DNA from: Mya arenaria
Taxonomy: Eukaryota; Mollusca; Bivalvia; Myida; Myidae
Direction: 5' to 3'
Assembly (NCBI RefSeq): GCF_026914265.1
Contig: NC_069136.1
Coordinates: 738,001 to 802,000, forward strand
DNA: 64,000 bases
In this document: positions 1 through 64,000 of the stretch, one piece after another
Layout of the letters: every line of letters starts with the position of its first letter
Position numbering within the stretch: position 1 is the first letter of the stretch
The notes under the pieces: generated by a model
The model's database searches: none
What the model saw: the letters and a program-made list of their open reading frames with translations, nothing else
Told to the model about the DNA's origin: nothing
Made by a program: the position numbers and the translations under genes

Positions 1-45
1 CATAGTTGACATGGCCAAAACTTATGAGTTTTTTTTCTTTTACAG

Positions 46-186
46 ATAGCATTTGGGCTCATGAAAATATTAGAAACCCATTATTTTAAGAGGAAAACGG
101 CGCAAAGATTTGAAACATTTACTGAGTCTACAACCGAGTATTTTACTGACAAGTATAAAAACCAAGAAGAAAATTTAACTGAATGA
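46..186 (+). CDS. Probable 3'-terminal exon of an upstream gene (partial)
   Basis: A pyrimidine-rich tract ending in CAG (43-45) is followed by 47 open codons ending in TGA at 184-186, read in phase 0. The peptide starts IAFGLMKILETHYF and ends in a charged tail (NQEENLTE). It is rich in K, E, T and aromatics. I do not recognise the protein. The rest of the gene would lie left of the window. A chance open frame of this length is possible, so the call rests on the good acceptor plus the open phase-0 frame. No polyadenylation signal was seen close downstream. Confidence 0.45.
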   Translation: MAFGLMKILETHYFKRKTAQRFETFTESTTEYFTDKYKNQEENLTE

Positions 187-920
187 TTAAGTTATCATTC
201 TAACCTTGTATCGAACTTGACAAAAATTCTTTAAAGCAAGTACACAAAAACTCACTTTCCTAAATCACAGGAAACAAATCCAAACATTAAAAACAATGCC
301 AGTAGTTGGATGTCCGCCATTTTAAAATCATGAAATCACGTACGTGACCGAAAATTGCCGAGCTCAATTTTTTCCGTCATCTTATCTTTTGTAGATGTTG
401 TCTAGGAGTATATTCCCTAAAGTCGGAATGCTTTAACGTTTTTATCAACAATCTAACTGAAAGGTACCATTGTGTAAACATGGTTCGTTATTTGACCGAG
501 ATATGAAAATGTGTGGCCCGTCCCAGTTGGCACAAAAGACAATTATACAAATCATGGGACACTAGTCTAATTATGGCCATTTTAGCCAGCATAATTTTCA
601 ACGAGAAAGAACGTAATTATTTAAAACAATTACAATATAAAATCCAGATATAACTTAAACATTGTTTTTTTATGACAATTATTTAATCGTTCAATTTAAT
701 CACGTTTGAAATGAAACGTTTGAGACACCCCCTTGACCTATTTACCGCACTTCTTGAGCTTTCAATGATAATCTTCATCAATAATTTCACCTGTCAAATA
801 TTCACAGTATGGGATAATCTACAATTTTTGAGCCTAGCAACAAAGTCAAAACAAAACTATTTCAATTCTGGTTCTATTTTTTGGCACTATTTATGCGCCA
901 TTTTGTATCCCTGATCTAAA
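187..920. other. Intergenic stretch upstream of gene A
   Basis: There is no convincing gene here. It should hold the 3' UTR of the upstream exon and the promoter of gene A. A GCCATTTT motif (YY1-like, complement of AAAATGGC) lies near 314. No TATA box is obvious near the start codon at 921. The small open frame at 711-914 is not supported. Confidence 0.5.
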
Positions 921-3900
921 ATGGCGGCGCGGATTGTGCTAGTTGTTTCTTTAGCTTCAGTGGCTTTTGCTAGGTAAGTGTTTTATTTCGGTTCATTTTT
1001 ACTTCATTAATATATACAGATTACTTACGTTTATCAGTGGGAGTTCTGTGCAGTAATTTGTTATTTTCAAGGATGCTTGTTTTGTCGTAAACACTAACTT
1101 GAAACAACAGTGAATTTATGTCATGGCCATCATGCATACACGTATGACAAATTTATGTCTTTGCCATAATGGACATAGGCTTTACGCCGATTTGCGAATA
1201 AACTTACATACTCGTATACGAGAAAATGAAGCTGTAATTTCAGAAAATCACACACATAATATTTTGGAAATCACTTAATCTTTTGTTCATGACAATCTTC
1301 ACTATACATGAATGCATCATGGTCATAAATTCACTATAGATGAATGCATGATGGCCATGCCATAAATTCACTATACATGAATGCATGATGACCATGACAT
1401 AATTCATTATACATGTATGCATCATGGCCATGACATAAAGTCACTATATATGTATGCATGATGGCCATGACATCAATTTACTATACATGTATGCATGATG
1501 GCCATGACATAAATTCACTATACATGTATGCATGATGGCCTTGACATAAATTTACGATACATGTATGCATGATGGCCATGACATAAATTCACTATACATG
1601 TATGCATGATGGTCATGTCACAATTTCACTATACATGAATGCATGATGGCCATGACATAAATTCACTATACATGTATGCATGATGGCCTTGACATAAATT
1701 TACGATACATGTATGCATGATGGCCATGACATAAATTTACTATACATGAATGCATGATGGTCATGTCACAATTTCACTATACATGAATGCATGATGGCCA
1801 TGACATAAATTCACTATAGATGTATGCATGATGGCCATGACATGAATTCACTATACATAAATGCATGATGGCCATGACATGAATTCACTATCTATGAATG
1901 AATGATGGCTATGAAATAAATTCACTATACATGTATGCATAATGTCCATGACATAAATTCACTATACATGTATGCATGATGGCCATGACATAAATTTACT
2001 ATACATGAATGCATGATGGTCATGTCACAATTTCACTATACATGAATGCATGATGGCCATGACATAAATTCACTATAGATGTATGCATCATGGCCATGAC
2101 ATGAATTCACTATACATAAATGCATGATGGCCATGACATGAATTCACTATCTATGAATGAATGATGGCTATGAAATAAATTCACTATACATGTATGCATA
2201 ATGTCCATGACATAAATTCACTATACATGTATGCATGATTGCCATGACATAAATTCACTATACATGTTTGCATAATGTTCATGACATGAATTCACTATAC
2301 GTGTATGCATGATGGCCAATACATAAATTCACTATTCGTGTATGCATGATGGCCATGACATAAATTCACTATTCGTGTATGCATGATGGCCATGACATAA
2401 ATTCACTATACATGTATGCATGATGGCCATGACATAAATTCACTATACATGTATGCATGATGGCGAGGACATAAATTAATTATACATGTAAGTCAATACA
2501 TAAATTCATCATACATGTATGCAAATAATACATACACAAACATATATTCTAGAGAACCCATCATCTAACTAGTATAACTTATTTTGAATTTCAAATCAAT
2601 TCAAATTTTTACTTCACCACAGATAACAGTAAAGCAAATATGATATAAAGGATATTTGTTGAATTCAGTGTAAAATCGTATTTTATTTCACGAGTGGTCA
2701 CAGAAAAAAATATTTTCACGAGTGGGGTAGCCACGAGTGAAAATGTTATTTTTCTGTGACCACGAGTGAAATAAAATACGATCTTACACTGAATTCAACA
2801 TATTTTCTTTTTATTTCATGCATATATCGTGTTTTTCCCCTCTAGAGTAAATTTCTGTGGCCTCTTTTCGAAGGGAAGTAACTGCGGCATAATCGCTATG
2901 TCAAAGTTACCTCCTCTTCGCGCAAGCAGTCCTTCCACTAAAAAAAAGTTCCATGCTTTATGAAAATGGTTGTTGGAATTGAAATTATTTTTAGATAAAA
3001 CCGTAGTTCCATCAACGAAACCTATCATGTTTAACATTTAATGAGACAAAAAACAAGTATTTAAACAAAAGCATTTCGTAAATAAAAAAAAATGTATCGC
3101 GTAGAAATACAATTCAATGAAACTTGAGCATGTGACATTTTTGTACATTCAAAAAACAATTTCAACATATTTAAATTAACAATGATGGACTTATACAAGT
3201 GTGTATTCGTAAAAGCAACGGAAGTCTGTGTTTAGTGTTTTTCGTAGTGTATATCTAGTCACTGTCGCTCTCAGACTCTGGATCTTACGGGGTTTTTCGG
3301 GGTGAATTCATGCTCAGTGCAGCCGAAGGATGTTTTGTTGTTGAGACAGCGAATTAGTTTCATATCTATTAAAGTTCAATGTCACGTTCCCATGTGTTTA
3401 TGAAGACCCCAGAGGAAATGTCGAGGATGTGCCCGAAGATGCTTTTGAGAGGGATGCAGCGCAAACTTTGAGTTTTTAAAAAGAAAATTGTATTGTTGAA
3501 CTGATGAATGTAAACTGGAAATTGGTCAAATTCAAAATGCTTGTGCATATATGTACGCGGTTAGAGTTTGAAGGATGAAATGGTCTATCAACTCTATTAC
3601 TAGCACATGTGGCCAAGTACATATTCAACCATTACCTACCAATTGTAACAGTATTTTCCATGAAATAGTTCATACATAAATTGGTAAGCTTGTTCTTTTT
3701 TAATAGTTATAATCAATCGCAAAAAATGTTTGTTTTATTAAAATTATTGCATAATTTGATTGTGACAGTTCAATACGATTCGGTCAATGTGTATATATTA
3801 CTGCACTACAGACGACAACAAACATGTACTTGTGACATACATGTATATTTTTCAAAATCAAGGGAAGCAAATCCCGAGAGACACGAGAGACTCAACCGAA

Positions 3901-6900
3901 TGAGCGCGCAAAGAAACCCGAAAACGGAACACCGATCCCGACACACGTGACGAACAGAAGTGTTAAATCAAAACGCAGTCAAAATAAAAATAAAAGTAAA
4001 ATAAACTTTAGCGTAATAAACAAAGATCTCGAGCATGCAAACCAGAAACGCAGGGAGAATTTCGACAAAAATTACAATGCATATGCAGGCTATGATTCAG
4101 CATGGACATACAGCAACGACGACGACGATGATGACTTTTCACAGAACGTCAGTAAGCGGACAAAACGGTTCTTTGTCGGGGGATTCGGGCCTTCCATTAC
4201 GGAGAACAAACTAGAAAAGTATATACGAAAACGTGGCCCAAAAGTATCAAGGATTGTTCTAAACAAAACAAGATACGGAAATGTAATAATACGCGTTAAC
4301 GTAGAAGATGACGATAACGCGAGCTATATGACTGACGACCCATGCTTCTGGCCTAGCGACGTCACATGCAGGCCATGGGTGTCGTATGGAACTTACAGGC
4401 GACGAAACCATTCGGATGACGACACTAGCCGCGCACGGGGACGATGGCAGACCGGAGACCGGCAGATCGGATATCGGAATGAACGTGATGCAAGAACCAA
4501 CTCTGGGTTCAGTGATTATAACAAATATGACGTTCTAAATGACCCAAGCGTCGACTAACAATTGTTATAATGATAAAACTAATATAAACCTAGCAACATG
4601 GAATGTTACAGGCGTAATGTCCAGCGCTAGCTACTTGAGTGACTGTTTCATGCAAAGAAACATACACATATGTGGAATAGCTGAACATTGGTTATATAAC
4701 AGTGATTTGTATTTCTTAAATTGTATAAACAATCAGTACTGTAGCCACGCAATCTCAGACCCTGATCTTTTAAAACCTAGCAATAGAAGGGTCGGAAAAG
4801 GAGGACTAGCAATATTGTGGCATCGTAATTTCATGAATATGTATCGCCGTTAACGTTCAACTCTAAATACATCATAGGCATAGAACTTAATGTAAGCCCT
4901 GGCCAATATGTGTATTTTTTTCAGGTATATCTTCCATGTAAAAATTATTCTGTAGATACATTTAGACACGCCCAAAATGATGTAGAACATATTATTATAC
5001 AATTTTCACATAAGAGAACGGTTGTTGTAATGGGCGATTTTAACACAGAACTCCCCTCGCGGGAACAAAAATATATGTGCTTAGACTACCGAGGCCAGTC
5101 TCTAACAGATACTTGACTTAGAAATAACCTTGTCGCAGTAAATGGTCTGTCAATTTGCACTGGCGCGCTTTTTACTAACGTACCTTTCAATAGTAAAAGA
5201 GAAACTCTTATTGATCATATACTTGTACAATTGCATGATGTAAACTTACAAAGTAGTTGCCAAATATTAGATGATGATTGTACACATTTTTCAACACATC
5301 GCCCTATCATAATGAATTTTGTCGTTCCGATATATATGTTTAAAGAAACTGAGCAATCGAATACAGACACACGGTTTGTTAACTGGACGACAGTTAAGCC
5401 GAGATACATTGAAAACTATAAGGCTAGTATAGAAGGGAGCAAAGTGTTAATAAATCTATCTAGTAAAAGGCCTCGTGAAGAAGAAGATATTAACGTATAC
5501 TACCGTGAAATTGTCACAGAAATAAATGCGGTAACCAAAAAGTACATACCAAAGGCAAAATTCAAACCTTATATCAAACCATATTGGACTAAGAATCTTG
5601 AACTCCTACACAAAAAAATGACAGATGCTAGAAGTTAGACGAGTTAGGTGGGCCAACGATAAATTCTCTTCAAGGCAGCTTCCAAAAGAAGTACAGCTGT
5701 ACGATGACGTCATTTATGTTGAGAGAAAGCATCCTCTTTGCACGTGAAAAGCAGTCGAAAATATACGCATGCGCACTTGACGTCCGGCAGGCATTTGGTC
5801 ATGTAACCTTCGAGTTGCTTCTGCTAAAACTGCATAAAACTGGGATAAATAGCCATATATTTCTAACAATATTCGAAATATTTAAAAACATCCAAAGCTG
5901 TGTTAGAACTCAAAAATGCTCTTCACAGTGGTTTGACATTCAACAAGGAACGAGGCAGGGTCAATGTATAAGCCCGATGTTATATTTTGTCTATATCAAA
6001 GACCTTACGAACAACTTATTAGCCGATAAACGGTGCCTTAAAATAAATAATGTGAGTTTTGGTTGTCAAACATCTGCTGATGATATGATTCTTTTATCGC
6101 TTAATGGCCTGCAGCATTTGATGAACATATGTTACAACAATTCAGTCAATGAAAACTACACATACAATGCACAAAAATGCAGCGTTGTGGTGTTTAATGA
6201 AAACATAATAGAAAATAATCGCCGACAATGGAAACTGGGTCGCGAAATTGTTAAAGAGGAAACCGGCTTTATCCGCCTAGGAGTGTATTGTGACAAAAAT
6301 GTATCGATTGATCGAAATATCAACGACGCTTGTAATATTTCTATTAAACATCTATATGAAATCATAGTTTTAAGTAAAGGACTATTCGGATGTGAGCTAT
6401 GGTCGTCGATGTCGGAGACACACAGATCATCTCTAGAAACCGTACACCGACAATGCATTAAAGCTATGCAGTGTTTACCGAAATCCACAAAACCCGACTT
6501 TGCTTTATCATCTGTAGGCCTAATTCCTATTGAAAATGAAATCGATAAAAGGAAACTATTTTTTCTAGGCCAAATGTGTCCCTCATCAAACCACAAGAGT
6601 GTGAAGAATCTATTCAATTTTCGACTTGTACAATACATTAAAAGACCACAAAACATACAGGGCTTTTTCCCAGATATATTCAAAATTCTTGGAAAGTATG
6701 AATTACTTGAACATTTGAAGACATATATTGAAAGCGGACAATTTCCTGAACTGCCGATATGGAAAAGCCGTGTAAGAAAATCAGTAAGACAATACGTTTC
6801 GAATGATTTCTATCGAAGGCTATCAATTGATGAAACAATGTCCGGTTTTATCAGCATACAAAGTGAAATCGCTCCATGTATATCTTGGAAATTTGCACAA

Positions 6901-9900
6901 CTATACAGAGAATACTTAACGTACTGCCATTCAGTTGTGTTTCTGCTAAGTAAAGTTTTTTCTAAACCGTACGTGTATATTTGCCCACATTGTAAAATGC
7001 AAACTGAATCCATCGGGCACCATATACTTTTCTTTTGCATCAATAATGATAGTATTCGACACTTACTTTGGCGTAAACTGCATTCTTTGTTAGGAAATGA
7101 TATGTTCACTAGCTTTTGTAAGCTAAGCTTTCAAAAGCAAATTGTCGCGATGTATTTCGGTTTTACATACTTAAATCTTACCGATGAATTACGGGTATCT
7201 CTGTATAAGGTCATTACAAGATATTCGCATTTACTTGTTAAACCGTTTGTGTTCCTAAAACAGATTTAGGACATTACATTAACGCAGCATTCAACTGTGT
7301 CAATTTTGCGCCTGATTGTCAGAATTCTTATAAATCATTTTAAAATATGTGTGAGCCAAACATTTGTCTAATTTCTTTCGCTTTCGTCTCAATTAGACAA
7401 CATAAAATTGGCACATTTTCTTTGTGAAAAAAATAAAATAAACAATAATACACTGTCTAATCATTTTCGCTTTCGGCTGAATTAGGCTTTAGGCTATTGC
7501 CATTAAAAATATTTATAATTTTACAAAATCATAATTTGCACTTCAGTTATTCCATATGTAGTAATAATGGCAACACGAATTAACTATCGTAATTATTTTC
7601 CTTTAATCTATATATGTATTGTTTAATCATAAGTACTTGTACATACATGTAAATATATTTACTTATAGACATTGGAATTACATTATCATTGTCTTATAAA
7701 TCACATGTAATTGAGCCATACAACTATGCTCCATGTATATATGTACATACTCGATCACACTTATAAATATGTCTATGTGTATGTATTATGTAATGCCATG
7801 TTCAATCTCTTCTTCAAAGGAGGAAATAAAGAAATATCTATCTATCTATCTTCTAAAAGATGGAAAAAAATAGTCCCGAGTTGTCTGTACAGAGTGGAAT
7901 TGAGCAAGGGTTATCATTTCATTCGAGCCAGAGTGAAATGATCAAGTTATCATTCACTAATATTTTTCACTCTTTCACCGGTATGCATGAAATAAAACAC
8001 ATTCGTACACTTTCACTTTATTAAAAACCCTGGATATATAGAAGCAGCGTTTTCCTTTCTTACTTTAAATGATCCATCTATGCAAATGCAAAAATAATGA
8101 TTTGTGGATTTTTGTTCCAGTTTCCTCGAGGTGGACTACCCAAATGTGAACGTCTCTGCAGAAAGGAAAGGAGATGCCATATTCGAGGTTAGCACATCAT
8201 CTATGGATATCATGATCTGTGGATATATGTATAAAGGGCTTGCTGGGTCTGAAAGGACATTCATTTAAATGCCAAACACATCAATACAAAAACATCAGAC
8301 CATACAATGATATCAGACAAAGCGAAAATATCAGATTCAACAAAGATATCAGATTCAGCAAAGATATCAGACAATACAAACTTATCTGAAAATACAAACA
8401 TATCAGACAATACAAATATATCAGACAATACAAATATATCAGACAATACAAATATATCAGACAAAACAAATATATCGGGCAAAACAAAGATATCAGACAA
8501 TACAAACATATCTGAAAATACAAATATATAAGACAATACAAAGATATATGACAATACAAAGATATTAGACAATACAAGGATATTAGACAATACAAAGATA
8601 TCAGACAAAGCGAAGATATCAGACAATACAAAGATATCAGAATAAACAGACATAACATACTATACAAAGATATCTAAAGATACAAACATCCGACAATACA
8701 AAAATATCCGACAAGGCGAAGATATCAGACAATACAAAGATATCAGACAATACAAAGATATCTGAAAATACAAACATCCGACAATACAAAAATATCCGAC
8801 AAGGCGAAGATATCAGACAATACAAAGATATCAGACAATACAGAGATATCAGACAAAGATATCAGACAATACAAAGATATATGACAATACAGCTATTTTG
8901 ACAATGACTATTCATGGTAGTATGGGCAAGGCCCCCGCTCCTCGAATAGTGTACATGAATAAATGAAATAAGAATGAGGGGTCATTCTTTTTTAATTTAT
9001 TCATGTACACTATTGCAGATATTTGTGCTTGTGAATGGAACGAAAATAAATTATGTTTTATTAGTATATATAATTTATGATTTTCTGTCATAAATTAAAA
9101 TTTTGAGCGATTACCAATGGACATTTCTTGTTCCCAAACCAATCATTTTAAAGTATGTGTATGCAGTAAAATTCTAGAAGTGTATTCAATGGAGCTTCAT
9201 TTTGAAATACTTTCCAACATTATCCAATCAGTGTCACCAAGAGTGTGGCAGTTGTACTTCTTCGTATAGCTAATGTCGATTGTCCGCCAATTGTCCAAAT
9301 TCAAATATTTGTACAGTTTAGGTACTATTAATGGATATGGATATTTCATAACAATCAAAAACCCAAATAGCTCAAAATAGTTCTTTTTGTACTGACTTTC
9401 GATGCTTAATATGAAATGTAGAGTAGTCGCCGAATGGATCTAACCTGTACACGAGTAAAAGTAAGCACATTACCCATTTTTCTGACGATAATAATAACCT
9501 TCTGGGATAATAACACTGCTTTACAGGCTGGAGCAGGGGGAAGCGTATTCCTACGTCCCGGCGCAGGCGGCACCGTCTACATAGACAAGACGGACCTCCG
9601 GAAGTTCATTGAGGTAAGGTTATGGGAGATCGTGGCTCTTGTTTTTTTCGGATAAAAGAGGATCATAATGTAAGTCATATTGTTCACTATTTAAGAATGC
9701 TCCATTATTTACGCCTCGTATACATTAGATTTCTTATAACAAGCAGGCGGAGCTCAAACGTTCAACAACGTGCGAATAAATTACAGCACTATTCAACGCT
9801 TTTTGCTTATACCGTATGCTAGTGATTGAACATTGTTTTTGACAACATCAGTGTGTGTATACCACGTGATAAATTGCGTCATAAATGCTACGTCGGAAGG

Positions 9901-12900
9901 CAATATTTTGATTTGAAAAAAGAATTGAAACAAAGATATATTCACTATTTCTTTACCATTTTAAATGAAACATACCGCCGTCTACGCAGCTTGCGTAGCC
10001 CTGCCTTCGATATTTTACCAGATTTTGATTGAGAGTTTAGTTTCTTTAAATACTTCGACAAACCTTTTCGCAATACAGCCGTCTGACGGAGCACTGTCAA
10101 AGCATTATTTTGGAAACAGGTTTGATGAAACTAATCAACTTATCAAACTACGGTAATAATACAAATGCGAGGCTCCTTAAGCGGCTTAGACTGCCCTTTG
10201 TTTCATTTAAAATGGTGTGGTAAAAGAAAAGTTATCTTTGATTTAAGACTTCAATTTAAGCAAAATGTTGCCTTCCGACGTAGCAAATATGACGTAATTT
10301 ATCACGTGGTATACACACACTGAACATAGTATTAAACATTCCCAAACACAGTGACAGTAGTCTTGTGGTATTGGTGTCCGATTCTGACATCGATGGTCGA
10401 TTACCACTAGGTTAAGAGCTAAAATAAATGAGTATAAGTAAATAATAATTTTCTTAAGGGCAAGAATGGTTTCAGTTACTAGAATCACTTAAAATTATTA
10501 TAGTTATTAAAACAGCTTTGTTAAAGTAAAAGTTTCTTGTTCCTCTTTCCAGAAAGTGAAGTCGCTTCCCCCGATCTGGACGCGACGCTCGGAGCACGAC
10601 ACACTGGGCACGTTCCTCTCTGGCCAGTACTTTGACGTCGACGTCGAGGCCGTGGTATGTGCCGTTATAGTGATTGTATTGAAACAGTCCTTTAAGTAGT
10701 TTAATATGTATTTTTTGCTTTTATTTTTTGTTTCACTAAAGCATCTTACGAATGTTTGTGAAAAAATCCAAAAACATTCGCGAACAACAACAAAAACATG
10801 TAGTATATGATTGCTTGTAATCTAAATATACAAACTGTTTTATCGCTATATGCTATTATTTTATAACGGAACACAAGTACACCAAGTACACTTGTTTTGA
10901 ATCGGTAAACATAAGAATTGAGGAATTCGGAATTAGTTATGATGTGTTACTCTATTTCAGGATCCAGACGGTGGTAACATCATGTACAGCCTAATATCCG
11001 GTCACCTTCCACCGGGTACCAGCCTCAACATGACGACGGGCCACGTGATCGGTGTGGCGCCTGACATTGACGCCACGTACACGTTCGGTATCCGAGCAAC
11101 AGACATCCACGGAAAATACGCTGATGGGGTGTTTAGTATAAGTATAAGAGGTATTTCGAATGTTTGATTTCCCCTTTTCCTGTTGAAGATTCACACATGC
11201 GTACAGCGACAATAGACTACACACTATAGTAACGGTGACAACACACTATAGTAACGGTGACAACACACTATAACACTATAAAAACGGTGACAACACCTTA
11301 GAAACGGTGACAACACACACTAATAGCAGTGCCAACACACTCAAGTAGCGGTGACAACACACTATAGTAGTGGTGACAACATACTTTAGAAACGGTGACA
11401 ACACACTATAGTAACGGTGACAACACACTATAGTAACGGTGACAACACACTATAGTAACGGTGACAACCTACTTTAGAAACGGTGACAACACACACTGAT
11501 AGCGGTGCTAACACACTCAAGTAGCGGTGACAACAAACTATAGTAGCGGTGACAACACACTTTAGAAACGGTGACAACACACTATTGTAACGGTGACAAC
11601 ACACTTTAGAAACGGTGTCAACACACTAAAGTAACGGTGACAAAACACTTTAGAAACGGTGCCAACACACTATAATAACGGTGACAAAACACTTTAGAAC
11701 GGTGACAACACACTATAGTAACGGTGACAACACGCTTTAGAAACGGTGACAAAACACTAAAATAACAGTGACAACACACTTTAGAAACGGTGACAACACA
11801 CTATAGTAACTGTGACAACATACTATAGTAATGGTGACAACATACTACAGTAACTGTGACAACAAACTATAGTAACTGTGACAACATACTATAGTAACGG
11901 TGGTAACATACTATAGAAATGGTGACAACATACTATAGTAACGGTGACAGCATACTGTACTTACGGTGACAGCATACTATAGTAACGGTGTCAACACACT
12001 TTAGAAACGGTGACAACAAACTATAGTAACGGTGACAACACACTACAGTTACGGTGACAACATACAGCATACTACAGTAACGGTGACAACATACTATAGT
12101 AACGGTGACAACATACTATAGTAATGGTGACAACATACTACAGTAACTGTGACAACAAACTACAGTAACGGTGACAACATACTATAGTAACGGTGACAAC
12201 ATACTATAGTAATGGTGACAACATACTACAGTAACTGTGACAACAAACTATAGTAACTGTGACAACATACTATAGTAACGGTGGTAACATACTATAGAAA
12301 TGGTGACAACATACTATAGTAACGGTGACAGCATACTGTACTTACGGTGACAGCATACTATAGTAACGGTGTCAACACACTTTAGAAACGGTGACAACAA
12401 ACTATAGTAACGGTGACAACACACTACAGTTACGGTGACAACATACAGCATACTACAGTAACGGTGACAACATACTATAGTAACGGTGACAACATACAGC
12501 ATACTATAGTAACGGTGACAACATGCTATAGTGACGGTGACAACATACAGCATTCTATAGTAACGGTGACAACATACAGCATTCTATAGTAACGGTGAAC
12601 GCATGCTATAGTAACGGTGACAACATACAGCATACTATAGTAATGGTGAAAACATGCTATAGTAACGGTGACAACATGCTATAGTAACGGTGACAACATA
12701 CAGCATACTATAGTAACGGTGACAACATACTATAGTAACGGTGACAACATACAGCATACTATAGTAACGGTGACAACATGCTATAGTGACGGTGACAACA
12801 TACAGCATTCTATAGTAACGGTGAAAACATACTATAGTAACGGTGACAACATGCTATAGTAACGGTGACAACATACAGCATACTATAGTAACGGTGACAA

Positions 12901-15900
12901 CACACTATAGTAACGGTGACAACACACTTTAGAAACGGAGACAACACACTATAATAACGGTGACAATACACTTTAGAAACGGTGACAACACACTATAGTA
13001 ACGGTGACAACACACTTTAATAATGGTGACAACATATTACAGTAACTGTGACAACAAACTATAGTAACTGTGACAACATAATATAATAACGGTGACAACA
13101 CACTTTAGAAACGGTGACAACACACTACAGTAAAGGTGACAACATACTATAGTAATGGTGACAACATACTACAGTAACTGTGACAACAAACTATAGTAAC
13201 TGTGACAACACACTATAGTAACGGTGGTAACATACTATAGAAATGGTGACAACATACTATAGTAACGGTGACAGCATACTGTACTTACGGTGACAACATA
13301 CTATAGTAACGGTGTCAACACACTTTAGAAACGGTGACAACAAACTATAGTAACGGTGACAACACACTACAGTTACGGTGACAACATACAGCATACTATA
13401 GTAACAGTGGCAACATGCTATAGTAACGGTGACAACATACAGCATACTATAGTAACGGTGACAAGATGCTATAGAAACGGTGACAACATACTAGAGTAAC
13501 TGTGACAGCATACTATAGTAACGGTGACAACATGCTATAGTAACGGTGACAACATACAGCATACTATAGTAACGGTGACAACATGCTATAGTAACGGTGA
13601 CTACATGCTATAGTAACGGTGACAACATGCTATAGTAACGGTGACAACATACAGCATACTATAGTAACGGTGACAGCATGCTATAGTAACGGTGACAACA
13701 TACTATAGTAACTGTGACAGCATACTATATTGACGGTGACAACATGCTATAGCAACAGTGACAAAACACTTTAGAAACGGTGACAGCATACTGCAGTTGC
13801 GGTGACAACGTACTATAGTAACAGTGACAGCATACTATAGTAACGGTGACAACAAAATATGGTAACGGTGACAACACACTATAGTAACTGTGACAACATT
13901 CTTTAGTAACAGTTGTAACATACTATAGTAATGGTGACAACATACTATAGTAATGGTGACAACATACTAAAGTAATGGTGACAACACATTATAGTAACTG
14001 TGACAGCATACTACAGTAACTGTGACAACATGCTATAGTAACGTTGACAACATACAGCATACTATAGTAACGGTGACAGCATGCTATTGTAACGGTGACA
14101 ACATACTATAGTAACGGTGACAACATGCTATAGTAACGGTGACAACATGCTATAGTAACGGTGACAACATGCTATAGTAACGGTGACAACATACAGCATA
14201 CTATAGTAACGGTGACAGCATGCTATAGAAACGGTGACAATATACTATAGTAACTGTGACAGCATACTATAGTAACGGTGACAACATGCTATAGTTACGG
14301 TGACAAAAACACTTTGGAAACGGTGACAGCATACTACAGTTGCGGTGACAACATACTATAGTAACAGTGACAGCATACTATAGTAACGGTGACAACAAAA
14401 TATGGTAACGGTGACAACACACTATAGTAACGGTGACAACATTCTTTAGTAACAGTTGTAACATACTATAGTAATGGTGACAACATACTATAGTAATTTT
14501 GACAACATGCTAAAATAATGGTGACAACACACTATAGTAACTGTGACAGCATACTATAGTAACTGTGACAACATGCTATAGTAACGTTGACAACATACAG
14601 CATACTATAGTAACTGTGACAGCATGCTATTGTAACGGTGACAACATACTATAGTAACGGTGACAACATGCTATAGTAACAGTGACAACATACAGCATAC
14701 TATAGTAACGGTGACAACATGCTATAGTAACGGTGACAACATGCTATAGTAACGGTGACAACATACAGCATACTATAGTAACGGTGACTGCATGTTATAG
14801 TAACGGTGAAAACATACTATAGTAACTGTGACAGCATACTATAGTAACGGTGACAACATGCTATAGTAACGGTGACAATACACTTTAGAAACGGTGACAG
14901 CATACTGTAGTTGCGGTGATAACATGCTATAGTAACGGTGACAACATGCTATAGTAACGGTGACAACATACAGCATACTATAGTAACGGTGACAGCATGC
15001 TATAGTAACGGTGACAACATACTATAGTTACTGTGACAGCATACTATAGTAACGGTGACAACATGCTATAGTAACGGTGACAATACACTTTGGAAACGGT
15101 GACAGCATACTGTAGTTGCGGTGACAACATACTATAGTAACAGTGACAGCATAATGTAGTAACGGTGACAACATAATATGGTAACGGTGACAACACACTA
15201 TAGTAACGGTGACAACATTCTTTAGTAACAGTTGTAACATACTATAGTAATGGTGACAACATACTATAGTAATGGTGACAACATAATAAAGTAATGGTGA
15301 CAACACACTATAGTAGTGGTGACAGCATTCTATAGTAACGGTGGTAACATACTACAGACTAGAGCTACGATGACGATATATTATAGTTCCGGTGACAACA
15401 GACCACATAACTGTGACAACAGCCTTCTCCTTATGGTGGTATCTAGATGATAACACTGCTATGAATTGACGTTGGAAAGCGCCACCCACCTCCGGAATTA
15501 TACTAATGTTGTAAGGGACCTAACACGCTCATGAAGGTTTTGCCAATAACATGCCTCACAGATATTTAATATCTCCACATCGGCGAAATATATGGTACAT
15601 AAAAGGGGCGAAACCAAACAAGAAGAAACCTCTTTGTGTATTCCAGAGAAGGACCAGTGTAGCAGCATGCCATGTATGAATGGAGGGACGTGTGTGGATC
15701 AAATTGGAGACTTTAACTGTACGTGTCCACTTGGCTACGGGGACACCACGTGTCAGACACGTTAGTACAGCTGATTCACACAGAACTTTTAACGATTAAT
15801 GTTTTAATTTTGTCTACATTACACACCCATAATTAGTATAAGTTTGGCTACTTAAAAATTATATTAAGCGTCAGCACGCATAGAGCTTGGTAAGTATGTA

Positions 15901-18168
15901 ACATTGTACCAGCTATGCCGTAAGTATACGTGATTGTCTTCTTATTTTCTTGGGTCAATTTTCTTTTTGTATAGAAAAAACAATTATCCTTTAATGATTA
16001 TTTTTTCCCCATAGAATGCGAGATTAACGCGTTCGGAGTGGCCAACAACGTAATGAAGATCCCTGACGCCCAGATATCGGGTCACCTGACGTTGGGGACG
16101 GCACTTCCCTGGGAGGGGCGGTTAAGCTCCACTACTGGCTGGATTGGAAACGATACGGGCTCATGGCTTCAGGTTTTGTGTTCTTAACTTCTTACTGAAG
16201 ATAGATTGGATTAAAAAAAATCATAAGTAAAATGGAATGTTTACAAAAGCATCTCTATCACCCTGGTACTTTTAGGAATTACAAAAACTAAACCCTTATG
16301 TAAAACTATCAAATCACGCAAAAAAGGAACTCGCGGATGGAAAACGACCTAGTATATAACATAAAACGGACAATGCTTATATGATTTCTGGTGAATATCC
16401 TCCTCTTTAACAACCATCGTTTATATCGCCTATAGACACATGTTATGCACCAATCACTTGTAACCACTGCCCTCCCAGGTACGGGGTATACCGGGAATAT
16501 CCGGGGAAATGGGCCGGGTTTTTACCTTTCAGGTGGCCCCGCAGTGCCGGGCGAATGCCGTGGTTTTATCTTCGCTTTAAATATAGCGGGGAATGGGTCT
16601 TCCCTAGGGTCCATGGGGTGCGGGGGCATTTGGCGGGGATTTTACCATATGTTCGTCCCCGTAGGGCGGGGATTTTAGCCGGGGTTGGCTTGACCGCAAG
16701 TCAAAATCCCCGCTATTCCCCGGACCTGGGGGGGGGGGCGGTTACAATTGACTGGTGCATTAACCTCTCCCGATTGAATCCGGTCATTTCCTTACATGTT
16801 AATCTAGGTATGATGCGCTGGCATATGTTCGCTCCGGCGATCCAGGGATACCACTCCACCCTATAGATTGCATACATGTTTACCTCTCCTAATTGACACC
16901 TCCCCCTTCCCATACAGCTTGGCCTAGGACTGGTGCAGCATATGTTCGTTGTGGCGATCCAGGGCTACCACTCCTCCCTATCATACATGTTAAACTCTCC
17001 AAATTGACCCAGGCCCCTCCCCTACAGTTTGATCTAGGACTGATACGCCGGCATATGTTCACTGTGGCGATCCAATGATTCAACAGATCTTCAGACCACA
17101 CCAACCATTTTAGGTCGCCTGTAGATACCATAAATGTGAACAACTCCCAATGACAACATGATTCACCCCTCATGCATTCTCCATCCCAGATTGATCTAGG
17201 AGAGGTACGGCACATGTTCGCCGTGGCGACCCAGGGCTACCATTCCTCCACTTACTACACCTCGTCATTCAAGGTCGCCTACAGCCAGGATGGCAATAAA
17301 TTTGTGTATGCCCAGAGCAAGAACTCAGAGGTATGGACAAACATTGTTCGAGCGAGTTGCATCAAGCGAGGCTGCTATATTGTTATTTTTAAATCGAAAA
17401 TGATGATTATTTTTAATAATTATGATCGCCTTTCACTGTACGAAGAGATCTGACATATAATACTTAGAGTGCCTAATACTAAGTCGAATTTTTTTTTATG
17501 GAAAGACTGTGGATATTGCTAAAACCCTGGCTATATACCGCTACGAACAACTGCTTAGTATGATGATATTGTTTATATATGAAATATGTACACACAAGTG
17601 GTATTAATTAAATGTGTACAAATGTATATACGGAACCATTCATCGTAATCGAGATCCAGTCACTGCTGCCTGTACATCTAAAATGTTGATTTATTTAAAA
17701 CAAATGACAGAGCATAACATAAGCAAAACAAACAACAAAATATGCTTTGTGTACTGATAAAAACACGATATTGGCTATATTTGCTTACAAATACTTTTTA
17801 ACTAGAGAATTTGTGGCCGCATACCTATAAATTGAAAACCCATTTTATATAAGGCTCATATATTTCATCCGTACACAACTCCTAGTTTTTCTGTCTGGTC
17901 CTTAACGTCAAATAAGTTAAGAAAATAATGCACTAAAATCAATACTTTTCTTTTATGCATCCGTCTAGAAGGTGTTCCTTTAATATGAATATGACACTCA
18001 CGTATGCTTGCTTTGCAGTTCTTCAAGGGCTCGGCCAATTACGACATGGTACAGAAATTCGTCCTAGACCGGCCCGTCCGTACGAGGTTTGTGCGCTTCT
18101 TGCCGGAGCTCTGGCACAATGGCGGACATCCGGGCTTGCGCGTGGAGATATACGGATGTGACGTTTAA
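921..18168 (+). CDS. Gene A: secreted He_PIG/cadherin-like - EGF - discoidin (F5/8C) protein, 9 exons
   Basis: Exons: 921-973, 8121-8187, 9527-9613, 10553-10654, 10961-11150, 15647-15760, 16015-16172, 17190-17330, 18019-18168; 1062 nt, 353 aa. All introns are GT-AG and phases agree (2,0,0,0,1,1,0,0). The start is ATG in AAAATGGCGGC, giving signal peptide [17 protein letters not shown]. Two short modules follow ([31 protein letters not shown]), then a PPIW...LGTFLSG linker. The He_PIG/cadherin-like exon has the LPPGTSL...TGHVIG...APDIDATY...IRATD...KYAD pattern. The EGF-like exon has six cysteines ([12 protein letters not shown] ... CTCPLGYG). The F5/8C domain opens [11 protein letters not shown], contains [16 protein letters not shown], and closes with GLRVEIYGC just before the stop. 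Known F5/8C domains bind sugars, phospholipids or matrix proteins. An extracellular lectin, adhesion or shell-matrix role is inference. Genes C and D are paralogues. Confidence 0.85.
1112..2520. repeat. 37-bp minisatellite in gene A intron 1
   Basis: The unit contains CACTATACATGTATGCATGA followed by TGGCCATGACATAAATT. Outlying copies start near 1112 and the core runs 1290-2520 (about 33 units). Diagnostic variants repeat at exact multiples of 37: TCATGTCACA occurs at 1613, 1761 (+148) and 2020 (+259), showing a higher-order block of 7 units. The array begins about 140 bp after the exon 1 donor. Confidence 0.95.
2656..2802. repeat. Near-perfect palindrome, arms about 67 bp
   Basis: The left arm (from GTTGAATTCAGTGTAAAATC) is repeated inverted on the right (ending TTACACTGAATTCAACA), with a spacer of about 10 bp. 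CACGAGTG occurs several times within the arms. It would fold into a long hairpin and is probably a foldback/MITE relic. Confidence 0.85.
2803..3899. other. Gene A intron 1, no gene seen
   Basis: AT-rich intron between the palindrome and the LINE proteins. The distal part may be the 5' UTR of the LINE, but I cannot place its 5' end or a target-site duplication. Short open frames here have no recognisable content. Confidence 0.4.
3947..4558 (+). pseudogene. LINE ORF1-like protein (about 200 aa), native start lost
   Basis: The N-terminus is basic (K/R/N-rich), then an acidic DDDDDD stretch, then an RRM-like segment beginning KRFFVGGFG with [17 protein letters not shown] and [15 protein letters not shown], and a basic R/G/D tail. 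ORF1 proteins of LINEs bind the element RNA. The open frame begins at a GTG; the ATG at 3900 is in another frame and stops after 16 codons, so the real start appears to be lost by mutation. It overlaps the ORF2 start by 20 nt. Confidence 0.6.
4539..5638 (+). pseudogene. LINE ORF2 N-terminal part: AP-endonuclease, broken
   Basis: Endonuclease motifs are spread over three open stretches. NLATWNVTG and ICGIAEHWL lie in 4539-4853, which ends in TAA (4851-4853). QVYLPC and [11 protein letters not shown] lie in 4910-5116, which ends in [11 protein letters not shown] and the HFSTHRPI counterpart of SDHxPI lie near 5210-5330 (T where D is usual). The connecting segment runs to a TAG at 5636-5638. The enzyme nicks target DNA for target-primed reverse transcription; this copy cannot make it. 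Confidence 0.75.
5704..7269 (+). pseudogene. LINE reverse transcriptase, N-terminally truncated open frame (521 codons)
   Basis: RT motifs in order: [13 protein letters not shown] (first catalytic Asp), [30 protein letters not shown] (the xADD box, with S where Y/F is usual), then FIRLGVYCD. The C-terminal part holds a Cys/His cluster (CPHCKMQ ... GHHILFFC). The RT fingers that should precede [13 protein letters not shown] are absent: only about 65 bp separate this frame from the endonuclease connector at 5638, so an internal deletion of a few hundred codons is inferred. Confidence 0.85.
7856..8120. other. Gene A intron 1, distal part
   Basis: AT-rich sequence between the LINE tail and the exon 2 acceptor (TTGTTCCAG, ending at 8120). 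It contains GTGAAATGATCAAG and TGCATGAAATAAAA segments resembling the CACGAGTGAAATAAA theme of the palindrome at 2656-2802. No gene seen. Confidence 0.4.
8280..8895. repeat. 18-bp minisatellite in gene A intron 2
   Basis: The unit is ATATCAGACAATACAAAG with point variants (CAGACAAAGCG, CTGAAAATACAAAC), about 33 copies. 18 is a multiple of 3, which explains overlapping open frames on both strands (for example 8261-8653 minus and 8307-8531 plus). These are not genes. Confidence 0.95.
8945..9014. repeat. Inverted repeat around AATAGTGTACATGAATAAAT
   Basis: AATAGTGTACATGAATAAAT is followed about 30 bp later by its complement ATTTATTCATGTACACTATT; arms are about 27 bp around AATGAGGGGTCATT. A possible hairpin of unknown function in intron 2. 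The rest of the intron to 9526 shows no gene. Confidence 0.75.
9849..10322. mobile_element. MITE-like element, 474 bp, ~60-bp TIRs, 5-bp target duplication
   Basis: The left end, CAGTGTGTGTATACCACGTG with GCTACGTCGGAAGGCAA further in, recurs inverted at the right end (TTGCCTTCCGACGTAGC ... CACGTGGTATACACACACTG). AACAT flanks both sides (9844-9848 and 10323-10327). No transposase is encoded. It lies in gene A intron 3. Superfamily not assigned. Confidence 0.85.
11213..15415. repeat. 22-bp minisatellite, 4.2 kb, in gene A intron 5
   Basis: The unit is ACTATAGTAACGGTGACAAC plus AT, with variants such as TTTAGAAACGG, GTAACTGTG and insertions of ACAGCAT that lengthen some units. About 190 units. 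Longer blocks recur: the run starting TAACTGTGACAACAAACTAT is at 11851, 12232 (+381) and near 13171. The array begins about 60 bp after the exon 5 donor. Frames such as 15028-15306 (minus) are artefacts. Confidence 0.97.
16447..16758 (-). mobile_element. Dispersed inverted-repeat element, copy 1 (about 312 bp)
   Basis: The ends are GCACCAATCACTTGTAACCA and its near-complement ending ATTGACTGGTGC. Inside the TIRs is a homopolymeric C/G tract, then AGGTCCGGGGA-type sequence. The interior (GCCCCGCAGTGCCGGGCGAA, then a TATAGCGGGGAATGGG segment) is the reverse complement of copies 2 and 3. It has no coding capacity. It lies in gene A intron 7, 40 bp before the decayed exon copies. Confidence 0.85.
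16799..17078 (+). pseudogene. Three decayed tandem copies of the exon 8 start (discoidin domain)
   Basis: Near 16799, 16918 and 17028 are sequences resembling the 5' end of the real exon 8 (17190). Translations are [40 protein letters not shown] and [16 protein letters not shown], against [20 protein letters not shown] in the real exon. The second and third follow acceptor-like CATACAG and CCTACAG. Intron sequence is duplicated too (CATACATGTTnA..CTCnnAATTGA at 16870, 16981 and, weaker, 17132), so the unit of about 110-160 bp spans an intron-exon boundary. Copies 1 and 3 end in stops soon after the match. Confidence 0.8.
17331..18018. other. Gene A intron 8, no feature seen
   Basis: Unremarkable AT-rich intron. 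The donor GTATGG at 17331 and acceptor CTTTGCAG at 18018 are clear. No repeat array or open frame of note. Confidence 0.6.
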
Positions 18169-18422
18169 TCGGAAATAGTGTCATAACTTACGGATGTGCT
18201 GAATAACCGGAAATAGCGTCATAACTTACGGAAATGCCAAGTGACCGAGAATTACGCCAAACTTTTAAATAGAAACTTTGTTTCAAACATCTCTTTTATA
18301 TACTTTGTATGGATCAGATTAAAAAGCCATTGAAATTCATTTCTGCTTCAGCTTTGATTTTTCTTTTCTTATATATATATACATGCTGTCATACAATAGC
18401 GTGACATAACTATGAATACTTT

Positions 18423-18756
18423 GCTGCACTCTCACAGATTGAACGTTTTTACCACTTTTTTTGTCTTGGAATGAGCCAATTTATGCGAAAATGCCTGTAC
18501 ACCAGTAATATGAGACTGCTGACAAAAAAAACGCAGTTTGTTATGTATAATAAGTTCAAAAACTGATGTTTTTCTTAAACCGTTAGTAACGCTTTTAGCC
18601 ATAAAACATAAATTTCGAACAGAAATATGAAAATCTGCGATCTGATCTTTTGTCAGCAGTCTTTTATCATTGGTTTGCAGATATTGACGCAAAACTGCTC
18701 ATTCCAAGACAAAAAATAAAAATGTTGTAAAAACGGTAAATCTGTGAGAGTGCAGC
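18423..18756. mobile_element. MITE-like element, 334 bp, ~65-bp TIRs, 3' of gene A
   Basis: GCTGCACTCTCACAGATT at the left is mirrored by AATCTGTGAGAGTGCAGC at the right. The inverted match continues through the TTTTTGTCTTGGAATGAGC motif and its complement. No coding capacity. An AATAAA at 18715-18720 lies inside and could serve gene A as a polyadenylation signal (inference). Confidence 0.85.
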
Positions 18757-19182
18757 TTTTAAACGGCACAGGAAAGCAGAACATGTGTCTTATTTTTCCC
18801 AAGGTCATTTGTTTCAAATCCCGAAAACTTAATATTTGAAGTTACACTTTATCAATGGACACATGCTAAACATGTCCTTGGAGTACGTCCTTTACACATT
18901 TGACATTTGTGATATATTTGTGTAAATGTGAATTGTGTAATCCAGTGTCCTATAAAGCTCTACAGTGACATACATATCGTTCATAACATCATAGTTAAAT
19001 GTGTACATTATTTAAATATGGTACCAAACATTAATAAAGTAAACGCGTGTAAAGTGACCCTTTAACATCGTTCAACAATCTGGTCGTAGGAACAGTTTGT
19101 GTCGGGCATTTAACATAACCACAATCTCCTAGTTCATCGAGATTGGCTCGTCTATGTTATACGTGTTCCACATAAACTTAAT
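18757..19182. other. 3' flank of gene A
   Basis: No gene seen. AATAAA at 19033-19038 is another candidate polyadenylation signal, 865 bp after the stop. The 3' UTR start (18166-18230) holds a two-copy tandem of about 33 bp (GGAAATAGnGTCATAACTTA). Confidence 0.4.
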
Positions 19183-19496
19183 GCGCCATTCAACTGAACC
19201 CCCCCCCCCCCCCAGGTCCGGGGAATAGCGATGACTTTGACTTTCGGTCCAGCCAATCCCGGCTAAAATACCCGTGCTGCGGGGACAAACTGCTAATAAA
19301 ATTCCCGATAAATGCCCCCGCATCCAGTGGACGTCCTAGGTAAAACCCATTCCCCGCTATTTTAGTCGCGACAAAAAACCCACCGCCTTCACTCGGCACT
19401 GCGGGGACACCTGGAAGGTGAAAACACGGCCCATTTCCCCCGATATTTGCGGTATATCCCCGGACCTTGAGGGCCGTGGTTACATTGGGACTGGTG
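19183..19496 (+). mobile_element. Dispersed inverted-repeat element, copy 2 (about 314 bp)
   Basis: Same family as 16447-16758, opposite orientation. It has a left C-tract then AGGTCCGGGGAATAGCG, interior CACTCGGCACTGCGGGG, and right end CCCCGGACCTTGAGGGCC ending GGGACTGGTG. The right-hand G-tract is nearly gone. Lies between genes A and B. Open frames here come from its biased composition. Confidence 0.85.
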
Positions 19497-19844
19497 AATA
19501 ACACCCATAAGTCAATGACAATATACAGCAATATAACCTGCATCATATAGAAAGATACATCTTTATAAGTATTGCAAATTTATTTAAGTAAACTTATGTC
19601 ACAACTTCATGACAAAATGAGCAAATTTACAGCAAACAAAATACATTTTGTGTACCGAACGATTCAATAGAATGCAACTGACATTTAATTTACCAAATTA
19701 ATTTAACAAAATTGCTATACAGAGACGATTTCTATATACATGTATTTATATTGATAAATGTTGCATTAATTTGGGAAAATAACATATATTATGTTAACAA
19801 GTTAATTGACTTCCTGAACATAATACATATATAACAAGTTAACA

Positions 19845-20320
19845 ACCCTCCCCTCGAATATATAACTACACTCCCCTCGCATGTATAACAACCCTCCCCT
19901 TGCATGTATAACTACACTCTCCTCGCATGTATAACTACTCTTCCCTCGCATGTATACACTACCCTCGCATGTATAACAACCCTCCCCTCGCATGTATAAC
20001 AACCATCCCCTCACATGTATAACAATACTCCCCTCGCATATATTACTACACTCCCCTCGCATCTATAACCCCCTCGCATGTATAACTACACTCCCCTCGC
20101 ATATATAACTACACTTCCCTCGCATATTTAACTACATTCCTCTCGTATATATAACAGCCCTTCCCTCGCAAATATAACAGCCACACCCTACCATATTTAA
20201 CAACACTCCCCTCGCATTTATATCAGCAATACCAGCGCATATATAACAGCGCTTTCCTTTGTATGTATAAGAGCCCTCCCCTGCTGTACATAACAGCATT
20301 CCCCTTTTATATAACAATAT
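19845..20320. repeat. 22-23-bp minisatellite between genes A and B
   Basis: The unit is CCTCCCCTCGCATGTATAAC plus 2-3 bases, about 21 copies, degenerating to the right (CCTTTGTATGTATAAGAGCC, CCCCTTTTATATAACAA). Minus-strand frames (19802-20062, 20132-20353) are repeat artefacts. The sequence from 19497 to here shows no gene. Confidence 0.93.
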
Positions 20321-20448
20321 TAATATTCGTATATAAAACGGCACTCTCCACACCTTGTATGCAAAAAAAAATAATCACAAACAGACGTCATTGCATAGGA
20401 CATTTTCAGGGCAAATGGTATGGACGGTTTAGTCATGCTTTAATTAAG

Positions 20449-20450
<2 letters not shown>

Positions 20451-20480
<30 letters not shown>
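20451..20480. repeat. (TA)n microsatellite
   Basis: An uninterrupted alternating TA run of about 28 bp. Confidence 0.95.
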
Positions 20481-20482
<2 letters not shown>

Positions 20483-21543
20483 TTTTATGCATAAAACATT
20501 TTGAAAGCAAGTGCCCCCACAAATACTGAAATTAAACGAACAACCCGAAGCAATAAACAATTTATTTTGTTTTGACGACCGTACAAACACAGTCCTCTGA
20601 AAATGGGCATTTCCCCTGGACACTGAAATACCTCGTAATGGAATGTCGACAAAGCAATAAAACGGCAAAAAAGAATAAATCTTCTTCGCATTCGCCTCTT
20701 GAAGAACATTTGTAGTGCGCGAGAAATGATCTGTGAAATGATTTGTGTTCAGAGTGACATCAATATAGATATGTTGTGCTACAATTAAATTAATGTAATG
20801 TATTATAATCAATAAACTATTCTATTTCGCAAGTAATACTTTTCTAAGGAAATCATAATTTAAGAATTTTTGATGGCGGATTACCGTTTTTGCGGATAAA
20901 TACAAAATGGTAAGAGTTCCCAACTAATTGTTTATTGCAGTCCATTCAAATTAGATTTTATTCAAATAAATGAATGAAAAGAGAAAAGAGGTTTGCTTGG
21001 TGCTACCAATTAGTAATAGAACGCAGAATTTTATTTTATCATGCACGTCTATTGCGACGGTACAATTTAGCCTAACATATATTATTTATAATTTACTTTT
21101 TTCAATTTACCATTCAAAATGTTACAACATGGGTATTGCAAAGACACACACAAGTATGTTACTGGGTATCGCCCGTGTTGTAGATTGATAAGTCAATGAA
21201 TATAATGTGGTATGCATTGGAGGAAAACAAATCCTGATTAATATTAAAGTAATGTCAAATTGATTTGATATTAAAGTAATACACTAAACATATTCCACCA
21301 GGATACCCGATGTTGCCCATCGCAATCAGCTAGTGTTTCAATTGGGTTCTTAAAGAGTTAGATTTTGCTGATCGTGTTTGAGTAGTTCTTTTTGGATAAG
21401 TTATTATATTAAGTTATTGTCATATTTGGTAACGATGTGAGATGAAAAATTTAGAAAGTTATTTTTTATCATTTTTTTTTCTTATAAAATTAAGAAAGAT
21501 ACATAGTTATGGCATTATCAACAGCCTCCTTTTAATTAATATA
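20481..21543. other. Intergenic stretch between genes A and B
   Basis: AT-rich. Small open frames (20970-21188 plus, 20480-20812 minus) carry no domain I recognise. The missing first exon of gene B could lie here or further right, but I could not identify it. Confidence 0.4.
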
Positions 21544-21717
21544 CAGTCGAACCTCTTTGGCTCGAACTCGCTTGGCTCGAATTCCTCGTTGGCTGGAGCA
21601 AGATGTAAAAGACCGTTTTCTTCAAACTGAGCGTAAACAATCCCGCTTGACTCGATTTTTCTGGGCTCGGGGTACTTTCGCCGGTTCCTTGGAGTTCGAG
21701 CCAACGGTGTTCGGCTG
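21544..21717. mobile_element. Short MITE, 174 bp, pogo/Tigger-like ends
   Basis: It begins CAGTCGAACCTCTTTGGCTC and ends with the near-complement GAGTTCGAGCCAACGGTGTT then CGGCTG. Internal GGCTCGAA boxes repeat. CAGT(C/A)GAACCTC termini are typical of pogo/Tigger-type Tc1/mariner relatives. The expected TA duplication is seen on the left (21542-21543); the right flank reads AA. Confidence 0.75.
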
Positions 21718-22139
21718 AACAGCATTCCCTGGTAACACCGCTACGATCTGTTTCATCAATACATCGTAGACGCCACGAATATTGCATTTGGTGTTCCATG
21801 TAGTGGAGGAGTCCCGTGACCCTCTCATCCCTTACCCTTCTCTGGAGCATAATTTCCATTGATTGTGAAACTCACAGGCTTATTATCATATCGGATTCCG
21901 GTGATTTCCCTCCCATTCTCCAACCATACCAGAGAAAATGTAGATATTACTATTAAACGGTTTGTTTTTGTGTATTTTAACGTATATATTTTTGCAAATC
22001 GACATGCCTACAGAAGCGATATAATCAACTCTTGTATTTCAGTATGGTCACTTTATTCTCGTACTCCGTGATTTTATCATAGAGAGGCAGGGCGGGGAAC
22101 CGGCTTGGGGGCGGATTCAGTACGTACACACTAAATTCA
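21718..22139. other. Intergenic, no feature seen
   Basis: No repeat, gene or regulatory motif that I can support. Confidence 0.4.
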
Positions 22140-22230
22140 AATTATATTGACGATGAGATTGGTCAAGAGGTAAACATGGCCGTATACTGCAAAGCTGCGG
22201 GTGCGAGCCCCTACACAAAATGGTTTCTAC
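22140..22230 (+). mobile_element. Possible tRNA-derived SINE head
   Basis: GATTGGTCAAGAGGTA resembles a Pol III A box, and 35 bp later GGGTGCGAGCCCC resembles a B box, with tRNA-like spacing. No cloverleaf with a clear anticodon arm could be drawn, so it is not a tRNA gene. The 3' end of a SINE body is not defined. Confidence 0.4.
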
Positions 22231-22429
22231 CCATGAAATTGGCTTATTAAGAATAATTTCTAGCTGTATTTACAATCGAGCTAAAATCATTGGTATAATC
22301 AAAAGATTTGAATGCGATGTTCTAGACCGGGCAGGCTCAGTAGAACGTATGGTAGATACCAAACTATTGTGCAGAACGTACTAGCACATGTGAAGTGATT
22401 GTTCAGTGTCGTGCACAATGTACATTGTC

Positions 22430-22480
22430 GTCTATGAATGTTCATTGCATGTAAAAATCATGCAATGAATATCCATAGAC
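22430..22480. repeat. Inverted repeat, 22-bp arms
   Basis: GTCTATGAATGTTCATTGCA is followed after a short spacer by its near-complement TGCAATGAATATCCATAGAC, with related CATGCAATGCACATTCATAGA just downstream. Perhaps part of a small foldback element. Confidence 0.65.
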
Positions 22481-22565
22481 ACATGCAATGCACATTCATA
22501 GATGGCTGACAGTATAGCCAATGGTGAGTACACGCTAGAGAGTGTCAAGTGATGCGACTGTGTAT

Positions 22566-22894
22566 TTGGAACACCTCGGACATTTCCATAGAAAACAACT
22601 CGGATGTATGCCGGAACATCAACGGAAGTAGTTCGTAATATTTTAAATGATAGTATAATAAATTTATCAATTATAGTGTTTTAACGTGTATTTGTATTAC
22701 TTAGTTTAAATTGATTGCCAGTGAAGTGTATTATTGTATAAATAATTAAGAAACCGAAGAGTTAAAATCATTAAGTTTAACTGCTTAATTGAAATTATTA
22801 CGCGATCTACTTGTAGTGTAATTAAGATTTCTGAAATTTCCGTCCAAATACATCCGATGTTGTTTTCGGTGCAAAATGGCCGAGGTGTTCCGAA
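22566..22894. mobile_element. MITE-like element, about 329 bp, ~50-bp TIRs
   Basis: TTGGAACACCTCGGACATTT with AACAACTCGGATGTAT on the left is mirrored by ATACATCCGATGTTGTTTTC and AATGGCCGAGGTGTTCCGAA on the right. AT-rich interior without coding sequence. Upstream of the first recognised exon of gene B. Confidence 0.75.
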
Positions 22895-23347
22895 TGGCGA
22901 CTGTGTAGCCTTTTAAGATGTAACCGTATCTGTAACTAAATCAAACGAACATGAACAACAGTGGTTGCGTATGGAACAATGAGAAAGGCGCACGATGCTC
23001 GTGTCAGTGAACATATATGGAAACATTCAAATATTATTTGAAGCTTATGATATATGAATAAAGCATTCCGTCATGAAATTATGCCTGCCAATTTCTTGAA
23101 ACTCTGAAGTCCCTTTGGACAAAAACTCACTAAAAAATTCTATAATTCGCCTTACGTTTACTTCATAAAGAACTTTAGACTTTAAAATGGATTTTATATA
23201 AACTTCAAGACAGCCACAATAAAGCAGTATTCGTCTATCAAAATCAATTAAATAAGCTACATCAGCCCGTTAAGTTTCGAGAAATTGGGACCTGATCTTC
23301 ATTGAAAATCGTTTTTTGATATAACTGCAATGTATTTCACATTACAG
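22895..23347. other. Flank or intron upstream of first recognised gene B exon
   Basis: No exon recognised. It ends in the acceptor TTCACATTACAG at 23347. Confidence 0.4.
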
Positions 23348-26300
23348 TGCAAGAGCGAAATGCGAGTATGATTTCGACAATAACTTTGTCTACGATGACA
23401 ATGTTGCTGACACTATCATCACCCTGGCAATTGACGTGCTGGGTAAGTTACGTGTTCGAATATGTGTATTGGTAAGTCACGTTTTCGGACATGTTTATGG
23501 GTAAATTACGTGTCCGAATATGTCTATGGGTAAGTAACGTGTTCGAGTATGTGCATTGGTAAGTTACGTGTTCGAGTATGTGCATTGGTAAGTTACGTGT
23601 TTGAGTATGTGTATGAGTAAGTTACGTGTTTGAGTATGTGTATGGGCAAGATGCGTGTACGAGTATTTGTACGAGTAAGTTACGTGTTTGAGTATGTGTA
23701 TGAGTAAGTTACGTGTTTGAGTATGTGTATGGGTAAGATACGTGTTTGAGTATGTGTATGGGTAAGTTACGTGTTTGAGTATGTGTATGAGTAAGTTACG
23801 TGTTTGAGTATGTGTATGAGTAAGTTACGTGTTTGAGTATGTGTATGAGTAAGTTACGTGTTTGAGTATGTGTATGGGTAAGTTACGTGTTTGAGTATGT
23901 GTATGGGTAAGTTACGTGTTTGAGTATGTGTATGGGTAAGTTACGTGTTTGAGTATGTGTATGGGTAAGTTACGTGTTTGAGTATGTGTATGGGTAAGTT
24001 ACGTGTTTGAGTATGTGTATGGGTAAGTTACGTGTTTGAGTATGTGTATGGGTAAGTTACGTGTTTGAGTATGTGTATGAGTAAGTTACGTGTTTGAGTA
24101 TGTGTATGGGTAAGTTACGTGTTTGAGTTTGTGTATGGGTAAATTACGTGTCCGAATATGTCTATGGGTAAGTTACGTGTTTGAGTATGTGTATAAGTAA
24201 GTTACGTGTTTGAGTATGTGTATGGGTAAGTTACGTGTTTGAGTATGTGTATGAGTAAGTTACGTGTTTGAGTATGTGTATGAGTAAGTTACGTGTTTGA
24301 GTATGTGTATGGGTAAGTTACGTGTTTGAGTATGTGTATGAGTAAGTTACGTGTTCGAGTATATGTATGAGTAAGTTACGTGTTCGTGTCTGTGTATGAG
24401 TAAGTTAAGTGTACGTGTATGTACGTGCATGTGTATAAATTCCAAATCAGTTTATTAAGAATATGCTGTCTTGTTAGTTACTCGATCAAATGACAAGATG
24501 CAAGGTATTCAATTCAAGGTATGCAATATTGTAGAATATGAGTTTGCATTGTACCGAGTCAAATGCATGCTTCAACACTGTTTGCCTTAATGTATTATAT
24601 GTTTGCTCAATGCGACCGACCAAACTGACCGCTCACTTGACTGTCGCTATAATTTGTTGCTTGAATAATTGGATACTTGAAAAATGGTAAACAGTACGCT
24701 TTTTTAAGGAAAACTTATAAACCAATTATACACAAAATGCAACTCATTCAAAATTTACTGTACGGTTTAACATCTTAAAACCGTTTTGCACAAAAAAGAA
24801 TCTGTATTATGGCATACAGAATTATCATATCCGGTCTTTTTTTCTAATATATTTACTAGTCAATAACCCTATGAAATCAATCAAAAGGTCATTTTATGGA
24901 CACGTGGCATTCTCGATGCATATTCATATACTGTTACGCCAAAAACCCAAATCAGAACAATTTGGGTGGCGTTTCCATAGAGACAGCCTTTCATTTGCAA
25001 CAAGCTTAATTCTAATGTACATATCTAAAAAGTGTCAGTGAATTACGTCATTTTTGAAGACATGAGAGCACTTTTTCTGCGTTTTTATTGAATTTAAAAT
25101 CATTTTAGTCTTTATGCCAATTGTGGACATGTTATTTTAGTAATGTTATCTAGTTTTGTATTAAAACTTTCAAGTCATAATAAGTACGTTCCTGATTTTG
25201 ATATTAACCTTAACATATCAGTGTTCATGCGCTAATGTCGTCATTATTGAGGGCCGTTATTTGGCGACGGCTTTATTTTTAGAGTAACGTACTTTCAAAG
25301 CACCTGCAAGTTGGAACAAAAGAGTAAACATCCCCGGTTTTCCAAAAGCAATGACTGTAAATATATGGCATTCATAATACTATTTTAGACACTGGTTGTA
25401 AAACAGACAAAACCTATGGTTTGAGTAACTAAGTGCGCCACTTTTAGAATAATAAATTATACCAGACTAGCCTCGAAATATTGAACCATATACTATGTTT
25501 CATTTAAGGTTTACCCAAGGAACCCCTGTTGGAGATGATCGGGGAATACTACCTGACGTATCTGGAAAAACGAGGCTTTGATGAGATGTTGCGTAACCTC
25601 GGGCACAACGTGCTGGAGTTTCTACAGGTAACAGTCAACTGATACATACTTTCAATCATTAATGTAATATTCAAGAATTGAAAATGCTTAAATCATTAAT
25701 AAGCCCTTTTCATGACAACTATAACAATTTCACTCAACCACGATCCGTCCGACAAATATCAACACTTGGTAACTTGCATTATATATTGTCCTTTCGCTAT
25801 TGCAGAACTTAGATTCTGTGCACGTGTTAATCAGACGGGACTATCCTGATATGGTGGCGCCATCTTTCCGGTGCGATGAAGATTCCTCATCCGACAGAAT
25901 GGTCCTACACTACTACTCAAAGCGAGAAGGGTTGCACTCAATTGTAAAAGGCAGGCGATCTCAATCAAATTCTAAATACGATTAAAACATTGATATTCAT
26001 AGTTGGAGACCCTGAAAATCATTAAAGCAACACAAACAGTACCTATATTTCAGCTCTCTTTTAAACTGGGAAATTTGTGGTGACGTTGCTATTTATTGAA
26101 CACCATATTTATAAGCTGATATTTTCAACTGAACACAAATCGTTTTTTTTATCATTAAAGTCAAATGAGCTAACATAATTATGCATAAAAATAAGTAAAT
26201 TTATTTTCATGTTAAAAACTACAGTTGACAAGTTATATAATCGACTTTTGTCCTCCATTGTTTCAGACATTTATCCGACCAGACAGTATGCGTATTGTTT

Positions 26301-29300
26301 TGATAGGGAAAATTTCCTATACAGTTATAGTGAAGGGCAACGGTAGAGTTATGGTCCTTGTATGATTATTGACATTGCATATGCTTGTTAACGACAGGTC
26401 TTACTGTTGAAGCGGCGAAGAAATTCTACACAATGCAGCTAGAGATGAGTGTAGTCTCCATAGAAACAATCAAGGTGTCGGAAGAAAACGGTTTTCGTGA
26501 GCACGTGACTTTTGACGTCACCGCTAAGAAGATTAAAGAGCAAATTATAGAGGAGGGACCTCCCACTTTTATCGCACAAACTAAAAAACACAGCGAGAAA
26601 CAGATACTGAAGGAGGTAAGCATTCCAGTTTTAAAAACAGCTTTAATTGCATCAACCATCTATATCGGCATTTAAATTAAACTAAACTATTTAAATTAGC
26701 AATGGAATATTATTTAAACACCCCTGATCACCCATACGCCTGGTGACTCTTGAGTCAGAGTATATGTTTGCAACTCTGTACAGCGAAATACTACTCCCTC
26801 GTACACACCTAGAGTGATACAGCAAACATAATACCAGAGAGGCACTTGGTGCGATCCATTATTCATTCTCATAACGTAGGACTCTAGCTAGATGGTTATT
26901 GGAGGGTGCTGGAACCACAATTATGTCCTCATGGAGACTAGAATGTGCATTCTCTTGCAATCAGAGAATTAAATGTTTTTGATAATCAAATATTTAGCAG
27001 TTACAAACCTTATATTACTTGAAATAAGGACAATCTTTTAACTTATTAACTGCCCGATACAATGTGCCCTTTTGTCCCTCAGACCCTATTTCCTTTCCTG
27101 TAGCACCCTGTTCTTTTTAAATCCCGACTAAACGCCTAAAAACGACGTGACCGTCTAAAAAATAGAACACCTTGTCATATATATTCATATATTTTAGGAT
27201 GTCGAGGCAGTTAAACAGAAGCTCGAGCAAATCAGACTCCAGCTCGGTGAAAATGCCCTTCCTTTGAATAGAAAGACATCGGTACAAGCAAGATGGAAGA
27301 TTGCAGCCAAAATCACCGCAATGCATCGTGGGTTTGTTCCGAACTACCCAGAAACCCTTGCGATAAACCCCCGGATGTTCATTGAAATGTTTCCGTACCA
27401 CGTGATCTTCGACAACGAAATGAAAGTAGTCCAATCAGGGATCAAGATACAGGTGATAACAATACAAATTCCTTTAAAGGGCCGGCCACAGTGAAAAGAT
27501 GGGTGGGGAAAGTACAATTTTAAAACGTTTCAAAAGTTCAGAAAGTAGAAAATACATTTTGGGGAGAAAACTACATACTTGGTGACATGTTTTGGGATTA
27601 AACAAATTTTACAAAAAAAGATTTTATCAGATTTCGGATAAAAAACATTCACATTCTTTCGGAAAAATCTGTCAACATTGGTACTATGTTTTTCTGTCAA
27701 AATGCCCTAGATTATATTATCAATGATTATGTCTTGATAGTTAGTTAGTGATGATATATTTTCAAATAAGAAAATGATTAATAAATAAAGGAAAATAGCG
27801 GATGAAATTCATTTCCGGGTAACAAAAATGCAAATATCTTTTTTTTTAAAAATAGCTGCAATCACATCAAAGCCACAAAACAAACGACGTTTGCATTGTG
27901 ACCGGCCCTTAACGACGGTAGTTTGACTAAGGCTCATAAAAGTTTACATAGACACACAAACACAACGCGATTATATATTATAATAAGCAACATGCTACGG
28001 CGTTATCATAAGCCTGTTCACAACATTGCATTAGGGTGTGTTATAAGGTTGGATGTTTTCTAAGGTAATACAAGGACCGGGTATACTTGCAGGTATAGCA
28101 ATTTCTATGAAACCGAATATAATCACGATAAAACTATGAAAAGGTACACGACCAATAACTTAAATTTAACCAAGATCTGGCCCAAGGGCATAGGGCAAAC
28201 ATTCACCAAGCAAGACAATCTGAAACCCATGAAAGAAATTAACAGTTGTGTTTATCCTACAGATGTTGATGCCAAGCATCAGAAGTCGCCAGGCGGTGTT
28301 GTCCGACTTCTTCCAGGTGCGCTGGCCGAGCTGTGTGGATCTGAACTACGAGAACATCGGGAGGTTTGTCCTGTGTCCGTTCATCTTGGAGTTCAGGCGT
28401 GACGCCATGGAGAGAGAGTGGAATGATCGACCCGCCCTACAACTTAAAGGTAATTTAAGTTCATCAAAGGCGTTTTCTTTATGATTTATTATAATCTCCA
28501 AATACAACCGAATCAGTTGCCTATTCTACCAACTAACATCCGTTCACTCTTGTTTTGAATACCTTTTGTTTCAATTCCCTTTCGCAAATCCGCTTCCAAA
28601 CTTTCCTAGATGCAATGATTTTATCATCCCATACATTCTTTTTGTCGGATGTTTCTACCACTTAATAGCCCTTTTCTTTTCGTCTTCCCTCACCAACTGT
28701 TAGGCATCTTCGCAAACAATGAACGTATCCACACGCATTGACCATTGCAATTATTGTGTGTCTTATTACAACTCCTCTCCGGCCAATGTGTCTATTCCGG
28801 GAGAATCGTTCTGACTTGTTCAGGTTGTTCCAAGCCGCTCACTTCGGGAAAGAAATTACAAATATCTGCAATATAAGTTTTCTTTCAGATATTGAAGATT
28901 TGATCTATTATGACTCCTCCTCTCTCATTTCCTAAGGTCAAATGTTTCTGCTCCGGGACCGGGGGTTCTACGCGTATATGGCATCCCCGGCCGCTCATTG
29001 CTGGGCAGACCTGGAGAACCGGAAGTTGAAGCTCTCAGACATCCCCATGTGGGACGTCACGCGGGACTTCCTGGTCGCCAACCTCGAGTATAGGTAATTA
29101 AACAAAGAGAAAATAAACAAGCTTCTTTAAATCTTATGGAATCAGACCCAGACAAAAGCAAATTCTCTGATGCATTTATTTTGATACCTGATGACCCCAT
29201 ATACGTTTGCACTTGCGGAACTAGCGCGCCTCCTCCTCCTGAAATCGTCCGAGTTTAATCTTTATTTTAATATAGGTGAAAAAAAAAGAATAAAATACGC

Positions 29301-32300
29301 CCAAAATGCACCATTTCGGACTGTATATTGTTAAATATTTCTTGAGGGTGGGGTACCCCCAAATCCCACCATCACGGCTTTAAACATAATAAATCGGTTC
29401 TGATGGAGGGGCGCAAGTCAAAAATTTACGACCCCTTAGTTATGCCCCCTCTTTTGTTTTCAATTAAATGGTAAATGCTGGCTAGGATGGCATAGACATA
29501 CGGAAATCTTTCAATGCCATTTAACTTGTTTGATGTATAATTTTCGGTTAAATGATATATTCTTATTTTAACAAACACAACCGTTTCAAATGAAACCAAA
29601 GTAATATGGGGTTGCAATGCATAACAGTTGTATACATATTTCTGGGCCGGTTCTTGAAAGGGCATTTTGTCCAATCGAATACCAAGTAAAGCGTCATGAA
29701 AGGTTGTTACGTCACGAATTCACGGTGGCCGAAATTTAATATAGGTATTTAAAGGAACACGTTTATTAATGAATTCAGAACATGAGTATAAAGATATGAA
29801 TGACATTATCTAAGTCTTTTATTAGGCAAGACGTTTGAAATTTGTTAGTGGTTGACTGCATTACAAAATCGAAATTTGTAATGTCAATACCGATAATTTC
29901 CATATATTTTTAAATACATCTTATTATAATGCACTAGTCAGTTGTAACCACGCCCCCCCCCCCCCCAGGTCCGAGGAAAAACGAGGACTTTGACTATCGG
30001 TCCAACCAACCCCCAGTAAAATCCCCGAAATGCGGAGACAAACTGCTGGTAAAATCCCTGCAAAAAGCCCCCACACCCCAGGGGCATCCTATGTTAGGCC
30101 AATTCCCCGCTATTTTCAGCGCGAAAACAAAACCACCGCAGTCACTCGGCACTGCGGGGTCACATGGAAGGTAAAAACACGGCCAATTTCCCCCGCTTTC
30201 CCCAGTATATATCCCCGGACCTGGGGGGGGGGGGCGTGATAACAACTGACTGGTGCATAAGTCATGTGTCGATCTGTTGTATTTAAGATGTACCCCTTGC
30301 CTATTAACACCTTGTCGAATCTCATTTCTGATCAAACAGAATAATTTACACACATAACAAACAGAAAATGCATTGAAACCAATGTGCGAGCAAGTCTGAG
30401 CGGCTCGCAGACGGATGGACGGCGCATCTCCGTTTCCGGCGCGCGGCGTGGAAGCCTTGGTGACGAGGCGGCAATCAGGGACCGGATATCGAGGCTGCAG
30501 AGTGAAGCAGAGAAGGAGCGCCGGAAGAACGAGGCCCTCTACTCGGCGTTCCTCCCAAAAGACGCAATTGATCTTGTGAATGGAGGACTGGTTCCGTATG
30601 GAGGTAAAGTTTTGAATTTACTTCACTGTTGTTTTTAGTGTTTATGTATAATGAAGCAAGCAATGAAGACCATTGTTCGAATGATCGATTGATTGATTTA
30701 CTGATAGAATGTTTAATTGTTCGATTGTGGTTGTTTGGCTTGTTTGTTTGTTTGTTTGTTTGGTTGGTTGGTTGATTGGTTGATTGGTTGATTGATGGAT
30801 TAACTACTCGGTAAATCGATAGGTCGATTGGTTGATATAGTAATTTGTTAGATACATGTAATTGATTTATTTGATAATTCGATCAATTCCATTCGCCTAA
30901 ATCTTCCCTCGTTTAAACTATCAAATTATTTTTACAAGATTTCTAATGATACTCATTTGTTAAAAAAGTGCAAAATTCAAACATGCGAATGCATTAAAAT
31001 TAGTGTTTTCAAAACATTTCGTTTTCCACAGACTTCCAGCCCCAGGTGACCGCGCTGTTCTGCGACGTAGTGAAGTTTCTACCCATCGTCGCTAAGAGCT
31101 CCCCACAGGACGTGATAGGAATGTTAGATGCCATGTATACCACGTTCGATAAAATCACCAGGGTGCACGATACTTACAGGGTTTGTGTGGATGAATTAGG
31201 CTTAAGGTCCTAAAACCCGCTCACTCAGATGGGGGCGCCTTTTGTTTGAGCGGGTTTTAAGGCTGAATTTTATAACGTTAAATAAGTTTTATGCTTGTGA
31301 CATTTAGAAGTTTTGTGAAAGGCATTTTCCTTTGTGGTATATGCAGCAGCCTGTAGTCATTCAAGAATATTAACAAGTATTAAAGTGCAAACTTGTTCCA
31401 AATTATAACTAAATAATCGTTAGAACGCTTGTCAAAATTTTATTGAGATACTTATGTTAAATGGCAAAGGCAGAAAAACAAAGAATCTCGGTCGGGTTGC
31501 ATAGTTTTCCAGGAATCTCTTACCCAACTTAAATATCCCAATTTAAATCGGTGGCTATTGTGTGTCCCATTTAAGGGGCTATACACCGTATGATTAAATA
31601 GCGAAAAAAAAGAAGAAAATTGTCGAAAATTGACATAAACTTGGTATCGATGTGTATGCATTGATGCATTGAAACTAACTAACTGAAGTACCACATAGTT
31701 TACAGTTAATTTATTTTTCGCAGCGATGTTATCACGTGATGTTACCAAGTTAGTTATATAACTTAAATATTCCAACAGCAATCGTATTCCATCATAGCAC
31801 AGTGGATGCAACACTGCACTGCAACTTTGGCGACATTTCTTTTTACATTTTGGTATTTTTTTACAATTATGATATCAAAGAGTAAAACATTATATTAAAT
31901 AATTATCCTGAGATTCGTTACAGAAAAATACTTTTTGTTGTGCCAATCTGGTAAATTGTCCCTTTAAAAGCAACAATACTAGGTTTCAATTTCAGTTCAT
32001 TAGCTTCCAGTTTTTGCAAGATTGAGCAAAAGTAGTTCGTATTAGCTATAAGTGAATTGCTCCGTTCAGGTGGAGTCTATTGGGGACGCGTACCTCGTGA
32101 TCGCGGGAACGGGGAACCAGAAGGAGCATCACGCGGAGAGAGTCGCCAACACCGCCCTTGGGATGCTGCTGGCCGCAAGGAACATTAAGGCGCCTCCGGA
32201 CAATATTTCGGTTACGGTAAGTTTGGCGTCGAAGTTCCATTATAAATTACCTTAAGTTATAGTTTATATGCTATTTAAAGTACGTTACTAATGAATTATT

Positions 32301-33927
32301 CTCTATCTAAATAAAAACACAGTGTACTAAACTCTATTTCAAAAGCTCCGCATTGGTATCCACACCGGTTCCCTAGTAACGGGTGTCCTTGGCAACCGCT
32401 TGCCCCGGTTCGTTGTCATGGGAGAGACGACCGTTGTCGCCTCCAAACTGGAGAGTCACAGCGAGCCAGGCAAAATACACGTCAGTCCGACCACGCAGAC
32501 GTAAGTTTATTTATTACCTTAAAATATTTCATCCTATGAGTGTCCGGAACATGTTTGGTACAAACTTCAATACGTGATGTATAGAACAAATAAGTTTGTA
32601 CATCCGCTTATGACGTGAATAGCTTGTACTCTCGTCTTCCATGATTTTGATCAGATTTGATAAGCCATATAGGAATTTACCTTTACACGTTTTAATCCAT
32701 AGGATCCTTAAAGACAAGGGGTACCAGTTCGAAGCACGGGGCAAAATTGATCTGCGAGGATACGGTCCGCTGGAAACCTACTTCCTTGTGAAAAACGATC
32801 TATTTTCGGACGAGGAGCTGATTGGTCGTTCCCATGGTAACCAGGAAGTGACGTACATCAATGAGGGCAAGGTGGAAGCGACATTTGCCAAACAAAACAA
32901 GGTTCATCCGTTAACAACAAGCCCACCATCTGGCGGTAGGTATAACTTTGTTTAAAACGAAACAACACTTCTGTACGACTATATTGTTTCATCACAGTTT
33001 ACAATAATGTAAACCTTAATTTCATGAACTGAAAGGGTATGGGTGGCTTAAGGAGACATACATGTTATTTTTCAGCTCGATACAACGACTAACGAATCTC
33101 GACTATGGTATCTCGTTAAAACGACTTAGTATCCTGATTTAGGTATATCTTTAGAACGACGTACGTACATATTGGCCAATCAGAATCAAATATTAAAAAT
33201 AAAACATACCAAAGATCAGCCGTTCATCGTCCTTGTTTACACTCGGTTATAAGGTGACTCTGATTGACCAACTAAGTGTTTGAACGAGATACGTAAGTCG
33301 TTTGAACGAGATAAAACTAGCACGCGTGTTACCTCATTGCCACCGGAAGTCTCCTATGAATGGTTTTTGCATGAGAAATAGCTCATATATTACCCTTTAT
33401 TGATATATTGTCCGGCAAAGTTATTCTGTGATGACATTATCGCATAAGATTTATAGTGGCTTAAGTTGACCCCTTCGCCCCCCCCCGTACCCCCGATTTT
33501 AACAAAGATATTCAGTAAATTAGTTTACAGTACACAAAAATGCACCATTTTAGAAATATTTTGTTTTTCTTAAGTCCTCCTTTATTTGCGTTACCGTCTA
33601 ACGCCGGGTCTATCCCTCACAACGTTGATGGGAGTTGGTAATGTCGTTGCTAATGTTAAAACAAGAAATACAGACATCCGACAGAAAATGTTTTTGTGTT
33701 GTTTACATAAAGAGGGTAATTTCTAAATGTTTTAAAAAGATACAATTGAAAAATATCAATATGTTTCACCATGCAACTTAATTGTGTTCTAAAGGGAAAC
33801 ATAAAAGCATCTGTCAACCTACTATTGTAAACACAATTATAATACTATTAACATTATTTTCGTCTCAGGAGCCAGTCGACAATTGACTGGCGAAAGCGAG
33901 GACACCATTATCGAGTTCAAGAAGTAG
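23348..33927 (+). CDS. Gene B: soluble guanylate cyclase-like protein, first exon missing
   Basis: Exons: 23348-23442, 25509-25627, 25806-25950, 26398-26615, 27198-27452, 28263-28449, 28937-29093, 30395-30603, 31032-31180, 32070-32216, 32346-32500, 32703-32935, 33869-33927; 708 aa visible, phases consistent. About 33-40 N-terminal residues of the H-NOX domain are missing. H-NOX: LDSVH gives the proximal heme His and HYYSKREGL keeps the Y-x-S-x-R heme-propionate motif. HNOBA: NPRMFIEMFPYHVIFD, ending in LKGQMFLL and LSDIPMWDVTRDF. A linker with RRISVSG and RRGSL precedes a coiled coil. Cyclase: FCDVVKF and ESIGDAY keep both metal Asp residues and the guanine-site Glu. PRFVVMGETTVVASKLES has Val at the guanine-site Cys, Val at the transition-state Asn and Lys at the Arg. 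The family makes cGMP in response to NO or O2, usually as a dimer. A 55-residue Ser/Thr-rich tail ends EFKK. Confidence 0.88.
23443..24420 (+). repeat. 29-bp minisatellite starting at a gene B splice donor
   Basis: The unit is GTAAGTTACGTGTTTGAGTA plus TGTGTATGG, about 33 copies. The first unit begins at the GT of the 5' splice site of exon 23348-23442, and nearly every unit carries (G/A)GTAAGTTACG, a strong donor-like sequence. Units at both edges are more diverged (TTCGAATATG, GTGCATTGG). No exon-like sequence separates units. Confidence 0.96.
24421..25508. other. Gene B intron, rest
   Basis: AT-rich. No gene or array recognised. Confidence 0.5.
25951..25956 (+). promoter_or_regulatory. 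Non-canonical GC splice donor
   Basis: The exon ends GTAAAAG and the intron starts GCAGGC. Joining at this point (phase 1) to 26398 gives SIVKGLTVEAAKKFY, which matches the conserved H-NOX run after HYYSxREGL. Reading through instead gives 11 codons and a stop. No GT lies at a position that keeps the frame. Confidence 0.8.
27476..27910. mobile_element. MITE-like element, about 435 bp, in a gene B intron
   Basis: The ends are AAAGGGCCGGCCACAGTG and its near-complement CATTGTGACCGGCCCTT; TIRs are about 20 bp. It starts about 24 bp after the donor of exon 27198-27452. No coding content. Confidence 0.7.
28450..28936. other. Gene B intron
   Basis: A C/T-rich intron with no recognisable element. 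The frame at 28738-28935 merely runs into the following exon's acceptor. Confidence 0.5.
29094..29930. other. Gene B intron, left part
   Basis: No gene. The stretch at 29270-29440 (AAAATGCACCATTTCGGACT, then GGGGTACCCCC, then GGAGGGGCGCAAG) resembles decayed dispersed-repeat material also suggested near 33480-33590 and 47040-47310. Confidence 0.4.
29931..30256 (+). mobile_element. Dispersed inverted-repeat element, copy 3 (about 326 bp)
   Basis: Same family and orientation as 19183-19496. The ends are GCACTAGTCAGTTGTAACCA and its near-complement ACAACTGACTGGTGC, with long C and G tracts at 29955-29966 and 30223-30234. The interior holds TTCCCCGCTATTTTCAGCGC and CACTCGGCACTGCGGGG. It is about 140 bp before the gene B exon at 30395 and is intronic. 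Confidence 0.87.
30737..30800. repeat. (TTTG)n/(GGTT)n/(GATTGGTT)n microsatellite
   Basis: GTTTGTTTG runs into GGTTGGTTGG and then GATTGGTTGATTGG. Related TGATTGATTGATT sequence lies on both sides. Gene B intron. Confidence 0.9.
31570..31970. mobile_element. Possible MITE, about 400 bp, in a gene B intron
   Basis: The ends TTTAAGGGGCTATACACC and the complement of GGTAAATTGTCCCTTTAAA match at most of 18 positions. Nothing coding between. The match is short. The rest of the intron (31181-32069) is unremarkable. Confidence 0.45.
32936..33868. other. Gene B last intron
   Basis: No gene. The segment at 33100-33320 contains ATCTCGTTAAAACGACTTAG and GAACGAGATACGTAAGTCGT, related to TATCTCGTT...ACTAAGTCGTTAAAACGAG at 45895-45935 and to sequence at 53396-53535: probably an old dispersed repeat. 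A C-tract lies at 33479-33486. Confidence 0.5.
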
Positions 33928-34196
33928 TCTAACAACTATGACATTCGCCTTCACCGAAACAGAGAGAAGTAGAAATCGTAGCATCGCCCTTGTAATATTG
34001 TAGAAAAACGGACATTCGTATCCTCGGAGACTGTGGAATATTTAGCCAACACATATTGACCAGTCAGCTTCAGTTTGTTTGTAATTTGGTAGTCAATGTT
34101 ATTATATAGCATTTTAGTATTATTTATATTACTAAGCATTCACCTGACTTTTATGAAGTACATTGTTATGTTATTTTGAATTACATATTTTTTCTT

Positions 34197-34202
34197 AATA
34201 AA
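34197..34202 (+). promoter_or_regulatory. Candidate polyadenylation signal of gene B
   Basis: AATAAA, 270 bp after the TAG stop and just before the 71-bp array. Confidence 0.6.
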
Positions 34203-34224
34203 ATGTTCACTTAGTTTTGTATTA

Positions 34225-36190
34225 CACGTGCACAAACTCTGTCCAAGCTATGTTTGTGATATTATATTTACAAGTATATAGTAGATTACGATATCACGTG
34301 CACACACTCCGTCCAAGCGATGATTACGAAATACACGTGCACACTCCGTCCAAGCTATGTTTGTGATACTATATTTACTAGTAAGTAGTAGATTACGATA
34401 TACACGTGCACACACTCCGTCCAAACTATGTTTGTGATATTATATTTACTAGTATGTAGTAGATTACGATATACACGTGCACACACTCCGTCCAAGCGAT
34501 GATTACGAAATACACGTGCACACTCCGTCCAAGCTATGTTTGTGATACTATATTTACTAGTAAGTAGTAGATTACGATATACACGTGCACACACTCCGTC
34601 CAAACTATGTTTGTGATATTATATTTACTAGTATGTAGTAGATTACGATATACACGTGCACACACTCCGTCCAAGCGATGTTTGTGATATTATATTTACT
34701 AGTAAGTAGTAGATTACGATATACACGTGCACACACTCCGTCCAAGCTATGTTTGTGATACTATATTTACTAGTAAGTAGTAGATTACGATATACACGTG
34801 CACACACTCTGTCCAAGCTATGTTTGTGATACTATATTTACTAGTAAGTAGTAGATTACGATATACACGTGCACACACTCCGTCCAAACTATGTTTGTGA
34901 TATTATATTTACTAGTATGTAGTAGATTACGATATACACGTGCACACACTCCGTCCAAGCGATGATTACGAAATACACGTGCACACTCCGTCCAAGCTAT
35001 GTTTGTGATACTATATTTACTAGTAAGTAGTAGATTACGATATACACGTGCACACACTCCGTCCAAACTATGTTTGTGATATTATATTTACTAGTGTGTA
35101 GTAGATTACGATATACACGTGCACACACTCCGTCCAAACTATGTAGATTACTATATACACGTGCACAAACTCTGTCCAAGCTATGTTTGTGATACTATAT
35201 TTACTAGTAAGTAGTAGATTACGATATACACGTGCACAAACTCTGTCCAAGCTATGTTTGTGATACTATATTTACTAGTAAGTAGTAGATTACGATATAC
35301 ACGTGCACACACTCCGTCCAAGCTATGTTTGTGATACTATATTTACTAGTAAGTAGTAGATTACTATATACACGTGCACAAACTCCGTCCAAGCTATGTT
35401 TGTGATATTATATTTACTAGTAAGTAGTAGATTACGATATACACGTGCACACACTCCGTCCAAGCTATGTTTGTGATACTATATTTACTAGTAAGTAGTA
35501 GATTACTATATACACGTGCACAAACTCCGTCCAAGCTATGTTTGTGATACTATATTTACTAGTAAGTAGTAGATTACGATATACACGTGCACAAACTCTG
35601 TCCAAGCTATGTTTGTGATACTATATTTACTAGTAAGTAGTAGATTACGATATACACGTGCACACACTCCGTCCAAACTATGTTTGTGATATTATATTTA
35701 CTAGTGTGTAGTAGATTACGATATACACGTGCACACACTCCGTCCAAACTATGTAGATTACTATATACACGTGCACAAACTCTGTCCAAGCTATGTTTGT
35801 GATACTATATTTACTAGTAAGTAGTAGATTACGATATACACGTGCACAAACTCTGTCCAAGCTATGTTTGTGATACTATGTTTACTAGTAAGTAGTAGAT
35901 TACGATATACACGTGCACAAACTCTGTCCAAGCGATGATTGTGATACTATGTTTACTAGTAAGTAGTAGATTACGATATACACGTGCACACACTCTGTCC
36001 AAGCGATGATTACGATATACACGTACCCATACTCTGTCCAAGCTATGTTTGTGATTCTATACTTACTAGTACATAGTTGATTACAATATACACGTGGACC
36101 CTCCGTTAAAGCTATGTTTGTGATTCTATATTTACTAGTGTGTAGTATATTGCAATATACACGTGCACACACCTTCCAAGCTATGTTTGT
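34225..36190. repeat. 71-bp satellite-like array downstream of gene B
   Basis: The unit contains ATACACGTGCACACACTCCG, TCCAAGCTATGTTTGTGATA and CTATATTTACTAGTAAGTAG. About 28 full or shortened units. Short units (the CGATGATTACGAAATACACG type) and full units form longer blocks: the segment at 34355 recurs at 34818 (+463), and those at 34997 and 35068 recur at 35607 and 35678 (+610). Every unit carries a CACGTG palindrome. Units near 36000-36190 are diverged. Confidence 0.96.
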
Positions 36191-37098
36191 GATACTGTAT
36201 TTTCTTGTACGTAGTTTTTAGAAGTTATAACTTTTAAGCGTACACATGATATTATTTTTTAGATTATGTATCGCTTGTTAATGATGCACATGCGCAATTG
36301 CTAATATGATTTACAAACGAATTACTGTAGAATCATAAATAGGAACGTTGAACATTCTATTTATCGCACATGAAGAAGTAGTTTTGTTAAAAAAACCAAT
36401 GCATCAATACAGCTTTCTTTCCAAATATACAGCGATAAAAACATATTTTATTAAATTTCATTCCTACTGTATGCCTTAATAAGTTGCCAATGTTTGGTAT
36501 GGAAATAAAAGTTCATTTTCACTTGGGTGGTTTTCTTCCTACCGCTTCTGAAAAACAAAATGGAACAAGTTCTTATTTCAAGGCAAACTGAATTCTTATT
36601 ATAAAGAGAATATACGGCGTGTTGATTTTAAAATCGGCACTGCACTGTATATCTAATTGCCCCATGGTGAATACTCAAACAACTGGTTTAACCCCTCTCC
36701 CGTTCCCCACTGAACTCCTAGTTCACGGACCGGTCCAAGGCTGTGACCCCAACAATTATTGATACATACTTATAAATGCAAGGTGCTTTTAAACACGTCC
36801 TGTATCATCCTGCTAATGCGCTTGTCCCTGTAGTTTCTATTTGAACATTATATGCATGAACGTTTGTGACAAAAATATTCCTGTATCTTGCGAACATATA
36901 TTGTGCTTATTGGCCCAACCAGTAGTAAACATATATTCGGGAAGCTCCAAAGTATGCCGACGGACGCTAGTGTCGGTTCAATTGAGACTGTTCATTGACA
37001 TCACTAGTTGATACAACACTGTTCCGCCCCCCCACCCCCTCCCGATATACCGGTGTGTGCGTTAGTCCATTATAATCGGCGTATTCAAGTATTCAAAC
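36191..37098. other. Intergenic between the 71-bp array and gene C
   Basis: No gene. TTTATT at 36447-36452 is AATAAA on the minus strand and could be the gene C polyadenylation signal, about 650 bp past its stop. A C-tract lies near 37025-37045. Confidence 0.4.
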
Positions 37099-38845
37099 CT
37101 AAAAACTTTCCATACCTACCATATAATCGTAGCATCCGAGCATCTCAATCCTGAACGCTGGCCGGTATGACGTGTTCCATGTTAGCGGAAACACGCGAAC
37201 GTAACGTGACGTCATCACGCTAGGCAATGTTGTCGTGTGTGTCCCGCTTCCGGTGTTGCCGGCCAGGCGCTGCAGAAAACAGAAAATTATACCTAGAGGG
37301 AATTGCTGGTCAGGATTATCACAAATGTTATACTAAATAATAGAAAGATCATATTTGAATAAGCAGAAATAAAAACGTAGGAGACATGTACTATATACTG
37401 GTATAATTCGAGGAGATAACAGCGTAAACAACAAAAATGTAGTAAAGACACAGATTGCATGTAAAAGAAAAAAATAAACAACTGTTGGTAGGTGGTTGCG
37501 TTGAATGTTACTTATATCAATAACATAGATTCATTTTACGAGTATCGAGACTGGAATGAAAGATGGCGAGGTTTGTTGGAGACGGAAGTCGTGAATTTTG
37601 TGAATTGTCTGATAGCTGGAAATAAATAACTCAGGAAATCAATGCGTTCAGTTATACCTGTGTGGTGCCGGTGTAGTCGGTGTAGTTTGAGAACACGTCG
37701 CCATCTAGACTGTACTGCATGTAGAAATACCCCGTATAATACGTGCTGCTGTAGTACTGAATCTGGACGCCATAAATGTCAGTGGTGTTTCCTAAATGGG
37801 AGAAAAACGGTAGATAGCTGTAGCGGATATTAACAAACACAGAGAGGCGAAGCCGTTTACCAAAATAAATCAGTAAAAAAGAGGCCATTCTTAACCTGTG
37901 GCAGTAATGTAATTTTGAAGCCTCTGATATGATTGATATATCCAAAAATTAGGCAGAGCTAGCCACAAAGAAAAAATAATGTTTGGTAAAGGAGACTCCA
38001 CGCATCATTGTCGTCCAGGCGTGTCTAATACGCATGTTATTCGAAGACGTACTGTAGCCATTAGTCAATGAGGGCGGTATTAGGAACTAACAAGGCATTA
38101 AGAGAAGTAAGCTCTGTTCCAAGCACTAATTTGTCTGATGGTGACGTGTTACTTAAGTATATGTTTCATTAAAAAAGAAGGGTGTTAGCGACTAATAAAA
38201 GCAAAATAAGTAGGCATATTGAAGAGTTGACGCCGTACCAAGTACGACTGCCGTCCAGGAAGCTGGTAGGCATTGCTACTCAAGTTTATAGTCAATTGAA
38301 AAAGAGCGGTGATAGCTACTAACCGAAGTCAATCTGTAAGTATGAAGAAGAGTCCACGCCGTACCAGGCAGTACTTCCGTCAAGACGCGCTTGATTAGCT
38401 TGGTTGGTACTATACATGTTGTAGCCGGTGAGGGCGGCATTTGGAACGACCTTTAGGCTGTTCTTGATACCGAGTGGATTAGTAGCGCAGTCTAAAAATT
38501 GAACAGACGAGTGTTAGTCCCGTTGTTTGATATTGTGTCCACTGACTTAAATGCATGCATGGAATTCATACAGTGTAAGAAAAACGTGTTGACAGATGAA
38601 TGTATTTATGCAGCGACATCTCATATATATTGTATATACAATATACGCTAGAAAGCGAGACTTCGATGTTTATCAATAAACTTTATCTATACAGAACGGG
38701 CAGCCTTTGTCTAAATGTCATTCACTCGATCCACACCGATAAGTTGGCAAAGTTAGACGTTAGTCAATGTTACGGTTCGGTCTACCAAAGGCACTATCGG
38801 CGTAAGGTTGTCTAGTTACCTAAGGGTCCGCCTTTTGCATCCGAG

Positions 38846-38892
<47 letters not shown>

Positions 38893-41800
38893 CAAACAAC
38901 GACACCAAAACGTGTTAAAAATGTTAGCCTAGAACTCTTCTAGCACTCGAACTTACTAAACAGTATGTATGTGTCACTTACTGAGGTTGCAGTCAACGCC
39001 CCCATACGGACGGACGCAATCACAGCTGTATCCCTCCCTCACGTCCGTACACATCCCCTCGTGTTGACATGGATGCCTTAAACAACCGTCATAGCCTGGA
39101 TAAGATCAGATAAGATTTTATAAGACAAAGTTCTTCCAATTAACTGGATTTAATCACACATATAAGAAACCATACAAAACTAACAGAGACTTTTCCTTAA
39201 TGGCCCATTCATTACGATTCTTAAGACTTCCTAAAATGTCACATTCTTCTGTAAAGATGTTGTCGGTAGTTTTACACCAACACTTTATAATCCTAGCATA
39301 TATATTGACGTAAAGATGATATCTTCCTATTTCACCGTTGCATGAACACCAGCAGTAAACATATATTCAACACCAAGTGTATATTTACAACATCTACGGT
39401 GAATACGCTCGTTTTCATTCGATTTTGAAAATCCCCATATCTCAGACCCATGATAAACAATTGACTAATAACGCTTGACTTAATATTGTAATGCTTTGTG
39501 TTATTTATAAGTACATAAATTACCATTTTCCTGATTTTTATTCTTGGTTTAGAACAAAAGTCCCGCTAAAGTTAAAAAATGTTTCAGGGTAAATAAAATC
39601 ATCAACTGTTTTACGATATTTATTGTCATATTTCTATTTTTTTTTCATTTTCACATAAAATGCCCCTTTCCCGAAATACCGTTATCTTTGTCTTCTCTGT
39701 GTTAACTTATAGTCCCAATTTCAAACAATAAGCAGGAAAACAATTATAAGCAATTTTGTAATTCATCAACAGTATTGCCCAAAAATACCATAACGTCGGC
39801 AAATAACATAAATGTAACAGTAATATCATCTAAGGTAAGTCCGCTTACAGGATTCTCTTCTAAAATAGCTGAAGATCATCGACAAAAGGGCAAATAAAAC
39901 AGGGGACATTATTTCCCCTTGTTTAAGGCCGACAACACAATCAAAGTAATCAAACGAGTGACATTTTTTACACATGATTTCACATTGGTTGGAATACAAT
40001 ATTCTTAACAACTACGCATTTTCCCCATCAACTCCTGCTCTATAAAGCTTTAGCCAAAGGGAATGTTAACTAACACTATCAAAAACACGTTTCATGTCAA
40101 TAAAAGAGCAGTGCAATATTTATTATCGTGTAACAGTTTTACATTTGATATAAAAAACAGTATCTGAAGTAGATCCTTATCAGACATCCTAAAAATGCAC
40201 TGACGATGAGTTACACATCATGTTATGTAGTTTTAATTTGCTGTCAAAATGGTCAAACAAATCTTAATAACAAACATCTATTTTTCTCGAAACATGCTGT
40301 ACTTAACCAAGTAAACCTCGAACTTGCTAGTATATGTATATACTCAAAAACTCACTTTTCCGTACCCCGTGACCAGCTCGTAAAAATACAAATTTATACA
40401 TTTCATACAATAAAGTGTTCCGGGCGTTGGGCTCTTAAAGCGCTACTAACTGAGCTACATTGTCGACTTGTTCATCTCAATGCAAACTTCAATAGTTAAA
40501 CTCGGGTTCCTACGAAACACTATTTATTTTGATTATTCCGATCTTATCAACAACTGAGGAAGTAATTGCCTTAGAAAAGTGATGATGCGTTTTTGTATTT
40601 TACTCATTGAATGTTCTATACCGTACATGTTTACCTCGTGTTACCATGCGGAATAGGTTGTCGGCGTACTTCCCGTGTCCGTCGGTGGCCCGAATCGTCA
40701 TTACATATGTGGCGTCGGCGTCGGGGATAATCCCAGTTATGATTCCAGTGTCCAAACCTAGTTTCAACCCTGGGGGTAGTGAGCCGGCAACCAAGGTGTA
40801 GGTGACATTCAGCCCCTCGGGATCCTTGATAAAGTAATGTGGCTATCAACTAAGTTGTTTATTGTGACTCAACAAGGGAACTGCAAGCAGGGGCCAACGT
40901 CCGTCTGATTTTACTAAGTTGATCAAGGTAAACTTTTACACAATTAATACAGCCTTGGTTAGGGCCTTCCTTAACAAATATATACTTAATGTAAACGGTA
41001 ACATGCGTGTGTTCTAAATTACTTATACGTTCATGTACTTAAGGCCGATGTTTGCTGCACGACAAAGACAATACGAAAATGATCATACCTCGCCTTTTTA
41101 TATGAATCAGAAAACTTACGTTTTAAATATGAAAGTGTCGGTTGCATTGTTAAGGTACAGACAAAGAAGAGATACTCTACCAAGGCTTCGAGGGGAACGT
41201 TGACGACGTTGCCGGCACGGAACTCCCCCAAGTAGCCGTACGGAGTTTTACTTGACACTGGACCATTTGACTGCCAAACTGGAGGCTGGCTTTCTATCAT
41301 CTGGAAAAGCAATCTTGTTGCTTAAGATATGATTTAACTAGCCCAGCATTTCCATTTACAGATGATGGATTTATCGCGTTTGATTATCGATATTGAGCTG
41401 TCTTTACTCTCAGTGCGGACATGATGGTAAAGGTACCTTACCTTTTGAATGAATATTTTTATATGCTTGGAGGCTGACTGTGCACCGGAAACATTACAAA
41501 TACAATGTCAAAAAGCACCGGAAGTGTTGTCTGAATTAGACTCGTAGTGTTGCCTCACCGAGCTTAGTAGTGGTACCTCCTCATTTAGCTCCTTAGTGTT
41601 ATTACAAAAAGCCCTTTAGTTCTACTTCAATAAGCCCTAGAATGTTACCATAATCACCCAGAATTGTTATCACAAAAAGCCTTATAGTGCTACTTCAATA
41701 AGCCCTCGAATGTTACCATAATCACCCAGAAGTGTTATCACAAAAGAAGCTATAGTTCTACTTCAATAAGCCCTAGAATGTCACCATAATCACCCAGAAG

Positions 41801-44757
41801 TGTTACCACAAAAAGCCTTATAGTGCTACTTCAATAAGCCCTTGAATGTCACCATAATCACCCAGAAGTGTTACCACAAAAAGACCTATAGTTCTACTTA
41901 AAAAAGCCCTAGAATGTTACCATAATCACCCAGAAGTGTTACCTCAATGAGCCCCGTAGTTCTACTTCAGTAAGCCCTAGAATGTTACCATAATCAACCA
42001 GAAGTGTTACCTCAATGAGCCCCGTAGCGCTTCTTCAATAAGCCCTAGAATGTTACCATAATCACCCTGAAGTGTTACCACAAAAAACCCTGTAGTGCTA
42101 CTTCAGTAAGCCCTAGAATGTTACCATAATCACCCTGAAGTGTTACCACAAAAAGCCCTGTAGTGCTACTTCAATAAGCCCTAGAATTTTACCATAATCA
42201 CCAAGAAGTGTTACCTCAGTGAGCCCCGTAGTGTAACCTCAATAATCTCCGTATTCTCCAAAGTTATACAACAATCATCTACGCAGTTTTATCTGAAAAA
42301 GAGCCTCGTACTGCTACCACATTGAGCCTCATAGAGTACCCTTGATAAGAGTTACCTCTTGAATAAGCCTCGTGGTGCTACCGCAATGAGTCACGGAATG
42401 TTACCACAACGAGCACCTTAATGTTATCTCAATGAGCCGAGAAAGAAACACCTCATCAACATGGACGATTTCGCTCAATGAGCATCAGTGTGTTACCTAA
42501 ATGACCCCCGCAGTGTAACCTCAATGTACCCCGCAGTGTAACAATGAACACCGGAGTATAACACAATAAGTACCGTTGTGTAACCCAAATGAATCCCACA
42601 GTGTTACCGCAATGGAACGCAGCGTAACGTCAAGGGGCCCAGTGTTGTAAGCCTTGGAGTATAACCCCAATGAGCCCAGAAAAAGTAAACTCAAAGGTCT
42701 GATCGCGTTTTCCACGTTTTGTCAAGGCCTCCTATGCATCGAACACGGCAGAGGTTTGGATTACGTTTGTGTCGACGGTATAAAGAAAATCCCCCAAACT
42801 ACAGGAATCTCTGTATCAGAATACTTCGATAAGTAAACATGAATTCCCAAGATGGAGAAGATTTTGTGTTTTGATCTGTAATTTGATCTCTTGATCTGGC
42901 GGCGGTACGTAAGGAAGAGGAATTTCAGACTTCTCCTCAACTGCTGTTACCTTTGCAGGACGGGGGCCCTTCATTCGTCGCTTCTTTGGTGGCATTTCAG
43001 AGCTTGATTAATATAAACAGTTATTCGATGTTTCCTCGTCGAGTGCTCAAACTAAAATGAAGCTCTCCTGCCTAGTGCGGCCTTTTTATCCACATTTCAA
43101 GACTACGTGCACCGTGTTAGCCGTAGTAGAACTCAACGTACCCTAACTCACCGGCCGGCAAAGCGTCACAAATTGGAACTCACCGCAAATGAAACGTAAC
43201 GAAACGGCTATCGTCCACCCTAGCTTGCCGTGAAAACCGTGACAATAAAAGCACAACTTGACAAAACTGGAAAGGAACTTCAGATGCCGGGGATTACATA
43301 TGATCCCCCCCCACGGACGATTTATAAGTTGTGTAACGGCCTATTACGTACTGTCACGTGTCATTGCGTTTACCCCGTTTTACTACGACCTACTACGTTT
43401 CTCATCCACACCGTGGCTGCCTTTGCAAATTTTTTGACAATTTAAAATTTTGGCCCGGCATGCACGGAAATAACGGTCTGTCACGTTTGCATATCTCGTT
43501 CCCCCCCCCCCCCCCCGCGCTGTCTCGCGTTTATCTCGTTTTCTCCACGGTGGTCTGAAACGGGGCTGCCGTCGCCACCGGGAACTTAGTGTTAAAGTAG
43601 CAGAAAGGGTCACATAAGCCACGTAAGTCCCGGAGGTAATACCTGAATGATGAAGAGCAGGTCCTCGCCGTCGAGGTAGATGGAGCCTCCACTTCCGGCG
43701 CTGACCGTCACGTTACCTTCCACTCCAGACTGAGAAATAGGATACAGCATAACGTTTAGGTATATCTATTCATCCACGTGACCATTACAAGAAAAAAATA
43801 TAATAAATATTCAATTAAAATAACTTTTTTATAACGTTTGGCAATGTGCATGATCAACAGTCACGTGGCAAATGAGAACGGGTATAAGCCACCGTATCAC
43901 AGGTGTTCGGTGCGTTGTTTTGACCCCACCCCTCGCCACCCCCACTCTACTATCCATAACATCCAATTTCAGAGAGCTTCCCATCTGTGACAAACTATTT
44001 TATAGTAAAGCAGACATAAAAAGTCTGCTGAAAATTACACCTCTATTTCTATAAACGCAAATGTTTTGCCAAAGACAATCCTGGCAATAAAGCCTCTTTT
44101 TCATGGGAGGAATGCATCTTTAAGAATAACCAACAAGCAAAAAACTTCGCTTTCCTAGTAAACATCATCTACAGACTCGCAAACTTCCGAAATGATTGGG
44201 ACTCATCTGACCAATTTTAATGCCATTTTCTTTTCTGTGTGCTGTAAAAAGAGTGCTTTAATTTTTAGAATCGTTAGTAAAAGCGAGTGAAATTTAATAG
44301 ATCTTTGATGGAAGAAAGCCGCAGCTACCCACATTTAGGCCTACAAAGCCATTTTGTTCCGCCTTTACTGCAATACTCGGTTGGTCTATGAACAGAGGGC
44401 TGGAAAAGAAACATACATGATTATACAAGACATTAATAAAATGAAACACAACTAATAGCATTAGCTTTTAACAGACAGGTTAGATATCGAAGAAAAAAGT
44501 TAACAAAGTAAACGAAATACTGCGATAGTATTATAAATAACTGGTGAGAAAAAACCCTCAAATGTACGTTTTTCTGGTTACATATCCGAAAATCTCATTT
44601 AAACCTTAGCAAATTCACTTAACGTGTACCCAGTGCAATATGTTTAAACCTGCAATCTAGAAAGATAAGTTACAAACAAAAACACTTACTCATATGATGC
44701 AGAAAATACCAGAGCTGGAAACAGAAAAGCGATACACAGTGGACGCATATCCGCCAT
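37099..44757 (-). CDS. Gene C: secreted He_PIG/cadherin-like - EGF - discoidin protein, 9 exons
   Basis: Exons in transcript order: 44690-44757, 44333-44399, 43643-43729, 41181-41300, 40635-40824, 38982-39095, 38324-38491, 37658-37791, 37099-37269; 1119 nt, 372 aa. Phases 2,0,0,0,1,1,1,0. Signal peptide MADMRPLCIAFLFPALVFSA. The PPVW...GYLGEFRAG linker is followed by LPPGLKLGLDTGIITG and ADATYVMTIRATDGHGKYAD (He_PIG/cadherin-like), an EGF exon with six cysteines (GCLRHPCQHEGMC ... CDCVRPYGGVDC), and F5/8C starting CATNPLGIKNS with WYGVDSSSYLQIDFG and ending FRIEMLGC. After that Cys it continues 10 residues (YDYMVGMESF) to a TAG; a splice at ATG|GTAGGT is the alternative. The exon 2 donor is GTGGGT. 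Paralogue of A and D. Extracellular binding is inferred. Confidence 0.85.
37270..37657. other. Gene C intron 8
   Basis: AT-rich, no feature seen. Confidence 0.5.
37985..38290 (-). pseudogene. Two decayed copies of the gene C discoidin exon 7
   Basis: Plus-strand 37990-38100 and 38170-38285 align by eye with the 3' half of exon 7 (38324-38491) and its donor flank. Shared pieces are (A)CTCCACGC...CGTCCAGG, GAGGGCGGnATT(T/A)GGAAC, and GGTGnTAGCnACTAA at the donor side. Neither keeps an open frame. They lie in intron 7, downstream of the real exon in transcript order. Confidence 0.65.
38847..38892. repeat. (AAC)n microsatellite
   Basis: About 15 AAC triplets in gene C intron 6. Confidence 0.95.
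39280..40190 (-). mobile_element. Degraded LINE reverse-transcriptase fragment
   Basis: On the minus strand, in order: FIDMKRVFDSVS (first catalytic Asp region), FDYFDCVVGLKQGEIMSPVL then FALL, VTFMLFADVMVFLGN (FADD box with V for the second D), then GSEIWGFSKSNENERIHRRC. Several stops and frame changes lie between. There is no endonuclease and no definable ends. It sits in gene C intron 5 in the sense direction and is of a different type from the LINE at 3.9 kb (KQGE versus RQGQ motif). Confidence 0.75.
40191..40634. other. Gene C intron 5, 5' part
   Basis: AT-rich, no feature seen. The frame at 40206-40499 is not supported. Confidence 0.4.
41560..42650. repeat. ~68-bp minisatellite in gene C intron 3
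   Basis: The unit contains AGTGTTACCACAAAAAGCCC, TGTAGTGCTACTTCAATAAG and CCCTAGAATGTTACCATAAT. About 10 regular units to 42240, then shorter degenerate pieces (CCTCAATGAGCCCCGTAGTG, GTGTAACC) to about 42650. Confidence 0.9.
42816..42995 (-). CDS. Possible small ORF or first-exon relic starting MPPKKRRMKG (59 aa)
   Basis: An ATG at 42995 (minus) opens MPPKKRRMKGPRPAK, then VTAVEEKSEIPLPYVPPPD, to a stop at about 42816. The first 15 codons end at a good donor (AAG|GTAACA, exon 42951-42995). A basic Lys/Arg-rich start followed by an acidic and proline-rich stretch looks more protein-like than the surroundings. No further exon was found and I do not recognise the protein. It could be a retrocopy fragment in gene C intron 3, a nested gene, or chance. 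Confidence 0.25.
   Translation of the reverse strand: MPPKKRRMKGPRPAKVTAVEEKSEIPLPYVPPPDQEIKLQIKTQNLLHLGNSCLLIEVF
42996..43642. other. Gene C intron 3, 5' part
   Basis: No gene. A C-tract of about 17 lies at 43500-43517. The flanks TGTCACGTGTCATTGCGTTT...CCCCGTTTTACTACG and TGTCACGTTTGCATATCTCG...TTTATCTCGTTTTC look like two diverged copies of one short sequence. Confidence 0.4.
43730..44332. other. Gene C intron 2
   Basis: No feature seen. The small frame at 43872-44054 is unsupported. Confidence 0.45.
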
Positions 44758-45344
44758 TTTGAATTACAATGTAGTCTTACATGAGCGCCATTTCCGCTCT
44801 ATTTTTTCATCGGGGACTGTCTCAAGATTATTCAGAAAACATGTAGTACTTTTTGAAGAATTATGTCATTTTTATTAATTGGTGGCTTTTAAAAAGGATT
44901 TGAATGAAATAACGCTTAGTATAGCACCTGGAGGGGGATATTCCCGCACACAAACACCTAAAATTAAACCTGGTGAATGGAATATTTCCATGAAAGTGTA
45001 CGGGCCTCATTTTCATACATCAACAGTCTTGAATCAAGTTCATTTGCACTCTCATTGTTTGTTTGGTGAGTGATGTCGTAATCTATTTTACCAAGGCACT
45101 TGTTTAAATATATTTTGAAATGCCTATCAAATTAGCCCAAATATCAATCAATTTTGACAGCAGTGAATCAACATATCTGGTAAATATTGATAACGCATCG
45201 AGCTAACATTTTAGCGTTCGGTCCCTGTTGCTCTGCTAGAAATATTGGAGCAGTAAAGATGGTTTTGATAACAACGACCAACTATCTGTAGTAAGGTTAA
45301 ACTAAAAGAGTATTTTGTAATTTGGGCGCCATCTTGAATCCAAC
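44758..45344. promoter_or_regulatory. Divergent intergenic region between genes C and D
   Basis: 587 bp separate the start codons of gene C (44757, minus) and gene D (45345, plus), so the promoters are head to head. Gene C's ATG lies in AAAATGGCGGA and gene D's in CAACATGGATG. CGCCATTTCC (44784) and GGGCGCCATCTTG (45325) give a YY1-like GCCAT motif near each start. No TATA box is clear. The frame at 44879-45073 is not supported as a gene. Confidence 0.5.
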
Positions 45345-48300
45345 ATGGATGCTCCGTCTGGCTGGATTATTTTCGCATGTAGTATTGCGTTTGCAAGCGC
45401 AAGGTATTTATTTTTTCTAAGAAGCTATTATAAATAAATGTAGTATAAAAAGTAAATGGATTTTCTGTATTTCAAAGTTAAAAGGTTTCATCGCACTTTT
45501 CGTTAGCAACCAGTACCTTAATGATAATGGACGTTGTATGAGTTCAGTTACTGTAGTTTTCCACTTCATTTGTCAATATAAAATATATTAATATGTTATC
45601 ATGGTTCATCGCTTGGTTTGTATAACTGGAAGTGTGCGTATAATGCTACTGTGTGATACGGAATGAGAAACACAGTATGCAATACGGAGATTATATCCAA
45701 ATGGGGAAATAAATAGGTATTATTTTGTTGGTTACAGAAACAGGGACAAAACATTTGCCTAATTAATGTCATCGTTTTTTACAAATGAATCCGTACCTTA
45801 TATCTCTGTCATATGTCTCTACATGAAATGCTGCAAGCATTTTTAAAACGACTTAATAACATGACGTAATAACTCATTAAAAGGACTTTCGTATCTCGTT
45901 ATCTCAACAAGATACTAAGTCGTTAAAACGAGATAAAGTTACCAAGGTATGTCACCTCTCTATCCACTCAAGATGTCTTACGTTTTCAGCTTCTTCGAGG
46001 TTCGATACCCAAGTGTGGTCGTGTCTGCCGAAACCGGGGGTAATCTTACCATTGCGGTAATAGCTTTAAAACCTTTACATTATGTTTTATAAATCGTGAT
46101 TAAAACGGCAGTTATTTTCATATCGCCAAAGATATCATCCTACACATCCTAACATTTTAAATGTGTTGACTTATTGATAACGCTTAATGTCGTTTTCATT
46201 TTTATGTGTAACCAATAGATACACACCCCTTTTAAGAATAACATATACTTATATTTTACATAAATGTAAATGATTTATTGTTATTATAATTACAATAGTA
46301 TTAAATGTATGTGATATTGCAGGCGGGTCCTAATGGTGGGAATATTTACATGACCCCAGGGGACAGAGGGACGGTCTTTATCGGACGGACGGACATGCTG
46401 AAACTCTTCCAGGTATACATTGCAGTGTTCTATTTTAGCTCAACTATAAAGGTAGAAATAATGTTCTGCTTGTGTAAATGGCCTGAAGTGCGCTTTACAT
46501 TTAATAGGCCGTGTTAGCATTCTTCACAAATATTAAAGTGTCAAGAGGACCGGAGTACACATTCCACGTTTGTCAGGAATGTGATTTTCAACTTGTCGTC
46601 TAGAAAAGGTGTCTTTCACATGGTATGCACAACATTCAATTTTACAATTTCAATATACCTGTTTCTCGCAGCTCAAACATTTGTGCTTTTCAGATCGTTA
46701 ACAGCCAACCCCCAGTATGGGGCCAAAAAGCACCTTACGGGACCCTGGGTACATTCCTTGGTGGTCAGGCAGTATCTTTGCAGCTCACCGCAATGGTAAC
46801 ATATTCTTTCGTGCGAATTAATACGTCAATAATTGAGCTATTGTTGTTGACACCGACCTATTTAAAAGAGCTACTCTTTTTGCAAGTTTAAATCTCTGTG
46901 TTTTGATGTGTTTGGTCTTGTTTAAATAACGGCCTGGACCGGTTCGAATCCATACCAGATGCATGCTGCCTTAAGTAACGTTCTATCTAAGAAACGGACT
47001 CACTATAGGGATTATACGTGCTTTAAGCTGTCTTTACCACCAGAGGATTTAGAGGGGGGGGGGGGGCGGCACCCGGCGCCCCCCCCCCACTAAATCGCCC
47101 CAACTTTACCTTGTATGTCAATATAGGAACAAAAAATAAAAAATACTCCCATAATGTATCTTTCCTGACTACAAATTGTATGTAACCCCAAATATCCATG
47201 CAAACAATTTTTGCCTTATCCTTTCGATTAAGAGGCAGGGGTGCTTGCCAAAAGGTTGTTAACCTAAGTACGCCCCCTCTGACGTCGATTCCTGGACCCG
47301 CCCCTGTTTACACACGGTCTTAACAATATAATTTTATCTAAGAAAGTCCCGTTTCACAGGACCCGGAAGGGACGAGTCTACACTACGAGAAGATATCCGG
47401 TGCGCTGCCGCCCGGTGTGTTCTTAGATCGCGCGTCCGGCCTGCTGAATGGCACGGCGCCGGATGTGGATGCCACATATGAATTTGGGATCCGCGTCATG
47501 GACGAGCAGGGAAAATACGCCGACCAGACGTTTACCATTGACACCAGAGGCAAGCAGCGTCATATCTGATAACCGCGGGTTTAAAGGCGCACAATATAGG
47601 CTGATGCCATTGTCTCGATGCAAGAGAATGTTCAATTCTTTTAACTCTAATTATCAAAACAAAAACAATCGTATCATTCATGAAAAAAACTATTAGCGAT
47701 ATTTCGGAGCTTTTAAACTTAGAATTATGCAACCATGTAGTTATGAATTAATTAAACAAAACTTGATAAATTGATATTTTGTTTATATACATATATTTAC
47801 ACCTCAACTTCCATTCCTTAAATGAATTGCCTTTCGGCAATTGCGTTCATCAATCGATGAACGCAACATCTTCGGATATGTTCGGATCGTAATTCATTGC
47901 ATAACAATATACATGAAAGCTATTGATCTTGTTATTGGTTGTATTGTGTCTGCAGGTCCCGTAAAATTTAGATCAACATTTTTAAAAGTGTAAGTTTTTT
48001 ATATTTTAAATATAATGGTACCAGAAGTGTTTCAATTTTACGTTTTAAAGTGATTTCAAGTGATTGATCTTTTCCCACTTATTGTAACGTCATTTGAAAA
48101 AAATGTTTCCGGTTATAGTCGGGTCGTTCTATTTACAGAATGGGTAAGAACGGATTACTTAAAGGTTTTCTTAAATGAAATGAAGATTTTTTTAAACAAT
48201 TATTTGAATGAAATGAAAAATGTAAATATAAGGAATGAATTGCGGGATTGATGTCATTATCGGGGATATGAACGCAATTGGGTTGGTCAAAGTACGCGTG

Positions 48301-51300
48301 GAGTCCTTCGGACTCCACACACATTGACCAACCCAATTGCGTTCATACCCCGATAATGACATCAACCGCGCAATTCAATCCTTAAATCAAACGCTTGTTT
48401 TTGTTTTCATTCATGTCCAATAAGTAAAATTAAGGAAATGGCATCAAACTGTATTATGCGCCTTTAATACTATGTAATGTCTGTAAGAGTCAGCCTCAGA
48501 GTGATTTGATTTGTAGAAAGCTGGTCTTGTCGTCGTTATGTTTTAAAAAATGTCGCTTACTAAAATAATTGAGATTAGTTTTATGTTATATGCCATAGCT
48601 TGACACTTTTCTTTCATCCTAGCTCCGGGTTCCGGCATACTATGTTGTCCACAAATCCGTTGTTGAATTCAATTTCGTTGTATTCTGACCAGGGCCTTTT
48701 CAGAATATGAGACAGTTTACAGGTGGGGATAATGTAATGTTGTTGTTTCAGAGCGTGATCAGTGCCGCTCAAGTCCTTGCAAAAATGGAGGCTCGTGCAC
48801 GGACGACATGGGGACCTTCTCGTGCTCGTGCAGGACAGGATATGGCGGCAAAACGTGCACAATATGTGTGTAGATATTATTTTTTGCATTTAATTCATTA
48901 TTTCGTCATCCATCGACACACCATTTGGCAATTTTATGGGTGAGAGCCTATCCTACTAGCAGGCTGTCTGAAGACATAGTCGAAAGTCATCATCATATAA
49001 ACCAGGGATGTGAGATATTATCGAAAAGTCGATAGTTATATTGTGATGCGGAGCAAACGCGATACGTATCGATACGCGTCGATAAAATAACGATAGTTTC
49101 TTGTTATATTCATACTATCTTGCAAATGGAATTTAATAAAAAAAACACACTAGATGTTTGAAATGTGGAGCACACAATAATGTATTACTAACGTATTGTT
49201 TCACCATAGTTTTGGTCGTGAAATTTGCAAAGGCATAAAACGCAAATAATTAAAATCTTAACCATAAGTACGAGTAATTTTCATTTTCAGAATACTCCAT
49301 TTTGCGACTATTATATTGCAAATCAGCGATCTTCCCAGACCACACTCGTGTTGTCAAACATGAAAATTACCAAAATAACAATTTAGTTTATAACTTATTC
49401 ATAAGTTCACTGTTCTTGTTTTCAAACACAAATTCGGAATACACGATGGAATTATCTCGATGTTACCACAGTCCAAATTGAAGTTTTTTCAAACACGTTC
49501 ATGGCCACATAATTTTTGAATGGAAACATCATTTCGTTACTAAATTACTACTTGTATACATTTATAACTATCAACACCACCACGCTTTATATGTTGATGC
49601 AGCCTGCGCTAGCGAGAGTGTCGGTGTAGCCAACAACCTGAAGACAATCCCGGATGCGCAGATGGCCGGACACTACTCGTTCGGTGGAAGTGACCACAAG
49701 GCGTACGAGGGTCGGCTCAACAGTCCTACCGGGTGGATCGGCGAGAATACAAACTCTTGGTTTCAGGTCAGTAATAATTTGATTAAAGCCGTTAACTAAT
49801 ACCGTAACTTGTATTTTATTGCTTCAAACAGGCCAATCAGTGACATATATTTCTTTCTTCTTTTTATGATTAATATACGTGATTGAGTCGCCGTCGCTCC
49901 ATGGAATAAATCCGCTTAAATTGTAACTATTTGTCGAAATTAGAAACAATACGTCCTAGACAATATTAAACCAGGATCAAGCCCCATCAAGGGTATTTCC
50001 CAGTGGCATGGTTTGTGACGTCACATTTGTGACACAAATACATATTTCTTTCTCCGATATCAAAAACAACACTTTCATATTTTTATATTAACAATGCCTC
50101 AAATATAACTATTGTATACCCTGTGGATATAAAATGATCTCATGAGCTTGCATTTGATATGTAAACACTGTTTGATGACAGTGTGCTCTTCTTTTGTACT
50201 GAACAGATTTTTGCTTTCGGTAATAACAATCAACTGTCCATGTAAACAGAGTATTTATTAACACATTTTGAAAAAAAAAATGCAATGCACAACATATATC
50301 TGAATAACAGCGTAGTGTACTAATCATCCTGAGACGGCGCTCTGTTTCGATAGATGGATACTATGATTAAGAGTTTATCGCGGTTTTTCTTTTTGAATCA
50401 GGCCGCGTTTTACTTACAAACGTGACGTCACAAACCACGTGGACTTGGACTGTTTTAAATCCAAAAATGCCATATAAAACCTTTAAGGCAATAAGCCGAT
50501 TGTCAAAATTATTTGTAATGAAGTGCATCTACATTTGACTTAAACAATAACAGTTGAATCAGTTGCCTGATGTGTCATTGGTCATAATTTCAACGTTGCA
50601 TCGTTCTACAACAGACCATCAAGTTGAAATGTTGGCGAATGATTGCATCATTAAAATATAAACACATCTAAAATTGTTCACACGTTTAGATTCCGAAAAT
50701 AGCATAGTCTGTTATAGGCTCAGAAATACTTTCATAGCTTTTCTGTCAAAAACGTTATTAAAATATTAACGTCACTTATTGGCTTGTATATATCGGTTGT
50801 AACCCGTGGTGATCCACGTGAGAACCCCTTTAGGTCACGTGATTCCTCACCCTGCACCTGATATATCAGCTGGCTTGTATATATCGGTTGTAACCCGTGG
50901 TGACTCATGTGAGAACCCCTTTAGGCCAAGTGATTCCTCACCCTGCACTTGCAATCTTTTGGAGGCCTATAGGCAGTTCGCGGTTCATAATACGTTGATC
51001 TATCTGCAGGTTGACCTCGGCAACCCCCGGAAGGTGTACGCAGTTGCCACCCAGGGCTACTCGGCCACATTCAACCTACTGACGTTCCAACTCCAGTGTA
51101 GCCTCAACGGAAACACATTCTCTGACGTTAACGGCCTTAACGGAACCGCTGCGGTAACGTTCTCCTCAAACTATTTTTTATTAAAGATCATGATTTGTAA
51201 TGGCCCTGTCTTACACAGTGTCATATTTAAGAAAAAATAAAGTACGGACGGGTTCTACATGTCAACATAAGCATCTAAATGGACATATGAAAAAAGAAAA

Positions 51301-52638
51301 ATAACGACCTAAAATGCTACGGTACCCATTAAAAAACATTAATTAGGTATAAAAATGACGACAAACGACATGTAGATGTCGGAAACAGGCTTTATACATG
51401 AGATTTGTACAGATTATGCCCAGTAATGAGATATTGGGGAGAATAAACACATAAGAAGGATATTGTGTGAAGAATGTTGCTGTTCCAGATACAGTAGTCC
51501 TTTGCGATCACTAAGTCACGAATGTCTTGAATAATTTGAATGAAAGTCTCGGATATCGGTAATGTTGTGAATATTATGAGTGGTACGTATGCAGCAAAGT
51601 CCTTGATTGGTGTGAATGTCGTGAGTTGTATGAATGTAGCAAAGTCCTTGATTGGTGTGAATGTCGTGAGTTGTATGAATGTAGCAAAGTCCTTGATTGG
51701 TGTGAATGTCGTGAGTTGTATGAATCCAACAAAGTCCTTGATTGCTGTGAATGTCGTGAGTTGTATGTATGTAGCTAATACCTTGATTGCTGTGAATGTC
51801 GTGAGTTGTATGAATGTAGCAAAGCCCTTGATTGCTGTGAATGTCGTGAGTTGTATGAATGTAGCAAAGTCCTTGATTGCTGTGAATGTCGTGAGTTGTA
51901 TGAATGTAGCAAAGTCCTTGATTGCTGTGAGTGTCGTGAGTTGTATGTATGTAGCAAAGCCCTTGATTGGTGTGAATGTCGTGAGTTGTATGAATGTAGC
52001 AAAGCCCTTGTTTGGTGTGAATGTCGTGAGTTGTATGAATGTAGCAAACCGTCTTGAATGTTGTGAATGTCGTGAGTTGTATGAATGTAGCAAAGCCCTT
52101 GATTGCTGTGAATGTCGTGAGTTGTATGAATGTAGCAAACCGTCTTGAATGTTGTGAATGTCGTGAGTTGTATGAATGTAGCAAAGCCCTTGATTGGTGT
52201 GAATGTCGTGAGTTGTATGAATGTAGCAAAACGTCTTGAATGTTGCGTTTGTCGTAAATACTGTGAAAGTTTCAAATGATAGTTTTAAGTCGTTTATAAC
52301 TTTATTAGCTAATGTCGTTTATACCTATATTTTACCATTCGAATTTCGTATGTTCGGGCTAGAGGAACATGTCAACTTCTAACAATGTATCGAAACAGGC
52401 CTTAGACCTACAAACGGGGTGTGGCTTTATGCACGTTACGTTTTGTACGGAACGGTGTCCAGAATCATGTTCTTTATCTTTTTAGGTATTTGACGGCAGC
52501 GGAACCTCGTTCAATACAGTAACGAAACAGACGCTTCCGGTTCCAGACCTGTGTCGCTACATCCGGTTTGTGCCAAAAACGTGGACCAACTCTCATCCGG
52601 GCTTCCGAGTGGAAATTTACGCGTGTGAAGACTTCTAA
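45345..52638 (+). CDS. Gene D: secreted He_PIG/cadherin-like - EGF - discoidin protein, 9 exons
   Basis: Exons: 45345-45403, 45990-46056, 46323-46412, 46694-46795, 47360-47549, 48752-48865, 49603-49766, 51010-51153, 52486-52638; 1083 nt, 360 aa. Phases 2,0,0,0,1,1,0,0, as gene A. Signal peptide MDAPSGWIIFACSIAFASA. Modules: FFEVRYPSVVVSAETGG, GTVFIGRTDML, PPVWGQKAPYGTLGTFLGG; then LPPGVFLDRASGLLNG and DATYEFGIRVMDEQGKYAD; EGF CRSSPCKNGGSC ... CSCRTGYGGKTC; F5/8C from CASESVGVANN through GWIGENTNSWFQVDLG to GFRVEIYAC, ending EDF. Intron 5 uses a GC donor (47550), supported by the exon being 190 nt in all three paralogues. AATAAA at 52888-52893 is a likely polyadenylation signal. Gene D is closer to A than to C in the discoidin exons. 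Confidence 0.87.
45404..45989. other. Gene D intron 1
   Basis: AT-rich. 45885-45945 carries the TATCTCGTT/AACGACTTAG dispersed-repeat theme in inverted arrangement (TATCTCGTTATCTCAACAAG, then TAAGTCGTTAAAACGAG). Confidence 0.5.
46796..47359. other. Gene D intron 4, with a G-tract/C-tract palindrome
   Basis: At 47046-47095 a run of 14 G followed by CGGCACCCGGCG and a run of 10 C is flanked by TTTAG and CTAAA, so it folds on itself. The region to 47310 (ending GACCCGCCCCTG) looks like a decayed dispersed element. GGTTCGAATCC at 46940 is B-box-like but has no partner. Confidence 0.5.
47550..47555 (+). promoter_or_regulatory. Non-canonical GC splice donor in gene D
   Basis: The exon ends ACCAGAG and the intron begins GCAAGC. 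Cutting here gives a 190-nt exon ending in phase 1, the same as exon 5 of genes A and C (both with GT donors), and joins TRG to the EGF exon. Confidence 0.85.
47812..47905. repeat. Short inverted repeat around ATCAATCGATGA
   Basis: TTGCGTTCAT and ATGAACGCAA flank CAATCG, and TGAATTGC/GTAATTCATTGC lie further out. It shares TTGCGTTCAT and TGAATTGC with the palindrome at 48230, so both may be parts of one element family. Confidence 0.55.
48230..48384. repeat. Large palindrome, arms about 75 bp
   Basis: AAGGAATGAATTGCGGGATT through ATGAACGCAATTGGGTTGGT and CGTGGAGTCC is mirrored, after a TTCG loop, by GGACTCCAC through ACCAACCCAATTGCGTTCAT to CAATTCAATCCTT. One arm carries a few extra bases. 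Probably a foldback element in gene D intron 5. Confidence 0.88.
48866..49602. other. Gene D intron 6
   Basis: No gene. 49025-49095 is full of ATCGATA-type words (GCGATACGTATCGATACGCG) near TATTATCGAAAAGTCGATAG, perhaps the end of an old transposon. Confidence 0.45.
50003..50444. mobile_element. MITE-like element, about 440 bp, in gene D intron 7
   Basis: The left end GTGGCATGGTTTGTGACGTC and the right end GACGTCACAAACCACGTGG are near-complementary; TIRs are about 28 bp with a TGACGTCA core. No coding content. Confidence 0.7.
50781..50951. repeat. Two-copy tandem duplication, 91 bp
   Basis: GGCTTGTATATATCGGTTGT through CCTCACCCTGCAC occurs at 50781 and again at 50872, about 90% identical, in gene D intron 7 close to the acceptor of exon 51010. 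Confidence 0.9.
51585..52245. repeat. 45-bp minisatellite in gene D intron 8
   Basis: The unit is GTAGCAAAGTCCTTGATTGG, TGTGAATGTCGTGAGTTGTA, TGAAT, about 15 copies. A late variant (GTAGCAAACCGTCTTGAATG) alternates with the main unit. 45 is a multiple of 3, so open frames up to 248 codons arise on both strands (for example 51392-52138 minus). They are not genes. Confidence 0.96.
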
Positions 52639-53202
52639 GCAGAATTGAGAATGGCACAGCGCAATTATATGCACAATGACGTTTCAGCATTTCTTATACG
52701 TTTAAACCAATGTTCAAATGAATGAGAGTATAATTACGCAAACACGTTCAATTGGATTATCCCCCTTTCTGTCGGTTCTAATCTTAAGTGCTTACATATA
52801 TTATACAAGGGAATAATATACTATCAGATAGCAATCACAAACATCAAATGGTAACACATGGTAAACATGTTTTAATTTCCTGTAATCAATAAACAATCAT
52901 TCAAAGTTGACTGCCTCGTCTCGATTATTGAAAACATTTCTGTTGTTTTATATGCAACAAGTGTCACACCTGGTTAAAATAAAAATGTGGCAAGCTCAAA
53001 TTCAATTGCAGAAACTTACTTCTTTTCTCTGTTTTTATCTGTCACTATTTATTAATTTTTTTTGTCTCAATTCATTTTGAAATAATTACCGTGATTTTCT
53101 AATGTCTAGTAACCCAATGATTATAATGCTGGTATCATTTGATGGAGTATTATTGTAAGAAAAAAGGATGGCCGATAAAGTATTATAAACTTTCGAAATT
53201 TC
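52639..53202. other. 3' flank of gene D
   Basis: Contains AATAAA at 52888-52893, about 250 bp after the stop, the best polyadenylation candidate. No other gene seen. Confidence 0.5.
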
Positions 53203-53255
53203 GCAGCAGCAGCAACAGCAGAAGCAGCTTCTTCATCATCAGCAGAAGCAGCAGA
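53203..53255. repeat. Imperfect (AGC)n microsatellite
   Basis: CAGCAGCAGCAACAGCAGAA then CATCATCAGCAGAAGCAGCA. Confidence 0.9.
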
Positions 53256-53574
53256 GTATCAAAAATGTTCAATCGGTCATTGATCATTATCACTTTGCCG
53301 GTAATTCGGCGAGAGAAGTTTATGGGAAAATGAACAACGCTTTTTATACATAAGAAAAGTTCTTTACTATAAAAATAATTGAGTTGTTATCTCTTTTAAA
53401 CGATGTAATATCACTTCACCTCGTTTAAACGACGTAGTATCACTTTATCAAGTCATGCATATCTCATAACGATTTATTATTATGATCTGTTTTAAACGAT
53501 TTATTATCAGATACTCTGGTTATAACGAGTTAGAAAGCATAACAAAACATATAAGAGTTATTGCAGTTCGTAAT
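53256..53574. other. Flank of the terminal array
   Basis: 53396-53535 repeats TTTAAACGAnnTA(G/A)TATCA several times, related to the ACGACTTAGTATC theme at 33.1 and 45.9 kb. No gene. Confidence 0.5.
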
Positions 53575-56500
53575 ATTTGACACATAATCAAACTAGGATG
53601 AAGGGAGGCTGTGTACCTCAATTATTTGACACATAATCAAACAAGGATACAGGAGGGGGGCTGTGTACCTCAATTATTTGACACATAATCAAACAGGGAT
53701 ACAGGAGGGGGGCTGTGTACCTCAATTATTTGACACATAATCAAACAGGGATACAGGAGGGGGGCTGTGTACCTCAATTATTTGACACATAAATATAACT
53801 TGGATACAGGGGAGGGGGGTTGTGTACCTCAATTATTTGACACATAAACGTAACTGGGAAACGGGGGGGGGGTTATGTACCTCAATTATTTGACACATAA
53901 ATATAACTGGGATACAGGGGAGGGGGGCTGTTTACCTCAATTATTTGACACATAAATATAACTAGGATACAGGGGAGGGGGGCTGTGTACCTTAATTATT
54001 CGACATATAAATGTACCTGGGATACAGGGGGGGGGGGGGGAGGTTGTGTACCTCAATTATTCGACATATAAATGTACCTGGGATACAGGGGGGGGGGAGG
54101 TTGTGTACCTCAATTATTTGACACATAAATGTAACTGGGATACAGGGGAGGAGGTTGTGTACCTCAATTATTTGACATATAACTATAACTTGGATACAGG
54201 GGAGGGGGAGGTTGTGTACCTCAATTATTTGACATATAAATGTACCTGGGATACAGGGGAGGAGGAGGTTGTGTACCTCAATTATTCGACATATAAATGT
54301 ACCTGGGATACAGGGGAGGGGGAGGTTGTGTACCTCAATTATTCGACATATAAATGTACCTGGGATACAGGGGAGGAGGTTGTGTACCTCAATTATTTGA
54401 CATATAAATGTACCTGGGATACAGGGGGGAGGGAGGTTGTGTACCTCAATTATTTGACACATAAATGTACCTGGGATACAGGGGAGGGGGTTGTGTACCT
54501 CAATTATTTGACATATAAATGTACCTGGGATACAGGGGAGGGGGGCTGTGTACCTCAATTATTCGACATATAAATGTACCTGGGATACAGGGGAGGAGGT
54601 TGTGTACCTCAATTATTTGACACATATATGTACCTGGGATACAGGGGGGGGGGGAGGTTGTGTACCTCAATTATTTGACACATAAATGTACCTGGGATAC
54701 AGGGGGGAGGAGGTTGTGTACCTCAATTATTTGACATATAAATGTACCTGGGATACAGGGGGGCGGGAGGTTGTGTACCTCAATTATTTGACACATAAAT
54801 GTACCTGGGATACAGGGGAGGAGGTTGTGTACCTCAATTATTTGACACATAAATGTAACTGGGATACAGGGGAGGAGGTTGTGTACCTCAATTATTTGAC
54901 ATATAAATGTAACTGGGATACAGGGGGGGGGAGGTTGTGTACCTCAATTATTTGACATATAAATGTAACTGGGATACAGGGGGGGGGGGAGGTTGTGTAC
55001 CTCAATTATTTGACATATAAATGTAACTGGGATACAGGGGGGGGGGGAGGTTGTGTACCTCAATTATTTGACATATAAATGTTCCTGGGATACAGGGGGG
55101 GGGAGGATGTGAACCTCAATTATTTGACATATAAATGTACCTGGGATACAGGGGGGGGAGGTTGTGTACCTCAATTATTTGACATATAAATGTAACTGGG
55201 ATACAGGGGAGGAGGTTGTGTACCTCAATTATTTGACACATAAATGTAACTGGGATACAGGGGAGGAGGTTGTGTACCTCAATTATTTGACACATAAATG
55301 TACCTGGGATACAGGGGGGGGGGAGGTTGTGAACCTTAATTATTTGACATATAAATGTAACTGGGATACAAGGGGGCTGTGTACCTCAATTATTTGACAC
55401 ATAAATGTAACTGGGATACAGGGGAGGAGGTTGTGTACCTCAATTATTTGACACATAAATGTACCTGGGATACAGGGGAGGGGGAGGTTGTGTACCTCAA
55501 TTATTTGACATATAAATGTACCTGGGATACAGGGGGGGGGAGGTTGTGTACCTCAATTATTTGACACATAAATGTACCTGGGATACAGGGGGGGGGAGGA
55601 TGTGAACCTCAATTATTTGACATATAAATGTACCTGGGATACAGGGGGGGGAGGTTGTGTACCTCAATTATTTGACATATAAATGTACCTGGGATACAGG
55701 GGGGGGAGGTTGTGTACCTCAATTATTTGACATATAAATGTAACTGGGATACAGGGGAGGAGGTTGTGTACCTCAATTATTTGACACATAAATGTAACTG
55801 GGATACAGGGGAGGAGGTTTTGTACCTCAATTATTTGACACATAAATGTACCTGGGATACAGGGGGGGGGGAGGTTGTGAACCTTAATTATTTGACATAT
55901 AAATGTAACTGGGATACAAGGGGGCTGTGTACCTCAATTATTTGACACATAAATGTAACTGGGATACAGGGGAGGGGGAGGTTGTGTACCTTAATTATTT
56001 GACACATAAATGTAACTGGGATACAGGGGGGAGGAGGTTGTGTACCTCAATTATTTGACATATATATGTACCTGGGATACAGGGGGGGGGGAGGTTGTGT
56101 ACCTCAATTATTTGACACATAAATGTAACTGGGATACAGGGGGGAGGAGGTTGTGTACCTCAATTATTTGACACATAAATGTACCTGGGATACAGGGGAG
56201 GGGGAGGTTGTGTACCTCAATTATTTGACATATAAATGTAACTGGGATACAGGGGGGGAGGTTGTGTACCTCAATTATTCGACATATAAATGTACCTGGG
56301 ATACAGGGGGGGAGGAGGTTGTGTACCTCAATTATTTGACATATAAATGTACCTGGGATACAGGGGAGGGGGAGGTTGTGTACCTCAATTATTTGACATA
56401 TAAATGTAACTGGGATACAGGGGAGGAGGTTGTGTACCTCAATTATTTGACACATAAATGTAACTGGGATACAGTGGGGGGGAGGTTGTGTACCTCAATT

Positions 56501-59500
56501 ATTTGACATATAAATGTAACTGGGATGCAGGGGGGGGGAGGTTGTGTACCTCAATTATTTGACATATAAATGTAACTGGGATACAGGGGAGGGGGAGGTT
56601 GTGTACCTCAATTATTTGACATATAAATGTAACTGGGATACAGGGGGGGAGGTTGTGTACCTTAATTATTTGACACATAAATGTACCTGGGATACAGGGG
56701 GGGGGGGGAGGTTGTGTACCTCAATTATTTGACATATAAATGTACCTGGGATACAGGGGAGGGGGAGGTTGTGTACCTCAATTATTTGACACATAAATGT
56801 AACTGGGATACAGGGGAGGAGGTTGTGTACCTCAATTATTTGACACATAAATGTACCTGGGATACAGGGGGGGGAGGTTGTGTACCTCAATTATTTGACA
56901 TATAAATGTACCTGGGATACAGGGGAGGAGGTTGTGTACCTCAATTATTTGACACATAAATGTAACTGGGATACAGGGGGGGGGAGGTTATGTACCTCAA
57001 TTATTTGACATATAAATGTAACTGGGATACAGGGGGGGGAGGTTGTGTACCTCAATTATTTGACACATAAATGTAACTGGGATACAAGGGGGCTGTGTAC
57101 CTTAATTATTTGACACATAAATGTAACTGGGATACAGGGGGGGGAGGTTGTGTACCTCAATTATTTGACACATAAATGTAACTGGGATACAGGGGGGGGA
57201 TGTTGTGAACCTTAATTATTTGACACATAAATATAACTTGGATACAGGGGAAGGGGGCTGTGTACCTCAATTATTTGACACATAAATGTAACTGGGATAC
57301 AGGGGAGGGGGAGGTTGTGTACCTTAATTATTTGACACATAAATATAACTTGGATACAGGGGAGGGGGGCTGTGTACCTCAATTATTCGACATATAAATG
57401 TACCTGGGATACAGGGGGGGGGATGTTGTGAACCTTAATTATCTGACACATAAATATAACTTGGATACAGGGGGGGGGGAGGTTGTGTACCTCAATTATT
57501 CGACATATAAATGTACCTGGGATACAGGGGGGGGGAGGTTGTGTACCTCAATTATTTGACATATAAATGTAACTAGGATACAGGGGGGAGGGAGGTTGTG
57601 TACCTCAATTATTTGACATATAAATGTACCTGGGATACAGGGGGGAGGAGGTTGTGAACCTCAATTATTTGACACATAAATGTAACTGGGATACAGGGGG
57701 GAGGGAGGTTGTGTACCTCAATTATTTGACATATAAATGTACCTGGGATACAGGGGGGGAGTAGGTTGTGTACCTCAATTATTTGACATATAAATGTACC
57801 TGGGATACAGGGGGGAGGGAGGTTGTGTACCTCAATTATTTGACACATAAATGTACCTGGGATACAGGGGGGAGGAGGTTGTGTACCTCAATTATTTGAC
57901 ACATAAATGTAACTGGGATACAGGGGGGAGGGAGGTTGTGTACCTCAATTATTTGACACATAAATGTAACTGGGATACAGGGGGAGGAGGTTGTGTACCT
58001 CAATTATTTGACACATAAATGTAACTGGGATACAGGGGGGAGGGAGGTTGTGTACCTCAATTATTTGACATATAAATGTACCTGGGATACAGGGGGGAGG
58101 AGGTTGTGTACCTCAATTATTTGACACATAAATGTAACTGGGATACAGGGGGGAGGGAGGTTGTGTACCTCAATTATTTGACACATAAATGTAACTGGGA
58201 TACAGGGGGGAGGGAGGTTGTGTACCTCAATTATTTGACACATAAATGTACCTGGGATACAGGGGGGAGGAGGTTGTGTACCTCAATTATTTGACACATA
58301 AATGTAACTGGGATACAGGGGGGAGGGAGGTTGTGTACCTCAATTATTTGACATATAAATGTAACTGGGATACAGGGGGGAGGAGGTTGTGTACCTCAAT
58401 TATTTGACACATAAATGTAACTGGGATACAGGGGGGAGGGAGGTTGTGTACCTCAATGATTTGACATATAAATGTACCTGGGATACAGGGGGGAGGAGGT
58501 TGTGTACCTCAATTATTTGACATATAAATGTACCTGGGATACAGGGGGAGGGAGGTTGTGTACCTCAATTATTTGACACATAAATGTACCTGGGATACAG
58601 GGGAGGAGGTTGTGTACCTCAATTATTTGACATATAAATGTAACTGGGATACAGGGGGGAGGGAGGTTGTGTACCTCAATTATTTGACATATAAATGTAC
58701 CTGGGATACAGGGGGGAGGGAGGTTGTGTACCTCAATTATTTGACATATAAATGTACCTGGGATACAGGGGAGGGGGAGGTTGTGAACCTTAATTATTTG
58801 ACACATAATTGTAACTGGGATACAGGGGGGAGGAGGTTGTGTACCTCAATTATTCGACATATAAATGTACCTGGGATACAGGGGGGAGGAGGTTGTGTAC
58901 CTCAATTATTTGACATATATATGTACCTGGGATACAGGAGGGGGAGGTTGTGTACCTCAATTATTTGACACATAAATGTAACTGGGATACAGGGGAGGAG
59001 GTTGTGTACCTCAATTATTTGACATATAAATGTACCTGGGATACAGGGGGGGGGAGGTTGTGAACCTCAATTATTTGACATATAAATGTACCTGGGATAC
59101 AGGGGGGAGGAGGTTGTGTACCTCAATTATTTGACACATAAATGTAACTGGGATACAGGGGGGGGGGAGGTTGTGAACCTCAATTAGTTGACATATAAAT
59201 GTACCTGGGATACAGGGGGGGGGAGGTTGTGAACCTCAATTATTTGACATATAAATGTACCTGGGATACAGGGGAGGGGGAGGTTGTGTACCTCAATTAT
59301 TTGACATATAAATGTAACTGGGATACAGGGGAGGGGGAGGTTGTGTACCTCAATTATTTGACATATAAATGTACCTGGGATACAGGGGAGGGGGAGGTTG
59401 TGTACCTCAATTATTTGACATATAAATGTAACTGGGATACAGGGGAGGGGGAGGTTGTGTACCTCAATTATTTGACATATAAATGTACCTGGGATACAGG

Positions 59501-62500
59501 GGGGGGAGGTTGTGTACCTCAATTATTTGACACATAAATGTAACTGGGATACGGGGGGGGAGGTTGTGTACCTCAATTATTTGACATATAAATGTAACTG
59601 GGATACAGGGGGGGGAGGATGTGAACCTCAATTATTTGACATATAAATGTACCTGGGATACAGGGGGGGGGAGGTTGTGAACCTCAATTATTTGACATAT
59701 AAATGTACCTGGGATACAGGGGAGGGGGAGGTTGTGTACCTCAATTATTTGACATATAAATGTACCTGGGATACAGGGGAGGGGGAGGTTGTGTGCCTCA
59801 ATTATTCGACACATAAATGTAACTGGGATACAGGGGAGGGGGAGGTTGTGTACCTCAATTATTTGACATATATATGTACCTGGGATACAGGGGAGGGGGC
59901 TGTGTACCTCAATTATTTGACACATAAATGTACCTGGGATACAGGGGAGGAGGTTGTGTACCTCAATTATTTGACATATAAATGTAACTGGGATACAGGG
60001 GGGAGGAGGTTGTGTACCTCAATTATTCGACATATATATGTACCTGGGATACAGGGGAGGGGGAGGTTGTGTACCTCAATTATTTGACATATAAATGTAC
60101 CTGGGATACAGGGGGGAGGGAGGTTGTGTACCTCAATTATTCGACATATAAATGTACCTGGGATACAGGGGGGGGGAGGTTGTGTACCTCAATTATTCGA
60201 CATATAAATGTACCTGGGATACAGGGGGGAGGAGGTTGTGAACCTCAATTATTCGACATATAAATGTAACTGGGATACAGGGGGGAGGGAGGTTGTGTAC
60301 CTCAATTATTTGACACATAAATGTACCTGGGATACAGGGGGAGGAGGTTGTGTACCTCAATTATTCGACATATAAATGTAACTGGGATACAGGGGGGAGG
60401 GAGGTTGTGTACCTCAATTATTTGACACATAAATGTACCTGGGATACAGGGGGGGGATGTTGTGAACCTTAATTATTTGACACATAAATATAACTTGGAT
60501 ACAGGGGAGGGGGGCTGTGTACCTCAATTATTCGACATATAAATGTACCTGGGATACAGGGGGGGGGAGGTTGTGTACCTCAATTATTTGACACATAAAT
60601 GTAACTGGGATACAGGGGGGGGAGATTGTGTACCTCAATTATTTGACACATAAATGTAACTGGGATACAGATGGGGGGGGTTGTGTACCTCAATTATTTG
60701 ACACATAAATGTAACTGGGATACAGGGGGGCTGTGTACCTCAATTATTTGACACATAAATGTAACTGGGATACAGGGGGGGAGGTTGTGTGCCTCAATTA
60801 TTTGACACATAAATATAACTGGGATACAGGAGGGGGGGGGGTTGTGTACCTCAATTATTTGACACATAAATGTAACTGGGATACAGGGGGGCTGTGTACC
60901 TCAATTATTTGACACATAAATATAACTGGGATACAGGGGGGGGGGGGGGTGTTGTGTACCTCAATTATTTGACACATAAATGTAACTGGGATACAGGGAG
61001 GCTGTGTACCTCAATTATTTGACACATAAATGTACCTGGGACACAGGGGGGGGGGGGGGTGTACCTCAATTGTGACTGGGCTATGGGATGGCTATGTACC
61101 TCAAATACTTGACACATAAATGGAACCGGGATAAGGGGAGGACGTGTACCTCAAATACTTGACACATAAATGTAACTGGGATACAGGGGGGAGGGAGGTT
61201 GTGTACCTCAATTATTTGACATATAAATGTAACTGGGATACAGGGGGGAGGAGGTTGTGTACCTCAATTATTTGACACATAAATGTAACTGGGATACAGG
61301 GGGGAGGGAGGTTGTGTACCTCAATTATTTGACATATAAATGTACCTGGGATACAGGGGGGAGGAGGTTGTGTACCTCAATTATTTGACATATAAATGTA
61401 CCTGGGATACAGGGGGGAGGGAGGTTGTGTACCTCAATTATTTGACACATAAATGTACCTGGGATACAGGGGAGGAGGTTGTGTACCTCAATTATTTGAC
61501 ATATAAATGTAACTGGGATACAGGGGGGAGGGAGGTTGTGTACCTCAATTATTTGACATATAAATGTACCTGGGATACAGGGGGGAGGGAGGTTGTGTAC
61601 CTCAATTATTTGACATATAAATGTACCTGGGATACAGGGGAGGGGGAGGTTGTGAACCTTAATTATTTGACACATAATTGTAACTGGGATACAGGGGGGA
61701 GGAGGTTGTGTACCTCAATTATTTGACATATAAATGTACCTGGGATACAGGGGGGAGGAGGTTGTGTACCTCAATTATTTGACATATATATGTACCTGGG
61801 ATACAGGAGGGGGAGGTTGTGTACCTCAATTATTTGACACATAAATGTAACTGGGATACAGGGGAGGAGGTTGTGTACCTCAATTATTTGACATATAAAT
61901 GTAACTGGGATACAGGGGGGGGAGGTTGTGAACCTCAATTATTTGACATATAAATGTACCTGGAATACAGGGGGGGAGGAGGTTGTGTACCTCAATTATT
62001 TGACACATAAATGTAACTGGGATACAGGGGGGGGGAGGTTGTGAACCTCAATTAGTTGACATATAAATGTACCTGGGATACAGGGGGGGGGAGGTTGTGA
62101 ACCTCAATTATTTGACATATAAATGTACCTGGGATACAGGGGAGGGGGAGGTTGTGTACCTCAATTATTCGACATATAAATGTAACTGGGATACAGGGGA
62201 GGGGGAGGTTGTGTACCTCAATTATTTGACATATAAATGTACCTGGGATACAGGGGGGGGAGGTTGTGTACCTCAATTATATGACACATAAATGTAACTG
62301 GGATACTGGGGGGGAGGTTGTGTACCTCAATTATTTGACATATAAATGTACCTGGGATACAGGGGGGGGGGAGGATGTGAACCTCAATTATTTGACATAT
62401 AAATGTACCTGGGATACAGGGGGGGGGGAGGTTGTGAACCTCAATTATTTGACATATAAATGTACCTGGGATACAGGGGAGGGGGAGGTTGTGTACCTCC

Positions 62501-64000
62501 ATTATTTGACATATAAATGTACCTGGGATACAGGGGAGGGGGAGGTTGTGTACCTCAATTATTCGACACATAAATGTAACTGGGATACAGGGGAGGGGGA
62601 GGTTGTGTACCTCAATTATTTGACATATATATGTACCTGGGATACAGGGGAGGGGGCTGTGTACCTCAATTATTTGACACATAAATGTACCTGGGATACA
62701 GGGGAGGAGGTTGTGTACCTCAATTATTTGACATATAAATGTAACTGGGATACAGGGGGAGGAGGTTGTGTACCTCAATTATTCGACATATATATGTACC
62801 TGGGATACAGGGGAGGGGGAGGTTGTGTACCTCAATTATTTGACATATAAATGTACCTGGGATACAGGGGGGGGGGAGGTTGTGTACCTCAATTATTCGA
62901 CATATATATGTACCTGGGATACAGGGGAGGGGGAGGTTGTGTACCTCAATTATTCGACATATATATGTACCTGGGATACAGGGGAGGGGGAGGTTGTGTA
63001 CCTCAATTATTCGACATATATATGTACCTGGGATACAGGGGAGGGGGAGGTTGTGTACCTCAATTATTCGACATATATATGTACCTGGGATACAGGGGAG
63101 GGGGAGGTTGTGTACCTCAATTATTTGACATATAAATGTAACTGGGATACAGGGGAGGGAGGTTGTGTACCTCAATTATTCGACATATAAATGTACCTGG
63201 GATACAGGGGAGGGGGAGGTTGTGTACCTCAATTATTCGACATATATATGTACCTGGGATACAGGGGAGGGGGAGGTTGTGTACCTCAATTATTTGACAT
63301 ATAAATGTAACTGGGATACAGGGGAGGGAGGTTGTGTACCTCAATTATTCGACATATAAATGTACCTGGGATACAGGGGAGGAGGTTGTGTACCTCAATT
63401 ATTCGACATATAAATGTACCTGGGATACAGGGGGGGGAGGTTGTGTACCTCAATTATTCGACATATAAATGTACCTGGGATACAGGGGGGAGGAGGTTGT
63501 GAACCTCAAATATTTGACACATAAATGTACCTGGGATACAGGGGAGGAGGTTGTGAACCTTAATTATTTGACACATAAATATAACTTGGATACAGGGGAG
63601 GGGGGCTGTGTACCTCAATTATTCGACATATAAATGTACCTGGGATACAGGGGGGGGGAGGTTGTGTACCTCAATTATTTGACACATAAATGTAACTGGG
63701 ATACAGGGGGGGGGAGGTTGTGTACCTCAATTATTTGACACATAAATGTAACTGGGATACAGGGGGGGGGTTGTGTACCTCAATTATTTGACACATAAAT
63801 GTAACTGGGATACAGGGGGGCTGTGTACCTCAATTATTTGACACATAAATGTAACTGGGATACAGGGGGGGGGAGGTTGTGTACCTCAATTATTTGACAC
63901 ATAAATATAACTGGGATACAGGAGGGGGGGGGTTGTGTACCTCAATTATTTGACACATAAATGTAACTGGGATACAGGGGGGCTGTGTACCTCAATTATT
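53575..64000. repeat. G-rich ~57-bp satellite array, >10.4 kb, runs off the window
   Basis: The unit contains GTGTACCTCAATTATTTGAC, ACATAAATGTAACTGGGATA and a variable G-tract (GGGGGGAGGAGGTT to GGGGGGGGGGGG). Unit length is about 52-62 bp and there are about 185 units. Left-edge units differ (CACATAATCAAACAGGGATA, then CACATAAATATAACTTGG). Higher-order copies: 55164-55397 recurs at 55712-55945 (+548), and the variant CAATTAGTTG at 59181 recurs at 62049 (+2868). A strongly diverged patch lies at 61060-61150. Many open frames on both strands (up to 194 codons, e.g. 62266-62850) arise from units near a multiple of 3. They are not genes. Confidence 0.97.

Follow-up and report, generated by a model that had tools for sequence, protein, structure and literature searches.

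The window, a 64-kb stretch of Mya arenaria DNA, contains one intact soluble guanylate cyclase (sGC) gene, and we propose that its product is a beta2-lineage subunit that retained its heme while coming to serve as the metal side of a heterodimer, a reading to which we assign a probability of roughly 0.58. In standard animal sGC, alpha gives the metal site and lacks heme, and beta gives the heme and completes the site. In the window subunit, the cyclase domain would supply only the metal-binding side (both Asp and the Arg that corresponds to alpha R574), and a partner would supply the guanine Cys, the ribose Asn, and the phosphate Arg and Lys. Because half of the cGMP-making site is lost, the subunit most likely works only with a second, different subunit; in the resulting dimer both subunits would bear heme and a single site would work.

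The gene is single-copy; its 14 coding exons run in phase between 22043 and a stop codon at 33927:

20907..20909, + strand: candidate start codon (weak), an ATG followed directly by the donor GTAAGA
22043..22119, + strand: exon encoding the H-NOX N-terminus, YGHFILVLRDFIIERQGGEPAWGRI; splice sites and phase fit, and it joins the 23348 exon in phase
23348..23442, + strand: H-NOX exon (gene model; the HNOB match spans residues 6-163)
25509..25627, + strand: H-NOX exon (gene model and Pfam HNOB)
25806..25950, + strand: H-NOX exon with LDSVH (proximal His), HYYSKREGL (YxSxR) and the equivalent of Ile145; its donor is GC
26398..26615, + strand: exon, H-NOX end and linker (gene model)
27198..27452, + strand: exon, long linker and HNOBA start (gene model and Pfam)
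28263..28449, + strand: HNOBA exon, ending LQLK in phase 1, as the C14 gene does
28937..29093, + strand: HNOBA exon (gene model and Pfam)
30365..30603, + strand: exon, signalling-helix region, with an insertion (gene model)
31032..31180, + strand: cyclase exon, first metal Asp, FCDVV (gene model and residue table)
32070..32216, + strand: cyclase exon, guanine Glu and second metal Asp, VESIGD (gene model and residue table)
32346..32500, + strand: cyclase exon, altered beta-side motif RFVVMGETTVVASK, with the Arg equivalent to alpha R574 kept (gene model and residue table)
32703..32935, + strand: exon, cyclase end, with Arg at the Lys593 equivalent (gene model and residue table)
33869..33927, + strand: last coding exon and stop codon (gene model)

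These exons hold 744 codons without a stop or frameshift, every phase fits across the 13 introns (12 GT-AG and one GC-AG), and GC at third positions is 0.62 in coding exons versus 0.35 in introns. The spliced product scores above the Pfam cut-offs for HNOB (4e-36), HNOBA (9.5e-25) and Guanylate_cyc (7.5e-50), and its domain order of H-NOX, HNOBA and class III cyclase is that of a soluble guanylate cyclase. Frame length, phases, coding GC3 and domains together reject chance open frames. The motifs LDSVH, HYYSKREGL, FCDVV, VESIGD and PRFVVMGETTVVASKLES, reported in an earlier note on this DNA, all lie in frame in this one model, with PRFVVMGETTVVASKLES in 32346-32500. That note had the gene begin with the 23348 exon, which is real but not the first, as the exon at 22043..22119 lies upstream. 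A pattern scan did not locate the first H-NOX exon and a stricter score scan of the window gave no hit; a relaxed scan later placed the two best of 6280 scored positions on 22043..22119, one residue apart and in the same frame. For the start codon, the ATG at 20907 is the sole hit with GTAAG among three ATG-GT-type hits in the 22 kb upstream searched, and the next exon begins in phase 0 with YG; with about 0.3 such ATG-plus-donor 8-mers expected by chance, we regard it as a weak candidate. We see no sign of an alternative exon covering the catalytic segment, the case named earlier as fatal to a half-site reading, and reject it: the introns flanking exon 32346-32500 measure 129 and 202 bases, and a whole-genome protein search, whose values are lower bounds, gave no other match to this exon above 52% identity among the 75 of 102 candidates scored. 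No Rfam family reached its gathering score within the window, and a PDB search with one exon returned five hits, all artificial repeat proteins or fusions.

The H-NOX domain carries a beta-type heme site, as had been noted, with H105, Y135, S137, R139 and Ile at position 145; the Pro118 equivalent is also present, and the equivalents of Cys78 and Cys214 are Leu and Ile. With both the proximal His and YxSxR, the subunit has the heme-ligand set that is incomplete in sGC alphas, and we infer that it would bind heme as beta1 and beta2 do. The distal pocket has the Ile145 equivalent in place of the Tyr of atypical, O2-sensing cyclases (Gyc88E/89D type), in agreement with PMC1435932 for beta2-type sGC. 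Since this residue is Ile and not Tyr, the gas sensed is probably NO (or CO), with no stable O2 complex formed.

At the eight catalytic positions, where complete cyclases have D E D R C N R K, the window subunit has D E D R V V K R. Both metal Asp and the guanine Glu (position 2) are kept, while positions 5-8 (Cys, Asn, Arg, Lys) are all changed, to Val, Val, Lys and Arg; the first three changes had been described before, and the fourth, Lys593 to Arg, is new here. In the human heterodimer, alpha gives positions 1, 3 and 4 and beta gives positions 5 to 8, according to PMC3591389. The window subunit keeps every residue that human alpha contributes: Asp, Asp and the equivalent of R574. A metal Asp pair and R574 equivalent without Asn and Arg is the alpha-like functional pattern. 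In beta1, by comparison, Gly replaces the first Asp, and Cys, Asn, Arg and Lys are kept together with Cys78 and Cys214; in the window subunit, the first Asp is kept and the C/N/R/K set is altered. The three alphas share the first four residues with the window and have T at position 6, where the window has V, and K at position 7, as the window does; the human alpha1 motif quoted earlier, GNNVTLANKFES, is matched by chain 6jt0_A. The alteration is focal, with 8 of the 31 lost conserved columns falling within 14 columns around the motif, and the adjoining IGIHTG, TGVLGNRLPR and GKIHVSPTT stay conserved. With positions 1, 3 and 4 kept and 5-8 changed, the residue table supports the earlier suggestion of a heme-bearing subunit that would supply the metal side and need a partner.

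The statistical case for a preserved half-site is modest. The split between alpha-side and beta-side positions is mildly improbable by chance, at 1 in 35 for four losses among seven positions, or 5 in 70 with Glu counted on the beta side, and in this estimate positions 5 to 7, which lie within 12 residues, are not independent. The window is identical at 49 of the 80 columns invariant in complete cyclases (61%), where the five other rows checked keep more (51/68 to 63/81, or 74-78%), and at the window's rate four losses among eight catalytic columns equal the background (P of 4 or more, 0.37). A catalytic-column loss no lower than that of conserved columns in general, in a domain keeping fewer of them than its relatives, is what a pseudoenzyme would show: a regulatory or dominant-negative partner with a heme sensor, which joins a catalytic subunit without forming a working site and so tunes or blocks it. 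The same reading draws on the cyclase tree, where the window is the sole branch flagged as long (2.73 vs median 0.48), and on FCDVVKF, where the conserved Gly that follows the first metal Asp is Lys. Against it stand the two retained metal Asp, the retained guanine Glu and the R574-equivalent Arg, and alphas likewise lack positions 6 and 7 yet are productive partners; we consider a pseudoenzyme unlikely, if still a serious rival.

The earlier note had also raised a changed nucleotide preference. We rejected this on the residue table, as the guanine Glu is kept and Cys has become Val, not the Asp of adenylate cyclases; because Asn and Arg are changed as well, the subunit's beta-type half has more likely lost its activity than gained a new substrate. 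The same residues, including Asn to Val, make improbable a homodimer with an altered active site, which would produce another cyclic nucleotide or work slowly without Asn and Arg. Homodimeric sGCs do occur in the atypical clade (PMC1435932), and the basic residues at positions 7 (Lys) and 8 (Arg) might substitute in part, but even Cys541Ser in human beta1 is reported to cut activity strongly.

By descent, the gene looks like neither alpha nor beta1, and its intron positions point to a beta2-lineage relative of the C14 gene. We take the gene on contig C14, present in two copies, to be beta2-like, of the vertebrate GUCY1B2 type. Our lineage comparisons span one genome's paralogues and known chains (6jt0_A, 6pas_A). 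Three in-phase introns (IVK<1>G, LK<1>GQM and VPYG<1>DF) are common to the window and both C14 copies and absent from the genome's beta1 and alpha models, the pattern of common descent with C14. The GC-donor intron after 25806..25950 has the same position and phase in both C14 copies, and three of the cyclase exons (149, 147 and 155 bases) match C14 in length. The paralogue models were built at a raised intron penalty, a low penalty having given spurious micro-exons; their doubtful parts are the N-terminal small exons of C14, the C4b linker, and an inserted V in C4b GDAVY.

The trees agree weakly with this kinship. Window and C14 group at 87/91, not starred, in the combined tree and at 34/2 in the cyclase-only tree; the separate H-NOX and cyclase trees are mostly without resolution. 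The window falls outside both the alpha and the beta1 clades, each starred in the combined tree (100/100 for the three alphas, 100/99 for beta1), but the AU test does not exclude its joining either: placement with alphas (p-AU 0.237 combined, 0.329 cyclase only), with beta1 (0.079) and with C4 (0.128) is in no case rejected. This result, and the resemblance of the window's SKLES to alpha NKLES, would suit a true alpha relative with its heme site kept or regained and its alpha-like residues inherited, not convergent. We think this quite improbable, as the introns agree with C14 in position and phase and not with the genome's alpha (in which the H-NOX, as sampled, lies in one exon), the three alphas group firmly without the window, and H-NOX identity is 38% to C14, 32-36% to beta1, and 21-28% to alphas. 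A decaying pseudogene, to which divergent sequence and one GC donor might point, can be set aside given the uninterrupted 744 codons, fitting phases, coding GC3, and a GC donor at an intron position common to C14.

If the subunit is a metal-side half as we propose, candidate partners are encoded in the same genome. The beta1 on C3 and the 89D-like C4b lack the first metal Asp and are therefore complementary to the window subunit; a third candidate is the complete C14 beta2-like subunit, which keeps all eight catalytic residues plus Cys78 and Cys214. C4a and C4b, presumably relatives of Drosophila Gyc88E/89D, differ from the window in having a distal-pocket Tyr and forming their own clade in the combined tree (100/99). 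The C14 gene shares with the window the His, Ile145, Cys122 type of H-NOX, the domain order, the three exclusive intron positions and the three cyclase exon lengths; the window differs in its four altered catalytic residues, the loss of both Cys, and longer linkers. The sGC alphas (human 6jt0_A, Manduca 6pas_A and the genome's own on C3) resemble the window in keeping D, E, D and R without Asn and Arg, but retain Cys at position 5, lack the heme-site set, have other introns, and form a separate clade.

That heme and a metal half are combined in a manner unlike standard alpha or beta, as claimed earlier, holds; its novelty was overstated, since heme-bearing heterodimer halves are known (GCY-35/GCY-36; Gyc89D/Gyc88E), and by analogy the window subunit would be a variant of a known arrangement. 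C. elegans GCY-35/GCY-36 are beta-like, heme-bearing heterodimer subunits, and PMC1435932 places their nematode clade as sister to vertebrate beta2. The distal-pocket residue of these nematode proteins is Tyr 138 (Phe in GCY-37), whereas the window subunit carries the Ile numbered 145 in beta1; GCY-35 binds O2. Drosophila Gyc89Da and Gyc89Db are likewise heme subunits, thought to be heterodimeric with Gyc88E (PMC11344882). Among the literature matches listed, we recognised no publication on this gene or on a heme-bearing half-site subunit.

If our reading is correct, a heme-bearing subunit that holds just the metal half of the site would show that the heme split and the site-half split can come apart, and would suggest that the alpha role arose more than once. 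It would also offer a natural test of the second heme's role, and would let one ask if losing the beta-side residues is by itself enough to force heterodimerisation. More tentatively, and with rather less confidence than in the half-site itself, we entertain a second, independently evolved 'alpha': a beta2-lineage subunit without the beta half of its active site and with its heme, forming a dimer in which each subunit has a sensor and a single active site is present, and in which a kinase could gate the signalling helix through two R-R-x-S linker sites. The linker insertion in 30365..30603 holds two such sequences, RRISV and RRGSL.

A passage of PMC3591389 names eight catalytic positions for human sGC: D486, D530 and R574 in alpha, and E473, C541, N548, R552 and K593 in beta. 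We compared the window subunit with other cyclases at these positions.

Residues at D486, E473, D530, R574, C541, N548, R552 and K593, in that order
Window subunit: D E D R V V K R
C14 gene (sGC on contig C14, same genome): D E D R C N R K
C4a (sGC subunit on contig C4, same genome): D E D R C N R K
Receptor-type cyclase L004: D E D R C N R K
Receptor-type cyclase L006: E D R C N R at positions 2-7; positions 1 and 8 not covered
C4b (second C4 subunit, L060, C4 ~23.858 Mb): Y E D R C N R; position 8 not covered
Beta1 (human, Manduca, same genome): G E D T C N R K
Alpha (same genome): D E D R C T K; position 8 not covered
Alpha (human, Manduca): D E D R C T K P

The residue table confirms the alpha-like catalytic site described in the earlier note and extends it: the residues that alpha contributes are kept, and those that beta contributes are changed. 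The window subunit goes further than alpha, with Val where alpha retains Cys. This genome's beta1 and C4b both lack the first metal Asp, and each is therefore complementary to the window subunit. C4b, with Tyr for this Asp (FTYMVGF) and Cys, Asn and Arg kept, is its mirror image.

We propose a heterodimer in which the window subunit would contribute the metal ions and R574, its partner would contribute Glu, Cys, Asn, Arg and Lys, and a single active site would receive the signal of two H-NOX domains. The earlier interpretation is partly supported, namely as a heterodimer in which the window subunit may give the metal side. Heterodimers of heme-type subunits, described for GCY-35/GCY-36 of C. 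elegans (GCY-35 is termed an alpha subunit in a passage of PMC3192831) and for Gyc89D with Gyc88E (in part of PMC11344882), provide precedents.

The main rival is that the window subunit is a non-catalytic regulator. Of the columns identical in complete-site cyclases, the window subunit keeps 49/80 (61%), compared with 53/72 for the genome's alpha, 58/77 for human alpha, 57/77 for the genome's beta1, 63/81 for human beta1 and 51/68 for C4b. At the window subunit's loss rate, the probability of at least four losses among the eight catalytic columns is 0.37; its four catalytic losses are background level. The chance of the losses falling exactly on the beta side is 1/35 over seven positions, or 5/70 with Glu counted as beta-side. 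Three of the four beta-side losses lie within one short stretch, and 8 of the 31 lost conserved columns fall within 14 columns. The half-site case is built on this beta-side split, the focal change and the general logic of alpha subunits, which together suggest, rather than demonstrate, that the window subunit retains a half-site.

In the heme domain, equivalents of H105, P118, C122, Y135, S137, R139 and I145 are all present. The C78 equivalent is Leu and the C214 equivalent is Ile, which would argue against simple NO regulation of the subunit; these are presumably the two cysteines missing in C. elegans sGCs. Part of PMC1435932 describes C. elegans sGCs without two cysteines needed for NO activation of mammalian beta. 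Within its section 9, the distal pocket has Ile in beta1 and beta2 and Tyr in O2-sensitive clades; Ile at this position in the window subunit points to a predicted NO-type pocket.

The earlier note had proposed a tree as a check on a subunit unlike standard alpha or beta. In a combined tree of ten rows, the beta1 (100/99) and alpha (100/100) clades both exclude the window subunit, and it groups with the C14 gene at 87/91 (34/2 with the cyclase alone). AU tests rejected none of three forced placements: with the alphas (p-AU 0.237 combined, 0.329 for the cyclase alone), with beta1 (0.079 and 0.184, respectively) or with the C4 pair (0.128). Introns are more telling on lineage. Three (IVK<1>G, LK<1>GQM and VPYG<1>DF) share position and phase between the window gene and both copies of the C14 gene, which we take to be beta2-like, and three cyclase exons have the same lengths (149, 147 and 155 bases) in the two genes. 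All three stretches are unbroken in beta1. In alpha no intron interrupts the first stretch; the second has one in phase 0, placed five residues ahead of GQM, and at the third the intron is in phase 1 and displaced by six residues. C4a and C4b, compared over the first and third stretches, have no intron in the first and a phase 0 intron in the third. The window gene also has introns in common with beta1: one close to W22 and others at VL<1>G and Q<2>T. From the intron pattern, the alpha-like residues most likely arose through loss within a beta2-like lineage.

The stretch between the HNOBA end and the cyclase start (DxTRD to LYS) is 24 residues longer than in human beta1, and the H-NOX-to-HNOBA linker is likewise long. 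The former carries RRISV and RRGSL, eight residues apart; R-R-x-S is a PKA/PKG-type site. Among 5000 shuffles of the window protein, 16 contained a pair of R-R-x-S/T motifs no more than 12 residues apart, and 289 a pair anywhere.

We assembled the gene model by reading exon ends. It has 14 coding exons (22043-33927, + strand); every phase fits, and the product, read from Tyr2 up to the stop codon, is 744 residues long. HNOB, HNOBA and Guanylate_cyc all score far above the Pfam cut-off, and GC3 is 0.62 in exons vs 0.35 in introns. A spliced aligner fed the finished protein gave the same exons, a check of the code only. Twelve of the 13 introns are GT-AG; the GC-AG intron after 25950 is backed by homology, because each C14 copy has an intron matching it in residue and phase. 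The start at 23348 given in the earlier note missed exon 22043-22119, which restores the H-NOX N-terminus; of 6280 positions scored upstream, the two with the highest scores fall on this exon. An ATG directly followed by a donor, at 20907, is a plausible but unproven start codon. Region 25942-26345 has, in addition to the GC donor at 25951, a phase 0 GT donor (ATT|GTAAAA); together with a putative in-phase exon at ~26268-26343 it could add ~25 residues right after Ile145; alternative splicing of the heme pocket is possible, with low confidence.

Searches of the eukaryotic genome (1.216 Gb, 18 contigs) with PF00211, PF07700, PF07701 and the window protein found at least the following.

sGC loci of the genome
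C3, 38.58-38.60 Mb: beta1
C3, 38.64-38.65 Mb: alpha, proximal His replaced by Gln
C4, 79.9 Mb (C4a) and 23.9 Mb (C4b): two sGCs with distal Tyr, presumably 88E-like and 89D-like, respectively
C14: beta2-like gene, two inverted copies plus fragments
C15: window gene, single copy

The C14 copies (36.866-36.953 Mb, L047-L056) are 77-89% alike in their 12 longest matching DNA segments. An H-NOX fragment (36.910 Mb) lies between the two copies, and there is a cyclase fragment at 36.866 Mb; the copies are probably an old inverted duplication, not a haplotype artefact. Contig C18 is probably the mitochondrion, since the genome's one cox1 match lies at its start.

The window covers bases 738001-802000 of C15. 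A 29-base minisatellite (33.6 copies, 23440-24412) starts at the donor of exon 23348-23442; its consensus unit includes GTAAGT, so that intron holds many donor-like copies. Just 3' of the gene lies a 71-base tandem repeat with 108-, 113- and 184-base variants (34284-36216). A LINE-like element (4539-7266) has a reverse transcriptase frame at 5632-7266 (PF00078, 4.5e-11), preceded by frames at 4539-5635, the first without a Pfam match. F5/8 type C domains occur in exon-like + strand frames at 17154-17450 (1.3e-07) and 50803-51237 (8.5e-07); a similar-looking - strand frame at 37655-37948 has no Pfam match. A long repetitive stretch at ~53900-63200, open on both strands with VVYLNYLTYKCTWDTG-like frames, is probably satellite DNA.
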